DNA of 64,000 bases from Bradyrhizobium sp. CCBAU 51765 (GTDB lineage: Bacteria > Pseudomonadota > Alphaproteobacteria > Rhizobiales > Xanthobacteraceae): NCBI RefSeq assembly GCF_015291725.1, contig NZ_CP030038.1:1353001-1417000 (forward strand), written 5' to 3'. Below are positions 1 through 64,000 of the stretch, piece after piece. The notes beneath the pieces were generated by a model. It did not search any database and was not told where the DNA came from. It saw only the letters and a list, made by a program, of their open reading frames with translations. Each line of letters starts with the position of its first letter. Within the stretch, counting starts at the first letter, position 1. The position numbers were made by a program, and so were the translations under genes.

Positions 1-466
1 TGGAACGGCCGACCGTGTCGATCCAGAACGAGCGCCCGATCTGGCGGCCGAGCTGCACCGACAGCGTCTGGTCGAGCAGCGAGAAGAACGGCTTTGGCCC
101 CGGCGGCGGCATGTCGCCGGCGGGCAGGAAGTCGACGACGAGGCCGAGGCGCTGCTGGGCGATGCGGCGGATCTGGTCGCGGTCCTTGTCCTGCGGATAG
201 CCCTTGTAGACGTCGATCAGCGCGGCGATGTCCTGCACCACCGCAGCCGACAATCTGCGCGTCACAGTGTTCCAGTGCCGCTCCATGAACACGAAGGCGA
301 CGACCGATTGGAGCACCACCATCGGCACGATCATGATGAGGAGCGCGCGGGCGTAGAGGCCGGTCGGCATCCAGCCCTTGAACGCGTTGCCCATCCAGCC
401 ATTGGCGGCGGAGACGCGGCCGGCGGCGCTTCGCAGCAGCGTCAGGCCGGTATCGATCGTGCTCAT
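1..466 (-). CDS. Sensor histidine kinase, N-terminal part (truncated by window edge)
   Basis: The reading frame opens at an ATG ending at 466 and runs off the left edge, so only about 155 N-terminal residues are visible. After a short cytoplasmic leader there is one hydrophobic segment (ARALLIMIVPMVVLQSVVAF, about residues 41–60), followed by a probable periplasmic region typical of EnvZ-type sensors. The HisKA and ATPase domains are outside the window. It starts 24 bases after the stop of the response regulator gene on the same strand, so the two are almost certainly a two-component pair. That it is a kinase is inferred from this context and the EnvZ-like N-terminus. The signal sensed is unknown. 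Confidence 0.7.
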   Translation of the reverse strand, partial: MSTIDTGLTLLRSAAGRVSAANGWMGNAFKGWMPTGLYARALLIMIVPMVVLQSVVAFVFMERHWNTVTRRLSAAVVQDIAALIDVYKGYPQDKDRDQIRRIAQQRLGLVVDFLPAGDMPPPGPKPFFSLLDQTLSVQLGRQIGRSFWIDTVGRS

Positions 467-490
467 CGGTCGCGCTTCACTGCTCTGGTC

Positions 491-1222
491 TCAAGGCGAG
501 GCCACCAGCCGGTAGCCGATGCCACGGACCGCCTGCAGAAATAGCGGATTGGCGGGGTCGGTCTCGATCTTGCGCCTGAGACGGTTGATCTGTACGTCGA
601 CGGCGCGCTCGTTGACGCTGCCGTTGCCGGTCAGCGCGCTGCGCGGCACGGTCTCTCCCGGTGTTTCCGAGAGAATCCGCAGCATCTCGCGCTCGCGGTC
701 GGTGAGATGGATGACCTCCTCGCCCTGGCGCAATTCGCCGCGCTCGAGATGGTAGACGTAGGGACCGAAGGCAATTTTCTCTGCGATCGCGACCTGTGGC
801 GGCGGGGCGGCGCGCTTGAGGATGTTGTTGATGCGCAGCGCCAGCTCGCGCGGCTCGAACGGCTTTGCCACGTAATCGTCGGCGCCGATCTGCAAGCCCT
901 CGATGCGGGATTCCGGTTCGTGGCGCGCCGTCAGCATCACGATCGGCACCGAGGAGGAGGTCCGGATGAAGCGGGCGAGATCGAAGCCGGTTTCGCCCGG
1001 CATCATGACGTCGAGGATCAGGAGGTCGAAATGCAGGCCCAGCAGTTTCGAGCGTGCATCGCCGGCGCTCGCTGCGGTGGTGACGCGGTAGCCTTCACTG
1101 GCGAGAAAGCGCGAGAGCAGATCGCGGATGCGGCGGTCGTCGTCGACCAGGAGCAGATGCGGGGCATCGTCGGCGGGTTGCACCGGCGGGCGGGCGAGCG
1201 TGGCAGCGAGCGGCACGGTCAC
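491..1222 (-). CDS. OmpR/PhoB-family response regulator (PetR-like)
   Basis: 243 residues with a receiver domain (about 22–135) and a winged-helix DNA-binding domain (about 150–240). Receiver landmarks are all present: acidic pocket D27–D29, phospho-acceptor D71 in LILDVMMPG, T98 and K120. The C-terminus carries the usual recognition region (VDVQINRLRRKIE) and ends VRGIGYRL. Its start overlaps the end of the MarR gene by 4 bases (ATGA), and the kinase gene follows. A MarR gene overlapping an OmpR-type regulator is the petP–petR arrangement described in Rhodobacter, where the pair affects cytochrome bc1 expression. Calling this PetR is inference from order and family; no bc1 genes are visible here. 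Confidence 0.9.
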   Translation of the reverse strand: MTVPLAATLARPPVQPADDAPHLLLVDDDRRIRDLLSRFLASEGYRVTTAASAGDARSKLLGLHFDLLILDVMMPGETGFDLARFIRTSSSVPIVMLTARHEPESRIEGLQIGADDYVAKPFEPRELALRINNILKRAAPPPQVAIAEKIAFGPYVYHLERGELRQGEEVIHLTDREREMLRILSETPGETVPRSALTGNGSVNERAVDVQINRLRRKIETDPANPLFLQAVRGIGYRLVASP

Positions 1223-1761
1223 TCCTTGGCGTCGTGGTTGACGGAAGCGAAGATCGTCTCGAGCACCTTGTCCGGGTCGTCGCGGTCGATCATCGCGCGC
1301 AGGAAGCGCTTCACGGTCTCGGCGTCCTGCGGAGCCATCTCCGCGAGCGCCCTGTTGATCCGCGTGGTCTGGAGGCCGGCGAGCTTCTGCACCAGCGCCT
1401 CGCCCTTCGGCGTCGCGTAGAGCAGGCGCTGGCGGCGATCATTGTCGCCGGTCTTCTGCACGATGTAGCCCTCGTCCAGCAGCTGCTTGAGCACGCGGCC
1501 GAGCGACTGCTTGGTGATGCGCAGGACGTCGAGAAGGTCGGCGACCTTGAGGCCGGGATAGCGATAGACGAAATGCAGGACGCGGTGGTGGGCCCGGCCG
1601 AAGCCGAATGCCTCCAGCTCCTGGTCGGGATCGCCGACGAAGTCGCGGTAGGCGAAGAACAGCAGCTCGATGATATCCCAGCGCAAATTGCCTCCAGCGT
1701 CTGCGGCCGGCCTGGGCTCGGCGGCGTCGTGAGAGGAAGTCGCGAAATTTATGTCAGGCAT
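1219..1761 (-). CDS. MarR-family transcriptional regulator (PetP-like)
   Basis: A winged-helix MarR regulator of about 180 residues. The helix-turn-helix region reads VADLLDVLRITKQSLGRVLK and is followed by the wing (YIVQKTGDNDRRQRLLYATP), the typical DxR wing motif. I prefer the ATG ending at 1761 (MPDINFATSS). An upstream in-frame start at 1806 would add 15 residues that look like leader sequence. The 3' end overlaps the response regulator by 4 bases, indicating translational coupling. The gene faces away from ilvE across about 340 bases, which must hold both promoters. MarR proteins bind palindromes as dimers and often regulate their own operon; no operator was identified. Confidence 0.88.
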   Translation of the reverse strand: MPDINFATSSHDAAEPRPAADAGGNLRWDIIELLFFAYRDFVGDPDQELEAFGFGRAHHRVLHFVYRYPGLKVADLLDVLRITKQSLGRVLKQLLDEGYIVQKTGDNDRRQRLLYATPKGEALVQKLAGLQTTRINRALAEMAPQDAETVKRFLRAMIDRDDPDKVLETIFASVNHDAKE

Positions 1762-2099
1762 ATTGACGTATCTTGGGTTCAATGTTACAAAACGATCGAC
1801 CCGCACGAAATTTTAGATCGCTTCGCGTCGGGTAGCATCGGAGCAAGGCGCCGGAGAGAGCCGGACAGGCGACGACGGCCGGATCAGATCTACCGTGCGA
1901 TTGTCGAGCGGCATTTCGGCAAAACATACTGGACTTCCGCCTTCCGCAAAAGCATGTCCTCGGCGACATGCTGTCCACGGAAACCGGCCGTAAAAAGGCT
2001 GGCGGTGGTCCGGCAGAAACCAATCGAAGCCAGCCGGGCCCCGAAAGCGGGCAGGCGGGCGCCAGAACAGCGCCGCCACCGGCAGCGGGAGGCAAGGAC

Positions 2100-3182
2100 A
2101 TGAGCATGAAATTCGACATCCAGCCCGCATCCAATCCAACCCCCGAGAAGGACCGCGTCGCCAAGCTGGTGGACCCCGGCTTCGGACGGGTCTTCACCGA
2201 TCACATGGCGATCGTCCGCTACAGCCAGGCCAAGGGCGGCTGGTACGACGCGCGGATCGAGGCGCGCGCCAACTTCCAGCTCGATCCGGCTGGCGCGGTC
2301 CTGCACTACGCCCAGGAAATCTTCGAGGGGCTCAAGGCCTACAAGCGCGACGACGGCGGGGCGAACCTGTTCCGCCCCGACGCCAATGCGCGGCGCTTCA
2401 GGGACTCGGCCGACCGCATGGCGATGGCCCAGCTGCCGGAAGACGTCTTCATCGAGGCGGTCGAGCAGGTCGTGCGGATCGACCGGGCCTGGATTCCGGG
2501 CGGCGAGGGCAGCCTTTACCTGCGCCCCTTCATGATCGCGAGCGAGAACTTCCTCGGCGTCAAGCCGTCGTCCGATTACATTTTTGCTGTCATCGCTTCG
2601 CCGGTCGGTTCCTACTTCAAGGGCGGGCCTGCGCCGGTCTCGATCTGGGTGTCCGAGAATTACACCCGCGCCGCTGTCGGCGGCACCGGCGCCGTCAAAT
2701 GCGGCGGCAACTACGCCGCGAGCCTGCGCGCCCAGGCCGAAGCGATCCAGCACGGCTGCGATCAGGTCGTCTTCCTGGATGCGGTCGAGCGCCGCTACAT
2801 CGAGGAGCTCGGCGGCATGAACGTGTTCTTCGTGTTCGACGACGGCTCGCTCTCGACGCCGCCGCTCGGCACCATCCTGCCCGGCATCACCCGCGACTCC
2901 ATCATCACGCTCGCCCGGGACGCGGGCAAGACGGTGCGCGAAGAACCGTATTCGCTCGACCAGTGGCGCAAGGATGCAGCCAGCGGCAGGCTCAAGGAAG
3001 CCTTCGCCTGCGGCACCGCCGCGGTGATCTCCCCGATCGGCAAGGTGCGCTCGGTGAGCGGCGACTTCGAGATCTCTGGCGGCGGCGCCGGCCCTGTCGC
3101 CATGGGCCTGCGCAAGCAGCTCGTCGACATCCAGTACGGCCGCAACAACGATCCGCACAACTGGATCCGGAAGGTGTTTTGA
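2100..3182 (+). CDS. ilvE: Branched-chain amino acid aminotransferase (class IV PLP enzyme)
   Basis: 360 residues, the length of the longer BCAT subtype. The enzyme transfers the amino group between leucine, isoleucine or valine and 2-oxoglutarate in the cytosol. The Schiff-base lysine is K200 in GTGAVKCGGNYAASL. Other class IV signatures are EIFEGLKAY near the N-terminus, YLRPFM, and EELGGMNVFFVF before the phosphate-binding region. The start at 2100 is chosen because a GGAGG lies 7 bases upstream; an in-frame ATG at 1968 lacks a good site and adds low-complexity sequence. It is divergent from the MarR/two-component operon. A palindromic repeat follows directly downstream. Confidence 0.95.
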   Translation: MSMKFDIQPASNPTPEKDRVAKLVDPGFGRVFTDHMAIVRYSQAKGGWYDARIEARANFQLDPAGAVLHYAQEIFEGLKAYKRDDGGANLFRPDANARRFRDSADRMAMAQLPEDVFIEAVEQVVRIDRAWIPGGEGSLYLRPFMIASENFLGVKPSSDYIFAVIASPVGSYFKGGPAPVSIWVSENYTRAAVGGTGAVKCGGNYAASLRAQAEAIQHGCDQVVFLDAVERRYIEELGGMNVFFVFDDGSLSTPPLGTILPGITRDSIITLARDAGKTVREEPYSLDQWRKDAASGRLKEAFACGTAAVISPIGKVRSVSGDFEISGGGAGPVAMGLRKQLVDIQYGRNNDPHNWIRKVF

Positions 3183-3189
3183 GGTCTTC

Positions 3190-3388
3190 ACCCTCCCCTG
3201 GAGGGCAGGGCAATCGCATTTGAATATTGCAGCGGTCGTCATGCCCGGGCTTGTCCCGGGCATCCACGTTCTTGTGCTGCATGGAAAGGCGTGGATGGCC
3301 GGGACAAGCCCGGCCATGACGCTGTGGAAACAGTCGGTACCCATAGCCACATCTCATATGCGATAGCCCTGCCCCTCCAGGGGAGGGT
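3190..3388. repeat. Composite palindromic element: family A arms around a family D core
   Basis: Outer inverted arms ACCCTCCCCTGGAGGG and CCCTCCAGGGGAGGGT, extended by AATCGCAT / ATATGCGAT, enclose a second inverted repeat at 3240–3321 (TCATGCCCGGGCTTGTCCCG against GGGACAAGCCCGGCCATGA). The outer arms recur at 14572, 56789 and 63373 around other cores, which suggests nesting of one element in another. It fills the spacer between ilvE and the DUF2314 gene and could act as a strong 3' hairpin. Confidence 0.85.
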
Positions 3389-3439
3389 AAGAAGCGCAAC
3401 GTTTGTGGCTTATTGCGCACCGAACGCGCTGCTGCCGGC

Positions 3440-4009
3440 ATGCGACAAAGCCAGGACACAACAAGCATCCTGGACATTCCGATCGTGGCTGCAAAACTCT
3501 CCCAACCCGTGAAATGGGTCGTTCTCGCCGCAATCACCGGCCTTTCCGTCTTTGGCATCCTCACCATCGGCCCGACGCACGAGGTTGTTGCGCAAGACCG
3601 CTCGCCGATCGTCGACGTGCGCACCAGCGATCCCGAGATGAACGCGGCGATCGCGCGGGCCCGCGGCACGCTCCCGACCTTCTGGGCCTCCTACGAATCG
3701 CCGAAGGCGGCGGAGACCGGGCATGCCCTGAAGGTGCGTTTCTCGACCCGCAAGGGCGGCGAGCACATCTGGATCGGCGAGGTGAAGAAGCTGCCGGATG
3801 GCACTTATTCCGGCCTCTTCGCAAACGAGCCACGCGACTTGCCGGGCAAGCACGCCGGCGACAAGGTCACGTTCAGCGACGCCGACATCTCGGACTGGAT
3901 GTTCATGCGCAACGGCAAGATCGTCGGCGGCGAAACCATCAAGCCGACGCTGAAATCGCTGCCGAAGGCGGATGCCGACGCCATCAGGGCCCGGATGGAG
4001 CAGCCGTAA
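3440..4009 (+). CDS. DUF2314-domain membrane-anchored protein
   Basis: About 189 residues. An N-terminal hydrophobic segment (WVVLAAITGLSVFGILTIG) suggests a membrane anchor or uncleaved signal. The rest fits the DUF2314 / YegJ family: a helix with IARARGTLPTFWASYESP, a beta-rich stretch (VRFSTRKGGEHIWIGEVKKL) and the ending FSDADISDWMFMRNGKIVGG. Members are annotated only by domain, and the function is unknown. The ATG at 3440 is used; an in-frame start at 3413 adds nine residues reaching into the flank of the repeat. It lies 49 bases upstream of hisS on the same strand and could be cotranscribed with it. Confidence 0.75.
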   Translation: MRQSQDTTSILDIPIVAAKLSQPVKWVVLAAITGLSVFGILTIGPTHEVVAQDRSPIVDVRTSDPEMNAAIARARGTLPTFWASYESPKAAETGHALKVRFSTRKGGEHIWIGEVKKLPDGTYSGLFANEPRDLPGKHAGDKVTFSDADISDWMFMRNGKIVGGETIKPTLKSLPKADADAIRARMEQP

Positions 4010-4058
4010 CGGCAAGCCAGCGGTTGCCGCCTCGCGCCCCGGCTGGTAAACGCCGCGC

Positions 4059-5579
4059 ATGGCCGAGAAACCCAAGAAACCGCAGAAGCTGAAGGCGCGC
4101 CTGCCGCGCGGGCTCGAGGATCGCGATCCCGCCGCGATCCGGGCGACGCGCGAGATGGTCGAGAAGATACGCGCCGTCTACGAGCTCTACGGCTTCGAGC
4201 CGGTGGAGACGCCGGCGATGGAATACACCGACGCGCTCGGCAAGTTCCTGCCCGACCAGGATCGTCCGAACGAGGGCGTGTTCTCGTTCCAGGACGATGA
4301 CGAGCAGTGGATCAGCCTGCGCTACGACCTGACCGCGCCGCTCGCGCGCTACGTGGGCGAGCGCTACGGTACCGACGGTCTGGTCTTGCCGTACCGCAGC
4401 TACCGCGTCGGCTATGTCTTCCGCAACGAGAAGCCCGGCCCCGGCCGCTTCCGCCAGTTCATGCAATTCGACGCCGACACGGTGGGCTCGGCGACGCCGG
4501 CGGCGGACGCCGAGATCTGCATGATGGCGGCCGACACGATGGAGGCGCTCGGCATTGCGCGCGGCCAGTACGTCGTGAAGGTCAACAATCGCAAAGTGCT
4601 CGACGGAGTTCTGGAAGCCATCGGGCTCGCCGGTGACGAGAACGCAGGCCGCAGGCTGACCGTGCTGCGTGCGATCGACAAGCTCGACAAGTTCTCTGTC
4701 GACGAAGTGCGCAAGCTGCTGGGTCCCGGACGATGGGACGGCGGTGAAGAAGGCAAGGGCGACTTCACCAAAGGCGCCAACCTGAGCGCGGCGGAAGCTG
4801 ACGTTGTTCTCGCCATCACCAAGCCGCGCGACGATTGGAAAGAGGCCATTGCTGCGGCGGAAACTTACCTTGCCAGGAGCCCAGTCGGTCAGGCCGGCGT
4901 GAGCGAGCTTGAAGAGATTGCCGGGCTGGTGACGGCGTCGGGTTATGGCGCGGATCGCATCAAGATCGATCCCTCCGTCGTGCGCGGCCTCGAATATTAC
5001 ACCGGACCGGTCTACGAGGTCGAACTCCTGCTCGACACCAAGGACGAGAAGGGCCGCCCGGTGCGGTTCGGCTCGGTCGGTGGCGGCGGGCGCTACGACG
5101 GCCTCGTCTCGCGCTTCCGCGGCGAGCCGGTGCCGGCGACCGGTTTCTCGATCGGCGTGTCGCGGCTCCAGGCCGCGTTGACGCTGCTCGGCAAGCTCGA
5201 CACGCGGCCGGAATTCGGCCCCGTCGTCGTCACCGTGTTCGACCGCGACCGTGTCGCCGACTACCAGAAGATGGTGGCATCCTTGCGCACCGCCGGCATC
5301 CGTGCCGAGCTCTATCTCGGCAATCCCAAGAACATGGGCAACCAGCTCAAATATGCCGACCGCCGCAACTCGCCTTGCGTCATCATCCAGGGCTCGGATG
5401 AAAAGGCGCGCGGCGAGGTGCAGGTCAAGGACCTGATCGAAGGCGCGAAGGCCGCCGCCGCGATCGCCTCCAACCAGGAATGGCGCGAGACCCGGCCGGC
5501 GCAGTTCTCGTGCAGCGAAGCCGACCTGGTTTCAAAGGTGCGTGAGGTCCTCGCGCGCCATGACGTAAAGTGGGGATAG
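4059..5579 (+). CDS. hisS: Histidyl-tRNA synthetase (class II)
   Basis: 506 residues; charges tRNA-His with histidine in the cytosol. Class II motif 2 is visible as [20 protein letters not shown]. The histidine-specific motif appears as [15 protein letters not shown], and the motif 3 region as [15 protein letters not shown]. An anticodon-binding domain occupies about the last 100 residues, starting near VVVTVFDRD. At about 500 residues it belongs to the longer alphaproteobacterial HisRS form, with an inserted region around residues 190–290. No hisZ/hisG partner follows, so it stands apart from histidine biosynthesis genes. Confidence 0.96.
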
Positions 5580-5584
5580 CCATT

Positions 5585-5640
5585 CCGGCGGGCGTCATGC
5601 CCGGGCTTGTCCCGGGCATCCGCGTCCTGTTTGATGCGCA
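5585..5640. repeat. Family D palindrome, short copy
   Basis: CATGCCCGGGCTTGTCCCGGGCATCC with a short inverted core directly after hisS, similar to the inner core at 3240–3321 but without the second long arm. It could fold into a stable hairpin at the 3' end of the hisS transcript. Confidence 0.6.
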
Positions 5641-5696
5641 CCTTCATGAAGGACTGGGGCGTGCCCGGTCATTGCGACAGCAGCAGGGAGACAACG

Positions 5697-5900
5697 ATGC
5701 CTGAGATCACCATCAGCATGGCCGAAGGCCGAACCGACGAGCAGAAGGCCGGCATGATGCGCGACATCACCCAGGCACTGGTGAAGAATCTCGGCGTCGA
5801 TGCCGACGCCGTCGTCATCCAGATCAACGAAGCCCCGCTCCGCCACAAGATGAAGGGCGGCAAGACCTTCGTGGAGCGCGCGGCGGCGGCGAAAAAATAG
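5697..5900 (+). CDS. 4-oxalocrotonate tautomerase family enzyme
   Basis: 67 residues, the usual size of a 4-OT subunit. The protein starts Met-Pro; after Met removal the N-terminal proline is the catalytic base of this superfamily. The following strand EITISMAEGRTDEQKAGMM and the RHKMKGGKTFVE ending fit the family. The start at 5697 is fixed by the need for Pro-1 and by a GGGAG six bases upstream; a longer frame from 5607 would bury that proline. The substrate is not evident. No aromatic-degradation genes are nearby, so it may be a promiscuous tautomerase. Confidence 0.85.
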   Translation: MPEITISMAEGRTDEQKAGMMRDITQALVKNLGVDADAVVIQINEAPLRHKMKGGKTFVERAAAAKK

Positions 5901-5924
5901 TTTCGGCTGGAGCAGTAAACACGA

Positions 5925-6070
5925 CTGTCGTCCCCGCGAAGGCGGGGACCCATAACCACAGGGAGTGGTTATCGAGCGAACTGGTAACTCCGAGTCCTCG
6001 TCAAACTACTCCCTGTGGCTATAGGTCCCGGATCGGCGCTCCGCTTCGCTGCGCTTGTCCGGGACGACAG
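5925..6070. repeat. Palindromic repeat, family C
   Basis: Long inverted repeat with outer arms CTGTCGTCCCCGCGAAGGCG and GTCCGGGACGACAG, plus inner arms ACCACAGGGAGT and ACTCCCTGTGGCTA. It fills the space between the tautomerase and thioesterase genes. A related copy lies at 7343–7468. Confidence 0.75.
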
Positions 6071-6086
6071 CGGAGTTTGAGGCACT

Positions 6087-6479
6087 ATGGATGCACGCGA
6101 CTTCATCACAACAGGCATGAGTGCCGAGCGCACGCTGGTGGTCCCGGCGGAGCGCACGGTCGGGCATTTCGTGCCCGGCATGCCGTTTGTTTATGCGACC
6201 CCGATGATGATCCTGGAGATGGAGATGACTGCGGGCGATGCGATCCGCTCGGCGCTCCAGCCGGGCTGGGTCACGGTAGGCACCGAGGTCGACATCCGGC
6301 ATCTGGCCGCGGCGCTGGTCGGCGCGACGGTACGGACCACGGCGAAGGTGGTTGCGGTCGAGCGCCGCGTCATCCGCTTCGAGGTCGAGGCTTTCGAGGG
6401 CACGCGCAAGCTCGGCGAGGGCCGCCATGCCCGCGGTCTCGTCAATGTCGAGATGTTCAACAAGCGGCTGGGGGCGTAA
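6087..6479 (+). CDS. Hotdog thioesterase, fluoroacetyl-CoA thioesterase (FlK)-like
   Basis: 130 residues, a single hotdog domain. The FlK catalytic residues align by spacing: T38 in FVYATP, E46 in LEMEMTAG and H72 in TEVDIRHLAA. These match T42, E50 and H76 of FlK with identical intervals (8 and 34 residues). Family members hydrolyse acyl-CoA thioesters; whether this one uses fluoroacetyl-CoA is not implied, since many homologues lack that specificity. It runs convergently with proC, separated by 13 bases. Confidence 0.8.
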   Translation: MDARDFITTGMSAERTLVVPAERTVGHFVPGMPFVYATPMMILEMEMTAGDAIRSALQPGWVTVGTEVDIRHLAAALVGATVRTTAKVVAVERRVIRFEVEAFEGTRKLGEGRHARGLVNVEMFNKRLGA

Positions 6480-6492
6480 CGCGCGCCACCTG

Positions 6493-7329
6493 TTACTTCG
6501 CCAATTCCTTGGATCGCTGCGTCGCCGCCGCGACCGCGCGGATCATGAGATCGCGCAGGCCGGGCTCACCCATGAGCACGCCGAGGGCCGCGGCGGTGGT
6601 GCCGCCGGGCGAGGTGACGTTCTGGCGCAGCGTGGCCGAGGGAAGCTCCGACTGGTGCAGCAGCTCGCCGGAGCCGGCGACGGTCTCGCGGGCGAGCTTC
6701 GTCGCCAGCGCTTCGGGCAGGCCCGCTTCCACACCGGCGCGGGCGAGCTCCTCGGCGAGCAGGAACACATAGGCCGGCCCCGAGCCGGACACGGCGGTGA
6801 CCGCGTCCATCAGGCCTTCGTCCTCGACCCATTCCACCGCGCCGGTGGCGCGCAGCAGCGCATCGGCCACGGCACGCTGGGCGGCGCTGACGCTGTTCGC
6901 TGCAACGGCGACGGTGATGCCGCGGCCGATCGCGGCTGGCGTGTTCGGCATCGCGCGCACCACGGTGCCGCCGCAGACTTCGGCAAGCGAGGCGATCGTG
7001 GTGCCCGCCATGATCGAGACCACCAAGGTCTGGTTCGAGACGAACGGTTTCAGCTTGGCGCCGGCCTCGCGGAACATCTGCGGCTTCACCGCGACGACCA
7101 GCGTCTCGACGGGGCCGGCGGTCTTCGCATCGGGATTGAGCACGACGCCCTTGGCGGCGAGTGCGGAGATCTCGGGCGAGACGTGCGGCTCGATCACCGC
7201 GACGCGGCGCGGATCGAGCCCGCCTGAAAGCCACCCGGTCAGCATCGCGCCGCCCATCTTGCCGGCGCCGGCGAGCAGGATGGTGCCGGTGATGTTTTGG
7301 AGGGGATTGCTGTTTGCCACTTTGATCAC
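6493..7329 (-). CDS. proC: Pyrroline-5-carboxylate reductase
   Basis: About 278 residues; NAD(P)H-dependent last step of proline synthesis. The Rossmann signature is ILLAGAGKMGGAML near the N-terminus, and the C-terminal dimerisation domain carries the family signature (TAVSGSGPAYVFLLAEEL). I place the start at a GTG (7329; a second GTG at 7320 is possible). The longer frame to 7419 would translate the adjacent palindromic repeat. The gene runs convergent to the thioesterase gene. Confidence 0.93.
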   Translation of the reverse strand: MIKVANSNPLQNITGTILLAGAGKMGGAMLTGWLSGGLDPRRVAVIEPHVSPEISALAAKGVVLNPDAKTAGPVETLVVAVKPQMFREAGAKLKPFVSNQTLVVSIMAGTTIASLAEVCGGTVVRAMPNTPAAIGRGITVAVAANSVSAAQRAVADALLRATGAVEWVEDEGLMDAVTAVSGSGPAYVFLLAEELARAGVEAGLPEALATKLARETVAGSGELLHQSELPSATLRQNVTSPGGTTAAALGVLMGEPGLRDLMIRAVAAATQRSKELAK

Positions 7330-7342
7330 CCAAGCAAGAGGT

Positions 7343-7468
7343 GTCGTCCCTGCGAACGCAGGGACCCATAACCACGGGGCGGTTCTAATGGATGGAGGGC
7401 AGAGCAACAAGCACCGCACGCTACGGCGAAATCACGCGGTATGGGTCCCTGCGTTCGCAGGGATGACG
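7343..7468. repeat. Palindromic repeat, family C
   Basis: Near-perfect inverted repeat: TCGTCCCTGCGAACGCAGGG and CCCTGCGTTCGCAGGGATGA with about 80 bases between, separating the proC start from the YbjN-like gene. The arms themselves contain a smaller palindrome (CCCTGCGAACGCAGGG). Confidence 0.8.
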
Positions 7469-7518
7469 ATGAGGTGAGAGCGTGGTCGCCTCACAGCGCC
7501 GGGAAGGTGAGGCGCGCC

Positions 7519-8019
7519 TTACGCCTCGCCCACCGTGTCGAACATTGCTGCGTCCATGGCTTGCGCGGTGGTTTTGCCGGCCCACACCACGAACTGGAAC
7601 GCCGGGAAGTAGCGCTCGCAGGCGTGGATGGCGCCGGCGAGCATGGCTTCGCACTGCGCGGTCGAGGCGATGAGGCCGCCCGGCAGCACCAGGGCCTGGC
7701 GATGCATCACCATGCCGGTGTTGATCCACAGGTCGAAATGGCCGACCCACAGCTGCTCGTTCACCGCTGCGACGAGCCGCTGCACCTCGCTCCGCCGCGG
7801 CAATGGAATCTTCATGTCGAAGGCGCAGGCCAGATGCAGCGCCTCGATCTCGCCCATCCAGGTGAAGGAGAGCTGGTAGTCGGTCCATTGTCCCTTGGAG
7901 ACAATCGTGAGTTCGTCTTCGCCGGAGCGTTCGAACGGCCAGTTGTTGCTGGCAGCGATGTCCTCGACCACCGCGAGCGGATGGCTTCTGGAATCGATGG
8001 TGCCTTCGAGCAGGGACAT
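7519..8019 (-). CDS. YbjN-domain protein
   Basis: 166 residues fitting the YbjN / type III secretion chaperone-like fold family seen in alphaproteobacteria: alternating amphipathic helices and strands (DELTIVSKGQWTDYQLSFTW, EALHLACAFDMKIP, QLWVGHFDLWINTGMVMHRQ). No catalytic motif is visible and it has no signal or membrane segment. The ATG ending at 8019 (MSLLEGTIDS) is preferred; the upstream extension is compositionally unlike the protein. It lies immediately upstream of proC on the same strand with a palindrome between. The function is unknown. Confidence 0.75.
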   Translation of the reverse strand: MSLLEGTIDSRSHPLAVVEDIAASNNWPFERSGEDELTIVSKGQWTDYQLSFTWMGEIEALHLACAFDMKIPLPRRSEVQRLVAAVNEQLWVGHFDLWINTGMVMHRQALVLPGGLIASTAQCEAMLAGAIHACERYFPAFQFVVWAGKTTAQAMDAAMFDTVGEA

Positions 8020-8465
8020 GCCGTCTCGACCTCTTGCCTTCTTGTTGTCTTTAAATACGCACGCGGTTGGGCCCGGCGCGCGCTCCCTAGACGCTAACCG
8101 CGATCCCCGGAGTCGCTCTCGCGATCCCCTCGGATCAGCGCGGGCCTTTCGCGGATCAAGTGATGTGATTTGCGGAATCTGCGCAACGGGGTCCCGAGTC
8201 CGTCCACAAGCCAGGACTCCTTCGTCCACAGCTCATCTCCGCCACAATTATTAACGTGCGGCGGTGCCAATCCCGACCAAGGAGAACAAACCGGAATCGG
8301 ATTCGAGCCGGCGCCGACGGTTCATTCCGCCTGGCGAGATCCCAACCGCCAAGAGGGCCTCAACCCCGGCATGGGACCATGCGATTTGCCCATGCGGAAC
8401 GCGCTTGCCGCGCCGGCCCGCCGGCGGCATATTTCCGGGCAGGCCGTTCATCCCGGACGGCCGAT
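8020..8465. other. Intergenic region upstream of the FMN riboswitch
   Basis: About 450 bases between the divergent YbjN-like gene and the riboswitch. It must contain promoters for both. Two overlapping plus-strand frames exist here but run into the riboswitch and have no recognisable content, so I do not call them genes. No repeat arms were seen. Confidence 0.5.
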
Positions 8466-8616
8466 GTTCTCAGGGCGGGGTGAAAGTCCCCACCGGCGGT
8501 AAGGGCCGAAAGGCCCAAGCCCGCGAGCGCCTTCCGTGAGGGGTATCCCGAAGGGAAGGGTCAGCAGATTCGGTGCAACTCCGAAGCCGACGGTTAAAGT
8601 CCGGATGAAAGAGAAC
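8466..8616 (+). promoter_or_regulatory. FMN riboswitch (RFN element)
   Basis: All conserved blocks are present in order: TTCTCAGGGCGGGGTGAAAG, CCCCACCGGCGGTA, AGCCCGCGAGC, CAGATTCGGTGCAACTCCGA, GCCGACGGTTAAAGTCCGGA and the closing GAAAGAGAA. The 5' TTCTC pairs with the 3' GAGAA to form P1. FMN binding normally represses downstream riboflavin genes. The ribH2 start follows 83 bases later, and no clear terminator with a T-run is seen between them, so control may be at translation. Confidence 0.97.
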
Positions 8617-8698
8617 GGTCGCTGGCAGACGCATCGAGACGATGCGGCTGTTTGTCGTTCCGTGTGCCCTGATTCTGGTCCTTAAACCGAGGAAAGCC

Positions 8699-9259
8699 AT
8701 GAATCAGATGCTGCAAGATCCCCAAGCCGAAACGTCCCAAATACAGCCGCCGCCGGTTCCCGCGGACCCGGCACCTTCGCATCCGCGCTTCGCCAAGCCG
8801 CAGCGGGTGGCTTTCGTGCAGGCCTGCTGGCACCGCGACGTGGTCGCGGAGGCCCGCATCGCCTTCATGAAGGAGGCGGAAGCCCGTCACCTCACCCACG
8901 TCGACGTGTTCGAGGTGCCGGGTTCGTTCGAGATCCCGCTGCACGCGCAGGTCCTCGCCAAGACGCGGCGCTACACCGCGATCGTCGCCGCCGGCCTCGT
9001 CGTCGACGGCGGCATCTACCGGCACGAATTCGTTGCCGACACCGTGATCAAGGCGCTGATGGATGTGCAACTCCGCACCGAGGTGCCGGTGTTCTCCGCG
9101 GTGCTAACCCCACAGCAGTTCCACGAGACCGAGGTGCACTACGACTTCTTCCGCAAGCATTTTGCCATCAAGGGCGTCGAGGTCGCGGCAGCCTGTGCGG
9201 AGACGTTGCACGGCCTGGAGCGCCTGCGCGGCCAGGTCGCGGCGGGAATCGTGGGGTAG
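8699..9259 (+). CDS. ribH2: 6,7-dimethyl-8-ribityllumazine synthase, RibH2 type
   Basis: 186 residues. The enzyme condenses a ribitylamino-pyrimidine with dihydroxybutanone phosphate to form lumazine, the direct riboflavin precursor. Signatures: FVQACWHRDVV, VFEVPGSFEIPLHAQVL, and a nucleotide/phosphate segment AAGLVVDGGIYRHEFV. It resembles the decameric RibH2 class of Brucella and Mesorhizobium rather than the RibH1 that sits in ribD–ribE–ribH–nusB operons. It stands alone behind an FMN riboswitch, as reported for Brucella ribH2. The start at 8699 (MNQMLQD) has GAGGAAAG upstream; an in-frame ATG at 8642 lacks this. Confidence 0.92.
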   Translation: MNQMLQDPQAETSQIQPPPVPADPAPSHPRFAKPQRVAFVQACWHRDVVAEARIAFMKEAEARHLTHVDVFEVPGSFEIPLHAQVLAKTRRYTAIVAAGLVVDGGIYRHEFVADTVIKALMDVQLRTEVPVFSAVLTPQQFHETEVHYDFFRKHFAIKGVEVAAACAETLHGLERLRGQVAAGIVG

Positions 9260-9264
9260 GCAAT

Positions 9265-9370
9265 GGTCATTCCGGGGCGCGCGTAGCGCGAGCCCGGAAT
9301 CCATTTATCGACACGGAATGCTGCAAGATGGATTCCGGGTTCGGCGCTGACGCGCCGCCCCGGAATGACG
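9265..9370. repeat. Palindromic repeat, family B
   Basis: GTCATTCCGGGGCGCGCG ... GCCGCCCCGGAATGAC inverted arms with inner GAGCCCGGAATCCAT / ATGGATTCCGGGTTC, between the converging ribH2 and prs genes. Relatives: 11232–11331 and 33367–33471, plus a half copy near 23556. Confidence 0.8.
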
Positions 9371-9373
9371 GTG

Positions 9374-10327
<954 letters not shown>

Positions 10328-10521
10328 GGACGCTTCCTCCCGCGCTTTGCTGGATACGACGTTCAACATCAGAAAATACCCACTGGAAGCACGGTTACGA
10401 CGGGCGAGGAAATATCAGGCCGGAGGCTGCAATGGCAACCCGGGATGCTACGTTTTCCCTTTGAAAATCCAGAGTCGGGTCAACGGCTTGGCCGCAACTT
10501 GAGGCCGTGGTTTAGCGAGGG

Positions 10522-11148
10522 TTATTGCTCGGCATAGCCGAGGGCCGAGGCCGGCATGTCCGACCGCGGAGCGTCCTTGATGACGCTCGCCACCGCCGGT
10601 CCGCGCAAGGCCGGAGCCGCGCCCGGTGCATCCGGCGTTCCGTTGATCATGTTGGAAAGTCCGCTGAATCCGGCCTGGGCGATCTTCCGCAACACGAGAT
10701 CGTCAGCAGCCGCCCAAGCATCACGTGTCGCGTCGCGGCCGCCCTTGGCCGAGGTCGGTTCCTCGCCGGAGAGGCGCAGCGCCCGCTGCTGGTTGGCGTC
10801 GTAGACGTCCCAGACCCAGGCGATCACCGTCTTGCCGCGCACCACCTGGGCGGAGAGGTAGCTGCGCACGCGGTAGGCGGCCGTGCCCTCGCGGGAGACC
10901 ACGGACAGGCTGCGCAGCTTGGATTCGCTGTCGAGCACCCCGACCATGCGGTCGAACACCTGCGGCGGCGGTCCGTCGATGGATTCGAACGCCACCGTGG
11001 CGCCGCCACCGCCGCTCGGCGCCATCGCATAGGAATTGCCCGGCGCGTTGCCGCCGGCGCAGCCGCCAAGCGCAGTCGCAGCCGCCAGCAGCACGACCGC
11101 TAGCACGCGCGACCCCGCGCGGCGCAGAAAAGATGACGCTTCCCTCAT
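10522..11148 (-). CDS. Putative lipoprotein of unknown function
   Basis: 208 residues beginning with a signal sequence (RRAGSRVLAVVLLAAATALGG) that ends in a lipobox LGGC around residue 30, so it should be lipidated and sent to the envelope. The mature part has a predicted alpha/beta domain (FESIDGPPPQVFDRMVGVLD, YRVRSYLSAQVVRGKTVIAW) and a low-complexity Pro/Ala C-terminus. No enzyme motif is recognised. It lies between pgeF and prs on the same strand. Lgt, encoded 2 kb upstream in the same run, would be the enzyme that lipidates it. Confidence 0.8.
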   Translation of the reverse strand: MREASSFLRRAGSRVLAVVLLAAATALGGCAGGNAPGNSYAMAPSGGGGATVAFESIDGPPPQVFDRMVGVLDSESKLRSLSVVSREGTAAYRVRSYLSAQVVRGKTVIAWVWDVYDANQQRALRLSGEEPTSAKGGRDATRDAWAAADDLVLRKIAQAGFSGLSNMINGTPDAPGAAPALRGPAVASVIKDAPRSDMPASALGYAEQ

Positions 11149-11231
11149 TATGGAGGGCAGCGATATCGTTAAAACGCATTAACGTCTAGGGCGGCGGCGC
11201 CACAGGCTGCTGTCATCCGTGTCTAAGCACC

Positions 11232-11331
11232 GTCATTCCGGGGCGATGCGAAGCATCGAACCCGGAATCTCGAGATTCTCTGGTGCGCAAGCGCACCATG
11301 GTTCGGCTCTTCGAGCCGCCCCGGAATGACG
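11232..11331. repeat. Palindromic repeat, family B
   Basis: GTCATTCCGGGGCGATGCGA ... TTCGAGCCGCCCCGGAATGAC with inner arms around GGTGCGCAAGCGCACC, between pgeF and the lipoprotein gene. The inner part is itself a perfect small palindrome. Confidence 0.75.
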
Positions 11332-11348
11332 GCGTGTTGCCCCTGTGT

Positions 11349-12116
11349 TCACGCTTCGAGCGCGATCGCGTGAACGTGCCGGCCGTAGTCCGGCTCCTTG
11401 CGATGCACCGAGCGGCGATAGCTGAAGAAGCGCTCGTCGGCATAGGTGTCGAGGCCGAGATCGTCGATCATCAGGATGCCCGCCATGTCCAGCCGCCTGC
11501 GGATGAAGCCGGCGAGATCGAACATCGCGTGGCCCTCGCGCACGGACGGGATGAAGAACATCGCGTTCTCGGCGTCCGCCTCGATGAAACGCGTCACGAA
11601 CTCGTTGCCGACCTCGTAGCTCTCCTGCCGGATCAGGGGGCCGATCGCGGCGATGATGCCGCCGCGCGTTGCGCCGAGCGTCTCCATCGCCGAGATCGTC
11701 GCTTCCAGCACGCCGGTGAGTGCGCCCTTCCAGCCGGCATGCGCGCCGCCGATCACGCGCGCATTGGGATCGACGAACAGCACCGGCCCGCAATCGGCAG
11801 TGGAGACGCCGAGCGCAACGCCTGGCGTCCTGGTCACCAGCGCGTCGCCCCTGGGTCGTGGCCCGTTCGGCCACGGCGCATCGGCCACGAGCACGTCGGG
11901 CGAATGGATCTGGTGCAGGCTGAGGAAGCGCTCGGGCGCGACGCCGACATGCTCGGCCATGCGGCGGCGGTTCTCGGCGACGAGGGCCTGATCGTCATGG
12001 GAGCCGAGCCCGCCGTTCAGCGCGGAATAGATGCCGCCGGAGACGCCGCCTTCGCGGGTGAAGAAGGCATGGCGCAGGCCCGGCACGGCGGACAGCAGCG
12101 AGGAAGCCAGCGTCAT
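11349..12116 (-). CDS. pgeF: Peptidoglycan editing factor / multicopper-like polyphenol oxidase family
   Basis: 255 residues of the YfiH/PgeF (DUF152) family. Conserved metal/nucleoside-site residues are present: LHQIHS, STADCGPVLF and GGAHAGWKGAL. E. coli PgeF limits misincorporation of serine for alanine into peptidoglycan precursors, and some homologues act on purine nucleosides, so the exact role here is open. The start at 12116 overlaps the stop of the upstream methyltransferase gene (ATGA), indicating an operon. A longer frame to 12584 is the shadow of the methyltransferase. Confidence 0.9.
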   Translation of the reverse strand: MTLASSLLSAVPGLRHAFFTREGGVSGGIYSALNGGLGSHDDQALVAENRRRMAEHVGVAPERFLSLHQIHSPDVLVADAPWPNGPRPRGDALVTRTPGVALGVSTADCGPVLFVDPNARVIGGAHAGWKGALTGVLEATISAMETLGATRGGIIAAIGPLIRQESYEVGNEFVTRFIEADAENAMFFIPSVREGHAMFDLAGFIRRRLDMAGILMIDDLGLDTYADERFFSYRRSVHRKEPDYGRHVHAIALEA

Positions 12117-13231
12117 GAGGTCTCTCCGGCCTGTTCGAGATCGCTGAGGCCGGCAAGGCCCGTCAGCCGCGGCTCGGAGATGCCGAGCACCTTGAACATC
12201 GAGCCCATGCCGCCGCGCCCGGTATCGGTCAGGCGCTTGAGCGCGACCGAAATGTCGGTGGCGACTTCGGGTGTCGCCTTCTGCATCAAGGCCGCGGCGC
12301 GGGTGTCGATGCCGATCCGCTTGAGGAAGTCGCCTTGCGTTACCGGGCCGTGCACGCGGGCGCCGACATCCTCGGCCGCGCGCGCCAGCGCCTGGAAGTC
12401 GACATGGGCGGTGACGTCGGCCTGGCCCGGGGCTTTCAAGGGATCGGTGAAGCTGTGGCGCGCGATGGCCTGGAAGGTGTCGCCGGCATCGCTGCGCAGA
12501 TGGCCGTAGTCGATGATGAGCGCCGCGCCGTCCTGGTCGCGCACGCGCGTGGCGAGCTTCATGATCTCGCCGTCGGGCCGCCACTCGAAGACCGCCCCGA
12601 TGGGCGCCGCGCGCACCAGAGGCGGCAGCAGCACCTCGAAGCGCGGTGTCGGCTCCGGCGCCGCGCCGAACTGAAGCTTGCCGTTGGGGTCGATCTCGAT
12701 CACACGCTCGTGCCAGCCGTTCTCGAGCCGCACCATCTGGCGGACCGGCAGCACGTCGAAATATTCATTGGCGAGGATGATGCTTGGGCCGTCCGGTACG
12801 TCGTCGATGCTGTCATGCCAGGCGATGTTGCGCACGTTCGCCAGCATCGCGCTCTGCCGTTCGCGCAGGACGAGATTGACCTCGACCAGGTGGATGTTGA
12901 GCGCCTGGTAGAGCGGCGGCAGCACGCGCAATGCGCGCAGCGCATCCGCCATCATGGTGCCGCGGCCGGGGCCGAGCTCGATCAGCCGCAGGAATTGCGG
13001 CGAGCCCATGTGCTTCCAGACCGAGGCAGTCCACAACCCTAAGAGCTCGCCGAACATCTGGCTGACTTCGGGGGCGGTGGTGAAGTCGCCCTCGCGCCCG
13101 AGCGGATCGCGCGAGACGTAATAGCCGTAGCGCGGATGCATCAGGCACAATTCCATGTACCGCCAGACCGGCATCGGGCCTGAGGATTTGATCAGCGCCT
13201 TGATCTCGTTCAGGAGCGGCGAGTCGGTCAC
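12113..13231 (-). CDS. MidA/NDUFAF7-like SAM-dependent methyltransferase
   Basis: 372 residues of the DUF185 family. N-terminal motif YGYYVSRDPLGREGDFTTAP is the family hallmark, followed by the SAM-binding loop LIELGPGRGTMMADALRAL and the NEYFDVLPVRQ motif IV. The eukaryotic relative NDUFAF7 (MidA) methylates an arginine of complex I subunit NDUFS2, and an equivalent role on NuoD is plausible but inferred. The start is a GTG at 13231 (TDSPLLNEIKALIK). The longer frame would read through lgt. It lies 20 bases after lgt and overlaps pgeF by 4 bases, a common alphaproteobacterial order. Confidence 0.88.
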   Translation of the reverse strand: MTDSPLLNEIKALIKSSGPMPVWRYMELCLMHPRYGYYVSRDPLGREGDFTTAPEVSQMFGELLGLWTASVWKHMGSPQFLRLIELGPGRGTMMADALRALRVLPPLYQALNIHLVEVNLVLRERQSAMLANVRNIAWHDSIDDVPDGPSIILANEYFDVLPVRQMVRLENGWHERVIEIDPNGKLQFGAAPEPTPRFEVLLPPLVRAAPIGAVFEWRPDGEIMKLATRVRDQDGAALIIDYGHLRSDAGDTFQAIARHSFTDPLKAPGQADVTAHVDFQALARAAEDVGARVHGPVTQGDFLKRIGIDTRAAALMQKATPEVATDISVALKRLTDTGRGGMGSMFKVLGISEPRLTGLAGLSDLEQAGETS

Positions 13232-13251
13232 GGCTGTCTTCTCGAAATGAA

Positions 13252-14097
13252 CTAACGAATGGCCTGGAGGGGCTTCGCCGCCCCCCGCTTGACAGCCCAT
13301 ACAATAAGTAGCGCGCCGACGATAAGCATCGGGATCGACAACAGCATGCCCATGGTTAACCCGCCCCAGAGGAAACCGAGCTGCGCGTCCGGCTCGCGGA
13401 AATGCTCGCCGGCGATGCGGGTCAGGCCGTAGATCAGGATGAACGCGCCGAGGATCATGCCGGGGCGCTTCAGCGCGCCGAAGCGGATCATGATCGCGAG
13501 CACCGTGAACAGCAGGATGCCCTCCATGCCCGCTTCGTAAAGTTGGCTCGGATGGCGCGGCAGCTGCGTCGGATCGTTGGGGAAGACCATCGCCCAGGGC
13601 AGGCTCGCATCCGTGGCGCGGCCCCACAATTCGCCGTTGATGAAGTTGGCGATTCGTCCGAGCAGCAGCCCGACCGGGGCGACGGCGGTGGTGATGTCGC
13701 CGAGCGACAGGATCGGGATCTTGTTGCGATAGGCGAACCACATCACTGCGACGACGCAGCCGAGGAAGCCGCCGTGGAAGGACATGCCGCCCTCCCACAA
13801 TCTGAAGATCGCGGCGGGATGATCGATGAAGAAGGGCAGGTTGTAGAACAGCACGTAGCCGGTGCGGCCGCCGAGGATGATGCCGAGCGTGACCCACAGG
13901 ATGAAGTCGTCGACCTGCACCAGCGAGATCGGCGCCGGTCCGCCCCACAGGCGCTGGTTCTTCAGGAGCGAGCGCGCATAGAGCCAGCCGAACACGATGC
14001 CGCAGATATAGGCCAGCGCATACCATCGGATCGCGAATGGACCGATCTCGATCGCGATCGGCTTGAAGGCGGGAAAGTCGATCAGCAGAAAGGGCAT
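13252..14097 (-). CDS. lgt: Prolipoprotein diacylglyceryl transferase
   Basis: 281 residues and about seven membrane segments. Lgt transfers diacylglycerol from phosphatidylglycerol to the lipobox cysteine of prolipoproteins in the inner membrane. The signature [17 protein letters not shown] is clear, and the essential-region motif SFHGGFLG precedes it. The start at 14097 ([20 protein letters not shown]) is the family's usual beginning; the longer frame to 14280 overlaps the divergent promoter. It heads a minus-strand operon with the methyltransferase and pgeF, divergent from the ubiK-like gene. Confidence 0.95.
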
Positions 14098-14298
14098 CGC
14101 GCCTTCTATGTCTGGACGAGATTGCGGCGACGGAGCACCAGCAGCGGGCGCCGCGTGATTCTTCTTATGCAGGCACGTTGAATACGATTGCAAGGAAACC
14201 GGTTCATGACAAGGATACCGGCGATCGGCTCTTGAACCGTTCGATGCGGATTGCCATTGTCTTTTCGACAGTTCGCGCAAAGTTTATCGGAGGCCGAA

Positions 14299-14550
14299 AT
14301 GACCCAGACCAGCAACCGGTTGTTCGACGAGATCGGCCGCCTGATGAACGACGCCGCCGGTGCCGCCCAGGGCGTCAAGCGCGAGTTCGACACCGTGATG
14401 CGCACCCAGGCGGAGAAATTCCTGCGCGACATGGACCTCGTCAAGCGCGAGGAGTTCGAGGCGGTCAAGGACATGGCGCGCCTCGCGCGCGAGGAGAACG
14501 AAGCGCTGAAGGCAAGGATTGCAGCGCTGGAGGCCAAGCTGGGCGGGTAA
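14299..14550 (+). CDS. UbiK / BMFP-family accessory protein
   Basis: 83 residues, mostly a long amphipathic helix ending in a coiled coil (REENEALKARIAALEAKLGG). This is the BMFP/DUF526 family, which includes the Brucella membrane fusogenic protein and E. coli UbiK, an accessory factor for ubiquinone synthesis. A GGAGG lies 5–9 bases before the ATG at 14299 and decides the start. It is divergent from lgt. Whether it serves ubiquinone synthesis here is inference. Confidence 0.85.
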   Translation: MTQTSNRLFDEIGRLMNDAAGAAQGVKREFDTVMRTQAEKFLRDMDLVKREEFEAVKDMARLAREENEALKARIAALEAKLGG

Positions 14551-14571
14551 TAAGACGGCCGGACGTCTCTG

Positions 14572-14730
14572 ACCCTCCCCTGGAGGGGGAGGGTCGATCG
14601 CGCGTAGCGCGAGCGGGGTGGGGTGACAGTCTCTCCGCGTTGAACAGTGCCCGTGGGGAGAGATCACCCCACCCCGTCTCACATTTCGCTGCGCTCAATG
14701 TGAGCCTACCCTCCCCCTCCAGGGGAGGGT
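14572..14730. repeat. Palindromic repeat, family A
   Basis: ACCCTCCCCTGGAGGGGGAG and CTCCCCCTCCAGGGGAGGGT arms about 160 bases apart. Inside is a second pair (AGCGGGGTGGGGTGA ... TCACCCCACCCCGT). It occupies the gap before rplY. Confidence 0.85.
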
Positions 14731-14891
14731 AGGAACCCGTTCCTGCCAGCCCATTCTCCTTGTCATTTCCGCATCTTCCGGGTAAAAGCCCGCCACGTTC
14801 GCGGCCCCCGCACCCCTGGAGGCTTGCTGCGGATGATGCCATGGGCCGCGCTGCGGCCCATTAACTTTTGCAAAAACAAGGACTTAACGAC

Positions 14892-15611
14892 ATGGCGACG
14901 ACCGTCAAGGAATTGAAGGCGACCGCACGTCCGAAGAGCGGCAAGGGGGCCGCCCGGGCTGAGCGTCGCGCCGGCAGAGTGCCCGGAGTGATCTACGGCA
15001 ACAACCAGCCCCCGCTGACGATCTCGATCGAAGATCGTGAACTGCGCCAGCGCATCCTCGCCGGCCGGTTCCTGACCACGCTGGTCGACATCGACCTCGA
15101 GGGCAAGAAGCACCGCGTGATTCCGCGCGACTACCACCTCGATCCGGTCAAGGACTTCCCGATCCATGTCGACTTCATGCGGCTCGGCGAAGGCGCCACC
15201 ATCCGCATCAGCGTGCCCTTGCACGTGGTGAAGGCGGAAGGCTCGCCGGGCGTGAAGCGCGGCGGCACCGTTAACATCGTCGCCCACGCGATCGAGCTCG
15301 AATGCGGCGTCGAGAGCATTCCGCAGTACATCGAGGCCGATGTCGGCTCGCTCGAAATCGGTCACTCGCTGCATCTGTCGGACGTCAAGCTGCCGGCCGG
15401 CGTGAAGGCGCTGACTCGCGAGGACGCGACCCTCGTCACCATCGTGCCGCCGTCCGGCTACGCCGAAGAGCAGAAGGCCGCGGCTGCGGCGGCTGCCGGT
15501 GGCGCGGCTCCGGGCGCTGCGGCGGCTCCGGCGGCTGGTGCGGCTGCTCCGGCTGCTGCTGCTCCGGCGGCGGCTGCCAAGGCTCCCGCCGGCGGCGACA
15601 AGAAGAAGTAA
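14892..15611 (+). CDS. rplY: 50S ribosomal protein L25 / general stress protein Ctc
   Basis: 239 residues: an N-terminal L25 domain (ATVKELKATARPKSGKGAAR, about 1–95) that binds 5S rRNA, a C-terminal TL5-type beta domain (about 100–190), and an Ala/Gly/Pro-rich tail ending in lysines. The tail (about 45 residues, from the AEEQKAAAAAA stretch) is typical of alphaproteobacterial Ctc proteins. The ATG at 14892 is used; an in-frame ATG at 14868 would add eight residues. The next genes pth and ychF form the conserved rplY–pth–ychF order. Confidence 0.95.
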   Translation: MATTVKELKATARPKSGKGAARAERRAGRVPGVIYGNNQPPLTISIEDRELRQRILAGRFLTTLVDIDLEGKKHRVIPRDYHLDPVKDFPIHVDFMRLGEGATIRISVPLHVVKAEGSPGVKRGGTVNIVAHAIELECGVESIPQYIEADVGSLEIGHSLHLSDVKLPAGVKALTREDATLVTIVPPSGYAEEQKAAAAAAAGGAAPGAAAAPAAGAAAPAAAAPAAAAKAPAGGDKKK

Positions 15612-15669
15612 TCTCTCAAGGCTGGCGCGCGGTCCCTGATCGCGCGCCGAGCGAGGGGCGCGCCGCGTC

Positions 15670-16281
15670 ATGCGACTCTTTGTTGGGCTCGGCAATCCCG
15701 GCGCGAAATACGCACGCAACCGGCACAATATCGGCTTCATGGCCGTCGACGAGATCGCGCGGCGTCATGGTTTCGCACCATGGCGCCGCCGCTTTCAGGG
15801 CGAGACCTCGGAAGGCACGCTCGGGTCTGAGCGCGTGATCCTGCTCAAGCCCACGACCTACATGAACGAGTCCGGCCGCAGCGTTCAGGAAGCGGCAGGT
15901 TTCTTCAAGATCGCGCCAGGCGACGTCACCGTGTTCCATGACGAGCTCGAGCTGCCGCCGGGCAAGGTGCGGGTGAAGATCGGTGGCGGCATCGCCGGCC
16001 ATAACGGGCTGCGTTCGATCTCGGCGCATATCGGCAACGACTACCGTCGGGTCCGGCTCGGCATCGGTCATCCCGGCGTCAAGGAACTGGTGCACGGCCA
16101 CGTGCTGTCGGACTTCGCCAAGGCCGACAACGAATGGGTGGCGACGCTCTGCGATGCCGTCGCCGAGCACGCTGGCCTGGTCGCCAAGGGCACGGACGCG
16201 ACCTTCGCCAACAGGGTGCATCTCGCCATGCAGGCGAAGGGATTTTTGAGCAAGGACGACAACGGAGAGAAATCGAACTGA
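15670..16281 (+). CDS. pth: Peptidyl-tRNA hydrolase
   Basis: 203 residues; frees tRNA from stalled peptidyl-tRNAs. The N-terminal motif [20 protein letters not shown] contains catalytic H19 (H20 in E. coli). The second signature is [13 protein letters not shown] and the third GHNGLRSI, with the H-bonding aspartate in [16 protein letters not shown]. It follows rplY by 58 bases. Length and motifs are normal. Confidence 0.96.
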
Positions 16282-16290
16282 TCTCTCTCC

Positions 16291-16406
16291 GTCACGGCCG
16301 GACAAAAGCGCGAAGCGCGTCTTTGCGCCAGATACCCGGCCATCCACGCCTTTCTTTCTCCGCGGAGCGAAGGACGTGGATGCCCGGCACAAGGCCGGGC
16401 ATGACG
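16291..16406. repeat. Palindromic repeat, family D-like
   Basis: Imperfect inverted repeat: GATACCCGGCCATCCACGCC and GGACGTGGATGCCCGGCACA around a short TTTCTTTCTCCGCGG core, between pth and ychF. It is related to the CATGCCCGGGC family seen near 3240, 5597 and 38106. Confidence 0.65.
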
Positions 16407-16452
16407 ACTTCAACGAACGCACGCGCCCGCGGCGCGAAGACTGGAAGAGACC

Positions 16453-17550
16453 ATGGGATTCAAATGCGGGATCGTCGGATTGCCCAATGTCGGCAAGTCG
16501 ACCTTGTTCAATGCGCTGACCGAGACGGCCGCGGCGCAGGCCGCGAACTATCCATTCTGCACCATCGAGCCGAATGTCGGCGAGGTCGCCGTGCCCGATC
16601 CGCGGCTGGAGAAGCTGGCCGCCATCGCCAAGTCCGGCCAGATCATTCCGACGCGGCTGACCTTCGTCGACATCGCGGGCCTCGTGCGCGGCGCTTCCAA
16701 GGGCGAAGGCCTCGGCAACCAGTTCCTCGCCAATATCCGCGAGGTCGATGCCATCGCGCATGTGGTGCGCTGTTTTGAAGATTCCGACATCACCCATGTC
16801 GAGGGCAAGATCGCCCCGCTGGCCGACATCGAGACCATCGAGACCGAGCTGATGCTCGCCGATCTCGACAGCCTCGAGAAACGCGTCGACAATCTCACCA
16901 AGAAGGCCAAGGGCAACGACAAGGACGCCAGGGAGCAGCTCGATCTCGTCAACCGCACCCTGGTGCTGCTGCGCGAGGGCAAGCCCGCGCGCCTCGTCGA
17001 GCGCAAGCCCGAGGAGGAGCGCGCCTTCTCCATGCTCGGCCTGCTGTCGTCCAAGCCCGTGCTCTATGTCTGCAACGTCGAGGAAGGCTCGGCCGCGACC
17101 GGCAATTCGTTCTCGAAGGCCGTGCAGGAGCAGGCCGCCAAGGAAGGCGCGGTCGCCGTCGTCATCTCCGCGAAGATCGAGTCCGAGATCGCCACCATTT
17201 CACGCGAGGAGCGCGCCGAGTTCCTGGAGACGCTGGGGCTGGAGGAAGCCGGCCTCGATCGCCTGATCCGCGCCGGCTACACGCTGCTCGACCTCGTCAC
17301 CTACTTCACCATCGGCCCGAAGGAAGCGCGCGCCTGGACCATCCATCGCGGCACCAAGGCGCCGGCCGCGGCCGGCGTGATTCATACCGACTTCGAAAAA
17401 GGCTTCATCCGCGCCGAGACCATCGCGTATGAGGACTACGTCGCGTTCGGCGGCGAAGCCGGCGCGCGCGATGCCGGCAAGCTCCGCCTCGAAGGCAAGG
17501 AATACGTCGTCGCCGACGGCGACGTGATGCATTTCAGGTTCAATACGTAA
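16453..17550 (+). CDS. ychF: Redox-regulated ribosome-binding ATPase YchF
   Basis: 365 residues of the Obg-family. P-loop [14 protein letters not shown] at the N-terminus and G3-type [17 protein letters not shown]. The G4 position reads NVEEG instead of NKxD, which is why YchF prefers ATP over GTP. A TGS domain fills the last ~85 residues. It binds ribosomes and is linked to stress responses in other bacteria. It follows pth across a palindromic repeat in the widely conserved pth–ychF order. Confidence 0.96.
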
Positions 17551-17563
17551 GCTGGATTTCGTG

Positions 17564-17709
17564 CCCCGGACGCAGCGCAGCGCTTCCCTGGCGATGCGAA
17601 GCATCGTCCAGTGCGGTGCGCTGCAGAGCCGGGCCCAGAAGTCTTGATTGCGGAGGCATGGTCCCGGCTCTGCGTCGCGTCATTTCATGCCGCGCCGCGT
17701 CCGGGACAC
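17564..17709. repeat. Palindromic repeat, family H
   Basis: GTGCCCCGGACGCAGCGCAG ... GCGCCGCGTCCGGGACACG outer arms with inner GAGCCGGGCCCAGAAG / ATGGTCCCGGCTCTGCG arms, in the 165-base gap between the converging ychF and DUF4282 genes. Confidence 0.75.
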
Positions 17710-17715
17710 GAGGCC

Positions 17716-18012
17716 TCACCGTATCCCGCCGCCCTGGTCGCGGATCGCGCCGAGATGCTCGTTGATGCGGAAGACGATCAGGATCAGCTCCGCGACGATG
17801 CGCGAGAACACGATGCCGACCACGACGCTGGCGATCGAGGAGAGCAGCACCAGGAAACCGCCGAACGGGCTGATCGCCATCGCGGCCAGGCCAGAGAAGA
17901 TGCCGGAGAGGCCGAACAGGCAGATCAGCGCGATCACCAGCCAGTAGAAGGTCTTGATGATCGTCGGCGTGATGAAGCGGTCCCATTGAAACAGGTCGCT
18001 GAATGAAAACAT
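17716..18012 (-). CDS. DUF4282-like small membrane protein
   Basis: 98 residues with two hydrophobic segments (TFYWLVIALICLFGLSGIF and FGGFLVLLSSIASVVVGIVF) separated by a short loop, followed by a charged C-terminal tail (RINEHLGAIRDQGGG). This matches small membrane proteins annotated DUF4282, whose role is unknown. The ATG at 18012 (MFSFSDLFQWDRFITP) is preferred over an upstream in-frame ATG at 18138. It is divergent from the MaoC genes. Confidence 0.75.
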   Translation of the reverse strand: MFSFSDLFQWDRFITPTIIKTFYWLVIALICLFGLSGIFSGLAAMAISPFGGFLVLLSSIASVVVGIVFSRIVAELILIVFRINEHLGAIRDQGGGIR

Positions 18013-18168
18013 CGCTCTCCCCAGGGGCAAATCAGGCCTCGGCCGTCGGTAGATCCGACTCAGGATCAACGCCGACACCCCATATGTAGCACGAGCCATG
18101 CGGGCCGGCGGGTTGAGATTGCCGCAAAGTGCGGCCACAATCTGTCATTTCCGCCAACCCATCCCAAG

Positions 18169-18621
18169 ATGACCCTGACCTTCGAAGATTTCCCGCCCGG
18201 CCGGTTCGGAACGTTCGGCCCGCGCCATGTCACCCGCGACGAGATATTGGCCTTTGCCGCCGAGTTCGATCCGCAGCCGATGCACCTCGACGAGGCGGCG
18301 GCGGCGAAAAGCATGCTGCGCGGCCTGTCCGGCTCGGGCTGGCACCTGTGCTCGCTGATGATGCGGATGATGGCCGACGGCTTCATCACCCGTGCCGCAT
18401 CGCTCGGCTCGCCCGGCGTGGATGAGGTGCGCTGGATGTCGCCGCTTCGACCCGGCGACGATCTCATGCTCGAGGTCGACGTGGTGGAGGCGCGCGCCTC
18501 GAAGAGCCGACCGGAGCTCGGCATCGTCAAGTTCAAATGCACCGTGCGCAACGCGGCGGGACAGGCCCTCGCCGAGATGACCTCGCCGATCCTGATCAAG
18601 CGGCGCGAGGGAGCGGCCTGA
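18169..18621 (+). CDS. MaoC-like (R)-specific enoyl-CoA hydratase, first of a pair
   Basis: 150 residues, a single hotdog domain. The hydratase motif is FAAEFDPQPMHLDEAAA, containing the Asp–x4–His catalytic pair of MaoC-type hydratases, then GLSGSGWHLCSLMMRMM. Its stop overlaps the start of the next MaoC gene (TGATG), so the two are translationally coupled and may form a heterodimer, a common arrangement for split double-hotdog hydratases. No thiolase or ligase is next to them. The substrate is unknown. Confidence 0.85.
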   Translation: MTLTFEDFPPGRFGTFGPRHVTRDEILAFAAEFDPQPMHLDEAAAAKSMLRGLSGSGWHLCSLMMRMMADGFITRAASLGSPGVDEVRWMSPLRPGDDLMLEVDVVEARASKSRPELGIVKFKCTVRNAAGQALAEMTSPILIKRREGAA

Positions 18622-19103
18622 TGCGGTTCTTCGAAGACATCGCGATCGGACAGCGCCGCGAGATCGGCAGCTATACGTTCACGGCCGAGGCCATCAAGAC
18701 GTTCGCCGCAAAGTTCGATCCGCAGCGTTTTCACCTCGACGAGGAGGAAGGCAAGAACTCGCTGTTCGGCGGGCTCGCCGCCTCCGGCTGGCATGTCGGC
18801 TCGGCCTGCATGAGCCTGCTTGTCGCCGACGGCCAGCGTCTGGCGCGGGAAGCCGCTTCGCGCGGCGAGGAGGTCGCGGTGTGGGGCCCGTCGCCGGGCT
18901 TTCGCGACCTGCGCTGGATCAGGCCCGTGCTCGCCGGCGACATCGTTGCTTTCGTCAATGTCGTCGTCGACAAGCGCACCTCCGCCTCGCGCCCCGGCTG
19001 GGGCATTCTGACGGCCCGGACCACCGGCACCAACCAGCGCGGCGAGGAGGTCTATTCGATCACCGCCAGCGCGTTCGTGCCGACGCGTGCAAACAGCGCT
19101 TAG
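18621..19103 (+). CDS. MaoC-like (R)-specific enoyl-CoA hydratase, second of a pair
   Basis: 160 residues, about half identical by eye to the preceding protein: FAAKFDPQRFHLDEEEG with the same Asp–x4–His, then GLAASGWHVGSACMSLLV. Both keep the catalytic pair, so unlike eukaryotic double-hotdog hydratases neither half looks obviously dead. The start overlaps the upstream stop by one base. The order ychF–MaoC–MaoC appears to be a stable neighbourhood in this group (from memory, not checked). Confidence 0.85.
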   Translation: MRFFEDIAIGQRREIGSYTFTAEAIKTFAAKFDPQRFHLDEEEGKNSLFGGLAASGWHVGSACMSLLVADGQRLAREAASRGEEVAVWGPSPGFRDLRWIRPVLAGDIVAFVNVVVDKRTSASRPGWGILTARTTGTNQRGEEVYSITASAFVPTRANSA

Positions 19104-19299
19104 ACTCGTTCCAGAATGAACGTGCAAATGAGTGCGCGAGTGTTGCCCGCGCGCTATGGACGCGATTCCGGGTGGCTGCCATAAGCCTGCGCAACATGGT
19201 TACCGCGAGCAGTTTGGCGGAACCAGTGAGTTGCTAACTAATTATGAACCTGTCGCTGTCTATTTGAAACGAATTGGCTGAGGACAGGGGACGAGGACC

Positions 19300-19446
19300 A
19301 TGGCAGATCGCGGCGCACTCAAATTCGTTGGATTCATCTTCGCGACCGCGACGCTCGCCGTGATGCTGGTCGCCGGCATGGTGGTGAAGGGCTATGCCGA
19401 TGGCGGCTACACCCTCGACGCCTCGACCGTGGAGGCCGCCCGATAA
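19300..19446 (+). CDS. Small single-pass membrane protein (48 residues)
   Basis: Starts at an ATG preceded by GGGACGAGG. The product is MADRGALKFVGFIFATATLA..., one hydrophobic helix from about residue 9 to 29, then a short polar tail (VVKGYADGGYTLDASTVEAA). Typical of small conserved Bradyrhizobium membrane proteins, with the initial MADRGALKF charged patch inside. No function can be assigned. The reading frame, ribosome site and helix are the only support. Confidence 0.6.
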   Translation: MADRGALKFVGFIFATATLAVMLVAGMVVKGYADGGYTLDASTVEAAR

Positions 19447-19461
19447 GGGGGCGCTGATTTC

Positions 19462-19563
19462 TGAAGCATGATCCGGAAGAGCGCGCAGCGGTTTCAGGAA
19501 CGATCTGCTTAAACGACAATCTGGACCGCGATGACGCTTCATCCGAATCGCATCGCGCTTTAG
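19462..19563. repeat. Dispersed intergenic element, GCATGATCCGGA family
   Basis: Begins AAGCATGATCCGGAAGAGCG and ends CATCGCGCTTTAGG, resembling the elements at 22005–22117 and inside 63373–63576. Many copies of this kind occur in Bradyrhizobium and Rhodopseudomonas genomes. It lies between two small membrane-protein genes that converge here. Confidence 0.6.
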
Positions 19564-19584
19564 GGGGCGGCGTCCGGCCCGCTG

Positions 19585-19722
19585 TCAGCGGCTGTAGACG
19601 AACGCCAGCAACGCGACCGCAACCGCCAGCAATCCGACAAAGCGCAGCATGATCGTGCCGAGCTGATTCGGCGCGGGCTGCAGCGATATAGGGTCCGTGT
19701 TGTCGGGCCGAATGCTTTCCAT
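19585..19722 (-). CDS. Small membrane protein (45 residues)
   Basis: From the ATG at 19722: MESIRPDNTDPISLQPAPNQ followed by a C-terminal hydrophobic helix (GTIMLRFVGLLAVAVALLAF) ending YSR. This tail-anchored layout looks genuine, though it is short. A longer frame from 19797 adds residues without a hydrophobic or ordered look. The function is unknown. Confidence 0.5.
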   Translation of the reverse strand: MESIRPDNTDPISLQPAPNQLGTIMLRFVGLLAVAVALLAFVYSR

Positions 19723-20079
19723 GACGTGTCCCCAGGGCCCGGCCAAAACGGCCACGAGCGCTTGGCGTTTGTCGCCGGAGCGGGGTGGAGGGTTCAAAGG
19801 TGGGGCTCTGCGTCGAGCCGCGTGACCGCCTGTTCACTGCCGCGCTGTCATGTCCTTCGCAGCAACACCCTCCACCGCCATGCCCCGGCTCGACCGGGGC
19901 ATCCAGGACGCCGCGGCCTCTCGGCTCCTGCCTCACCGTCCCGGGAGTACTGGATCGCGCGATCAAGTCGGGCGACGACACCTTCGTTCGGGAGATCGCA
20001 CCCCCAAGAATCAAAACCAAGAATCAAAACCGCCGCGCCCCTTCCGGAACGCGGCGGCCGGTGATGCGGTGCTTTGCGA
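19723..20079. other. Gene-free interval with a degenerate palindrome
   Basis: About 360 bases. It contains ATGCCCCGGCTCGACCGGGGCAT (about 19880–19902), a compact perfect hairpin of the family D kind, and a looser inverted match CCCGGGAGTACTGG. Overlapping frames on both strands show no conserved-looking protein. Confidence 0.55.
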
Positions 20080-20502
20080 TCAGCTGTTGCGCAGGCCGTC
20101 GGCGGCGCGCTTCCACTGCGCGACGTTGTCGGCGATCATGCGGGTCGACTTCATCGCAGCCTGGCTGAGCTGGGCGTAGCCGGAGATCTCGCGCTGGACG
20201 CGCTGGCCTTCGGCGTGGAGCAGGTCGCGCAGGCTCTCGAGCTCGGAGATCAGGTTCTCGATCTCGGCGAGCGACGTGCCGGCGACGCGCTGGATCAGCG
20301 AGTTCACGTTGTTGACGGTGGCTTCCGCGCTCGGGTCGAGCGGCGGCGCGTCGGTCGTGGAGGCTGCCGGGCGGCGCAGATAGGCGATGTCGTTCCGGAC
20401 GAAATCGCGGATGCCGGCTTCGACCTCGGTCACGGCGGCGAGGTTGGTGTCGACCGTCTCGGTCTCGGTGGCTTCGATCTTTTCGGGACGGGTGGCGTTC
20501 AT
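20080..20502 (-). CDS. Conserved hypothetical helical protein
   Basis: 140 residues, acidic at the N-terminus (EKIEATETETVDTNLAAVTE) and helical throughout. The pattern NVNSLIQRVAGTSLAEIENL ISELESLRDLLHAEGQRVQR suggests a coiled coil near residues 65–110. No signal peptide or membrane segment is seen. The start at 20502 is preferred (MNATRPEKIE). It resembles small phasin-like helical proteins, but I cannot assign it. Confidence 0.6.
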   Translation of the reverse strand: MNATRPEKIEATETETVDTNLAAVTEVEAGIRDFVRNDIAYLRRPAASTTDAPPLDPSAEATVNNVNSLIQRVAGTSLAEIENLISELESLRDLLHAEGQRVQREISGYAQLSQAAMKSTRMIADNVAQWKRAADGLRNS

Positions 20503-20831
20503 CGTTATTCCCCTGTTCGCGTTGAGCGCAGCGCGAGTGTCCCCCGCACGACGACGTCTGTGAGGCTGCCCCATCAAGGCGTCCGAATTTGGCCGCAAAT
20601 GGGCCGAGATGCGGCAAGGGGGGACGATTCAGGGGTTTTGCCGTGGCGCATGGTTAGGAGAGTGTGAATGCTGTCGCGGCGACGACAATCCTATCCCCTC
20701 ATGGTGAGGAGCGCGCTCTTCGCGCGCGTCTCGAACCAGGCAGGCCCGGCTGTGGCAGAGGGGCCTCGATCCTTCGAGACGCGCTCCTTCGGAGCGCCCT
20801 CAGGATGAGGGGAGAAGGTGGAGCGAAGGGC
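20503..20831. other. Intergenic interval, mostly palindromic repeat
   Basis: Upstream of the hypothetical gene lies its promoter region, and then from 20697 a family E repeat. No convincing gene is seen in the remaining sequence. Confidence 0.5.
20697..20812. repeat. Palindromic repeat, family E
   Basis: CCTCATGGTGAGGAGCGCGC ... GGAGCGCCCTCAGGATGAGG outer arms with inner GCGCGTCTCGAACCAGG / CCTTCGAGACGCGCTCC. The same family is nested within 56789–57032. Confidence 0.8.
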
Positions 20832-21743
20832 TCACCAGCTCTTCTTGAAACCTGCCGTCACGCTCTTGTTGATCGCGCCCTGCGAGGTCTCGCCGACCGA
20901 GCCGGAGACGGTGACGTTGTCGAACAGCTTCTGTTCGGCGCCGAATCTGTGCAGCCATTTGTCGTCGGTGGTCGACAGCGTCTGGCCGGCGGTGATGCTG
21001 GTGCCGGTGTCGGTGAGGGTGACCTTGGCGGTCTGGTCGGTCTCGTAATTGCGCGTGACGTGGCCGCCGATGCCGGGGACTGCGGTGGTGCCCTGCTGGT
21101 TGACGCTGTAGCCGTTCTGCAGCGTCAGCGAGGTGTCGCCCGACAGCGGCACCGACTTGGTCAGCGATGCCCCGATCTTGCTGTGCTCGGCGCCGGGATC
21201 GACCCGGGCTTCCACGGCGGTCTTGTCCCAGAGCGAGCCCGCGCCCGGCGCGGTCGCGGTGGCCCAGGCACTGCCGGAGGATTGCGGCAGGCTGCCGCCA
21301 TTGGTGGCCTTCTGCGCCAGCAGCTCGGACATCGTCCGCGGCTCGCTCGTCACCGTCATGTCGGCGCCGATCCGCGTATCCCAGAACGAGAACACGGATT
21401 GCTTCACGGTCACGGCCGAGGAGCCGTTTGCATTGGGGTTCGAGGACCAGTCCAGGCCGTCCCTGGCTGCGGCCTGGGCGCGCTTCTTGGCGGCCATGGG
21501 GTCGATACCGGTCCCGGCATCGACCGCGAGCTGGCTCCAATCGAGCTTGTCGACATCGATGCCCTTGAGCACGTCGGGGTCGTTGGCGTCGGGGGTCTCG
21601 GCGGCCTCGGTCTCGGCCTCCTCGTCGGGCACTGCTGCGACCGGCGGAATGATCTGCGCCTGTAACGTCAGCACCGAGCCCAGAATGAATGCGGCCGCCA
21701 GCACCGGCAGCCTGGTCCAGCCAAACCCTGTCGAGAATTCCAT
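20832..21743 (-). CDS. Exported protein of unknown function, beta-rich
   Basis: About 303 residues from the ATG at 21743. An N-terminal hydrophobic segment (LPVLAAAFILGSVLTLQAQ) looks like a signal peptide with cleavage after QAQ. A Glu/Ala-rich linker follows, then a long Ser/Thr/Gly-rich region with alternating polarity (KIGASLTKSVPLSGDTSLTL, VTRNYETDQTAKVTLTDTGT), suggesting beta-strands; the protein ends KKSW with a terminal aromatic residue. It could be an outer-membrane or surface beta protein. In-frame ATGs at 21860, 21833 and 21809 would hide the signal. Family not recognised. Confidence 0.65.
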   Translation of the reverse strand: MEFSTGFGWTRLPVLAAAFILGSVLTLQAQIIPPVAAVPDEEAETEAAETPDANDPDVLKGIDVDKLDWSQLAVDAGTGIDPMAAKKRAQAAARDGLDWSSNPNANGSSAVTVKQSVFSFWDTRIGADMTVTSEPRTMSELLAQKATNGGSLPQSSGSAWATATAPGAGSLWDKTAVEARVDPGAEHSKIGASLTKSVPLSGDTSLTLQNGYSVNQQGTTAVPGIGGHVTRNYETDQTAKVTLTDTGTSITAGQTLSTTDDKWLHRFGAEQKLFDNVTVSGSVGETSQGAINKSVTAGFKKSW

Positions 21744-22004
21744 CGTCCTGCCCGCGAACCCCAGCGCATGCTTGCCGATAGTATAGATCGACGTTCGGCC
21801 ATGCGCCATTCCGCTCACAGGATGCTGATCCATCGTTGCGGAATTGTGGCGGTTCTCCAAAGGGGACGCGAACCAACGGGCCGCGCGAACCGCGCGCGCC
21901 CGACGACGAGCTTTTGATGCGACGGCATCCGGCGGGGCTGGAGGCCAGGACGTCGCGATAGCCTTGTCGTCGGTCCCGACAAGCGGGGCCCGTTGGCGTC
22001 CCCC

Positions 22005-22117
22005 CTAAAGCGCGATGATCATCATCGCGCTTCAGGTTGTTGATTGCGCATGATCTTCTCGGAAAACCGCTTCGCACTTTGCGCTAACGCGGCCCTTCGG
22101 GTCCGGATCATGCGTTA
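22005..22117. repeat. Dispersed element with a perfect 25-base palindrome
   Basis: AAGCGCGATGAT C ATCATCGCGCTT at 22008–22032 is a perfect 12-base-arm palindrome. It is followed by GCATGATCTTCTCGGAAAAC ... GGTCCGGATCATGC, an inverted repeat of the same family as 19462–19563. It reaches the stop codon of the NTF2-like gene. Confidence 0.7.
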
Positions 22118-22555
22118 GCCGACGCTGGTCATCTTCGGCAGATGAATGGCGCGGCCGAGTGCCTGCTCGACCAGATCGAAGGTGTCGATCAGCACGCGCA
22201 TGCTGGCAAGCTTGCCCGCCCTGAACTGGGCGAACTGCGCCACGCGCAGGCTGATCGGCCTGTTGGAATCCAGTGCGGTCAGTGAATAGCGCAGCATCGA
22301 GGCGGCGGAATCGACGCCGAGCATGATGCTCTCGCGGTCGAAGCGGCGAACGTGGAAATTGTCGGCGATCTGGCGGATGACGTCGAGCACGGCCTCCTTG
22401 CCCTGGCGCGCGCCGAGGAACGGAAACATGTCGATCGGGCCGTAGAGCGCCCACTCGACGTCCTCGTCGATGAGCGCTTCGATGTCCTCGAAATGCCGGT
22501 CGTTGATCGCGCGGTGCAACGCGCGCGAGAAACGCCAGAGGCTGTGCTCTGTCAT
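22115..22555 (-). CDS. NTF2/SnoaL-like protein
   Basis: 146 residues with the cone-shaped alpha+beta NTF2 fold pattern: helices HSLWRFSRALHRAINDRHFE then IEALIDEDVEWALYGPIDMF PFLG, and strands ending FRAGKLASMRVLIDTFDLVE. Such proteins can be isomerases, hydrolases or ligand binders; no defined active site is evident. A paralogue lies 700 bases upstream (22791–23237), sharing the core motif VEWALYGPIDMFPFLG / VDFLTHAPIDVLPHMG. The start is at 22555 (MTEHSLWRF). Confidence 0.75.
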   Translation of the reverse strand: MTEHSLWRFSRALHRAINDRHFEDIEALIDEDVEWALYGPIDMFPFLGARQGKEAVLDVIRQIADNFHVRRFDRESIMLGVDSAASMLRYSLTALDSNRPISLRVAQFAQFRAGKLASMRVLIDTFDLVEQALGRAIHLPKMTSVG

Positions 22556-22790
22556 TTTGGGCAGTCCTGAAGCTGGCTTGCGAAAGAAACGGAAAACAAC
22601 CCCATGCACGGTCTCGTGCCGGGGCTCAACTCGTTTGTATACGAATAAAATAAGGGGCTTCGGCCAAAGCGCAATTCACATTTTTGCAATGCACCATTGA
22701 GCGGAATTTGTAAGATTTACAACAGAACCCCGTAATCTTCCGGGTCCGCACGCAAGCCCCGGATGCGGGTTCCGGGCGAGGCGAGAAGCA

Positions 22791-23237
22791 TCAATCTCCT
22801 CGCGCCCCCGTGATCAGCGGCCCGATCTCCCGCTCCAGCACCTGCTGCACCAAGTCGTAGGAATCGATGATTTCGCGGATCTCCGCCACCAGCCCGCCGC
22901 GGAAGGTGTAGAACACCGCCATGTCGAACTGCACGATGCGGCCGTTGCTGCGCTTCCTGAAATAGGCCTGCATGTAGGTCGCGACCGCCTCGCCCTCGGC
23001 GAGGATGTGCGGCGCCTTGTAGCGGATTTCCGAATAGCGCGACCAGACCGTCTGCCAGAGCTCGCGCAGCTCGGCCTTGCCGTGGCGCGGCCCCATGTGC
23101 GGCAGCACGTCGATCGGCGCATGGGTGAGGAAGTCGACGTCCTCGGTGCAGCAGGACAGCGCCGTCTCGATATCGCCGCGCGCGAAGGCCTCGAGCAGAT
23201 GCACGATGCGTTGGCGATTCAGCTTCTCGACCGTCAT
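22791..23237 (-). CDS. NTF2/SnoaL-like protein, paralogue of the neighbour
   Basis: 148 residues with the same layout as the gene at 22115: N-terminal helices RIVHLLEAFARGDIETALSC, core VDFLTHAPIDVLPHMGPRHG KAELREL, and the C-terminal strand FRGGLVAEIREIIDSYDLVQ. Both keep the tail pattern DxxDLVxQxLxR. Between the two is an AT-rich spacer with probable promoter sequence. Substrate or partner unknown. The start is at 23237 (MTVEKLNRQRIV). Confidence 0.75.
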   Translation of the reverse strand: MTVEKLNRQRIVHLLEAFARGDIETALSCCTEDVDFLTHAPIDVLPHMGPRHGKAELRELWQTVWSRYSEIRYKAPHILAEGEAVATYMQAYFRKRSNGRIVQFDMAVFYTFRGGLVAEIREIIDSYDLVQQVLEREIGPLITGARGD

Positions 23238-23613
23238 CCTGCCCGTCCTCGTCTGGCCCGTGCCGTCGCGCAGTGCCAAGGCGCGGTCGCGCGCACCGGC
23301 AGTTCGCGAGGTCACAGGGACGTTGCAGACGATATGACGCGCGAGCGCCATGCCTGGTTCATGGCATGCAATTGCGGGTTGAATTGCGGTATGCAGCAAT
23401 TCCCGCCCATCCGGTTGCGTGGCGCGCATGGCGCAATGCGCGCGGAGCAGGCTGCCTGGTGCACCCAGCCTGTCGCCTCGTTCCAGCTCGTGATGATCGT
23501 GCTGCTGCAGTCGGTAATGACGGCGAGCGTGGGGTGAGGAGAGCAAATCTCTCCTCGTCATTCCGGGGCGCTGCGAAGCACGGAATCCATAGCCACCACT
23601 CGCGCGGTTACGC
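23238..23613. other. Gene-free interval
   Basis: About 375 bases. It holds the upstream region of the NTF2-like gene and, from about 23556, a single arm of a family B repeat (GTCATTCCGGGGCGCTGCGA) with no partner arm. A 67-residue plus-strand frame (23334–23537) was considered and not accepted. Confidence 0.5.
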
Positions 23614-26580
<2,967 letters not shown>

Positions 26581-26674
26581 CAGCCGAATATGGGACGAGT
26601 CCGCCCCGCAATAAAGGGCGAATGGCCGCCGCCATGCAGGCTGCTGACAGCAGGTTGGCAGCAGGCCGGGACCT

Positions 26675-26902
26675 TCAGGCCGCCGCCAGCGGCCCGCCGT
26701 CGTCCCCGGCCGGGACATGCGGCTCGAGGATGTCGAGATGGATGCCGCCGCAATCGCTGCAGCGCATGGCCCAGTACTCGCATCCGGCGCGGCCGGGGAT
26801 CACGCGGAGCACCGCGAGATCGCCGTCGCATTCCGGGCAGTTGGACAGCACCGCGCGGATGTAGATCCGCGGCCGCGCTGCGTCGGTTTCGATGATGGAC
26901 AT
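26675..26902 (-). CDS. Small zinc-ribbon-like protein
   Basis: 75 residues with two CxxC pairs (NCPECDG and RCSDCGG), which together could bind one zinc ion. The region between the pairs contains GRAGCEYWA. No other domain is seen. It is transcribed toward uvrB with its end 95 bases before the uvrB start, so it may share that promoter. The function is unknown. Confidence 0.6.
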
Positions 26903-26956
26903 GACCGGTGTTCCCCCTGCGCGCTTTTTCTCTGGTCCGCCCGCGGACCCGCTGGG

Positions 26957-27181
26957 CTATTCGTCGTCGCCTTCAGCCCGCCGGCGGAAGCGATCGATGT
27001 GGTGCTTGGCATCGGCGATCGCCGCATCGGGATCGGGCCAGGCGAAGCCGACTTCCATGGCAGGAAACAGCACGCCGTCGATGGCTACCGGGCTGAAATC
27101 GGCCCGGCGGATCCGCGCGTGCCACAGCCCCTTGCCAGCTTCGAAGGATTCGATGTCAAAGCCGTCGTAAAGGGTCGTCAT
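26957..27181 (-). CDS. Small acidic hypothetical protein
   Basis: 74 residues from the ATG at 27181 (MTTLYDGFDIESFEAG). The pattern GLWHARIRRAD and FPAMEVGFAWPDPDAAIADA KHHIDRF, ending in an acidic EGDDE, resembles short proteins annotated only as hypothetical in Bradyrhizobium. No catalytic or binding motif is evident. It precedes the zinc-ribbon gene by 54 bases on the same strand, so the two may be co-expressed. Confidence 0.55.
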   Translation of the reverse strand: MTTLYDGFDIESFEAGKGLWHARIRRADFSPVAIDGVLFPAMEVGFAWPDPDAAIADAKHHIDRFRRRAEGDDE

Positions 27182-27295
27182 GAGTGTAGGTCCCACTTTT
27201 TTTCGGAGGGTCAGGGGACCACGATTGCGGGTTTTAGAATGTGAAGCGGTTCACAAGCGACGCGGCTTTTTTTGCTCAAGCTTGTCGAAAAGACT

Positions 27296-28210
27296 TCAGT
27301 TCCGCGCGCCGGCGCGGCCGATCCGGCGGGGGCGGGCGGCGGGTTCCGAGGCCGCGCGCATGATCCAGCGGCGGAAGGCGGCAAAGTCGCGCTGCTCGGT
27401 TTGAAAGCTGCGATAGAGCAGGTACCAGCGCATGCCCTTGGGCACCGAGAGATCGAAAGGCGCCACCAGCCGGCCGGCCGCGAGATCGTCGTCGATATAG
27501 GGGCGGATGCCCATGGCGATGCCGAGCCCGTCGGCAGCTGCCTGCAACGCCTGGCCGTAGAACTGGAACTCGGGCCCCCGCGCGTTGATCCGCGCAACGC
27601 CCGCGGCCTTCAGCCAGATCGGCCAGTCCTCGGGCGAGTGCGCGACGCGGATCAGGCTCGGTCCCTTCAGGTCGGCCGGACGCTTCAGCCCGCCCGCGAG
27701 GCGTGGCACGCAGACCGGCGTCAGGTCGCCGGCAAACAGCGGCTCGGCGACGAGGCCGGGCCAGTCGCCGGTGCCGAGCTTGATGCCGCAGCTCCAGTCC
27801 TCGCCGAACGGCACCGACGCGCCGCCGGTGGTGAAGCGCACCTCGATGTCGGGCTCCTCGTTGCGAAACTCGGACAGGCGCGGGATCAGCCAGCGCATCG
27901 CAAAGGTGTGGCCGACGCCGATGGTGAGCACGCGCACGCTCGAGGGCGCCGTCACCTGCGCGGTGAGGCTCGCCAGCGCATCGAAGATCGGGGTCAGCCC
28001 GCTCTGATAGGCGCGGCCGGCCTGCGTCAGCACCAGGCGGTTGGCCTTGCGCTCGAACAACGCGACGCCGAGCCGCTCTTCGAGCAGATGCACCATGCGG
28101 CTGACGGCGGCCGCCGACACGCTCAGCTCCAGCCCGGCCGCAGCAAAGCTGCCGGTCCGCGCCGCCGCCTCGAACGCCTTGATGCCGTTGAGAAACAGCA
28201 GTCGCCGCAA
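27296..28210 (-). CDS. LysR-family transcriptional regulator (GcvA-like)
   Basis: About 304 residues. The N-terminal HTH is clear: FLNGIKAFEAAARTGSFAAA GLELSVSAAAVSRMVHLLEE. A periplasmic-binding-like effector domain begins near VRVLTIGVGHTFAMRWLIPR, as in GcvA-type regulators. No ATG fits; a TTG at 28210 is the likely start, giving (M)RRLLFLNGIKAF. It is divergent from the TauE-like permease gene by 111 bases, so it probably regulates that gene and itself. Confidence 0.85.
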   Translation of the reverse strand: MRRLLFLNGIKAFEAAARTGSFAAAGLELSVSAAAVSRMVHLLEERLGVALFERKANRLVLTQAGRAYQSGLTPIFDALASLTAQVTAPSSVRVLTIGVGHTFAMRWLIPRLSEFRNEEPDIEVRFTTGGASVPFGEDWSCGIKLGTGDWPGLVAEPLFAGDLTPVCVPRLAGGLKRPADLKGPSLIRVAHSPEDWPIWLKAAGVARINARGPEFQFYGQALQAAADGLGIAMGIRPYIDDDLAAGRLVAPFDLSVPKGMRWYLLYRSFQTEQRDFAAFRRWIMRAASEPAARPRRIGRAGARN

Positions 28211-28321
28211 ATGCCCGACCCTCAGGAAAGCTGATGCCAGGGCAAGATAACTCAGTTTGCGGAGAGGGGGCAAGCAAGGCACGTTCCGCTCCCCTGACCC
28301 GAGAACCTGGAGATCCTGCGC

Positions 28322-29101
28322 GTGACGCCCCTCATGATCGCGGCCCTCGGATTGCTGATGGTCGCCACCGCATTCCTGTCCGGGCTGTTCGGCATGGCGG
28401 GCGGGCTGGTCCTGATCGGCGTGCTGCTGGCCCTGATGCCGTTGCCGACCGCGATGGTGCTGCATGCGATCACGCAGATGGCCTCGAACGGCTGGCGCGC
28501 GTTCCTGTGGCGGGCGCATATCCGCTGGCGGCCGGTCGCAAACTATATGGTCGGCGCTGCGGTCGCGCTCGCGGCCTGGTCGCTCACCCGCTACGTGCCG
28601 GACAAGCCGGTCGCGCTGCTGATGCTGGGTGCCACGCCGTTCATGGCGCGGCTCCTGCCGGCGAACATCAAGCCCGATCCCGACCGTCTCTGGCAGGGCA
28701 CGGTCTACGGCACGATCTGCATGGGCCTGATGCTGATGACCGGCGTCTCCGGTCCGCTGCTCGACACCTTCTTCCTCGGCGGCAATTTCGGCCGGCGCGA
28801 GAAAGTCGCCACCAAGGCGATGTGCCAGCTCGTCAGCCATTTCACCAAGCTGGTCTATTTCGGCGGCATCATCGACCAGGCGGCGAGCCTCGATCCCGTG
28901 CTCGCCGGCGTCGCGATTGCCGCCTCGATGCTCGGCACCACGCTGGCGCGGCGCATCCTCGAAGCCATGACCGACCAGCAATTCCTGGCATGGTCGAACA
29001 AGCTGATCACCACCATTGCCTGCTACTACATCGCCTATGGCGGCTGGCTCCTGGTTCGTACCCCGGTGCTGGCCGCCTTCGACAAGGGAGGTTTGCAATG
29101 A
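28322..29101 (+). CDS. TauE/SafE-family sulfite/organosulfonate exporter
   Basis: 259 residues with about seven or eight hydrophobic helices and the family's N-terminal repeat pattern (FLSGLFGMAGGLVLIGVLLA; second repeat GLMLMTGVSGPLLDTFFLGG). TauE/SafE proteins are thought to move sulfite, sulfonates or related anions across the inner membrane. It starts with GTG at 28322. It overlaps the next gene by 4 bases (ATGA) and faces a LysR gene, which suggests inducible expression. The substrate is not determined by the sequence. Confidence 0.85.
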   Translation: MTPLMIAALGLLMVATAFLSGLFGMAGGLVLIGVLLALMPLPTAMVLHAITQMASNGWRAFLWRAHIRWRPVANYMVGAAVALAAWSLTRYVPDKPVALLMLGATPFMARLLPANIKPDPDRLWQGTVYGTICMGLMLMTGVSGPLLDTFFLGGNFGRREKVATKAMCQLVSHFTKLVYFGGIIDQAASLDPVLAGVAIAASMLGTTLARRILEAMTDQQFLAWSNKLITTIACYYIAYGGWLLVRTPVLAAFDKGGLQ

Positions 29102-29328
29102 GCCGCAACGCCGATCCGCTGGTGCTGGACTTCGTCGAATGGGTCGCGCGCGAGCCGCGCGCCTATGCCGAGGTGATCGCGACCTGGAAGACCTCGTGCC
29201 CGCGCCTCACCATCTGGGAAGACGCCGCCGACCGCGGCTACGTCGCCCGCGAGACAATAGCCGGCGTGGGGCTGGTCATCGCGGTGACGGAGGACGGCGA
29301 GAGATTGCTGCGCACGAACGGGCGGTGA
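29098..29328 (+). CDS. Small conserved hypothetical protein coupled to TauE-like gene
   Basis: 76 residues, ATG overlapping the TauE stop by 4 bases. The sequence (PLVLDFVEWVAREPRAYAEV IATWKTSCPRLTIWEDAADRGYV) looks like a small winged-helix-like or helical domain with a conserved-looking TSCPRLTIWEDA motif and a C-terminal VTEDGERLL. No membrane segment. Coupling to the transporter suggests a related role, but none can be named. Confidence 0.65.
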   Translation: MSRNADPLVLDFVEWVAREPRAYAEVIATWKTSCPRLTIWEDAADRGYVARETIAGVGLVIAVTEDGERLLRTNGR

Positions 29329-29350
29329 TACGCACAGTTGTCTCCACATC

Positions 29351-29464
29351 GTCATTGCGAGCGTCAGCGAAGCAATCCAGAATGCGTCCGCGGCGGCAGT
29401 CCGGATTGCTTCGTCGCACCAGCGCAAAATTGCATTGCAATTTTGTCGCGAGCTCCTCGCAATG
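29351..29464. repeat. Palindromic repeat, family F
   Basis: GTCATTGCGAGCGTCAGCGA AGCAATCCAG and the inverted AATTGCATTGCAATTTTGTC / GAGCTCCTCGCAATGAC arms between two plus-strand genes. A better-preserved copy lies at 49620–49696. Confidence 0.7.
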
Positions 29465-29486
29465 ACGGAGCAAGCGGAGGCCTTGC

Positions 29487-30185
29487 ATGTCACTCAAACT
29501 CTATGAACTCGTCGGCACCGACGCTTCGCGCCCCTTCAGCCCGTATTGCTGGCGCACGCGGATGGCGCTGGCGCACAAGGGGCTGGCGGCGGAATCGCTG
29601 CCCTGGCGCTTCACCGAGAAGAGCACGCTTGCGCCGCACGGCTCGGAGAAGGTGCCGGTGCTGTTGCACGACGACAAGGCGGTGGTCGATTCCTGGACCA
29701 TCGCGAATTATCTGGAAGACAATTTTCCGGATCGTCCGTCGTTGTTCGGCGGCGAGGGCGGCCGCGCCATGGCGCGCATGATCAACGCATGGGGCGACAT
29801 CGCCATCGTCGGCGGCATCTTTCCGCTTGTAGTCGCCGACATCCCCAACAACCTCGCCGAGGTCGACGCCGCCTATTTCCGCAAGTCGCGTGAGGCGCGC
29901 TTCGGCGGCAAGAGCCTGGAAGAGGTGATGGCGAGCCGCGACACCGGCGTGGTCGCGTTCCGCAAGTCGCTGGAGGTGATGCGGCAGGCCTTGAAGAAAC
30001 AGCCCTATCTCGGCGGCAACGCGCCGAACTACGCCGACTACATCGTGTTCGGCGGATTTCAATGGGCGCGCGTGGTCAGCCCGTTCAAGCTGCTGGAGGC
30101 GGATGATCCGGTCTATGCCTGGCGGGAAAAGCTGCTGGACGCGTTCGACGGCATGGCGCGGAAGTCGCCGGGATTTGCGGTGTAG
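29487..30185 (+). CDS. Glutathione S-transferase family protein
   Basis: 232 residues: a thioredoxin-like N-terminal domain (LYELVGTDASRPFSPYCWRT RMALAHKG) with Ser near the glutathione thiol site, cis-Pro region EKVPVLLHDD and the DSWTIANYL segment, then an all-helical C-terminal domain (about 95–225) with PNYADYIVFGGFQWA. Two more GST-fold genes occur in the window (37183 and 60583). The substrate is unknown. Confidence 0.85.
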   Translation: MSLKLYELVGTDASRPFSPYCWRTRMALAHKGLAAESLPWRFTEKSTLAPHGSEKVPVLLHDDKAVVDSWTIANYLEDNFPDRPSLFGGEGGRAMARMINAWGDIAIVGGIFPLVVADIPNNLAEVDAAYFRKSREARFGGKSLEEVMASRDTGVVAFRKSLEVMRQALKKQPYLGGNAPNYADYIVFGGFQWARVVSPFKLLEADDPVYAWREKLLDAFDGMARKSPGFAV

Positions 30186-30188
30186 CTT

Positions 30189-30282
30189 CGTGGGGTGGGC
30201 AAAGGCGCAAAGCGCCGTGCCCACCATCTCGCTCGATCGCCAAAAAATGCGTGGGCACGCTTCGCTTTGCCCACCCTACGAC
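30189..30282. repeat. Palindromic repeat, GGGTGGGCAAAG family
   Basis: CGTGGGGTGGGCAAAGGCGC and CGCTTTGCCCACCCTACG arms with an inner GTGCCCACCAT / ATGCGTGGGCAC pair, right after the GST gene. Confidence 0.75.
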
Positions 30283-30473
30283 ACGGCCTCCGCCGCCGCT
30301 TTCCTCAAGCACTCCCGGCACAAGCAATCCTCACCCGCGAGCGGCATCGGCAGTTTTGCCGTCTCCTCCGCGCACCAGCAGCTTCCCGAGAGGTCGCAGC
30401 CGAACTCGGTGCCGCAGCGGGAGCAGGCGAGGCGGCGCGGTTCCTGCAACGCGGATTCTTTCGGATTTGTCAT
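30276..30473 (-). CDS. Cysteine-rich CWC-family protein
   Basis: 65 residues with the CWC pattern: CSRCGTEFGCDL, then GSCWCAEETAKLP and CLCRECLRKAAAE. This fits the Cys-rich CWC family, small proteins thought to bind metal but without a defined function. No signal peptide. It is read toward the GST and its 3' end touches the palindrome at 30282. It is divergent from the DUF1800/DUF1501 operon. Confidence 0.75.
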   Translation of the reverse strand: MTNPKESALQEPRRLACSRCGTEFGCDLSGSCWCAEETAKLPMPLAGEDCLCRECLRKAAAEAVS

Positions 30474-30586
30474 GATCTACGCCGAAGCTTCGCCGTCATT
30501 TTCATGTCGGGTTCATCTGTCGCTGCGGTATATTACGCGCCGCGAACGTAGCAGGAAAGCGGCTCCAACGCGCGAAGGACAGATCG

Positions 30587-32143
30587 ATGGCCCGCGACAC
30601 GCAAGCTGCCCTCGTCGCGCTCAACCGCTTTGGCTTCGGCGCCCGCGGCGGCGCGTCGGGCGATCTCATCAACGCAGCATCCGACCCGCGCGGCTTCGTG
30701 AAGGCCGAGCTTGCGCGTCCCAACGGCGTGCTGCTGGAAGCGCCGGGACTGCAATCGACGCCGCAACTCGGGCAGGCCGTCTTTGCCTATCAGGACCAGG
30801 TCAAGCAGGCGCGCGAGGCGGCGAAGGCCGCCACGCCCGCTGAGACGCCGCCGGCCGCGCCGACCGAACGGAACGCCGGGCTCCGCCGCAATCCCTCGCT
30901 GAACGCGGCGGCGACGGAGATCGCCGGCCAGATGGCGGATGCGAAGCCTGTGGACAATGCGGCAAAGCCGGACGCCATGCAGCCCGACGCCGCGGCACCG
31001 CCGGCCGCAAAGCCCGCGCCGCAGCCGCTCAACGTGATCCAGAAGACGTTTCGCGCCGAGGCACTGGCGCGGCTGCAGCGCGCGACGCTGGCCGAGTGCG
31101 GCTTCACCGAGCGCCTCGTCGCGTTCTGGTCCAACCATTTCTGCATCTCCGCCAGCAAGGGCGAGCTGACACGAATCTGGGCGGGCGCGTTCGAGCGCGA
31201 GGCGATCAGGCCGCACGTGCTCGGGCGCTTCGCCGACATGCTGAGGGCGGTCGAGCAGCATCCCGCGATGCTGTTCTTCCTGGATAACCAGCAATCGCTC
31301 GGCCCGGATTCGCGCGCCGGGCAGAATCGCAAGCGCGGGCTGAACGAGAATCTCGCGCGCGAGATCATGGAGCTGCATACGCTCGGCGTCGGCGGCGGCT
31401 ACACGCAAGGCGACGTCACATCGCTCGCGCGCATCATCACCGGCTGGACCTTCGCCGGCCGGCAGGGGCAGCTAGGGTCGCCCGGCTCCTTCGTCTTCAA
31501 CGTCAATGCGCATCAGCCCGGGCCGCAAGTCCTGCTCGGCAGGAGCTACGAGGCCACCGGGCTCGCACAGGGCGAAGCCGCGCTCGCCGACCTCGCGCGC
31601 CATCCGTCGACCGCGAATTTCATCGCCGCCAAATTCGTCCGCCACTTCGTCGCCGATGATCCGCCGCCGGCGCTCGTCGGGCGCCTGCGCGATGTCTTCG
31701 TCAAGTCCGACGGCGATCTCAAGGCGCTTGCCATGACGCTGGTCGATTCCGATGAGGCGTGGAGGGCGCCCCTGACCAAGATGCGCAGCCCTTACGATTT
31801 CCTGGTCGCGAGCGGCCGGCTGCTCGCGCAGGTGCCGGAGGACCCGAGCCGCTATCTCAACGGCCTCAACCTGCTCGGTCAGCCGCTATGGTCACCGCCC
31901 GGCCCCAACGGCTTTCCCGACACCAATGCCGCCTGGGCCGCGCCCGAAGGCATCAAGCTCAGGCTGGACATTGCGGCGCAGATCGGCGCGCGGCTCGGCA
32001 ACAACATCGATCCGCTTGACTTGCTCGAATTTGCCGCTGCAGACGCGGCCTCGATCGAAACGCGCAAAACCATCGAGCGCGCGGAGTCGCGGCAGCAGGC
32101 GCTGGCGCTGCTGTTGATGTCGCCGGAAATGCAGAGGAGATGA
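30587..32143 (+). CDS. DUF1800-domain protein
   Basis: 518 residues with the DUF1800 signatures: RFGFGARGG near the start, FWSNHFCISASKGELTR, NENLAREIMELHTLGVGGGY and ARIITGWTFAG. About 60 residues after residue 75 are a low-complexity Ala/Pro insert. These proteins are usually encoded with a DUF1501 protein, as here (overlap of 4 bases, ATGA). Function unknown; the pair is often found with exported or surface systems. No signal peptide is obvious on this member, unlike its partner. Confidence 0.88.
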   Translation: MARDTQAALVALNRFGFGARGGASGDLINAASDPRGFVKAELARPNGVLLEAPGLQSTPQLGQAVFAYQDQVKQAREAAKAATPAETPPAAPTERNAGLRRNPSLNAAATEIAGQMADAKPVDNAAKPDAMQPDAAAPPAAKPAPQPLNVIQKTFRAEALARLQRATLAECGFTERLVAFWSNHFCISASKGELTRIWAGAFEREAIRPHVLGRFADMLRAVEQHPAMLFFLDNQQSLGPDSRAGQNRKRGLNENLAREIMELHTLGVGGGYTQGDVTSLARIITGWTFAGRQGQLGSPGSFVFNVNAHQPGPQVLLGRSYEATGLAQGEAALADLARHPSTANFIAAKFVRHFVADDPPPALVGRLRDVFVKSDGDLKALAMTLVDSDEAWRAPLTKMRSPYDFLVASGRLLAQVPEDPSRYLNGLNLLGQPLWSPPGPNGFPDTNAAWAAPEGIKLRLDIAAQIGARLGNNIDPLDLLEFAAADAASIETRKTIERAESRQQALALLLMSPEMQRR

Positions 32144-33363
32144 AGATGATCGACTGCGTCGAAAACCGGCTCCTCACCTCGCGCCGCGGCCTGCTGCTCG
32201 GCGGCGCTTCCTTCGCGGCCTGGGCCTACCTGCCGAAATTCGCCCGCGCCGCCGATGGGCGCGATCCACGATTGATCGTGGTGATCCTGCGCGGCGCGCT
32301 CGACGGTCTCTCGACCGTCGGGCCGATCGGCGACCCCGACTATGCCGGCCTGCACGGCTCGATCGCGCTCACCGCCGATGGTGCGCATCCCGCGATCATG
32401 CTCGATTCCTTCTTCGCGCTGCATCCGGCAATGCCGGAATTTGCGCGCATGTATCGCGACAGGCATGCGGCGGTGATCCATGCGGTGGCGACGCCCTATC
32501 GCGACCGCTCGCATTTCGACGGCCAGGACGTGCTCGAAAGCGGCTTTGCCGGCCCGGGCCGCGTGCAGTCCGGCTGGCTCAACCGCGCGCTGGAAGCGCT
32601 GCCGCGCGGCGAACGCGTGTCGAGCGGTCTCGCCGTCGGGCCGACCACACCGCTGGTGCTGCGTGGCAACGCGCCCACCGTCGGCTGGGCGCCGGTGGCG
32701 CTGCCGCAGGCCGATGACGACACCGCGATGCGCCTCACGGAGCTCTACCGTCACCGCGATCCCGCACTGGCCTCGGCGTTGTCGCAAGGCCTCCAGCTCG
32801 ACAAGGTCGCAGCCGGCGCAGATATGAAGGCGAAGGGCGGCAACGCCGTCGCGCAGATGCGGCAGGTCGCGCGCGGCGCGGCGAAGCTGATGGCGGCCGA
32901 TGACGGCCCGCGCATCGCCGCGCTCGCCTTCGACGGCTGGGACACGCATGCCAATGAAGGCGGCCCTGTGGGGCGTCTCGCCTTCCTGCTCGGCGGCCTC
33001 GACGGCGCGCTCGCCGAGTTCGAAAGCGGCCTGGGGGATCGATGGCGCGAGACTGTCGTCGTCGTCGCCACCGAGTTCGGCCGCACCGCGCGCATCAACG
33101 GCACCGACGGCACCGATCACGGCACGGGAACGATCGCGCTGCTCGCCGGCGGCGCGGTGAAGGGCGGCCGCGTCATCGCCGACTGGCCTGGCCTCAAGCT
33201 CGCCGACCTCCATGAGGCCCGCGACCTCAAGCCGACGACGGATCTGCGCTCCGTGATCAAGGGCGTGCTGCAGGACCGGTTCGGCCTGTCCGACCGCGTG
33301 CTGGCGGAGACGGTGTTTCCGGATAGCGCGAGCGCAAGGCCGATGAAGGGGTTGGTGGCTTAG
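32140..33363 (+). CDS. DUF1501-domain protein with Tat signal
   Basis: 407 residues. A twin-arginine signal (TSRRGLLLGGASFAAWAYLP) at residues 11–30 indicates Tat export, usually of a folded or cofactor-loaded protein. The domain resembles the alkaline phosphatase/sulfatase-like fold (RLIVVILRGALDGLSTV, VVATEFGRTARINGTDGTDHGTGT), with a histidine-rich GTDHGTG motif near the C-terminus. It overlaps the DUF1800 gene, so the two are coexpressed. Substrate unknown. The start MKMIDCVENRLL is at 32140. Confidence 0.88.
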   Translation: MKMIDCVENRLLTSRRGLLLGGASFAAWAYLPKFARAADGRDPRLIVVILRGALDGLSTVGPIGDPDYAGLHGSIALTADGAHPAIMLDSFFALHPAMPEFARMYRDRHAAVIHAVATPYRDRSHFDGQDVLESGFAGPGRVQSGWLNRALEALPRGERVSSGLAVGPTTPLVLRGNAPTVGWAPVALPQADDDTAMRLTELYRHRDPALASALSQGLQLDKVAAGADMKAKGGNAVAQMRQVARGAAKLMAADDGPRIAALAFDGWDTHANEGGPVGRLAFLLGGLDGALAEFESGLGDRWRETVVVVATEFGRTARINGTDGTDHGTGTIALLAGGAVKGGRVIADWPGLKLADLHEARDLKPTTDLRSVIKGVLQDRFGLSDRVLAETVFPDSASARPMKGLVA

Positions 33364-33366
33364 GCC

Positions 33367-33471
33367 GTCATTCCGGGGCGCGCGGAAGCGCGAGCCCGGA
33401 ATCCGTTCATCGACTTGTTCCGTGGCGAAATGGATCCCGGGCCTGCGCCTTGCGGCGCATCCCGGAATGAC
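33367..33471. repeat. Palindromic repeat, family B
   Basis: GTCATTCCGGGGCGCGCGGA and GCGGCGCATCCCGGAATGAC arms, with inner GAGCCCGGAATCC / GGATCCCGGGCC, between the DUF1501 gene and the monooxygenase gene. Confidence 0.8.
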
Positions 33472-33506
33472 GACATGATGGGCCGGGCATCAGGAGAGAC
33501 CACCCA

Positions 33507-33830
33507 ATGTACATTGCCATGAACCGCTTCCGCGTCGCCAAGGGCTCCGAGGCTGCCTTCGAGCAGGTCTGGCTTTCGCGCGACACCCATCTCGACAAGG
33601 TGCCGGGCTTCGTCGAATTCCATCTGCTGAGGGGCCCCGAGCTCGAGGACCACACGCTCTACGCCTCCCACACCGTGTGGGCGAACCACGCCGCGTTCGA
33701 GGCCTGGACCAAGTCGGAGGCGTTTCGCGCGGCGCATCACAAGGCGGGCGACAACAAGCCGCTTTATCTCGGCCATCCCCAGTTCGAGGGCTTCGAGGTG
33801 GTGCAGACGGTCGGGCGCGGCGCGAAGTAG
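33507..33830 (+). CDS. IsdG-type heme-degrading monooxygenase (HmuQ/HmuD-like)
   Basis: 107 residues, a ferredoxin-like dimeric alpha+beta barrel (ABM fold). The IsdG catalytic triad is preserved: N6 in IAMNRFRV, W67 in AAFEAWTKSEAF and H77 in FRAAHHKAG; staphylococcal IsdG uses N7, W67, H77. Bradyrhizobium japonicum encodes two such enzymes, HmuQ and HmuD, that release iron from heme, so the same role is likely. No hmu uptake genes or obvious iron box are seen here. It converges with the aldo/keto reductase gene. Confidence 0.88.
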   Translation: MYIAMNRFRVAKGSEAAFEQVWLSRDTHLDKVPGFVEFHLLRGPELEDHTLYASHTVWANHAAFEAWTKSEAFRAAHHKAGDNKPLYLGHPQFEGFEVVQTVGRGAK

Positions 33831-33843
33831 CGCGCCGCAGAGC

Positions 33844-34785
33844 TCAGCCCAGGGTGATCTTGTCGATCTCCGCCATCTCATCCGCGCTGAGCTTCCAGGC
33901 GATCGCCTTCACGTTCTCCTCGATCTGCTCGACGCGCGTGGCGCCTGCGATCACGCTCGACACCTGCGGGCGCGCGGCGAGCCAGGAGAAGGCGAGTTCC
34001 AGCATCGAGCGGCCGTGCGCCTTGGCGAAGGCCTGGAGCTTCTCGACCATGTCCTCGTTGCGCGGCGTGACGTAACGGTCGCGCAGCGCCGGCGCCTTGG
34101 CAAAGCGCGTGTCGGCCGGCGCCGCCGCGCCGCGCTGGTACTTGCCCGTCAGCAGGCCGCTCGCGAGCGGGAAGAACGGCAGCAGGCCGAGCCTGTACTC
34201 TTGCGCCGCCGGCAGCAGGTCCTTCTCGATGTCTCGCACCAGCAGTGAGTATTCGTCCTGGCACGAGATGAAGCGGCTGACATTCATCGCGCGCGCGGCG
34301 AATTCGGCTTCCGCGATCCGCCAGGCCGGGAAGTTGGAGTTGCCGATGTAGCGCACCTTGCCTTGCCGGACGAGGTCGTCGAGCGCACGCAAGGTCTCCT
34401 CCATCGGCGTCAGCGGGTCGTAGTCGTGCTGCTGGTAGAGGTCGATGTAATCAGTCTTGAGTCGCCTGAGGCTGGCCTCGACCGCATCCATGATGTAGCG
34501 GCGCGAGGCGCCCTGCCTGGTGCCGTCGGTCGCCATCGGCTTGGCATATTTGGTGGCGAGCACGATGTCCTTGCGGCGATCGCCGAGCACGGTGCCGAGC
34601 ACCGTCTCCGAGCCGCCCATCCCGGCATAGATGTCGGCGGTGTCGAACAGCGTGATGCCGAGATCGAGCGCGCGATGGATCACCTTGCGCGATGTCTCCA
34701 GATCCGTGCGCTGGCCGAAATTGTTGCAGCCGAGCCCGACCGCAGACACGCGAAGGCCGGAGGCGCCGAGATTGCGAATTTCCAT
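33844..34785 (-). CDS. Aldo/keto reductase
   Basis: 313 residues, a TIM-barrel NADPH-dependent oxidoreductase. The catalytic tetrad is complete: D48 and Y53 in LFDTADIYAGMG, K79 in LATKYAKP and H120 in LYQQHDYDP. The cofactor end has SSVIAGATRVEQIEENV. Reduces aldehydes or ketones; the physiological substrate cannot be read from the sequence. A GNAT gene lies upstream on the same strand, with a strong terminator between, so they are separate transcripts. Confidence 0.93.
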   Translation of the reverse strand: MEIRNLGASGLRVSAVGLGCNNFGQRTDLETSRKVIHRALDLGITLFDTADIYAGMGGSETVLGTVLGDRRKDIVLATKYAKPMATDGTRQGASRRYIMDAVEASLRRLKTDYIDLYQQHDYDPLTPMEETLRALDDLVRQGKVRYIGNSNFPAWRIAEAEFAARAMNVSRFISCQDEYSLLVRDIEKDLLPAAQEYRLGLLPFFPLASGLLTGKYQRGAAAPADTRFAKAPALRDRYVTPRNEDMVEKLQAFAKAHGRSMLELAFSWLAARPQVSSVIAGATRVEQIEENVKAIAWKLSADEMAEIDKITLG

Positions 34786-34882
34786 GGGAGATCCTGTCAG
34801 ATGAGCAGCGGCACATTGTGACCACCGTGCGCCGCATCAGCAAGCTGATGCCCGCGCTGCTGCCATGCAGACAATCCCGGAC

Positions 34883-34930
34883 AAAAAAATGCGGCCCCTG
34901 TCAGACGCGGCGACTGACGGGGGCCGCTTT
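34883..34930 (-). terminator. Strong rho-independent terminator (minus strand)
   Basis: A 14-base stem GCGGCCCCTGTCAG (34891) pairing with CTGACGGGGGCCGC, loop of about 8 bases, followed on the minus strand by a run of T (seven A on the plus strand at 34883–34889). It ends the GNAT transcript and insulates the aldo/keto reductase gene. Confidence 0.9.
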
Positions 34931-35042
34931 GGGGCGCTTGATCGGTGACGGGGGGCCTGACCAGACGCAGGCGCAGCGTAGTCTTGCTGTGTTACGCCCG
35001 GGTGACAGGCGGAGTTATCCACAAGGCTTCAGGGCGCAGGAC

Positions 35043-35498
35043 TCAGAAGATCTTGCGATAGACGATGAAGCCGGACCGCTCCGCGACCTTGTCGTACAGG
35101 CGCTGCGCCGTCAGATTGGTCTCGTGCGTCTGCCAGTACACGCGCGTCGATCCCGCGAGCTTTGCCCGCTCATAGACGCCATGGATCAGCGCCGAGGCGA
35201 CGCCCTTGCCGCGCGCGGATTCGAGCGTGAACAGGTCCTGCAAATAGCAGGACGGCTCGATCGCGGTGGTGCTGCGATGAAACAGATAATGCGTCAGCCC
35301 GAGCAGGCGGCCGTCGTCCTCGGCCACCAGCGCATGCATCGGCTCATAGGCATCGAAGAAGCGCTGCCACGTCATCTTCGTAATCTCGGGCGACAGGGCG
35401 GTCGGGCCCGAGCGGCCGTAGAAGGCGTTGTAGCCGTCCCACAGCGGCAGCCATTGATCGTAATCCTGCCTGGTCAGGGCGCGAATGGTGAGGGACAT
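35043..35498 (-). CDS. GNAT-family N-acetyltransferase
   Basis: 151 residues with the GNAT fold: motif A LQDLFTLESARGKGVASALI has the R-G-K-G acetyl-CoA pyrophosphate loop. The N-terminal strand SLTIRALTRQDYDQWLPLWD is typical. Acetylates an amine on an unknown small molecule, peptide or protein. The start at 35498 uses MSLTIRALTRQ. A strong terminator lies 110 bases beyond its stop. Confidence 0.88.
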   Translation of the reverse strand: MSLTIRALTRQDYDQWLPLWDGYNAFYGRSGPTALSPEITKMTWQRFFDAYEPMHALVAEDDGRLLGLTHYLFHRSTTAIEPSCYLQDLFTLESARGKGVASALIHGVYERAKLAGSTRVYWQTHETNLTAQRLYDKVAERSGFIVYRKIF

Positions 35499-35678
35499 GA
35501 GAGAATTCCAGGATCGATGAAGCGTCCTTCATACGTGATGAAGGGTGCGCCGATCAATTGCGCCATCACTTGGACGGTTGGGCATTGGGTGAATCGATGC
35601 AGGCTCAGAATCGGATCACCTCTCCCCGTCGAGGAGAGATGATCCCCGGGCGCCGTCAGAGCTTGATTTCAACATGCT

Positions 35679-36491
35679 CTACTCCGCGACGCGCAGGTAG
35701 CGGGTCAGCTTGCGGTTTGCGGGGTCGCGCAGCGAGCGGTAGTAGTCGGCGCGTGATGGCTCGTCAGTGTGGCGCACGAGGTCGGTCACCGGGGTGTAGC
35801 TCAGCATGCGTCCACCGTCGGGCAGCGCGGTGCAGACGAAGCGCAGCACCTCGCCGTTGCTCAATTTGATGTTGATCGGCGTGGCATCGCCGCCCCGCAC
35901 CATCTCCATGCGTCGTGCGATGAAGGTGCCGAGCTCGTCCTCCGGCAGCTCGAACGCGCCGGTGTCGCGGCCGTGATACATCAGCGCGATGAAGGGTGGC
36001 TTGCTTTCGGCGATCTCGTCCGGCACCGCAAAATAATCGCGGAACGCGCGGTTGATGAACTCGGCCCGGGTCTCGGCATCGAGCAGCACGATGCCGATAT
36101 CGACCTGGTCGAGCGCGGCCGACAGCCGCGCGGCCGTGGCGTGGCTCCGGCGCTCGGCCGCGACCGTGCCGAGCAGCCGCTCGCGCATCAGGCCGGTGAT
36201 GCCGGCGGTGCCGACAGCCGTGACGGCCAGGAGACCGAGCCGGACCAGATCGGCGGCGCCATAGCCGGAAACGCCGTGGCGGTTGAGGAAGAACAGCGCC
36301 GCGCCGATCACTGCGACAACGGCCGTCGTCATGGCGGAGGCGAGCCCCGCGAGCGCGCCGGCGAGAGCCACGATGCAGACCAACAGCGGCGCGGGCGAGG
36401 GGGTGGAAAAAAGGCGATCGAACAGCATTGCCAGCAGCAGGGCCGCTGCCGTCAGCGCCGGACCGGAGATCGCGCGCCATCCGAACCGCAT
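35679..36491 (-). CDS. Membrane-anchored PAS-domain protein
   Basis: 270 residues: three to four N-terminal hydrophobic segments (about residues 5–100, e.g. PAPLLVCIVALAGALAGLAS) resembling the DUF4118/KdpD-like anchor, a short linker, then a PAS domain (about 125–245; RLSAALDQVDIGIVLLDAET RAEFINRAFRDYF, ending in FVCTALPDGGRMLSYTPVTD). No kinase, GGDEF, EAL or helix-turn-helix output follows, so it is an input-only sensor or must pass signals by protein contact. The start at 36491 is chosen over 36605 because the latter adds a non-hydrophobic leader. Confidence 0.8.
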   Translation of the reverse strand: MRFGWRAISGPALTAAALLLAMLFDRLFSTPSPAPLLVCIVALAGALAGLASAMTTAVVAVIGAALFFLNRHGVSGYGAADLVRLGLLAVTAVGTAGITGLMRERLLGTVAAERRSHATAARLSAALDQVDIGIVLLDAETRAEFINRAFRDYFAVPDEIAESKPPFIALMYHGRDTGAFELPEDELGTFIARRMEMVRGGDATPINIKLSNGEVLRFVCTALPDGGRMLSYTPVTDLVRHTDEPSRADYYRSLRDPANRKLTRYLRVAE

Positions 36492-36619
36492 GGACCAGTC
36501 TCGCTCCTCACGAACGAGGTCAGGCCGCAACACTGACTGATTGTTGCGTGACTGCGATGCGGTTTCGTGCGGCGTGCTTAAGGCGCGCTTGCGTGCACCC
36601 CTCAAGCTTTCCGATGATT

Positions 36620-36778
36620 TTAGACCATGTGCGCGTGCTTGACGCGCTGTTGCAGTGCGGGCGCATTCAGCGTCGACGTCCCGACGCCCTTGCGCGTGCC
36701 GACGATGATCAACAGCGACGCCGCGACCAGGATGGCCGCGGTCAGGGTGATTGCAACGACTACCACAGGTGATTTCAT
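36620..36778 (-). CDS. Small single-pass membrane protein (52 residues)
   Basis: From the ATG at 36778: MKSPVVVVAITLTAAILVAA is one long hydrophobic helix (about 4–27), followed by a basic/polar tail (GTRKGVGTSTLNAPALQQRV KHAHMV). The sequence is genuinely open and has helix-then-charge order. It lies immediately upstream of another small membrane gene (36852–37028) on the same strand. Function unknown. Confidence 0.55.
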   Translation of the reverse strand: MKSPVVVVAITLTAAILVAASLLIIVGTRKGVGTSTLNAPALQQRVKHAHMV

Positions 36779-36851
36779 CGACGTCCTGTCGCGATGCCGG
36801 TCGGCGCGGGCCGCACGGTGCCCTGAAGGTAGGTCCAGGATGAAACGGGAA

Positions 36852-37028
36852 TCAGACCGGCAGGCCCATCGCCATGGTCGCCTTGGTCGATAGCACCGTC
36901 AGGGTGACGATCAGGCACAGCGAGAGCGCGGCGACGGCTAGCGAGGCCGCGACCGCATGGGTGAGCCGGGAAGACGCGACGGTAGCGGATGGGCTCTGAA
37001 AGCCTGCCGTGCCGGACGCCCGCATCAT
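36852..37028 (-). CDS. Small single-pass membrane protein (58 residues)
   Basis: From tandem ATG codons at 37028/37025: MMRASGTAGFQSPSATVASS, then a hydrophobic helix (THAVAASLAVAALSLCLIVT LTVL), then a short TKATMAMGLPV end. Together with the 52-residue gene 74 bases downstream it forms a pair of orphan single-pass proteins next to the PAS membrane protein gene. No homology-based function can be given. Confidence 0.55.
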   Translation of the reverse strand: MMRASGTAGFQSPSATVASSRLTHAVAASLAVAALSLCLIVTLTVLSTKATMAMGLPV

Positions 37029-37182
37029 GGTCTAAATCCTTCAACACGCGAGCGAATCACCCGCGACTTCCTGGAATTTCCCAGTTTCAACCGGCAATAT
37101 TGCGGCGGCTATCGCGCCAAAAATGGCGAGATTGCGGCAAAGGGGGCCCTTATGCCCGCTATTCGCCCGGGCGCGGCGCCCG

Positions 37183-37833
37183 TCAGGCGCCCGCCGCGAT
37201 GCTGGCGGGGTCGTCGATGTCCGCCGGGCGCCAGTCCATGGTCACGAAACCGGGTGCGGCTTCGACGCGCTCGAGCCAGTCCCGGATCGCCGGGAAGGTG
37301 GAAAGATCGAAGTCGCAGCGGTCGGCGAGGTGGGTGTAGCCGTACAGCGCGATGTCGGCGACCGTGAGCTGGCGCGCAGCGAAGTAGGCGTTGGTCTTGA
37401 GATGGTTCTCCATCACCTGGAGCGCGCCATAGCCGCGCTCCATCCAGTCCTCCAGCGAATGGGTCTGGAGATCGCGGCCGCCCTTGACCAGCGACAGCCA
37501 GAAATAGGCGGCGCCGATGTTCGGCTCGAGCGCGTGCTGCTCGAAGAACATCCATTGCAGCGCTTCGGCGCGATCGATGCGGTTTTCCGGCGCGAGCGGC
37601 GTGCCGACGGCGACGTACCAGAGGATGGCATTGGACTCGGCGAGATAGCGGCCCTCGCCGACCTCGAGCAGCGGCACCTGTCCCGACGGGTTCTTGCTGA
37701 GAAAGTCCGGCGTGCGGCTCTCGCCGCGCAGGATGTCCACCTCCACCGCTTCATAAGGCAGGTTGAGCAGCGCCAGCGCAAGGCGGACCTTGTAGCTGTT
37801 GCCCGAGCGTTGCATCGAATAGAGCTTGTACAT
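37183..37833 (-). CDS. Glutathione S-transferase family protein
   Basis: 216 residues: N-terminal thioredoxin domain with KLYSMQRSGNSYKVRLALAL (Ser at the glutathione site), cis-Pro region SGQVPLLEVGEGRYLAESNA ILWYV, and a helical C-terminal domain (about 90–205) with LTVADIALYGYTHLADR. The start is at 37833 (MYKLYSMQRS); a longer frame to 37965 lacks a good site. It resembles the GSTs at 29487 and 60583, with an identical SGNSYKV / SGNCLKV type start to the last. Confidence 0.85.
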   Translation of the reverse strand: MYKLYSMQRSGNSYKVRLALALLNLPYEAVEVDILRGESRTPDFLSKNPSGQVPLLEVGEGRYLAESNAILWYVAVGTPLAPENRIDRAEALQWMFFEQHALEPNIGAAYFWLSLVKGGRDLQTHSLEDWMERGYGALQVMENHLKTNAYFAARQLTVADIALYGYTHLADRCDFDLSTFPAIRDWLERVEAAPGFVTMDWRPADIDDPASIAAGA

Positions 37834-39686
<1,853 letters not shown>

Positions 39687-39716
39687 GGCTCTGCCGCGAC
39701 AGCAGCGACAAGGCAT

Positions 39717-39746
39717 CGAAAAGGCCCGCCTCTGGCGGGCCTTTTT
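39717..39746 (+). terminator. Rho-independent terminator after aatA
   Basis: AAAAGGCCCGCC, loop TCT, GGCGGGCCTTTT with a T run, 12-base stem, 30 bases after the aminotransferase stop. Confidence 0.95.
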
Positions 39747-39869
39747 AATTGTTTGCACGCTTATCCTCGTGCGCGATCTGGCACCACCACGGCTGTTGTG
39801 GCATAGACCATCACGCAACACGGGTGGGGCGCTCTCGCTGCTCGCATCACATCATCGCCGGAGACATTC

Positions 39870-40349
39870 ATGCGCCGTTCATTCCTCCTCGCAGGGCTCA
39901 CTGCCGCCAGCCTTCTTGCCTCCGTCGCGACCGGTGGCGCGCAGCAGCGGATGACGCGGGTCGGCGTGCTCGAGTGCCGCGGCGGTGCCAGTGTCGGCTT
40001 CATCGTGGGATCGGTAACCCATCTCGGCTGTGTGCTGCGCGCCGACGGCTTGCCCGAGGACCGCTACGTCGCGACCATCCGCAAGGTCGGCCTCGACATC
40101 GGCATCACCCAGGAGACGGCGCTGGCCTGGGGTGTGTTCGCACCGGTCGACCGGCTCGGCCCCGGCGACCTCTCCGGCAATTACGCGGGCGCGCAGGGCA
40201 GCGCCTCGGTCGGTGTTGGACTTGGCGGCAACGTTCTGGTCGGCGGCTCCAACAACTCGATCGCGCTCCAGCCGCTCAGCGTACAGGGCCAGGTCGGCCT
40301 CAACGTCGCCGCCGGACTCGAAAGCCTGGAACTGCGCCCGGGGCGTTAG
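39870..40349 (+). CDS. DUF992-domain exported protein
   Basis: 159 residues with a signal peptide (MRRSFLLAGLTAASLLASVA ending near GGA). The mature part is the DUF992 domain of alphaproteobacteria: VGVLECRGGASVGFIVGSV, with one Cys pair (LECRGG and HLGCVLRADG) and a Gly-rich C-terminal sheet. Function unknown; probably periplasmic. It is the last gene before the lower-GC cluster, whose first gene ends two bases away and converges with it. Confidence 0.85.
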   Translation: MRRSFLLAGLTAASLLASVATGGAQQRMTRVGVLECRGGASVGFIVGSVTHLGCVLRADGLPEDRYVATIRKVGLDIGITQETALAWGVFAPVDRLGPGDLSGNYAGAQGSASVGVGLGGNVLVGGSNNSIALQPLSVQGQVGLNVAAGLESLELRPGR

Positions 40350-40350
40350 T

Positions 40351-41511
40351 TTAGTTTGCGGGCCATTTGTCTCGGTAGGCCTCTAGCCGAGTAGCGTGTT
40401 TCAGTCTTTCCTCAAGGTCGTGAGCATCAATTTCTGGAAACAGAGCGCGAAATCTCTGTTCGGTTAGCATCGAAAGCAGCATCCTGATGTAAGCTGGTTC
40501 ACTCGGATGGTAGGGATCGGCAAATTCATCCGGCCGGCCACCGAAACTCTCCAGTCTGCTGAAGTCAAAATAGAGCACGCCCTGGTTTCGGATCCATTCC
40601 TGCGTTTCTGCCGATCGAAACTGTCGCCACGCCCCGTAGTGTGATGATCGCTCTATGGCGTCGCGCACCTTGGGAATGTAAGGCATGGTCACCCCGACGA
40701 GCGCGATACCTTTCTGTCTTGCCAACTCGGTGAAGCGTTCGAAGTCCCGGAGAATAGAGCTGTCGAGACGCTGGGCGGGAACGAGAGGCCATTGCTTTCC
40801 TGCCTCGATTGCAGAAACGCTGTCCGTTCCGTCGTCGAAAGTGCGCGATCCGTAATTGTAGGATCCGTCAAGACGAAATCCAGAGCCGGTCCGTATCGCA
40901 GATAAACCCAATGCGGGGGTGCCATCGTAAGAGGGCCAGGGAAATCTGCGGGTGCGCACCAGATCCTCGAATACGCCGAGAATAATGCCGATCTGTTCAG
41001 GTGTCGCCCAGCCGCCTATTTCGCCGCGAGATTGAGATGAGTAGGTTGTCTCGAATGTGGGAACGAAGGGAAAATAGTCGATCGAGAAAATAATAACGCG
41101 GGGGCTGAAGTCGCCGAATTCCTCGAGCATGCGAGCGAAGTCACGGACCACAAAAACTGCGTTCGCAGCATTATAAAACCTTGTGGGATGAAACATGGCG
41201 CTACGCCACTGATTTGCGCGTGAGGATCCCATCGCCACCGCTTCCGGTTTTCTCTGGAGAACCGCATCTACCTTCAGCCGGTACGAATGATCCGACAGCT
41301 TGGGAAGGTATACGAATGACGCTCCATGGGCCTGCAGCCACGCGACGGTGCTGACGGGCAGCAGTTCGCCGCACAGAAGGGGGATTCCGAGTCCAGGAAC
41401 TGCGATCATCGCCAGGGGCAGCAGAAAGATGCCCAGCCGTAGGAGGAATCGCCTGGCCGGGTGAGTGCCGGTGAACGGGCTAGAACTTGAAATAAATGAA
41501 CTGCTGGACAT
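40351..41511 (-). CDS. SGNH/DltD-like acyl-transfer partner protein
   Basis: 386 residues. A hydrophobic segment (RFLLRLGIFLLPLAMIAVPG) makes it membrane-anchored with the rest outside. The SGNH-type residues are S96/S97 in VAMGSSRANQWR and an Asp–x–x–His near residue 340 in FADPYHPSEPAY. This matches the DltD/AlgJ-like proteins that work with an MBOAT partner. The gene overlaps the end of the MBOAT gene by 32 bases. It probably hands the acyl group from the MBOAT to the final acceptor, or hydrolyses it; this is inference from pairs such as DltB–DltD and AlgI–AlgJ. Confidence 0.8.
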   Translation of the reverse strand: MSSSSFISSSSPFTGTHPARRFLLRLGIFLLPLAMIAVPGLGIPLLCGELLPVSTVAWLQAHGASFVYLPKLSDHSYRLKVDAVLQRKPEAVAMGSSRANQWRSAMFHPTRFYNAANAVFVVRDFARMLEEFGDFSPRVIIFSIDYFPFVPTFETTYSSQSRGEIGGWATPEQIGIILGVFEDLVRTRRFPWPSYDGTPALGLSAIRTGSGFRLDGSYNYGSRTFDDGTDSVSAIEAGKQWPLVPAQRLDSSILRDFERFTELARQKGIALVGVTMPYIPKVRDAIERSSHYGAWRQFRSAETQEWIRNQGVLYFDFSRLESFGGRPDEFADPYHPSEPAYIRMLLSMLTEQRFRALFPEIDAHDLEERLKHATRLEAYRDKWPAN

Positions 41512-42907
41512 TCGAAGATGCTTGTGAAGCGTGCTGGATCATTGCGGAGACGATGCATGCGACGGCGGCGTAGTAGCCTGACCAGCGGAGCCAGACCGGG
41601 AAGGGCTTGGCGTCCTTGGCCCATGTGACCAGGAGGTCGTATGCGATGACTGCCGCGATTGCTAGCAGAGGCTTCGTCTGCGCGACCGTTGCGACGCCCT
41701 CGGCTCCGGTGAAGAGTGTCTTGTAGATCCAAAGCGCCTCTCGGAGACCGCTGGCGCGAAATAGGATGAACGTCAGGGTGACGATGACGAACGTCGTCAC
41801 GGCACGCAGCACCAGCAGCACCGGGCGCGGAATGCGGGATCGCCAGAACCGATCGCGCCGGGCGAAGGTGAGCGTCGAGAATGCGACGAGGGCGCCGTGG
41901 ATCAAGCCGAAAACGGCGAAGTTGAATCCGGCGCCGTGCCAGATGCCGACCAGCACGAAGGTGAAGACCAACGCCCCGGCAAGACCATACTTCCCCCAAC
42001 GCCTTGCCTGGAACTGCAATGGCATGAAAACATAGTCGCGAAACCAGGAGGACAGGCTGATGTGCCAGCGCCGCCAGTAGTCGGGCAGATTCTGGCTGAG
42101 CCAGGGTTGCATGAAATTGATCGTGAGTTCGATACCCAGCAGGCGAGCACTTCCGATCGCGATCAACGAGTAGCCGGCAAAGTCTGCGTAGACCTGAAAT
42201 GAAAAATAGATGGTGGCGAGCGCCAGGTCGACGGCCCCGTGATTGCGGGGCGCCGAATAGATGGCGTCAACATAAGGTGCCAGCGTATCGGCGACGACGA
42301 TCTTGAGGAACAGGCCGGTGAGGATGGCGCGCAGGCCGGTAACCGCGCGTTCGTAGTTGAACACGCCGAGATTTTCGAGTTGCGGCAGCAAATGCCGCGC
42401 GCGCTCGATCGGACCGGCGGTCAGATGCGGGAAGAAGAGCATGACTGCGCCGAATCGGATTGCGTTCCTTTCGGCCGGCTGGCTTCCGACAAAAACGTCA
42501 ATGACGTATCCGGCTGCCAGAAACGAATAGAACGAGATGCCGATCGGCAGGATGACGTTGGCCATCGTCGACCATCGGACCGCCAGATCGCTGTCGGGTG
42601 GCAGCAGATGATAGGCGGTTGCTGCGTACTTGAAGAACAGCAGCGGCAGGAGGGTCGCTGTCAGGAGCGCCGCAAACAGCATACCCCGCACCCGGCCCTC
42701 GGGCACGCGAGACAGGACGAGTCCGGAGAAATAGGCCAGCGTGGCGACTGCGACCAGCACGTACCACGTGCCAGGATTGAGGCTGACATAGAAGAGTAGG
42801 CTGATGAAGGTCGTCGCGAGCAGGCGTGGCGCGCCCTGCGGAATGGCGTGCACGATCAGCGTCACAATTCCAAGAACCAGCAGGTAACGCAGATCGCTGA
42901 ACGCCAT
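41480..42907 (-). CDS. MBOAT O-acyltransferase (AlgI/DltB family)
   Basis: 475 residues and about eleven hydrophobic segments. The MBOAT active-site histidine is H324 in VGIWHGAGFNFAVFGLIHGA, with a second conserved H282 in YWRRWHISLSSWFRDYVFMP. The family motif PHLTAGPIERARHLLPQL is present. Such enzymes move an acyl group across the membrane or onto a polysaccharide or teichoic acid, using an acyl donor on a carrier protein. It starts three bases after the ACP stop, and the ACP is the likely donor. The acceptor is unknown. Confidence 0.9.
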   Translation of the reverse strand: MAFSDLRYLLVLGIVTLIVHAIPQGAPRLLATTFISLLFYVSLNPGTWYVLVAVATLAYFSGLVLSRVPEGRVRGMLFAALLTATLLPLLFFKYAATAYHLLPPDSDLAVRWSTMANVILPIGISFYSFLAAGYVIDVFVGSQPAERNAIRFGAVMLFFPHLTAGPIERARHLLPQLENLGVFNYERAVTGLRAILTGLFLKIVVADTLAPYVDAIYSAPRNHGAVDLALATIYFSFQVYADFAGYSLIAIGSARLLGIELTINFMQPWLSQNLPDYWRRWHISLSSWFRDYVFMPLQFQARRWGKYGLAGALVFTFVLVGIWHGAGFNFAVFGLIHGALVAFSTLTFARRDRFWRSRIPRPVLLVLRAVTTFVIVTLTFILFRASGLREALWIYKTLFTGAEGVATVAQTKPLLAIAAVIAYDLLVTWAKDAKPFPVWLRWSGYYAAVACIVSAMIQHASQASSNVQQFIYFKF

Positions 42908-42910
42908 TGG

Positions 42911-43150
42911 CTACGCCGGAAGCTTCCCGCGCAAGCAGTCCATCATCTCGCCGACGTTCTGGAAGCCCATCACCTCGCGGGTGCTGAACTTCACCTTGAA
43001 GGTTTCCTCGAGCGTCATGATCAGGGTGATGTGATTCAGCGAATCCCAACCGACGACGTCCTTTGCCTGCATCTCCCGATAGATGTTCAAGTCCGGATTG
43101 TCGAACACCTCGCGGAAGACGTTCTGTACGCGTGTTTCAAAATTGCTCAT
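42911..43150 (-). CDS. Stand-alone acyl carrier protein
   Basis: 79 residues. The phosphopantetheine serine is S37 in VVGWDSLNHITLIMTLEETF, the normal D-S-L motif. Acidic helix II is present. Its start ATG overlaps the FkbH stop by one base (TAATG), so translation is coupled. A separate ACP next to an FkbH enzyme and an MBOAT implies a dedicated carrier rather than the fatty acid ACP. No phosphopantetheinyl transferase gene is in the window, so it must use one elsewhere. Confidence 0.9.
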   Translation of the reverse strand: MSNFETRVQNVFREVFDNPDLNIYREMQAKDVVGWDSLNHITLIMTLEETFKVKFSTREVMGFQNVGEMMDCLRGKLPA

Positions 43151-44937
43151 TATGATTGTGGCTCTGGTTCGTGAATGATGATCGGGATGGATTGGAGCTG
43201 GTATTGGCCAAGATCCAGCGAATAGACGCGCGTTGTGCCTTCTTCGCCGGCCGCGGCGAAACCTTGCTGCGGATAAAGATTTTCGACGATGCCGTTCTTT
43301 GTAGTCGGGATGTAGCGCCCGACCAGCCTGCGGCAGCCCAGTTGCCTGGCCTTTTCGGCCATAACCTGAACCGTCAGATCCTCGACGCGGCGCCCGAGCA
43401 CGCGGCAGCTCATGATCCACGTGTCGACGATGGCATCACTGCCCGACTTCCTCAAGATCACCGTTGCGATGATGCCGTTGTCGCCGAGCCGGTCGGCCAG
43501 CCGGATGCAGAAAGCCGCGGCGTCGCGATCAGCGGCAAGCTGGCGCAGATCGGCCTCGCTGTGCCGGATCGTCGTGAGGTTGAATTGGTTGCTGCGCTGG
43601 ACAAGCTGAAGGACACGGGGCAGCGCGTAGCTGTCGAACGGCAGGATGTGCGCCTCCATCCTGAGTTCGGCGATGAAGTCGTCCAGCCCGTGGAACTTCT
43701 CCCGGATCGTCTGACGCTGGTCGTCCGCTTGATAATAGGCGAGCCGGGCCAGATCCTCGGCCGTCGCCGACCGGCCTTCGAACAAATTCCAGCGGGCCAG
43801 ATCGCTGATGAAGTCGGCGGGGTCAGTCGACAACTCCGGTACCTGCATCGCGGGAAACGCCGTTCGGATGAGCGACCGCTCGAAAGCTGTGTCGTCTAGG
43901 AAGACGAAGCTGTCGAGGCCGAGGTTCAACTTTTCCCGGATCGCGAGAATATTGCTGGCCTTGTCGCCGAAATTGGCGACGACGGCCGCGAAATCATCCC
44001 AACGCAAGATCATGTCTGGATGATTTTTCAGGACGTCAGTTACGTTCGCCTGGTCGTTCTTGCTGCAGACCGCGAGCAGGACGCCGCGAGATTTCAGTTC
44101 GAGCAGAGCGATCTGGAAGCGCTGGAAAGCGAGCCCGAGTTCGGTCTGCCCAATCTCGAGCCGGTCCGCGCCGTCCTCGGCCAGAATGCCTCCCCACATC
44201 GTATTGTCGAGATCGACGATCACGCATTTGATGCCGGCGCCGCGTTCCACCAGTATGGTATCGCTGACGTTCTTGACCAGTGATGGGATGAAGGACGGGG
44301 ACAATGCCTGCTTCGCTTGGCACCAGAGTCGTTCGTCGAGCCAATGGCGCTTGCCGTGGTAGCCGGCCTGAAATTCGGTATCGACGATCTTCACGCCCTG
44401 CTCGGAAGCGGCGTCGAGAAGGCGCTGATTTATCCGGGTTACGGTGGACGTCAAAGTATCGCGCTCGCTCGCGGTGCGATTGCCAAACGGACGATTGAGC
44501 GGCACCACGAAATTGTGCTGAATCAGGATAGCGTTGCTGCGCGACCGAACCCGCTTCCACAGTTCAACCATCTCGCTGCTGACGCTATCCGCGAACGCGG
44601 CCTTTTCGGCACTTCGCGCAAAACGGTGGTAGAGCGCCTGGGTTGCCGTGAACAGGATGACCACTTCCGGATCGAAGCGATAGAGTTCGCTCGCCGGGTT
44701 CAATATCTCCTGGCGTATCGTATCGAACTCGGCCTCGTATATCTCAGGCCACCATCCCCTCAACTTCAAGGTGGCGGCGAGTGCCTGCCCGTAATGTTGG
44801 GTGGCCGCGTCGCCGAGCAGCGCAATACGCAAGTTCGGCTGCCCGTCCTTTCGTTCGATGCGCCGGCCGAGCGAAATCAACCGATGGAACGGCAAATCGG
44901 CCAGTTCCCACGCCTGCGGCAAGTTCAGCAAATCCAT
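43150..44937 (-). CDS. FkbH-like HAD-IIIC / GNAT bifunctional protein
   Basis: 595 residues in three parts: an N-terminal SGNH-like region (about 35–210), a HAD domain with motif I DLDNTMWGGILAEDG (D242, D244), VCSKNDQANV at 291–300, and FLDDTAFERS (D348, D349), and a C-terminal GNAT-like region (SNQFNLTTIRHSEADLRQL onward). FkbH enzymes of polyketide pathways dephosphorylate 1,3-bisphosphoglycerate and load the glyceryl group on an ACP. All expected motifs are present, so glyceryl-ACP formation is a plausible reaction. It lies between a MaoC gene and the ACP gene. Confidence 0.88.
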   Translation of the reverse strand: MDLLNLPQAWELADLPFHRLISLGRRIERKDGQPNLRIALLGDAATQHYGQALAATLKLRGWWPEIYEAEFDTIRQEILNPASELYRFDPEVVILFTATQALYHRFARSAEKAAFADSVSSEMVELWKRVRSRSNAILIQHNFVVPLNRPFGNRTASERDTLTSTVTRINQRLLDAASEQGVKIVDTEFQAGYHGKRHWLDERLWCQAKQALSPSFIPSLVKNVSDTILVERGAGIKCVIVDLDNTMWGGILAEDGADRLEIGQTELGLAFQRFQIALLELKSRGVLLAVCSKNDQANVTDVLKNHPDMILRWDDFAAVVANFGDKASNILAIREKLNLGLDSFVFLDDTAFERSLIRTAFPAMQVPELSTDPADFISDLARWNLFEGRSATAEDLARLAYYQADDQRQTIREKFHGLDDFIAELRMEAHILPFDSYALPRVLQLVQRSNQFNLTTIRHSEADLRQLAADRDAAAFCIRLADRLGDNGIIATVILRKSGSDAIVDTWIMSCRVLGRRVEDLTVQVMAEKARQLGCRRLVGRYIPTTKNGIVENLYPQQGFAAAGEEGTTRVYSLDLGQYQLQSIPIIIHEPEPQS

Positions 44938-44959
44938 ACGCCGGGAGTTCCGATTAGAG

Positions 44960-45412
44960 CTAGACGGTTACTGGTAAATCGTTATCGGTCGCGTCATTGA
45001 GCGACCTCACATCCAGAATGCGATGCCAGGTCTTGCCCGATGCCAGAACAGTCCCGCTGTCGTCAGTGATCGCGATATCAAGTACAATCGTCGCGACAGC
45101 CTCGCTGATCTGCCTGACCGTCGCTGCCAGCTTGACGTCACAGGGTGCGTAGCATGGCTTGCGAAAGGCAATATCCGCTCGCTCAAGGACCGATCGCGGG
45201 CCCGGAAATTCCGTTCCGACGAGGCGTGACACTAGGGCCATTAGGTAAGCCCCGTGCACGACGACGCCGTCGAAGCCTGCGGCCTTTGCGAACTCCGCGT
45301 CAACATGCAAAGGAGCAGTGTCGCCGGACAGCGCGACATATCGGGCCAGGTCATCCCGGGTGATCGGAATTCCCAGATGATGGGTCTGGCCGACGTGAAA
45401 GGCTGTCAACAT
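44960..45412 (-). CDS. MaoC-like hydratase / hotdog protein
   Basis: About 150 residues. The hotdog hydratase pattern is YVALSGDTAPLHVDAEFAKAAGFDG, with Asp–x4–His at the catalytic spot, and GVVVHGAYLMALVSRLVG. It is the first gene of the minus arm of the cluster, 22 bases before fkbH. A TTG at 45439 is the alternative start; the ATG at 45412 is preferred, giving MLTAFHVGQTHHLG. In a pathway with an ACP it could hydrate or dehydrate an acyl-ACP; the substrate is unknown. Confidence 0.8.
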   Translation of the reverse strand: MLTAFHVGQTHHLGIPITRDDLARYVALSGDTAPLHVDAEFAKAAGFDGVVVHGAYLMALVSRLVGTEFPGPRSVLERADIAFRKPCYAPCDVKLAATVRQISEAVATIVLDIAITDDSGTVLASGKTWHRILDVRSLNDATDNDLPVTV

Positions 45413-45683
45413 TCGTGGCTGGTCCGCTGTAGGCCGCAATGATGGCGATCGATAGCTGATTATTGCCGAACTGTTGCCCGACGTTGCAGACTATTGCCAT
45501 GAAGCGGGTGTGGCAGTCAAAGCCCAACTAGAGTTAGAGCTCAGACCACAGCTCTGCGGGGTTGAAGCGGCGAGGTGCCGGCCCGGTGGTGCGTCCGGGG
45601 CGAATTGCCGATGTTCCTGTTCAGCTTGTTTGCCGCGGGATTTCGGTGGTACTTTCGCAGTTCACAGGAAAGACGAGGTCAAT
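45413..45683. promoter_or_regulatory. Divergent promoter region of the acyl-unit cluster
   Basis: About 270 bases between the MaoC gene (minus) and the methyltransferase gene (plus), the only place from which both arms could be driven. It has AT-richer patches such as GATAGCTGATTATTGCCG. No clear sigma-70 box pair was identified. The upstream end of the long methyltransferase frame overlaps this stretch but looks non-coding. Confidence 0.45.
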
Positions 45684-46598
45684 TTGTTGAACAATCTGCA
45701 AAAATGGGCCGCCATTTGTAACGAGATGCAGGAAAATTATCCGGTTCTCGCGACCCCGTTTCTTGCTGCAGAAAAGCGATTCGGGCCGCGTTGGGTCGAG
45801 GAAGCGGTGCCGGCCATCGAGGGGATGTATGGTGACATCGGCAGTCCGTTGTCGGGTCGACTGAAAGACGCCTTGGGTTGCTACGCCGAGTTCGCGAACG
45901 ATTCCATGCGCCATCAGGTCATGTTCGAGCGAAGCGGAAAATATCGTGCCTCCAATTATGAGGAGGTGCGCGCGGCGTTGTACGACAACGCTGACCACAT
46001 GACTCAGAACTATCTGCCGGGTCTCTGGTTCTCGCACTACGTCTGGCCGCAGCATTACTTCACGCTGATCGGATTCACGAGCTGCGTCTTGCCGCGGATC
46101 GAAGATGAGGGCGTATTCTTCGAAGTCGGCGTCGGCTGTGGCATGTATTCCAAGATCACCCTGGACAACAAACCGGGCATTCGGGGCATTGGTTTCGACA
46201 TCAGCCAGCACTCACTTGATTACACCGGCCGGGTGATGAAATCGTTCGGCTACGAATCTAGGTATAGGTTGGAAAACCGCGACATCCGCTACGGCTATGA
46301 CGTCAAGGCGGATTTCCTGATTTGCCAGGAGGTCCTCGAACATCTGGAAAATCCAGCGGAGTTCTGCCGCTGGCTATTCGACATGATCCGCCCGGGAGGG
46401 CAAGCTTTTATCACCGCCGCACTCAACGCGGGCCATTCCGACCACATCTTCCTCATTCGTCATCCCGTCGAGGTCGAGAAGATGCTTAGCGAAGCCGGCT
46501 TTCAAATCTCGCGTATCCAGGAAGAGAGCGCTCCGGGTTCTAAGCCGCGCAATCTGACGCCCAGTCTCGCCGGTTTCCTCTGTGCAAAACCGCTTTGA
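45684..46598 (+). CDS. Class I SAM-dependent methyltransferase
   Basis: About 304 residues using a TTG start at 45684 (a second TTG follows), preceded by ACGAGG. The SAM-binding motif I is GVFFEVGVGCGMYSKITLDN, motif II KGIGFDISQHSL-like, and acidic motif DFLICQEVLEHLENP is typical of class I methyltransferases. The frame stays open upstream to 45474 but that part is compositionally different. It is coupled to the SDR gene (which starts as this gene stops). Likely methylates an intermediate or product of the cluster; the substrate is unknown. Confidence 0.78.
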   Translation: MLNNLQKWAAICNEMQENYPVLATPFLAAEKRFGPRWVEEAVPAIEGMYGDIGSPLSGRLKDALGCYAEFANDSMRHQVMFERSGKYRASNYEEVRAALYDNADHMTQNYLPGLWFSHYVWPQHYFTLIGFTSCVLPRIEDEGVFFEVGVGCGMYSKITLDNKPGIRGIGFDISQHSLDYTGRVMKSFGYESRYRLENRDIRYGYDVKADFLICQEVLEHLENPAEFCRWLFDMIRPGGQAFITAALNAGHSDHIFLIRHPVEVEKMLSEAGFQISRIQEESAPGSKPRNLTPSLAGFLCAKPL

Positions 46599-46600
46599 AG

Positions 46601-47215
46601 ATGACCAATCTCGTCATCATCACGGGCACGAGCCGGGGACTGGGCAGGGCTCTTAAGCAGGAATTCGAACGGGTCGGGTGGCGCGTGGCGGAATTGAACC
46701 GGCCCGCGTTCGATCTATCCGCCGTCGATGTCGAAAAGCTCGATACCATATTCAAGTCGCTGCGTTCGGAACAGTTCGATCGTGCGGTGTTCGTCAACAA
46801 TGCAGCGACCCAAGTCATAGGTGCAGCGGCTTCGTTTGGTGTGGCCGAAATTTTGCATGAAATTACCGTCAACGTGGCTTCCCCGATCATCGCGATCACG
46901 ACCTTCCTGCGCCATTTCCCCGACGGCGAGATCGCCAACGTGACATCCGGAGCGGCGGCCAAGCCGATACCCCATTGGTCCCTCTACTGTGCTGCGAAGG
47001 CCGCGCTCGAAGGCTATGTCCGTGCCGTGGAGACGGAAGGGCGACGCGTGTTCAATCTGAATCCGGGTGTGGTCGACACGGACATGCAAGCACATATCCG
47101 CGGCTCCGAATTTCCCGGCGTGCAGGACTTCATCGCCTTGAAGAAGGACGGGAAATTGCGATCGTCGGAGGCTGTCGCGAGAACTCTTGTCTGGATGATT
47201 GATCGGGCCGGATGA
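46601..47215 (+). CDS. Short-chain dehydrogenase/reductase
   Basis: 204 residues; a small SDR. Cofactor motif VIITGTSRGLGRALKQEF (TGxxxGxG), NAG-type NNAATQV, and the catalytic Tyr–x3–Lys in WSLYCAAKAALEGYVRAVET, Ser in NVTSGAAAKP. Resembles sepiapterin-reductase-like SDRs. The ATG at 46601 is preferred, two bases past the methyltransferase stop; a TTG at 46595 overlaps that stop. It would reduce or oxidise a ketone or alcohol in the product pathway. Confidence 0.85.
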   Translation: MTNLVIITGTSRGLGRALKQEFERVGWRVAELNRPAFDLSAVDVEKLDTIFKSLRSEQFDRAVFVNNAATQVIGAAASFGVAEILHEITVNVASPIIAITTFLRHFPDGEIANVTSGAAAKPIPHWSLYCAAKAALEGYVRAVETEGRRVFNLNPGVVDTDMQAHIRGSEFPGVQDFIALKKDGKLRSSEAVARTLVWMIDRAG

Positions 47216-47437
47216 GGCGGCCGACCCGCGGTCTCTGCAGGGAACCAATGCTGGCTCGCCTCATGCCGAAGAACGGGTGCGCTTGACCGGTTCTTCGCCG
47301 GTCGCGACGAGCGAGATCAATCAGGCTTGACGACGCACCGCAGCGACGTTTGATGCTTGCCAAATCTCGGGGAGGGGCAGAGCATCCGCGTTTGCCGACC
47401 CAATCACGGGCCGAGCTCCACACCAAGGAGGCGGCGA
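47216..47437. other. Intergenic boundary between the cluster and the EF-G-like gene
   Basis: About 220 bases with no gene or repeat recognised. It is the right border of the lower-GC cluster. No direct repeat, tRNA fragment or integrase remnant was seen. Confidence 0.4.
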
Positions 47438-49501
47438 ATGGGACAAGACGTCAGAAGTCCCCCGGTCAATAAAACATTGGGTCCACGGTGCATCGCGCTG
47501 GTGGGCCCTTTCCAAAGCGGTAAAACCACACTTCTCGAAGCAATTCTGGCGCGAACGGGCGCAATCCCGCGCGCGGGCAGCGTCGACGGCGGAACCTCCG
47601 TCGGCGACGCCACGCCGGAGGCCCGTCATCACAAGATGACCGTCGGGCTGACTGCCGCGACCACGAGTTTCATGGGCGACAGCTACACTTTCCTCGACTG
47701 TCCCGGTTCCGTCGAGTTTGCCCACGACATGCGCGCCGCGCTTCCCGCGGTCGACGCCGCAATCGTGGTCTGCGAGGCCGACGAGAAGAAGCTGCCGCAG
47801 CTTCAGATCATCCTGCGCGAGCTGGAGGAGCTGAAGGTCCCGCGTTTCCTGTTCCTGAACAAGATCGATCGCGCCAACAAGCGCATCCGCGAGACGCTCG
47901 CCATGCTGCAGCCTGCCTCGCGCGTGCCGCTGGTGCTGCGCCAGATCCCGATCTGGAAGGACGAGTTGATCGAGGGCTTCGTCGATCTCGCGCTGGAACG
48001 CGCCTTCATCTATCGCGAGCACAAGGCCTCCGAGGTGGTCGCGCTCGAAGGGGGCGATCTCGATCGCGAGAAGGAAGCCCGCTTCTCGATGCTGGAGAAG
48101 CTTGCCGATCACGACGATGCGCTGATGGAGCAGCTTCTCGAGGACATCCAGCCGCCGCGCGATGCCGTGTTCGACGATCTCGCCCGCGAATTGCGCGAAG
48201 GCTTGATCTGCCCGGTGCTGCTGGGCTCGGCTGCGCGCGAAAACGGCGTGCTGCGCCTGATGAAGGCGCTGCGCCACGAGGCGCCCGGCATCGCGGAGAC
48301 GGCGAAGCGTCTCGGCGTTCCCGAGTCCAGGGACGCGCTCGGCTACGTCTTCAAGACACTGCATTCGCAGCATGGCGGAAAACTGTCGCTGACGCGCCTG
48401 CTTGCCGGCCATCTCGACGACGGAGCGACGCTGCAATCCGCCTCCGGGGGCCTGGGGCGTATCTCCGGCATCCTCGCCGTCAACGGCGCCTACGATACCA
48501 AGCGTGCCTCGGCCGAAGCCGGCGACACGGTGGCGCTGGCCAAGCTCGAGGCGATCAAGACCGGCGACACGGTGTCGAACGGCAAGACCCCGCCCGCGGC
48601 CTTGATCACGATCGAGCCGACGGCGCCGGTGCTCGCGATCTCGATCGCGGCCGTCGATCGCAAGGACGACGTCAAGCTCGGCCAGGCGATGACGCGGCTG
48701 CATGAGGAGGATCCGTCACTCGTCGTCGTGCAGAACGCCAAGACCCATGACACCGTGCTGTGGGGGCAGGGCGAGATGCACCTGCGCGTGGCCGGCGAGC
48801 GGCTGCGTGATCGCTTCGGCGTCAAGGTCACTTCGCATCCGCCGGGGATCGGCTACCAGGAAACCATCCGCAAGCCGATCACCCAGCGCGGGCGGCACAA
48901 GAAGCAGTCCGGGGGCCACGGTCAGTTCGGCGACGTCGTGCTCGACATCAGGCCGCTGCCGCGCGGCGACGGCTTCAGGTTCGGCGAGAAGGTCGTGGGC
49001 GGCGCGGTGCCGCGCAACTACATCCCGGCGGTGGAAGAAGGCGTGGTCGACGGATTGGCCCGCGGCCCGCTCGGCTTCCCCGTCACCGACGTGGAGGTGA
49101 CGCTGACCGACGGCTCCTATCACAGCGTCGACTCCTCCGATCTCGCCTTCCGTACGGCCGCGCGGATCGGGCTCAACGAAGGCCTGCCGCAATGCCAGCC
49201 GGTCTTGCTGGAGCCGATCCACGTGGTCGAGATCGTCTGCCCGACCGACGCCACTGCCAAGATCAATGCGATCCTGTCGGCGCGGCGCGGCCAGATTCTC
49301 GGCTTCGACACCCGCGAGGGCTGGAGCGGCTGGGACTGCGTCCGCGCCATGATGCCCGAAGCCGAAATCGGGGAACTGATCGTCGAGCTGCGCTCGGCCA
49401 CCGCCGGCGCCGGCAGCTTCACCCGCCAGTTCGACCACATGGCCGAGGTCACCGGCCGCGCCGCCGACCAGATCATCGCCGCGCATCAGCACGCGGCGTA
49501 A
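47438..49501 (+). CDS. EF-G-like translation-factor paralogue with altered GTPase motifs
   Basis: 687 residues, the full EF-G domain plan (G, II, III, IV, V). The P-loop is LVGPFQSGKTTLLEAI. The G3 motif reads FLDCPGSVEFAHD at about 87–94 instead of the canonical DTPGHVDF, so the catalytic His is Ser-91. G4 NKIDRANKR (141) and a G5-like LGSAA are kept; the switch I region is short and lacks the usual RGIT. Domain IV retains a QSGGHGQFGDVVLDIRPL loop. The start at 47438 is set by AAGGAGG seven bases upstream. A conserved EF-G-like family exists in alphaproteobacteria; its role is not translocation and is not established. Confidence 0.88.
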   Translation: MGQDVRSPPVNKTLGPRCIALVGPFQSGKTTLLEAILARTGAIPRAGSVDGGTSVGDATPEARHHKMTVGLTAATTSFMGDSYTFLDCPGSVEFAHDMRAALPAVDAAIVVCEADEKKLPQLQIILRELEELKVPRFLFLNKIDRANKRIRETLAMLQPASRVPLVLRQIPIWKDELIEGFVDLALERAFIYREHKASEVVALEGGDLDREKEARFSMLEKLADHDDALMEQLLEDIQPPRDAVFDDLARELREGLICPVLLGSAARENGVLRLMKALRHEAPGIAETAKRLGVPESRDALGYVFKTLHSQHGGKLSLTRLLAGHLDDGATLQSASGGLGRISGILAVNGAYDTKRASAEAGDTVALAKLEAIKTGDTVSNGKTPPAALITIEPTAPVLAISIAAVDRKDDVKLGQAMTRLHEEDPSLVVVQNAKTHDTVLWGQGEMHLRVAGERLRDRFGVKVTSHPPGIGYQETIRKPITQRGRHKKQSGGHGQFGDVVLDIRPLPRGDGFRFGEKVVGGAVPRNYIPAVEEGVVDGLARGPLGFPVTDVEVTLTDGSYHSVDSSDLAFRTAARIGLNEGLPQCQPVLLEPIHVVEIVCPTDATAKINAILSARRGQILGFDTREGWSGWDCVRAMMPEAEIGELIVELRSATAGAGSFTRQFDHMAEVTGRAADQIIAAHQHAA

Positions 49502-49619
49502 GACGTTAGGGAGTCTCAGCTCCCTCACACCCTCTCCCCCCTCTTCGCGGGGGGAGGGCGGGGTCAGGGGCTGTTTCCGCGGGCGCGGTAAGAGTTGGGC
49601 TCTCCGTTCTCCTCCCACC

Positions 49620-49696
49620 GTCATTGCGAGCGCAGCGAAGCAATCCAGAATCCCTCCGCGGAAAGACTCTGGACTGCTTCGCTGCGCTCGCAGTGA
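49620..49696. repeat. Palindromic repeat, family F
   Basis: GTCATTGCGAGCGCAGCGAA GCAATCCAGA and TCTGGACTGCTTCGCTGCGC TCGCAGTGAC form near-perfect inverted arms of about 30 bases. Related to 29351–29464. Confidence 0.85.
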
Positions 49697-49795
49697 CGCT
49701 GTGGATGCGGACCTGCCTCAGGCAGACGTGAGGATTCGCAGAACCTCTCCCCGCGGACGAACCGGGAGAGGTTAGCTCTTGTGTTCGATTCCTGT

Positions 49796-49812
49796 TGATG
49801 TATTTTACATCA
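49796..49812. promoter_or_regulatory. Perfect palindrome in the XRE promoter region
   Basis: TGATGTA TTT TACATCA, a perfect 7+3+7 palindrome in the only strongly AT-rich spot in this part of the window, 50 bases before the XRE start codon. Small XRE regulators commonly bind such sites and repress their own gene. The assignment is inference from position and symmetry. Confidence 0.55.
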
Positions 49813-49861
49813 TTGTATATGTTTTAGATATCATTTATAGGGACTGATAAGTGAGGCCAAG

Positions 49862-50134
49862 GTGATCACGGCATTCCAGATGCGGGCAGCGCGCGCGCTG
49901 CTCGGCATTGACCAGAAAACCTTGGCCGAGCTCGCCGGCGTTTCGCTGCCGACCATCCAGCGGATGGAGGCCAGCACCGGCAATGTTCGTGGCGTGGTCG
50001 AAACCCTGATCAAGGTGGTCGAGGCGTTCGACCGGGCCGGCGTCGAGCTGATCGGCGAGCAGGCCCGCAGCGACGGCGGCGGGCGTGGCGTTCGCCTGAA
50101 GGAGCCGGGGCAGCCGCGCCGCGTCGGAGCATGA
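49862..50134 (+). CDS. XRE-family helix-turn-helix regulator
   Basis: 90 residues. The HTH is compact: FQMRAARALLGIDQKTLAEL AGVSLPTIQRMEASTG, a Cro/CI-type fold. C-terminal part has VETLIKVVEAFDRAGVELIG, then a basic, possibly disordered tail. Starts with GTG. It sits 94 bases before the SulP transporter gene on the same strand and downstream of an AT-rich palindrome that may be its operator. No toxin gene partner was found beside it. Confidence 0.85.
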   Translation: MITAFQMRAARALLGIDQKTLAELAGVSLPTIQRMEASTGNVRGVVETLIKVVEAFDRAGVELIGEQARSDGGGRGVRLKEPGQPRRVGA

Positions 50135-50227
50135 TCGAGCGTTGATCGTGCCCGGGATCAGGATGGGCTAGCGCATCGTCGCACCTCGGCAACGAAGGGG
50201 CGCACGGTGCTTTGGAGCATTGTGGGC

Positions 50228-51970
50228 ATGAGCATCACGACCGATCAGGCAAACCGGCTGCACCAGCTGCGTCAGCCGACCTTTGCCGAACTGTATTTGC
50301 CGAAACTCGTCACCGTCTGGCGCGAAGGCTATGGCATCGCGGATTTCCGTGCCGACGTCTTCGCCGGCCTGACGGTTGCGATCGTCGCGCTGCCGCTGTC
50401 GATGGCGATCGCGATCGCCTCGGGCGTGACGCCGGACCGCGGTCTCTATACCGCCGTCGTCGGCGGCTTCATCGCTTCCCTGCTCGGCGGCAGCCGCTTC
50501 CAGATCGGCGGACCGGCCGGCGCGTTCATCGTATTGGTCGCGGCGACCGCGGAGCGGCACGGCGTGGATGGCGTCATCCTCGCCACCATGATGGCGGGCC
50601 TGTTCCTGGTCGCCGCGGGCCTGCTACGGATCGGCACCTACATCAAGTTCATCCCCTATCCGGTGACGGTCGGCTTCACCGCCGGCATCGCCGTGATCAT
50701 CTTCGCCAGTCAGCTCCGCGATCTCTCGGGCATCACGCTTGCAGGGAAAGAACCCAGCGAGTTCGTGCCAAAGCTCGTCGCGCTCGCCGGCGGCCTCAAC
50801 ACCATCAATCCGTCCGCCGTCGCTGTCGCCATCGTCAGCATCGCCATCATCGCCGGCTTGCGCCGCTGGCGGCCGTCCTGGCCCGGCATCCTGATCGCGG
50901 TCGTGTTTGCGGCGGTGGCGACTGCGGTGCTGTCGCTCCCGGTCGAGACCATCGGCTCGCGCTTCGGCGGTATTCCGCGCGAATTGCCGTCGCCGGCGCT
51001 GCCCGCGTTCTCGGTCGCGAAGGCGACCGCCGTGCTGCCGGATGCGATCGCGTTCGCGCTGCTGGCCGCCATCGAATCGCTGCTGTCGGCGGTGGTCGCG
51101 GACGGCATGACCGGCCGCCGTCACCGCTCCAATTGCGAGCTGGTGGCGCAGGGAGCCGCCAATGTCGGCTCGGCGCTGTTCGGCGGCATCTGCGTCACCG
51201 GCCTGATCGCACGCACCGCCACCAACATCCGCGCCGGCGCGCGCGGACCGCTCGCTGGTATGCTGCATTCGGTGTTCCTGCTGCTGTTCATGCTGATCGC
51301 GGCGCCGCTGGCGAGCTACATTCCGCTGGCCGCGCTCGCCTCCGTGCTGGTCGTGGTGGCTTGGACCATGGCGGAGAAGCACGAATTCGCCACGCTCCTG
51401 CGTTCGTCATGGGGCGATGCCGTGGTGCTGCTGGCGACCTTCCTGCTCACGGTCTTCCGCGATCTCACCGAGGGCATCCTGGTCGGCTTCGCGCTCGGCG
51501 CGGTGTTGTTCATCCACCGCATGGCGGAGATGACGGGCATCGAGGAACGCACGCCGCTGGTGGCGGCCGATCGCCCCGACGACGGCAATGGCGATCGCGT
51601 TCCCTACGATTCCGCCCTCGCGGTCGACCGCGACGTGCTGGTCTATCGCATCACCGGTGCGTTCTTCTTCGGCGCAGCCTCGGCGATCGGCGGCGTGCTC
51701 GATGGCATCGCCGACGAGCGCAAGGCCTTTGTGGTCGATTTCGCTGCGGTGCCGTTCCTGGATTCGACCGCGGCCAACGTGCTCGGCCGCGTCGCCGCCA
51801 AGGCGCACCGTCAGGGCATCAAGTTGTTCATCACGGGAGCCTCGCCCACGGTCCGCCGCGCGCTGCTCACCCATGGCGTGACGCCGCCGCGCGCGCGCTA
51901 TCGCACGAGCCTCGAGCGCGCCATCGCCGACATCAAGAGCCGGGCCGCCGACGAGGCTGCCGCGAGCTGA
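50228..51970 (+). CDS. SulP-family anion transporter with STAS domain
   Basis: 580 residues. About twelve membrane segments; SulP signature near the N-terminus with VTPDRGLYTAVVGGFIASLL and GGPAGAFIVLVAATAE. A cytosolic STAS domain occupies the last ~120 residues (FVVDFAAVPFLDSTAANVLG RVAAKAHRQGIKLF). SulP proteins move sulfate, bicarbonate or dicarboxylates; the substrate cannot be told here. The ATG at 50228 is preferred to the GTG at 50207 because the latter lacks a clear ribosome site. It follows the XRE gene and may be regulated by it. Confidence 0.9.
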   Translation: MSITTDQANRLHQLRQPTFAELYLPKLVTVWREGYGIADFRADVFAGLTVAIVALPLSMAIAIASGVTPDRGLYTAVVGGFIASLLGGSRFQIGGPAGAFIVLVAATAERHGVDGVILATMMAGLFLVAAGLLRIGTYIKFIPYPVTVGFTAGIAVIIFASQLRDLSGITLAGKEPSEFVPKLVALAGGLNTINPSAVAVAIVSIAIIAGLRRWRPSWPGILIAVVFAAVATAVLSLPVETIGSRFGGIPRELPSPALPAFSVAKATAVLPDAIAFALLAAIESLLSAVVADGMTGRRHRSNCELVAQGAANVGSALFGGICVTGLIARTATNIRAGARGPLAGMLHSVFLLLFMLIAAPLASYIPLAALASVLVVVAWTMAEKHEFATLLRSSWGDAVVLLATFLLTVFRDLTEGILVGFALGAVLFIHRMAEMTGIEERTPLVAADRPDDGNGDRVPYDSALAVDRDVLVYRITGAFFFGAASAIGGVLDGIADERKAFVVDFAAVPFLDSTAANVLGRVAAKAHRQGIKLFITGASPTVRRALLTHGVTPPRARYRTSLERAIADIKSRAADEAAAS

Positions 51971-52087
51971 CGACGCTGCTATCGCGCCGGCCGATCTGAC
52001 CGACCCTGCCGCGGCCGCGCGGGCCGGCGTCTTGACAGGGCCTGCGGGACGCGAAATGGATCGCCTCCCACACTTCCCGAGGGACGG

Positions 52088-52927
52088 ATGACCCTGACCA
52101 AGGCTCCTGCAGCCTGTCTGATCGGATGGCCGGCCGCGCATTCGCGCTCGCCGCTGATCCATCATTACTGGCTGCGCACGCTCGGCATTGCAGGCGGCTA
52201 CGTCATCGAGGCGGTGCCGCCCGAGAATCTGCGCGATTTCGTGCTGCGGCTGTCGCTCCGCGGCTTCGTCGGGGCCAACGTCACCATCCCGCACAAGGAA
52301 GCCGTGCTGGCGCTGTCGACGCCTGACGCCCGCGCAAAGGCGGTCGGCGCCGCGAACACGCTGTGGTTTGCTGACGGTGAGCTGCGTTCGACCAACACCG
52401 ATGTCGAAGGTTTCCTCAACAATCTCGACGCCAGCGCGCCCGGCTGGGGCGCGTCCGAGGAGGCGCTGGTGCTGGGCGCCGGAGGCTCCGCGCGCGCGGT
52501 CGTGTTCGGCCTGCTGGAACGCGGCATCAAATGCGTGCATGTCGCCAATCGCACCGTCGCGCGGGCCGAGGCGTTGGCAACGCAGTTCGGGCCGAACGTG
52601 CGTCCGCTGCCGTGGGACGCGATCGACGACGTGCTGCCGCGCGTGAAACTTCTCGTGAACACGACCTCGCTCGGCATGCACGGCCAGCCTTCGCTCGATC
52701 TCGATGTCGCGCGTCTGCCGCAGGCGGCCGTCGTTGCCGACCTCGTCTATGTTCCCCTGGTAACGCCGCTGCTGGCCGCAGCAACGGCGCGCGGCCTGAA
52801 GACCGCCGACGGGCTCGGCATGCTGCTGCACCAGGCGGTGCGCGGTTTCGAGCTGTGGTTCGGCCGGCGGCCCGAGGTCACGGCCGAGCTACGCGCGCTG
52901 GTCGAGGCCGATCTCACAAAGACTTGA
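52088..52927 (+). CDS. aroE: Shikimate dehydrogenase
   Basis: 279 residues; NADP-dependent reduction of dehydroshikimate in aromatic amino acid synthesis. Catalytic K70 in VGANVTIPHKEAV and D105 in STNTDVEGFLNN, with shikimate-binding SRSP near the start. NADP-binding loop LVLGAGGSARAVV and NRTVARA (the Arg that favours NADP). No coaE or dnaQ neighbours are seen, unlike the usual rhizobial aroE locus, so this may be a second copy. Confidence 0.93.
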   Translation: MTLTKAPAACLIGWPAAHSRSPLIHHYWLRTLGIAGGYVIEAVPPENLRDFVLRLSLRGFVGANVTIPHKEAVLALSTPDARAKAVGAANTLWFADGELRSTNTDVEGFLNNLDASAPGWGASEEALVLGAGGSARAVVFGLLERGIKCVHVANRTVARAEALATQFGPNVRPLPWDAIDDVLPRVKLLVNTTSLGMHGQPSLDLDVARLPQAAVVADLVYVPLVTPLLAAATARGLKTADGLGMLLHQAVRGFELWFGRRPEVTAELRALVEADLTKT

Positions 52928-52992
52928 GTGGGGCGCGGCGAATAGCACACCATCTCCGGAGTTCTACCGTCGTGGGACAATCGGAGACCGTC

Positions 52993-53619
52993 ATGTCTGT
53001 TCAACGTGCAACTTTCACGCGCCCCCTGATCGCCGTCGCGATGGTGGCCGTCTCGACTTACTGCGCCTTCGCGCAGAGGGCGCCGGTGCCGACGCGCGTG
53101 CGCGGCACCATCGAAAGCGTCAATGGCGACACCATGCAGGTCAAGTCGCGCAGCGGTGAAGACATCAAGCTCCATATCGCCTCCGACGTGAACGTGTCGG
53201 GGATCACCAGGATTTCACTCGCCGACATCAAGCCGGGTTCGTTCATCGGTGCGACCACCGTGCCGGGACCGGACGGCAGTCAGAACGCGGTCGAGGTTCA
53301 CGTGTTTCCGGAGAGCATGCGCGGCACCGGCGAGGGCTCCCGGCCCTGGGACCTCAAGCCGAACTCCAGCATGACCAATGCGACCGTGGCCGAAAGCGTC
53401 GTCGGCAATGACGGCCACACGCTGCTGGTCAAGTACAAGGACGGCGAGAAGAAGGTGTTCGTCGCCGACAACACGCCGGTGGTGACCTTCGTGCCGAGCG
53501 ACAAATCCGAGTTGAAGCCGGGTGCGAAGGTCATCGCCTTCATGAAGCAATTGCCCGACGGCTCGTTCGAGACCAACCGCGTCAGCGTCGGCCGCGACGG
53601 CCTGGCGCCGCCGATGTGA
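52993..53619 (+). CDS. Exported OB-fold-like protein of unknown function
   Basis: 208 residues with a signal peptide (FTRPLIAVAMVAVSTYCAFA). The mature part has two similar halves: RGTIESVNGDTMQVKSRSGE and a second VGNDGHTLLVKYKDGEKKVF, each followed by GSFIGATTV / PGAKVIAFM elements, consistent with two small beta domains (DUF5666-like pattern). No catalytic motif. The start at 52993 is set by the signal peptide; the long frame from 52531 is the shadow of aroE. Periplasmic location likely. Confidence 0.7.
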   Translation: MSVQRATFTRPLIAVAMVAVSTYCAFAQRAPVPTRVRGTIESVNGDTMQVKSRSGEDIKLHIASDVNVSGITRISLADIKPGSFIGATTVPGPDGSQNAVEVHVFPESMRGTGEGSRPWDLKPNSSMTNATVAESVVGNDGHTLLVKYKDGEKKVFVADNTPVVTFVPSDKSELKPGAKVIAFMKQLPDGSFETNRVSVGRDGLAPPM

Positions 53620-53646
53620 GGGGCGGAGCACGCAGCTACCGCCACA

Positions 53647-53760
53647 AATTCCCTCGTCGTCCCGGACAAGCGCACTCCAAGGCGCGCTCGTCCCGGATCT
53701 GCGCTCCGCTCCGGTCAACGCTGCGCGTTGTCAGGAGCTGCGCTTGTCCGGGACGACAGT
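53647..53760. repeat. Palindromic repeat, family G
   Basis: CCTCGTCGTCCCGGACAAGC GC and GCGCTTGTCCGGGACGACAG arms with inner GGATCTGCGCTCCGC / GCGTTGTCAGGAGC between the exported-protein gene and the lldD-like gene. Confidence 0.8.
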
Positions 53761-53792
53761 GGTGATTGAGGCGGCTTTTTGCGCCTCGGTGC

Positions 53793-54929
53793 TCACATTG
53801 CAATGATATGATCGTCGATCTCGTCGATCCGGTTGACGCCGCACAGGCCCATGGTCGTGAGCAGCTCCTTCTGGATGATGTCGATCGCCTTGGCGACCCC
53901 GGCCTGGCCGCCGGCACCCAGGCCATAGGCATAGGCGCGGCCGATCATGCAGGATTTCGCGCCGAGCGCGAGCGCGCGCATCACGTCCTGGCCGGAGCGG
54001 ATGCCACCGTCGAACATGATCTCCATCTTGTCACCGACGGTGTCGACGATCTCCGGCAGCACCTCGATCGAGGACGGTGCGCCGTCGAGCTGACGGCCGC
54101 CATGGTTGGAGACCACGATCGCCTGCGCGCCGGTCTTTGCGGCGAGTTCGGCGTCATCGACGTCGAGAATGCCCTTCAGGACCAGCTTGCCCGGCCAGAT
54201 GGAACGGATCCAGTCGATGTCGTTCCAGTTCAGCGAGGTGTCGAACTGCGAGTTGATCCAGGTCGACAGCGAGGTGATGTCGTCACTGACCTTCAGATGA
54301 CCGGCGAGATTGCCGAAGGTGCGGCGCTTGCCCTGGAGCACACCCGACACCCAGGCCGGCTTGGTGGCGAAATCGATCAGCTTCGACAGCGACCATTCGG
54401 GCGGCACCGTCATGCCGTTCTTGATGTCCTGGTGGCGCTGTCCGATCACCTGGAGGTCGACGGTCAGCACCAGCGCCGAGCATTTGGCCGCGATCGCGCG
54501 CTCGATCAGCGCCTTGATGAAGCCGCGGTCCTTCATCACGTAGAGCTGGAACCAGAACGGCTTCTCGACATTGGCGGCGATGTCCTCGATCGAGCAGATC
54601 GACATGGTCGATTGCGTGAACGGGATGCCGGCGGCCTGCGCGGCGCGGCAGGCGTGGATCTCGCCGTCGCCGTGCTGCATGCCGAGCAGGCCGACGGGCG
54701 CGAGCATCAGCGGCATGGTCGAGGGTTCGCCCAGGATCGTGGTCGAGGTGTCGCGCTTGGAGACGTCGACCAGGATGCGCTGGCGGAATTTGATCGCCTG
54801 CATGTCCTCGCGGTTGGCGCGCAGCGTTTCCTCCGCATAGGAGCCGCGGTCGCAATAATCGAAGAACGCCTTCGGCACGCGGCGCTGATGCAGCGCGCGA
54901 AGATCATCGATACAGGTGATGTGCTTCAT
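53793..54929 (-). CDS. lldD: FMN-dependent alpha-hydroxy acid dehydrogenase (L-lactate dehydrogenase-like)
   Basis: 378 residues, a TIM-barrel flavoenzyme. N-terminal FFDYCDRGSYAEETLRANRE, FMN-phosphate region IMFDGGIRSGQDVMRALALG, and the active-site histidine in VVSNHGGRQLDGAPSSIEVL. Such enzymes oxidise L-lactate or related 2-hydroxy acids and feed electrons to the respiratory chain or oxygen. The start is at 54929 (MKHITCIDDLRALHQRRV). Whether lactate is the real substrate is not shown by the sequence. Confidence 0.88.
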   Translation of the reverse strand: MKHITCIDDLRALHQRRVPKAFFDYCDRGSYAEETLRANREDMQAIKFRQRILVDVSKRDTSTTILGEPSTMPLMLAPVGLLGMQHGDGEIHACRAAQAAGIPFTQSTMSICSIEDIAANVEKPFWFQLYVMKDRGFIKALIERAIAAKCSALVLTVDLQVIGQRHQDIKNGMTVPPEWSLSKLIDFATKPAWVSGVLQGKRRTFGNLAGHLKVSDDITSLSTWINSQFDTSLNWNDIDWIRSIWPGKLVLKGILDVDDAELAAKTGAQAIVVSNHGGRQLDGAPSSIEVLPEIVDTVGDKMEIMFDGGIRSGQDVMRALALGAKSCMIGRAYAYGLGAGGQAGVAKAIDIIQKELLTTMGLCGVNRIDEIDDHIIAM

Positions 54930-55007
54930 GTCTTTTCCCCGGCCCGTCTTGCTTGGAAGTCTTGCATCGGAAGATTTCGGGGTCATCTAGCATGGTTGGA
55001 TGCATAG

Positions 55008-55211
<204 letters not shown>

Positions 55212-55361
55212 GGCAGGTTCCGCCTCGGCGCCGCGCTTCGGCCGGAAATATAGTGTTAACAAGATCTTACTGAGCCGGCGTCGCGCCCGGTTCCGTAATG
55301 ATTCATCATATTTCTTGAAGCCAAGTTAGCCGCGATAGCATTATAAGACCCCAGCAAATCA

Positions 55362-55388
55362 GGGATGCGGGGCCCTTTCGGGCATCCC
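55362..55388 (+). promoter_or_regulatory. Hairpin in the glmM leader
   Basis: GGGATGC and GCATCCC pair across a 13-base GC-rich loop, 47 bases upstream of the glmM start. It could be a small attenuator or RNA-stability structure; there is no T run after it. Confidence 0.4.
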
Positions 55389-55416
55389 GTGGTTGTAGAG
55401 GGGATCCCCTGGTTGT
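55384..55416 (+). promoter_or_regulatory. Tandem 13-base direct repeat before glmM
   Basis: ATCCCGTGGTTGT at 55384 and ATCCCCTGGTTGT at 55404, one mismatch, start-to-start distance 20 bases (about two helix turns). This spacing is typical of tandem regulator sites. Nothing else supports it. Confidence 0.35.
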
Positions 55417-55434
55417 TGCCTTTTGGGGGACGAT

Positions 55435-56778
55435 ATGAGCCGCAAATATTTCGGGACGGACGGGATTCGGGGCCGCGCCAACGGACTGATCACGCCGGAG
55501 CTCGCGCTCAAGGTCGGCCAGGCCGCAGGCCTTGCGTTTCAGCGCGGTGACCACCGCCACAGGGTCGTGATCGGCAAGGACACCCGCCTGTCCGGCTACA
55601 TGATCGAATACGCGATGGTCGCGGGCTTCACCTCGGTCGGCATGGACGTGCTGCTGGTCGGCCCGATGCCGACGCCTGCGGTCGCGATGCTGACCAAGTC
55701 GATGCGCGCCGATCTCGGCGTGATGATCTCGGCCTCGCACAATCTGTTCGAGGACAACGGCATCAAGCTGTTCGGCCCGCAGGGCTTCAAGCTTTCCGAC
55801 GACGTCGAGAAGCAGATCGAGCAGCTACTCGACGAATCTCTCGACAGGAGGCTGGCACAAAGCGCGAGCCTGGGCCGCGCCCGCCGCATCGACGGCGTGC
55901 ACGACCGCTACATCGAATTCGCCAAGCGCACGCTGCCGCGCGATCTGTCGCTCGACGGCCTGCGCGTCGTGATCGATTGCGCCAACGGTGCCGCCTACAA
56001 GGTGGTGCCGGAGGCGCTGTGGGAGCTGGGCGCCGACGTGGTGCCGATCGGCGTCGAGCCTGACGGCTTCAACATCAACAAGGAATGCGGCTCGACCTCG
56101 CCGGAAGCGCTGTCGAAGAAGGTGCGCGAGATGCGCGCCGATATCGGCATCGCGCTGGACGGCGACGCCGATCGCGTCATCCTGGTCGACGAGCGCGGCC
56201 ACATCGTCGACGGCGACCAGCTGCTCGCGGTGATCGCGCAGAGCTGGAAGGAGGACGGACGCCTGTCGCGCCCGGGCATCGTCGCCACCGTGATGTCCAA
56301 TCTCGGCCTGGAGCGCTTCCTGAAAGGGCAGGGGCTCGATCTCGTGCGTACGCCGGTCGGCGATCGCTACGTGCTCGAGCAGATGCTGAACGGCGGCTAC
56401 AATCTCGGCGGCGAGCAGTCCGGTCACATCATCCTCTCCGACTACGCCACCACGGGCGACGGTTTCGTGGCTGCCTTGCAGGTGCTGGCCGTGGTGCAGA
56501 AGCTGCGCCGGCCGGTCTCGGAGGTCTGCCACCGCTTCGACCCGCTGCCGCAGATCCTCAAGAACGTCCGTCACAAGGGCGGCAAGCCGCTCGACGATTC
56601 CGACGTCAAGTCGGCGATCTCCGACGGCGAGATGCGCCTCAACGGCCACGGCCGTCTGCTGATCCGTTCTTCCGGCACCGAGCCCGTGATCCGCGTCATG
56701 GGCGAGGGCGAGGACCGCATCCTGGTCGAGGACGTCGTCGACACCATCGTCCTGGCGCTGGGGCAAGCCGCGGCTTGA
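55435..56778 (+). CDS. glmM: Phosphoglucosamine mutase
   Basis: 447 residues; converts glucosamine 6-phosphate to glucosamine 1-phosphate for peptidoglycan and LPS. Phospho-serine S101 in [17 protein letters not shown], metal site DGDADRVIL, sugar-binding [10 protein letters not shown] and phosphate-binding [12 protein letters not shown] are all present. The start at 55435 ([16 protein letters not shown]) follows GGGGGA; the frame to 55423 adds only four residues. The FtsH–FolP neighbours often found upstream in other bacteria are absent. Confidence 0.96.
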
Positions 56779-56788
56779 TGTTTTTCCT

Positions 56789-57032
56789 ACCCTCCCCCTC
56801 CAGGGGAGGGCGATCGCATATAAGCGATCTCGCCTGTGGCCATCCTTCGAGACGCCCGCCGTTGGCGGGCCCTCAGGATGAGGACCGAGGTCGTGGCGAC
56901 CGTTTCAACGAGCACGGATGCTGTTTAGCCTCATCCTGAGGAGACCGCGCAGCGGTCGTCTCGAAGGACGAGGCGTGCGCACCGGCCGCCGCCACAAGTC
57001 ATATGCGATCGCCCTGCCCTCCAGGGGAGGGT
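56789..57032. repeat. Composite nested element: family A arms around a family E core
   Basis: Outer arms CTACCCTCCCCCTCCAGGGG AGGGCGATCGCATAT and ATATGCGATCGCCCTGCCCT CCAGGGGAGGGT enclose a complete family E repeat (56848–56976: CCTTCGAGACG ... CGTCTCGAAGGACGA, with CTCAGGATGAGG / CCTCATCCTGAGG inside). This is the same outer shell as 3190–3388, but with a different core. Confidence 0.85.
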
Positions 57033-57143
57033 AAGCGACGGGAACACCCACGCATCCCAGCCATTTGTGATTGACGGTGGTTCGACCGCCGCTCGCATCG
57101 TAATCAGCAATTCGCGGCAATCTGTCGCGCCGGGATTGCTGCA

Positions 57144-58394
57144 TTGAACAAGCCTGTCGTCGTCTCCGAGGAAACGCTGACCGAGCCCGTCGTCGTCAGC
57201 GACGTGTCGCCCGCCGCCGCCAAGGCGGCGGGGCCGGCTTACGTCGTGCTCGCCGGCATCAGCTTCTCGCACTTCCTCAACGACACCATGCAGTCGCTGA
57301 TCGCCTCGGTCTATCCGATCCTGAAGGACACCTACGCGCTCGACTTCGCGCAGATCGGCATGATCACGCTGGCCTTCCAGTTCACGGCCTCGCTGCTCCA
57401 GCCGGTGGTCGGGCACTACACCGACAAGAAGGCACAGCCCTATTCGCTGGCGATCGGCATGGCCTCGACCTTCTTCGGCCTGCTGCTGCTCAGCGCCGCG
57501 CATCAGTATCTCGTCATCCTCGTCGCTGCCGCGCTGGTCGGCCTCGGCTCGGCCGTGTTTCACCCCGAGTCGGCGCGCATCGCGCGACTCGCATCCGGCG
57601 GTCGCTACGGTTTTGCGCAGTCGGTGTTCCAGCTCGGCGGCAGTTTCGGCACCTCGATGGGACCGGTGCTCGCCGCGCTGATCGTGGTGCCGTTTGGGCA
57701 GGGCAGCATCGCCTGGTTCTCCTCGATCGCGTTCCTCGCGATCCTCGTCCTCTGGCGCATCGGTCGCTGGTATGCGCCGCAGATCAAGGCGAAGACGACG
57801 GCCTCGGTTCAGGCCCATCCCGACGCGCCGAGCTCGCGCCGCGTCGCCGTTGCACTCCTCGTGCTCGTCGCGCTGTTGTTCTCCAAACAGCTCTACGTCT
57901 CGAGCCTGTCGAGCTATTACATCTTCTACCTGATTGATCGTTTCGGCGTGTCGACGCAGGCAGCCCAGATCTATCTCTTCATCTTCCTCGCCGCGAATGC
58001 CGTGGGTGCGTTTGTCGGCGGTCCCCTGGGCGACCGCTTCGGCCGCAAGATCGTGATCTGGATCTCGATCCTGGGCGCGCTGCCGTTCACGCTGGCGCTG
58101 CCCTACGCCGGGCTCGTTGCCAGCGCCGTGCTCAGCGTCGTCATCGGCCTGATTATCTCCTCGACGACCTCGTCGATCATCGTGTTCGCGCAGGAGCTGG
58201 TGCCGCACCGCTTCGGCATGATCTCCGGCGTGTTCTTCGGCGTCGCGTTCGGCATCGGCGGCCTCGGCGCGGCCGTGCTCGGCAAGCTCGCCGACCACAC
58301 CTCGATCGAGTTCGTCTACCAGGTCTGCGCCTATCTGCCGGCGATCGGGCTGCTCGCGGTGTTCCTGCCCAAGCTGCCCCGGCACGTGCGTTAA
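57144..58394 (+). CDS. MFS efflux transporter, fosmidomycin-resistance (Fsr) type
   Basis: 416 residues, about twelve hydrophobic helices, Fsr family. Matching Fsr positions: SHFLNDTMQSLIASVYPILK, IGMITLAFQFTASLLQPVVG and ALVGLGSAVFHPESARIARL. Pumps out small molecules; E. coli Fsr exports fosmidomycin. Whether this one does is unknown. The start is TTG at 57144; the preceding 110 bases are free of repeats. It is downstream of glmM, separated by the nested palindrome. Confidence 0.9.
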   Translation: MNKPVVVSEETLTEPVVVSDVSPAAAKAAGPAYVVLAGISFSHFLNDTMQSLIASVYPILKDTYALDFAQIGMITLAFQFTASLLQPVVGHYTDKKAQPYSLAIGMASTFFGLLLLSAAHQYLVILVAAALVGLGSAVFHPESARIARLASGGRYGFAQSVFQLGGSFGTSMGPVLAALIVVPFGQGSIAWFSSIAFLAILVLWRIGRWYAPQIKAKTTASVQAHPDAPSSRRVAVALLVLVALLFSKQLYVSSLSSYYIFYLIDRFGVSTQAAQIYLFIFLAANAVGAFVGGPLGDRFGRKIVIWISILGALPFTLALPYAGLVASAVLSVVIGLIISSTTSSIIVFAQELVPHRFGMISGVFFGVAFGIGGLGAAVLGKLADHTSIEFVYQVCAYLPAIGLLAVFLPKLPRHVR

Positions 58395-58621
58395 CGCATT
58401 ACTATTCGCTGCGTTGCAGCTTCATACATCGTTAGGAAATGCGGCCCGCCCCGCGCTGCATTTTTGCAACGCTGCCGCCGCAGCGGCGTGTGCGGTGAGG
58501 AAAAATCAACCTTAAAAATTAGGGTTAAGTGGCGCTTAAACATTTGCTGCCATCGTCCGGGTCGTGAGTTTCCAGAACGTGGGGCGCCCGTCTTTGCCTC
58601 ACCGGCCAAAAGGACGAAGCA

Positions 58622-59464
58622 ATGCGTAGCGTTAAGTCTCTCCTTGCCGCGGGTGCGGCAACCCTGATCTCGTCGATGGCGTTCGCCGCCGATATGCCGA
58701 TCGCGGCGCCCCCTCCCATGTACGCGCCGCCCGCCCCGCCCGCCGATTTCGGTGGCTGGTATCTGCGCGGCGACATCGGCATGACCAACCAGCGCGCCAA
58801 GAGCATCGACGCCTCCTTGCCGGCTGGGTATCAGAAGACGACGGAGGGGCTCGGCTTCGACTCGGCGCCGCTGTTCGGCCTCGGCGTCGGCTATCGCTTC
58901 AACAACTGGTTCCGCGCGGACGTGATCGGCCAGTATCGCGGCAAGGCCAACCTGCACGGTGCAGACAACGTCATCGGGCCCGGCTTCGTCGGCTCCGACA
59001 ACTACAGTGGCAGCAAGTCCGAATGGGTCGTCATGGCCAATGCCTATGTCGATCTCGGCACCTGGTGGTGCATCACCCCGTTCATCGGCGCCGGTGTCGG
59101 CGGCTCGTACAACAAGATCAGCGGCTTCCGTGACGACGGCGTCGCATATCTCGCCGCGCTGACCCCGACCCCGAGCGCCAGCGTCGCCTATTTCGCCGAC
59201 AACGGAAAGTGGAACTTCGCCTGGGCCGCCCATGCCGGTCTCGCCTACAAGGTCAATCCCGGCTTCACGGTCGAACTCGCCTACAGCTACATGAACCTCG
59301 GCGACGCCGCGCCCGGCAACTACCGCTTGTTCGACAACAGTGCCTCCGGCCCGACCTCGATCAAGGTCAAGGACATCACCTCGCACGACATCAAGCTCGG
59401 CGTGCGCTGGGATCTCAACAGCCCGCCGGCCTACATGCCGCCGCCGCTCGTCACCAAGGGCTGA
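58622..59464 (+). CDS. Omp25/31-type outer membrane beta-barrel protein
   Basis: 280 residues: signal peptide (SVKSLLAAGAATLISSMAFA, cut before ADMPIA), Pro-rich N-terminal linker (PIAAPPPMYAPPAPP), then alternating amphipathic strands (GGWYLRGDIGM, LGVGYRFNNWFRADVIGQYR). It lacks the usual final aromatic residue (ends PPPLVTKG). Role: porin-like or structural outer membrane protein. A rho-independent terminator follows, then a second barrel gene. Confidence 0.85.
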   Translation: MRSVKSLLAAGAATLISSMAFAADMPIAAPPPMYAPPAPPADFGGWYLRGDIGMTNQRAKSIDASLPAGYQKTTEGLGFDSAPLFGLGVGYRFNNWFRADVIGQYRGKANLHGADNVIGPGFVGSDNYSGSKSEWVVMANAYVDLGTWWCITPFIGAGVGGSYNKISGFRDDGVAYLAALTPTPSASVAYFADNGKWNFAWAAHAGLAYKVNPGFTVELAYSYMNLGDAAPGNYRLFDNSASGPTSIKVKDITSHDIKLGVRWDLNSPPAYMPPPLVTKG

Positions 59465-59492
59465 TCGTCAGCCTCATCGCTTAACGTCTCTT

Positions 59493-59524
59493 AACGGCGC
59501 GGGATCATCCCGCGCCGTTTTGCT
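59493..59524 (+). terminator. Rho-independent terminator after the first Omp gene
   Basis: AACGGCGCGGGAT ... ATCCCGCGCCGTT stem followed by TTTGCTTT, 28 bases after the stop. It separates the two barrel genes' transcripts. Confidence 0.88.
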
Positions 59525-59631
59525 TTGCGTATTTTTCACGGCTCGCAGTGACGAAATTGCCTACCGCAACCATTGGTTAAGGTTAACGAGCCATGATCAC
59601 GGGCGAAAGTTCGAGTCGATGGAGCGTTGCG

Positions 59632-60513
59632 ATGCGTGGGCTTTTGTTGGGGGCGGCGATGTTGGGGACGGTGTCTGCCGCGCACGCGGCCGACATGCCG
59701 GATCTGCCCGTCCTGCGCGGCGGCTTCACCGACGGCCTGTCGAAGACGACACGCAATTGGGATGGCGTCTATATCGGCGGCAACGCCGGCTACACGACCG
59801 ACGCGACCGATTTCAGCCAGAGCGTGGTCGGCCTGACCAACTACATCTTCCGCGACAGCGTCCTGCAGCAACCAACCGCGAACTGGTCGCTCCTGAACAA
59901 GGCCAACACGCAGGGCGTCAATTTCGGCGGCTTCATCGGCCGCAATTGGCAATGGTACGATGCCATTCTCGGTCTTGAAGGCACCTATAGCTACTTCAAC
60001 ACTCTCTACACGCAGACCAGCGGCTACAACTCGCTCGTTATCACCAACCCGCCCGGGGATAACCCGCCGGAGGGCACGACCAACAATTACAACGTGACCT
60101 TGACCGGCACCGCCGCGGCGAAGGTCAAGGACATGATTTCGCTCCGTGGCCGCGTAGGCTGGGATGGCGGCGATTTTATGCCGTATGCCTTCTTCGGCGC
60201 CGCGGTAGGCCGAATGGACGTCTCCCGCACGGTGACGAGCGACGTGACGCTCACGCAGGTCGTATCGACAACGGTCGGCGGCGTTACGACGACCACGAGC
60301 AATACCTATGCTGTTCCGGCGCAGTCGCAGACTCAGAGCCAGCACAGGACCAACACTTTCGCTGTCGGTTGGACCGCGGGCCTCGGGCTCGAATATTGCA
60401 TTTGGGACGGGTTGTTCGCACGCGTGGAATACGAGTATGTGCGATTCTCGCCCGTCATGAACACGCAGGTTACGCTGAACAACGCGCGCGTCGGGCTCGG
60501 CTACAAGTTCTGA
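59632..60513 (+). CDS. Outer membrane beta-barrel protein, second copy
   Basis: About 293 residues. Signal peptide MRGLLLGAAMLGTVSAAHAA, then VYIGGNAGYTTDATDFSQSV and strands through LGLEYCIWDGLFARVEYEY, ending in F (NNARVGLGYKF), the outer membrane insertion signal. A Thr/Ser/Gln-rich loop lies near residues 190–240. The ATG at 59632 has GGAG seven bases upstream and opens the signal peptide; the frame from 59593 would add 13 residues before it. Paralogue in general design, not in sequence, to the gene at 58622. Confidence 0.83.
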   Translation: MRGLLLGAAMLGTVSAAHAADMPDLPVLRGGFTDGLSKTTRNWDGVYIGGNAGYTTDATDFSQSVVGLTNYIFRDSVLQQPTANWSLLNKANTQGVNFGGFIGRNWQWYDAILGLEGTYSYFNTLYTQTSGYNSLVITNPPGDNPPEGTTNNYNVTLTGTAAAKVKDMISLRGRVGWDGGDFMPYAFFGAAVGRMDVSRTVTSDVTLTQVVSTTVGGVTTTTSNTYAVPAQSQTQSQHRTNTFAVGWTAGLGLEYCIWDGLFARVEYEYVRFSPVMNTQVTLNNARVGLGYKF

Positions 60514-60582
60514 GCCGTCCGCCTCCTGTTGACAGATTCCCTCTGTCCTGATGCTCTGTCGCCCGAAGGCGGGGCGGCAGCG

Positions 60583-61173
60583 ATGAAGATCTACGGCGAC
60601 GGCAATTCCGGAAATTGTCTGAAGGTGAAGTGGGTCTGCGACAAGCTCGCAGTGCCCTACCAGTGGATCGAGATCGACACGCGCAAGGGCGAGACGCGCA
60701 CGCCGCAATTCCTCAGGATGAACGGCGCCGGCCAGGTGCCGACCGTCGAATTCGACGATGGCCGCACGCTCGCACAGTCCAACGCCATCATCCGCTATCT
60801 CGCCCGCGACAGTACGCTCATTCCGTACGACGCCTTTGCAGCGGCCAAGATGGACGAATGGCTGTTCTGGGAGCAGTACAGCCACGAGCCCTATATCGCG
60901 GTGTGCCGCTTCCTCCTGGTCTACCTGGGCAAGGACGCATCCGAGCTCGATCCCGAGAAGGTCAAGCGCGGCTATGCGGCGCTCGACCGCATGGAGCAGC
61001 ATCTCTCCGGCAGCCGCTTCTTCGCCGGCGATGAGGTTTCGCTCGCCGACGTGTCGCTGCTCGCCTATACGCGTGTCGCGCATGAAGGCGGCTTCGATCT
61101 CGGCCGCCATGCGTCCGTCCGCCGCTGGATCGGCGAAGTCGAAGCGTTTCTCGGCCTTGTGCCGGCGCGCTGA
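60583..61173 (+). CDS. Glutathione S-transferase family protein
   Basis: 196 residues. Thioredoxin-like N-terminus with GDGNSGNCLKVKWVCDKLAV (Ser/Asn/Cys at the glutathione site), cis-Pro region GAGQVPTVEFDDG and AQSNAIIRYLAR, then an all-helical C-terminal domain with GDEVSLADVSLLAYTRVAHE. The start is at 60583; a longer frame from 60529 adds a non-matching leader. A GNAT gene follows 18 bases later and may be cotranscribed. Confidence 0.85.
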   Translation: MKIYGDGNSGNCLKVKWVCDKLAVPYQWIEIDTRKGETRTPQFLRMNGAGQVPTVEFDDGRTLAQSNAIIRYLARDSTLIPYDAFAAAKMDEWLFWEQYSHEPYIAVCRFLLVYLGKDASELDPEKVKRGYAALDRMEQHLSGSRFFAGDEVSLADVSLLAYTRVAHEGGFDLGRHASVRRWIGEVEAFLGLVPAR

Positions 61174-61191
61174 GGTGCGGAGTTGTCTGAC

Positions 61192-61656
61192 ATGAATGCC
61201 GAAGCCGTTTCCATCCGTCCCGCGCGCCGCGAGGACGTCGCCGCGATCGTGGCGATGCTCGCCGACGATCATCTCGGCCGTGCGCGCGAGCGCGTGGAGG
61301 ATCCGTTGCCAGCCTCCTATTACGACGCATTCGCGCGGGTCGAGCGCGATCCGAATCTGACGCTCGTCGTTGCCGAGAGCGCGGGCAGGGTGGTCGGCTG
61401 CCTGCAACTCGCGATCCTGCCGGGACTGAGTTCGCAAGGCGGCGTGCGCGGCCTGCTCGAGGACGTTCGCGTTGCTTCCGATTGTCGCAGCCGCGGCATC
61501 GGCGAGCAATTGGTGCAATGGGCGGTCGCGGAAGCGAAGGCGCGCAATTGCAATCTCGTCGAGTTGCTGACGCATCAGACCCGCGTCGACGCGCAGCGCT
61601 TCTACAAGCGGCTCGGATTTGCCGCGAGTCATGTGGGCATGACTGTCCGCTTTTGA
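61192..61656 (+). CDS. GNAT-family N-acetyltransferase
   Basis: 154 residues from the ATG at 61192 (a TTG at 61183 is also possible). Acetyl-CoA loop DVRVASDCRSRGIGEQLVQW has the R/Q-x-x-G-x-G/A pattern (SRGIGE). Other strands: VSIRPARREDVAAIVAMLAD and TLVVAESAGRVVGCLQLAIL. Substrate unknown. It follows the GST gene on the same strand. Confidence 0.87.
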   Translation: MNAEAVSIRPARREDVAAIVAMLADDHLGRARERVEDPLPASYYDAFARVERDPNLTLVVAESAGRVVGCLQLAILPGLSSQGGVRGLLEDVRVASDCRSRGIGEQLVQWAVAEAKARNCNLVELLTHQTRVDAQRFYKRLGFAASHVGMTVRF

Positions 61657-61663
61657 GGCAGCG

Positions 61664-61760
61664 GAAAGCGTTTTCGAGCGAAGTGGGTTCGCGTAAACAA
61701 AACGCTCAATACAAGACTCCAGAGTTCCGTTCCAATTGTATCGGAATGGGGCTCTGGCCG
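61664..61760. repeat. Dispersed intergenic element (AAAGCGTTTTC family)
   Basis: GGAAAGCGTTTTCGAGCGAA GTGGGTTCGCGTAAACAAAA CGC followed by GTTCCGTTCCAATTGTATCG GAATGG, an imperfect inverted repeat type common in Bradyrhizobium. It follows the GNAT stop. Confidence 0.55.
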
Positions 61761-61906
61761 CGAGCCTTGCGCGATCAGCAAATTCGGATCGCGCATTCGT
61801 TCATCTTAATGGGCGGTAAACTACCCGTCCGTCGTTCACGTTGAATCGGGAACGAACAGTGCTACGGCAGCTTCTGGCACCGGGCTCGGTTGGTTCGGGG
61901 ATTTCG

Positions 61907-62113
61907 ATGACAAGCTATTCAATGATCAAGGTCGGCAACGACTACGTCGTGCAGGCCCATGACAAATGCATTTTGAAGGTCGGCAGCCGGCGCAGGGCCG
62001 CGCAATTGATCAGCGATGCCACGGACTTGCTGAATGCGCTCGCCGTCGTCCAATCCCCGGAGATCGCACCCGAGGCGCCATCACTCGCACGTGAGGCCCC
62101 GGAACTTCCTTGA
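61907..62113 (+). CDS. Small conserved hypothetical protein
   Basis: 68 residues from an ATG at 61907: TSYSMIKVGNDYVVQAHDKC ILKVGSRRRAAQLISDATDL, a beta hairpin plus a basic helix, then a Pro/Glu-rich tail. The frame extends upstream to 61841 but the extension looks random. It lies before the serC leader. Function unknown. Confidence 0.6.
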   Translation: MTSYSMIKVGNDYVVQAHDKCILKVGSRRRAAQLISDATDLLNALAVVQSPEIAPEAPSLAREAPELP

Positions 62114-62151
62114 CTGGTCTTCCCGATTCCCGTATCAGCCGCGGCGGGACA

Positions 62152-62192
62152 CCTCCCCCCAACGGGAGGCTTACTATCTGGAAGGGTAGATC
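62152..62192 (+). promoter_or_regulatory. serC leader hairpins; candidate serC RNA element
   Basis: Two hairpins lie just before the serC start at 62193: CCTCCC / GGGAGG (62152–62169, loop CCCAAC) and CTATC / GGTAG (62174–62189, loop TGGAAG). The second hairpin covers GGAAGGG, the likely ribosome binding site. A serC RNA motif is known upstream of serC in alphaproteobacteria (Rfam RF00517); the match is from memory of its placement and simplicity, so I call it a candidate. Confidence 0.6.
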
Positions 62193-63365
62193 ATGACTGT
62201 AGCGAAGCCCGCTTCGCGGCCCACCGTGCCGCATTTCTCCTCCGGTCCCTGCGCCAAGCGCCCCGGTTGGAACGCCCAAAATCTCAAGGACGCAGCGCTC
62301 GGCCGCTCGCATCGTGCGAAGATCGGCAAGACCAAGCTCAAGCTTGCCATCGACCTGACGCGTGAAGTGCTCGAGGTCCCCGCCGATTATCGTATCGGCA
62401 TCGTGCCGGCCTCCGATACCGGTGCGGTCGAGATGGCGCTGTGGTCGCTGCTCGGTGCGCGGCCCGTCACAACGCTCGCCTGGGAATCCTTCGGCGAGGG
62501 CTGGGTCAGCGACATCGTCAAGGAATTGAAGCTCAAGGACGTCACCAAGCTGAACGCGGCTTACGGTGAGATTCCCGATCTGTCGAAGGTCGATCCCAAG
62601 AGCGACGTCGTCTTCACCTGGAACGGCACCACCTCAGGCGTGCGCGTGCCTGATGCCAACTGGATCAGCGCGACCCGCGAAGGCCTGACCATCTGCGACG
62701 CGACGTCCGCCGCATTCGCGCAGGCTCTTGATTGGCCGAAGCTCGACGTCGTCACCTTCTCCTGGCAGAAGGCGCTCGGCGGCGAGGCCGCGCATGGCAT
62801 GCTGATCCTGTCGCCCCGCGCGGTGGAGCGGCTCGAGACCTACAAGCCGGCCTGGCCGCTGCCGAAGATCTTCCGCATGACCAAGGGCGGCAAGATCAAC
62901 GAAGGCATCTTCGTCGGCGAGACCATCAACACGCCGTCGATGCTCTGCGTCGAGGACTATCTCGACGCGCTGAACTGGGCCAAGTCGATCGGCGGCCTCA
63001 AGGCGCTGATCGCGCGTGCGGACGCCAACACCAAGGTGCTCGCCGACTGGAAGGCGAAGACGCCCTGGATCGACTTCCTCGCCAAGGATGCGTCGATCCG
63101 CTCCAACACTTCGGTGTGCCTCAAGTTCACCGATCCCGCGATCACCTCGCTCTCGGAGGACGCGCAGGCCGACTTCAGCAAGAAGCTGGTCGCGCTGGTC
63201 GAGAAGGAAGGCGCCGGCTACGACTTCGCCTATTATCGCGATGCGCCGGCGGGCCTGCGCATCTGGTGCGGCGCCACGGTGGAAGCGAAGGACGTCGAAC
63301 TGCTGACGCAGTGGATCGACTGGGCCTTTGCCGAGACCAAGGCCACGCTCGCGAAGGCGGCGTAA
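62193..63365 (+). CDS. serC: Phosphoserine aminotransferase
   Basis: 390 residues of the longer alphaproteobacterial PSAT type. Converts 3-phosphohydroxypyruvate to phosphoserine; also used in pyridoxal phosphate synthesis in some bacteria. PLP lysine K193 in [17 protein letters not shown], with [12 protein letters not shown] at the N-terminus and [14 protein letters not shown] midway. Ribosome site lies in a hairpin. The next gene serA is 228 bases away across a palindromic element, in the serC–serA order. Confidence 0.95.
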
Positions 63366-63372
63366 GTTTCTT

Positions 63373-63576
63373 ACCCTCCCCCGGAGGGGGAGGGTCGACG
63401 CACCGGCGAGCATGATCCGGAAAAGTGGTCTCCGGTTTTCCGACAAGATCATGCTCAAACAAGCAGGTGCGGCGGGGTGGGGTGATCTCTCCACACGGCG
63501 CACCGGCAATTTTCTTTAGTTGCAGCTTCACCCCACCCCGGCGCTTCGCGCCGACCCTCCCCCTCCAGGGGAGGGT
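63373..63576. repeat. Composite element: family A arms with a GCATGATCCGGA insert
   Basis: Arms ACCCTCCCCCGGAGGGGGAG and CCCTCCCCCTCCAGGGGAGG GT, with inner GGGGTGGGGTGATC / TTCACCCCACCCCG. Between them is GAGCATGATCCGGAAAAGTG ... TTTTCCGACAAGATCATGCTC, an inverted repeat of the family at 19462 and 22005. This is a third example of one element nested inside another. Confidence 0.8.
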
Positions 63577-63593
63577 GTGAAGGACACATCCCC

Positions 63594-64000
63594 ATGACCA
63601 AACCTAAAGTTCTCATTTCCGACGCGCTCTCGCCCGCCGCCGTACAGATCTTCAAGGATCGCGGCATCGAGGTCGACTTTCAGCCCAACCTCGGCAAGGA
63701 CAAGGACAAGCTGGCCGAGATCATCGGCAATTACGACGGCCTTGCGATCCGCTCGGCGACCAAGGCAACTGCCAAGATCCTGGAGAAGGCGGCGAAGCTG
63801 AAGGTGATTGGCCGCGCCGGCATCGGCGTCGACAATGTCGAGATTCCCGCCGCCACGGCCAAGGGCATCATCGTGATGAACACGCCGTTCGGCAATTCGA
63901 TCACGACCGCCGAGCACGCCATCACCCTGATGCTGGCGCTGGCCCGCGAGATCCCGCAGGCCGACGCCTCGACCCAGGCCGGCAAGTGGGAGAAGAACCG
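63594..64000 (+). CDS. serA: D-3-phosphoglycerate dehydrogenase (N-terminal part)
   Basis: Starts MTKPKVLISDALSPAAVQIF at 63594 and runs off the right edge after about 135 residues. Substrate domain shows the expected DGLAIRSATKATAKILEKAA and the region IGRAGIGVDNVEIPAATAKG, then the catalytic-domain helix AEHAITLMLALAREI. NAD-dependent oxidation of 3-phosphoglycerate, first step of serine synthesis. With serC it forms the serine operon. The NAD and regulatory domains are outside the window. Confidence 0.95.
   Translation, partial: MTKPKVLISDALSPAAVQIFKDRGIEVDFQPNLGKDKDKLAEIIGNYDGLAIRSATKATAKILEKAAKLKVIGRAGIGVDNVEIPAATAKGIIVMNTPFGNSITTAEHAITLMLALAREIPQADASTQAGKWEKN

Follow-up and report, generated by a model that had tools for sequence, protein, structure and literature searches.

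Seven open reading frames arranged in two arms make up the locus, all of them present and intact, with no internal stops: the minus-strand arm encodes a MaoC protein, an FkbH-type enzyme, an acyl carrier protein (ACP), an MBOAT protein and an SGNH-like protein, and the plus-strand arm encodes a methyltransferase (MT) and a short-chain dehydrogenase/reductase (SDR) (Table 1). They lie in the window, by which is meant the whole stretch of 64,000 nucleotides of Bradyrhizobium sp. CCBAU 51765 that was analysed. Start codons are uncertain for MaoC (perhaps 45412), the methyltransferase and the SDR (perhaps the ATG at 46601), and the ACP start, an ATG at 43150, overlaps the FkbH stop. The genes form an island whose right junction was read from the sequence and whose G+C content is 58.5%, the two flanks having 66.2% and 66.1%. 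The corresponding site is empty in close relatives: EF-G lies at most 1.5 kb after DUF992 in 13 of 13 relatives with DUF992 identity of at least 90%, a result that rests on these 13 genomes, and where DUF992 is 75–82% identical EF-G comes next in only 3 of 11 loci. A search of 117 genomes of the genus gave no FkbH with more than 40% identity, and this result and the empty site together speak against vertical inheritance. A tRNA-targeted island is ruled out by the absence of tRNA genes at 35000–52000, and an RNA element by the absence of any Rfam match at gathering score within 38000–50000. The island nature was absent from the earlier note on this DNA, as were the C-terminal shuttle motif and the wide distribution of the gene set.

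Table 1. Features of the island, with positions in the window
Feature	Position	Strand	Family matches and residues
Island	40350..47328	.	about 6,979 bp; insertion flanked by DUF992 and EF-G-like genes
SGNH/DltD-like acyltransferase (predicted), one N-terminal helix	40351..41511	-	triad S97, D332, H335; predicted SGNH fold
MBOAT	41480..42907	-	PF03062; catalytic H324; C-terminal FIYFKF with Y472
Free acyl carrier protein, 79 aa	42911..43150	-	PF00550; phosphopantetheine Ser37
FkbH-type HAD enzyme (acyl loader)	43150..44937	-	PF21211, TIGR01686
MaoC-type dehydratase	44960..45439	-	PF01575, 68.9 bits
SAM methyltransferase, FkbH/ACP-linked family	about 45687..46598	+	PF13489, over cut-off
Short-chain dehydrogenase/reductase	46595..47215	+	PF00106, 82 bits, over cut-off; YCAAK active-site motif

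The identities that the earlier note had given to the seven genes agree with family matches and, for the SGNH-like protein, with the predicted fold. FkbH reaches 284.6 bits with TIGR01686 (cut-off 146.65) and 95.1 bits with the FkbH_N domain PF21211 (cut-off 27), and its residues D242, D244, T246, S292, K326, D348, D349 and C511 are kept in all 81 aligned relatives; the first seven are the HAD catalytic residues. The ACP matches the PP-binding domain PF00550 with 30 bits (cut-off 20.8). Its Ser37, already proposed as the carrier serine, sits in GWDSL, with the DSL serine kept, and all 12 rows of alignment A7 share W35, D36, S37 and L38. Glyceryl loading from 1,3-bisphosphoglycerate by FkbH and ACP is the accepted route in the tetronate and methoxymalonyl pathways (PMC7489565), and for AerB of the aeruginosin pathway glycerate is described as being loaded by FkbH and then methylated on the carrier (PMC10143770). 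Judging from FkbH family membership, the acyl group on the ACP is probably a C3 acid, glyceryl. It could be argued that the machine is unchanged but that a different acyl phosphate serves FkbH as donor, the acid loaded then not being glyceryl, as the literature searched yielded no assay of an FkbH of this branch and the nearest solved structure, 3slr, is titled only 'uncharacterized protein BF1531'. This reading is unlikely, given that the HAD residues and C511 are identical in all the relatives and that the domain model cut-off is passed with a wide margin.

The MBOAT protein (PF03062, 68.9 bits) resembles DltB by sequence and fold; its DltB equivalog score, 189 of 375 bits, is far below the cut-off. 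The top PDB match of its predicted model is DltB, with a TM-score of 0.73 relative to target length. Towards the C-terminus the model has two additional helices ahead of the terminal FIYFKF, which corresponds to the FXYXXF acyl-shuttle motif of MBOAT–SGNH systems and falls within the last 15 residues of the model, where confidence is low (pLDDT about 51–59). All 26 rows of alignment A4 have H324, F470 and Y472. The motif has been shown to carry acyl-Tyr in PatA and D-Ala in DltX (PMC12148441). An exact FXYXXF ending is present in 56 of 60 complete FkbH-linked MBOATs, and the motif is also found in 18 of 18 MBOATs that are not linked to FkbH. Because the unlinked proteins carry it too, the motif cannot show that ACP is the donor, and it fails as a discriminator of ACP-fed from CoA-fed MBOATs.

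No Pfam or NCBIfam model matches the SGNH-like protein. Its predicted model has an SGNH fold with DltD as top PDB match (Z 12.3, 236 residues, rmsd 6.1), a match in which DltD is tied by fold score with plain SGNH esterases and Foldseek TM-scores are only 0.37. All 7 rows of alignment A3 keep the triad S97/D332/H335. Among 40 proteins encoded after MBOATs (alignment A2), the position of H335 is conserved in 40, that of S97 is Ser in 32 and that of D332 is Asp in 24. The gene next after MBOAT in this set usually encodes an SGNH-superfamily partner, the exceptions including one acyltransferase-3 match and one methyltransferase match.

The gene set recurs in other genomes. ACP and MBOAT are both encoded within 6 kb of FkbH in 55 of 80 loci from named genomes, and MBOAT is near FkbH in 60 of them; these are the best 80 of 497, a sample that leans towards such loci, as query A1 had three rows, two of them picked after MBOATs had been seen beside them, that includes near copies (e.g. 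L104, L105 and L109; L162 and L163), and in which ACPs hidden under overlapping ORFs are missed. By genome labels, the 55 FkbH–ACP–MBOAT loci (from the best 80 of 497) span eight phyla, and a related set lies on pSymB of Sinorhizobium meliloti. Less selected samples with 1.5 kb flanks were also counted: of 30 FkbH loci in the genus, the window's own among them, 12 have an MBOAT alongside, and of 27 in the phylum, 7 have both ACP and MBOAT. MBOAT genes are few, with no more than 47 matches across 41 related genomes, so their presence in most of these FkbH loci is more than expected by chance.

The MBOAT–SGNH pair could nevertheless perform ordinary acetylation from acetyl-CoA, with FkbH and ACP as a separate unit brought next to it by chance or co-transfer. 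The shuttle motif and the SGNH partner are indeed as in the acetyl-CoA-using Pat/Alg-type systems (PMC12148441), and searches with the MBOAT or SGNH-like protein of the window retrieved 17 MBOAT loci, none of which shows FkbH. The 60 FkbH loci with an MBOAT do not fit this explanation, nor does the MBOAT tree: on its 81 sequences the linked and unlinked labels need 3 changes, as against 16.4 when shuffled (0 of 500 shufflings as low), a separation that may be helped by sampling, with unlinked MBOATs from one class and linked ones from many, and with the same MBOAT entered for loci L111 and L070. The linked MBOATs thus cluster in lineages of their own, and the closest relatives of the window MBOAT, in a set of 15 (SH-aLRT 96), are all FkbH-linked. 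Ordinary acetylation is therefore considered quite improbable.

A second alternative is that FkbH, ACP, MaoC, SDR and methyltransferase make a small secreted metabolite, a natural product, and that MBOAT acylates this metabolite instead of a surface polymer. FkbH enzymes are mainly familiar from the biosynthesis of polyketides and peptides, and aeruginosin clusters contain FkbH and a methyltransferase as well as an MBOAT to which acylation of a peptide-borne sugar is ascribed (PMC10143770). The own genome, however, holds no match to the modular PKS signal PF16197, which speaks against a PKS or tetronate supply role, and none of the 13 flanking ORFs scanned encodes a PKS, an NRPS or a glycosyltransferase. 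Glycosyltransferases abound beside FkbH loci of other genomes (of 123 neighbours scanned, in loci up to L165 and with near copies included, 15 match PF00534 and 9 match PF00535), and the SGNH-superfamily partner that usually follows MBOAT is as in envelope acylation. A natural product is likewise considered quite improbable. These results also bear on the earlier note, which had proposed a dedicated system with no PKS or glycosyltransferase nearby and had named three findings that would speak against it, two of them a lack of conserved co-occurrence and an ACP that feeds a distant PKS: the FkbH–ACP–MBOAT core does recur, in the 55 loci counted above, the neighbourhood is as it had described among the 13 flanking ORFs scanned, and the PF16197 result leaves the distant PKS unsupported. 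Its view that an ACP-borne small acid is handed to the MBOAT–SGNH pair is supported.

Tailoring genes that recur in FkbH loci are MaoC plus SDR, methyltransferase and epimerase-like genes. For the MaoC protein, the 6 rows of alignment A8 all keep D40, P43, H45 and D47. The methyltransferase aligns along its length with Bacteroidota methyltransferases from FkbH clusters, and across 347 genomes of the order it has 5 further matches, each beside FkbH and ACP. Natural fusions, of methyltransferase to ACP in locus L118 (an ACP additional to those of the 55 loci) and of MaoC to SDR beside FkbH (of 7 such proteins scanned, 5 pass the cut-off for both domains), tie the tailoring genes to the carrier. 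As the 5 loci retrieved with the methyltransferase lack an MBOAT, and none is seen in the flanking DNA compared at seven MaoC–SDR loci, the methyltransferase and MaoC–SDR belong to FkbH–ACP generally and not to MBOAT systems. All three occur together in only 1 of the 55 FkbH–ACP–MBOAT loci, L152 (from the best 80 of 497).

The cluster is likely to be a carrier-protein-fed MBOAT–SGNH acylation system. The model proposes that FkbH would take the acyl part of glycolytic 1,3-bisphosphoglycerate, strip its 3-phosphate and, as its family suggests, load D-glyceryl onto the Ser37-phosphopantetheine of ACP. MaoC, SDR and methyltransferase may then alter the ACP-bound acid, dehydration and reduction giving lactyl-ACP and O-methylation a methoxy derivative. 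To go by motif and fold, MBOAT would receive acyl-ACP at the inner face, where His324 would help to move the acyl group to the protein's own Tyr472 in FIYFKF, at the outer face. Ser97 of the SGNH-like protein would in turn take the acyl group from Tyr472 and esterify a hydroxyl of an exported polymer. The acceptor is most likely a surface glycan; among the ORFs scanned, no glycan gene lies beside the cluster. With slightly less confidence than is given to the acylation system itself, we favour a broader proposal: a third, unnamed MBOAT–SGNH arrangement, loaded by FkbH from 1,3-bisphosphoglycerate, would combine a Dlt-like carrier with a Pat-like fused shuttle. Its range would take in eight phyla or more, and the surface polymers of its hosts would bear glyceryl, lactyl or methoxy-C3 acids, depending on interchangeable tailoring genes (MaoC plus SDR, methyltransferase, epimerase-like); other exit enzymes would serve in some lineages, e.g. 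a WcbI-family protein in L217.

Many small acyl groups on bacterial surface polymers are without known makers. If the proposal is true, it offers a candidate route from 1,3-bisphosphoglycerate of central metabolism to surface glyceryl, lactyl or methoxy-acyl esters, the tailoring genes give a rule to predict the acyl group, and the carrier-fed MBOAT relay reaches beyond teichoic acid D-alanylation. It also raises the questions of whether Sinorhizobium meliloti bears such an acyl group and what supplies the glycerate in gellan.

No description of the FkbH–ACP–MBOAT–SGNH arrangement was found in full-text searches of one open-access library; FkbH, MBOAT and acyl carrier protein are met together in one paper, an aeruginosin review, which places FkbH and MBOAT in a peptide pathway (PMC10143770). 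Tetronate (glycerate-utilisation) and methoxymalonyl-ACP sets likewise combine FkbH with a stand-alone ACP, the methoxymalonyl sets adding an O-methyltransferase (PMC7489565). The window cluster, in contrast, is without a FabH-like or PKS partner, and its exit is the MBOAT–SGNH pair. Methylated glyceric acid is also found on a surface glycan of Campylobacter jejuni, whose genes for di-O-methylglyceric acid are presumably linked to FkbH/ACP. There it decorates the pseudaminic acid of flagellin, and the passages that describe it neither name its genes as FkbH or ACP nor report an MBOAT–SGNH step (PMC3068675, PMC3958885). Gellan of Sphingomonas elodea resembles the proposed product in bearing a glycerate substituent on an exopolysaccharide (PMC6796983), and excerpts of PMC6796983, PMC9197254 and PMC10970089 name no glyceryl transferase for it. 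The PatA–PatB peptidoglycan O-acetylation and alginate-type pairs share the C-terminal FXYXXF of MBOAT, the two extra helices and the separate SGNH protein (PMC12148441), but the account given of them has an acyl-CoA donor and no carrier protein, whereas the window operon has a free ACP and a loader. In a 2025 paper a carrier protein is described for Dlt only, the other MBOAT–SGNH pathways being said to lack one. The Dlt system (DltA, DltC, DltB, DltX, DltD), which D-alanylates teichoic acids, also sets a carrier beside a DltB-like MBOAT and a DltD-like SGNH protein, with an acyl-Tyr relay motif. It differs in that the cluster has the FkbH loader and none of its seven proteins matches a ligase family that could include a DltA-type loader, that the cluster's MBOAT carries the shuttle motif as a fused C-terminal segment, the part played in Dlt by the DltX microprotein, that this MBOAT scores far below the DltB cut-off, and that the cluster's hosts are mostly Gram-negative. 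What appears to be new here is the union of carrier protein and fused shuttle in one MBOAT–SGNH arrangement, in a family of gene clusters from several bacterial phyla; in its parts, the proposed system would correspond to Dlt with FkbH replacing DltA and the DltX peptide fused to MBOAT.

The earlier note had observed a seven-gene cluster here, and this is confirmed: the genes are intact, with no internal stops, lie where that note had placed them, and match in domain scans as MaoC, FkbH, PP-binding (ACP), MBOAT, methyltransferase (MT) and SDR. No family model matched the SGNH-like protein in these scans, and its assignment stands on predicted fold and residues. MaoC, FkbH, ACP, MBOAT and SGNH form one five-gene run on the minus strand, in which the FkbH and ACP reading frames overlap, 3 bases separate ACP from MBOAT, and MBOAT shares 32 bases with SGNH; the other two genes, MT and SDR, are divergent from this operon. 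Key residues are conserved: all FkbH HAD residues and Cys511 in 81/81 aligned relatives, Cys238 in 80/81, the ACP WDSL motif in 12/12, and MaoC D40, P43, H45 and D47 in 6/6. The proposed mechanism, in which FkbH would load a C3 acid on the ACP for tailoring and relay through MBOAT, Tyr472 and SGNH to an exported glycan, is rather likely to be right in outline, and glyceryl is the probable unit loaded.

H324, F470 and Y472 of the MBOAT are kept in 26/26 aligned sequences, and the protein ends in FIYFKF. Its model (pLDDT 87; 51-59 across the final residues) best matches DltB 6bug (E 3e-15, TM 0.73 by target length), with human PORCN next (E 9e-9). Two additional helices lie ahead of FIYFKF in the model; such a helix pair is reported for PatA, not DltB (PMC12148441). 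In a tree of 81 MBOATs, 63 FkbH-linked and 18 unlinked, the label changes 3 times, against a shuffled mean of 16.4 (0/500 shuffles so low), and the window MBOAT groups with 14 others, all linked (SH-aLRT 96), from Pseudomonadota, Acidobacteriota and Myxococcota. Because the tree separates linked from unlinked sequences, it points to linked MBOATs specialised for ACP donors, although the unlinked comparison rows all come from one class. The exact FXYXXF end occurs in 56/60 complete linked MBOATs and in 18/18 unlinked ones as well, so that it marks the MBOAT-SGNH kind and not the donor. The window's genome, a single contig of 8.4 Mb, carries a second MBOAT (see table).

The SGNH-like protein keeps S97, D332 and H335 in 7/7 aligned sequences. 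Its model (pLDDT 78.6) first matches DltD 6o93 (E 2.8e-4, TM 0.37); VIA-align Z puts DltD 3bma (12.3) level with sialate esterases (11.7), with PatB at 10.6. The predicted SGNH fold is therefore firm, and closer kinship to DltD, given this tie, is not. Among 40 genes following MBOAT (the window and 39 others), an SGNH-superfamily gene is often directly next, with overlapping Pfam matches to GDSL_2 (10/40), ALGX (7), DHHW (6), GDSL (6) and DUF459 (4), and the catalytic His column holds His in 40/40.

An FkbH alignment scan of genomes, from which the best 80 of 497 relatives were taken (all 80 with record names), placed both ACP and MBOAT within 6 kb of FkbH in 55/80, and MBOAT without ACP in 5 further loci. 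By their labels, these 55 include Pseudomonadota, Acidobacteriota, Bacillota, Bacteroidota, Ignavibacteriota, Spirochaetota, Myxococcota and Thermodesulfobacteriota. Less selected samples gave lower rates, 12/30 loci in the genus and 7/27 in the phylum (1.5 kb flanks only). MBOATs are otherwise scarce: 41 related genomes gave 47 matches. In the reverse control, searching 385 genomes of the class with the window MBOAT yielded 13 MBOAT loci, and the window SGNH found 4 loci, none of either with FkbH within 5-17 kb. The S. meliloti pSymB MBOAT ends in FLYQGF; strains 1021 and R14 show FkbH there as two ORFs, several other strains as a single one.

Tailoring genes in the operon around FkbH vary among the 55 loci (from the best 80 of 497): none in 23, MaoC+SDR in 18, Glyoxalase_4 (epimerase-like) with MT in 4, MaoC alone and Glyoxalase_4 alone in 3 each, a lone SDR in 2, a lone MT in 1, and MT+MaoC+SDR in 1, namely L152, a Bacteroidetes MAG locus with all seven functions of the window cluster. 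A natural MT-ACP fusion exists, MaoC-SDR single-protein fusions adjoin FkbH (both domains above the Pfam cut-off in 5/7 scanned), and the window MT found 5 other matches in 347 genomes of the order, 5/5 beside FkbH and ACP and 0/5 with MBOAT there. These fusions and neighbourhoods tie MT, MaoC and SDR to the carrier-bound acid. Chemically, MaoC and SDR could convert glyceryl-ACP to pyruvyl-ACP and then lactyl-ACP.

Among 123 neighbour proteins scanned at the 55 loci, as far as L165, glycosyltransferases of group 1 (15/123) and group 2 (9/123) suggest that surface glycans are the likely acceptors. None occurs among 13 flanking ORFs scanned at the window cluster. DUF6056 was found in 5/123; the match itself was read for L104. 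Alternative exits also stand beside FkbH, a WcbI-family protein (L217, same loader as in the window cluster, other exit enzyme) and an Antibiotic_NAT-family protein (L223).

G+C drops to 58.5% over the block containing the cluster, from 66.2% and 66.1% in the ~10 kb on either side. In 13/13 loci of relatives with DUF992 90-94% identical (L181-L193), the EF-G-like gene directly follows DUF992, an empty site whose DNA in close relatives meets the window sequence again at ~47329; this order holds in just 3/11 relatives with DUF992 75-82% identical. The nearest FkbH in the genus is 40% identical (117 genomes searched). Low G+C, empty sites and distant FkbH together make acquisition as one block most likely. 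Neither tRNA nor Rfam family was found at the insertion site.

Coordinates of features in the window and in loci from genome searches (L; G000 is the window's own genome)
Location	Source	Feature
30587-33363	Window	DUF1800 and DUF1501 genes side by side, a pair without known function
40351-47215	Window	Seven-gene cluster
40350-47328	Window	Low-G+C block
G000:C1:481707-482381 (L001)	Window's genome	Second MBOAT, motif FIYFRF, unlinked part of tree
L118:10640-11818	Saprospiraceae MAG	MT-ACP fusion, FkbH-linked MT
L216:13206-18405	S. meliloti pSymB	FkbH-ACP-(409 aa)-MBOAT-VOC
L218:12034-17956	S. meliloti pSymB	FkbH-ACP-(409 aa)-MBOAT-VOC
L104:6185-7546	Lachnospiraceae glycosyltransferase cluster	DUF6056 membrane protein directly ahead of MBOAT and FkbH
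L105:6203-7597	Lachnospiraceae glycosyltransferase cluster	As L104
L109:6185-7546	Lachnospiraceae glycosyltransferase cluster	As L104
L217:8794-13274	Niveispirillum plasmid	FkbH, ACP, WcbI-family polysaccharide enzyme, MaoC-SDR fusion; transposases on flanks
L223:11015-11905	Genome of window's genus	Antibiotic_NAT-family protein next to FkbH, ACP and MT

No prior description of an FkbH-ACP-MBOAT-SGNH arrangement was found in searches of an open-access full-text library. A parallel is the Dlt system, in which, according to PMC12148441, DltB receives D-Ala from the carrier protein DltC and passes it to DltX. The window set would work alike, yet it is not a Dlt member, since DltA, present there, is absent from the cluster, and its MBOAT reaches a DltB score of 189 of 375 bits. 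Non-Dlt MBOAT-SGNH pathways are described in that paper as lacking a carrier protein, their motif being fused to the MBOAT itself; the window set differs from Pat/Alg in its carrier and, on this description, combines a Dlt-type carrier with a Pat/Alg-type fused motif.
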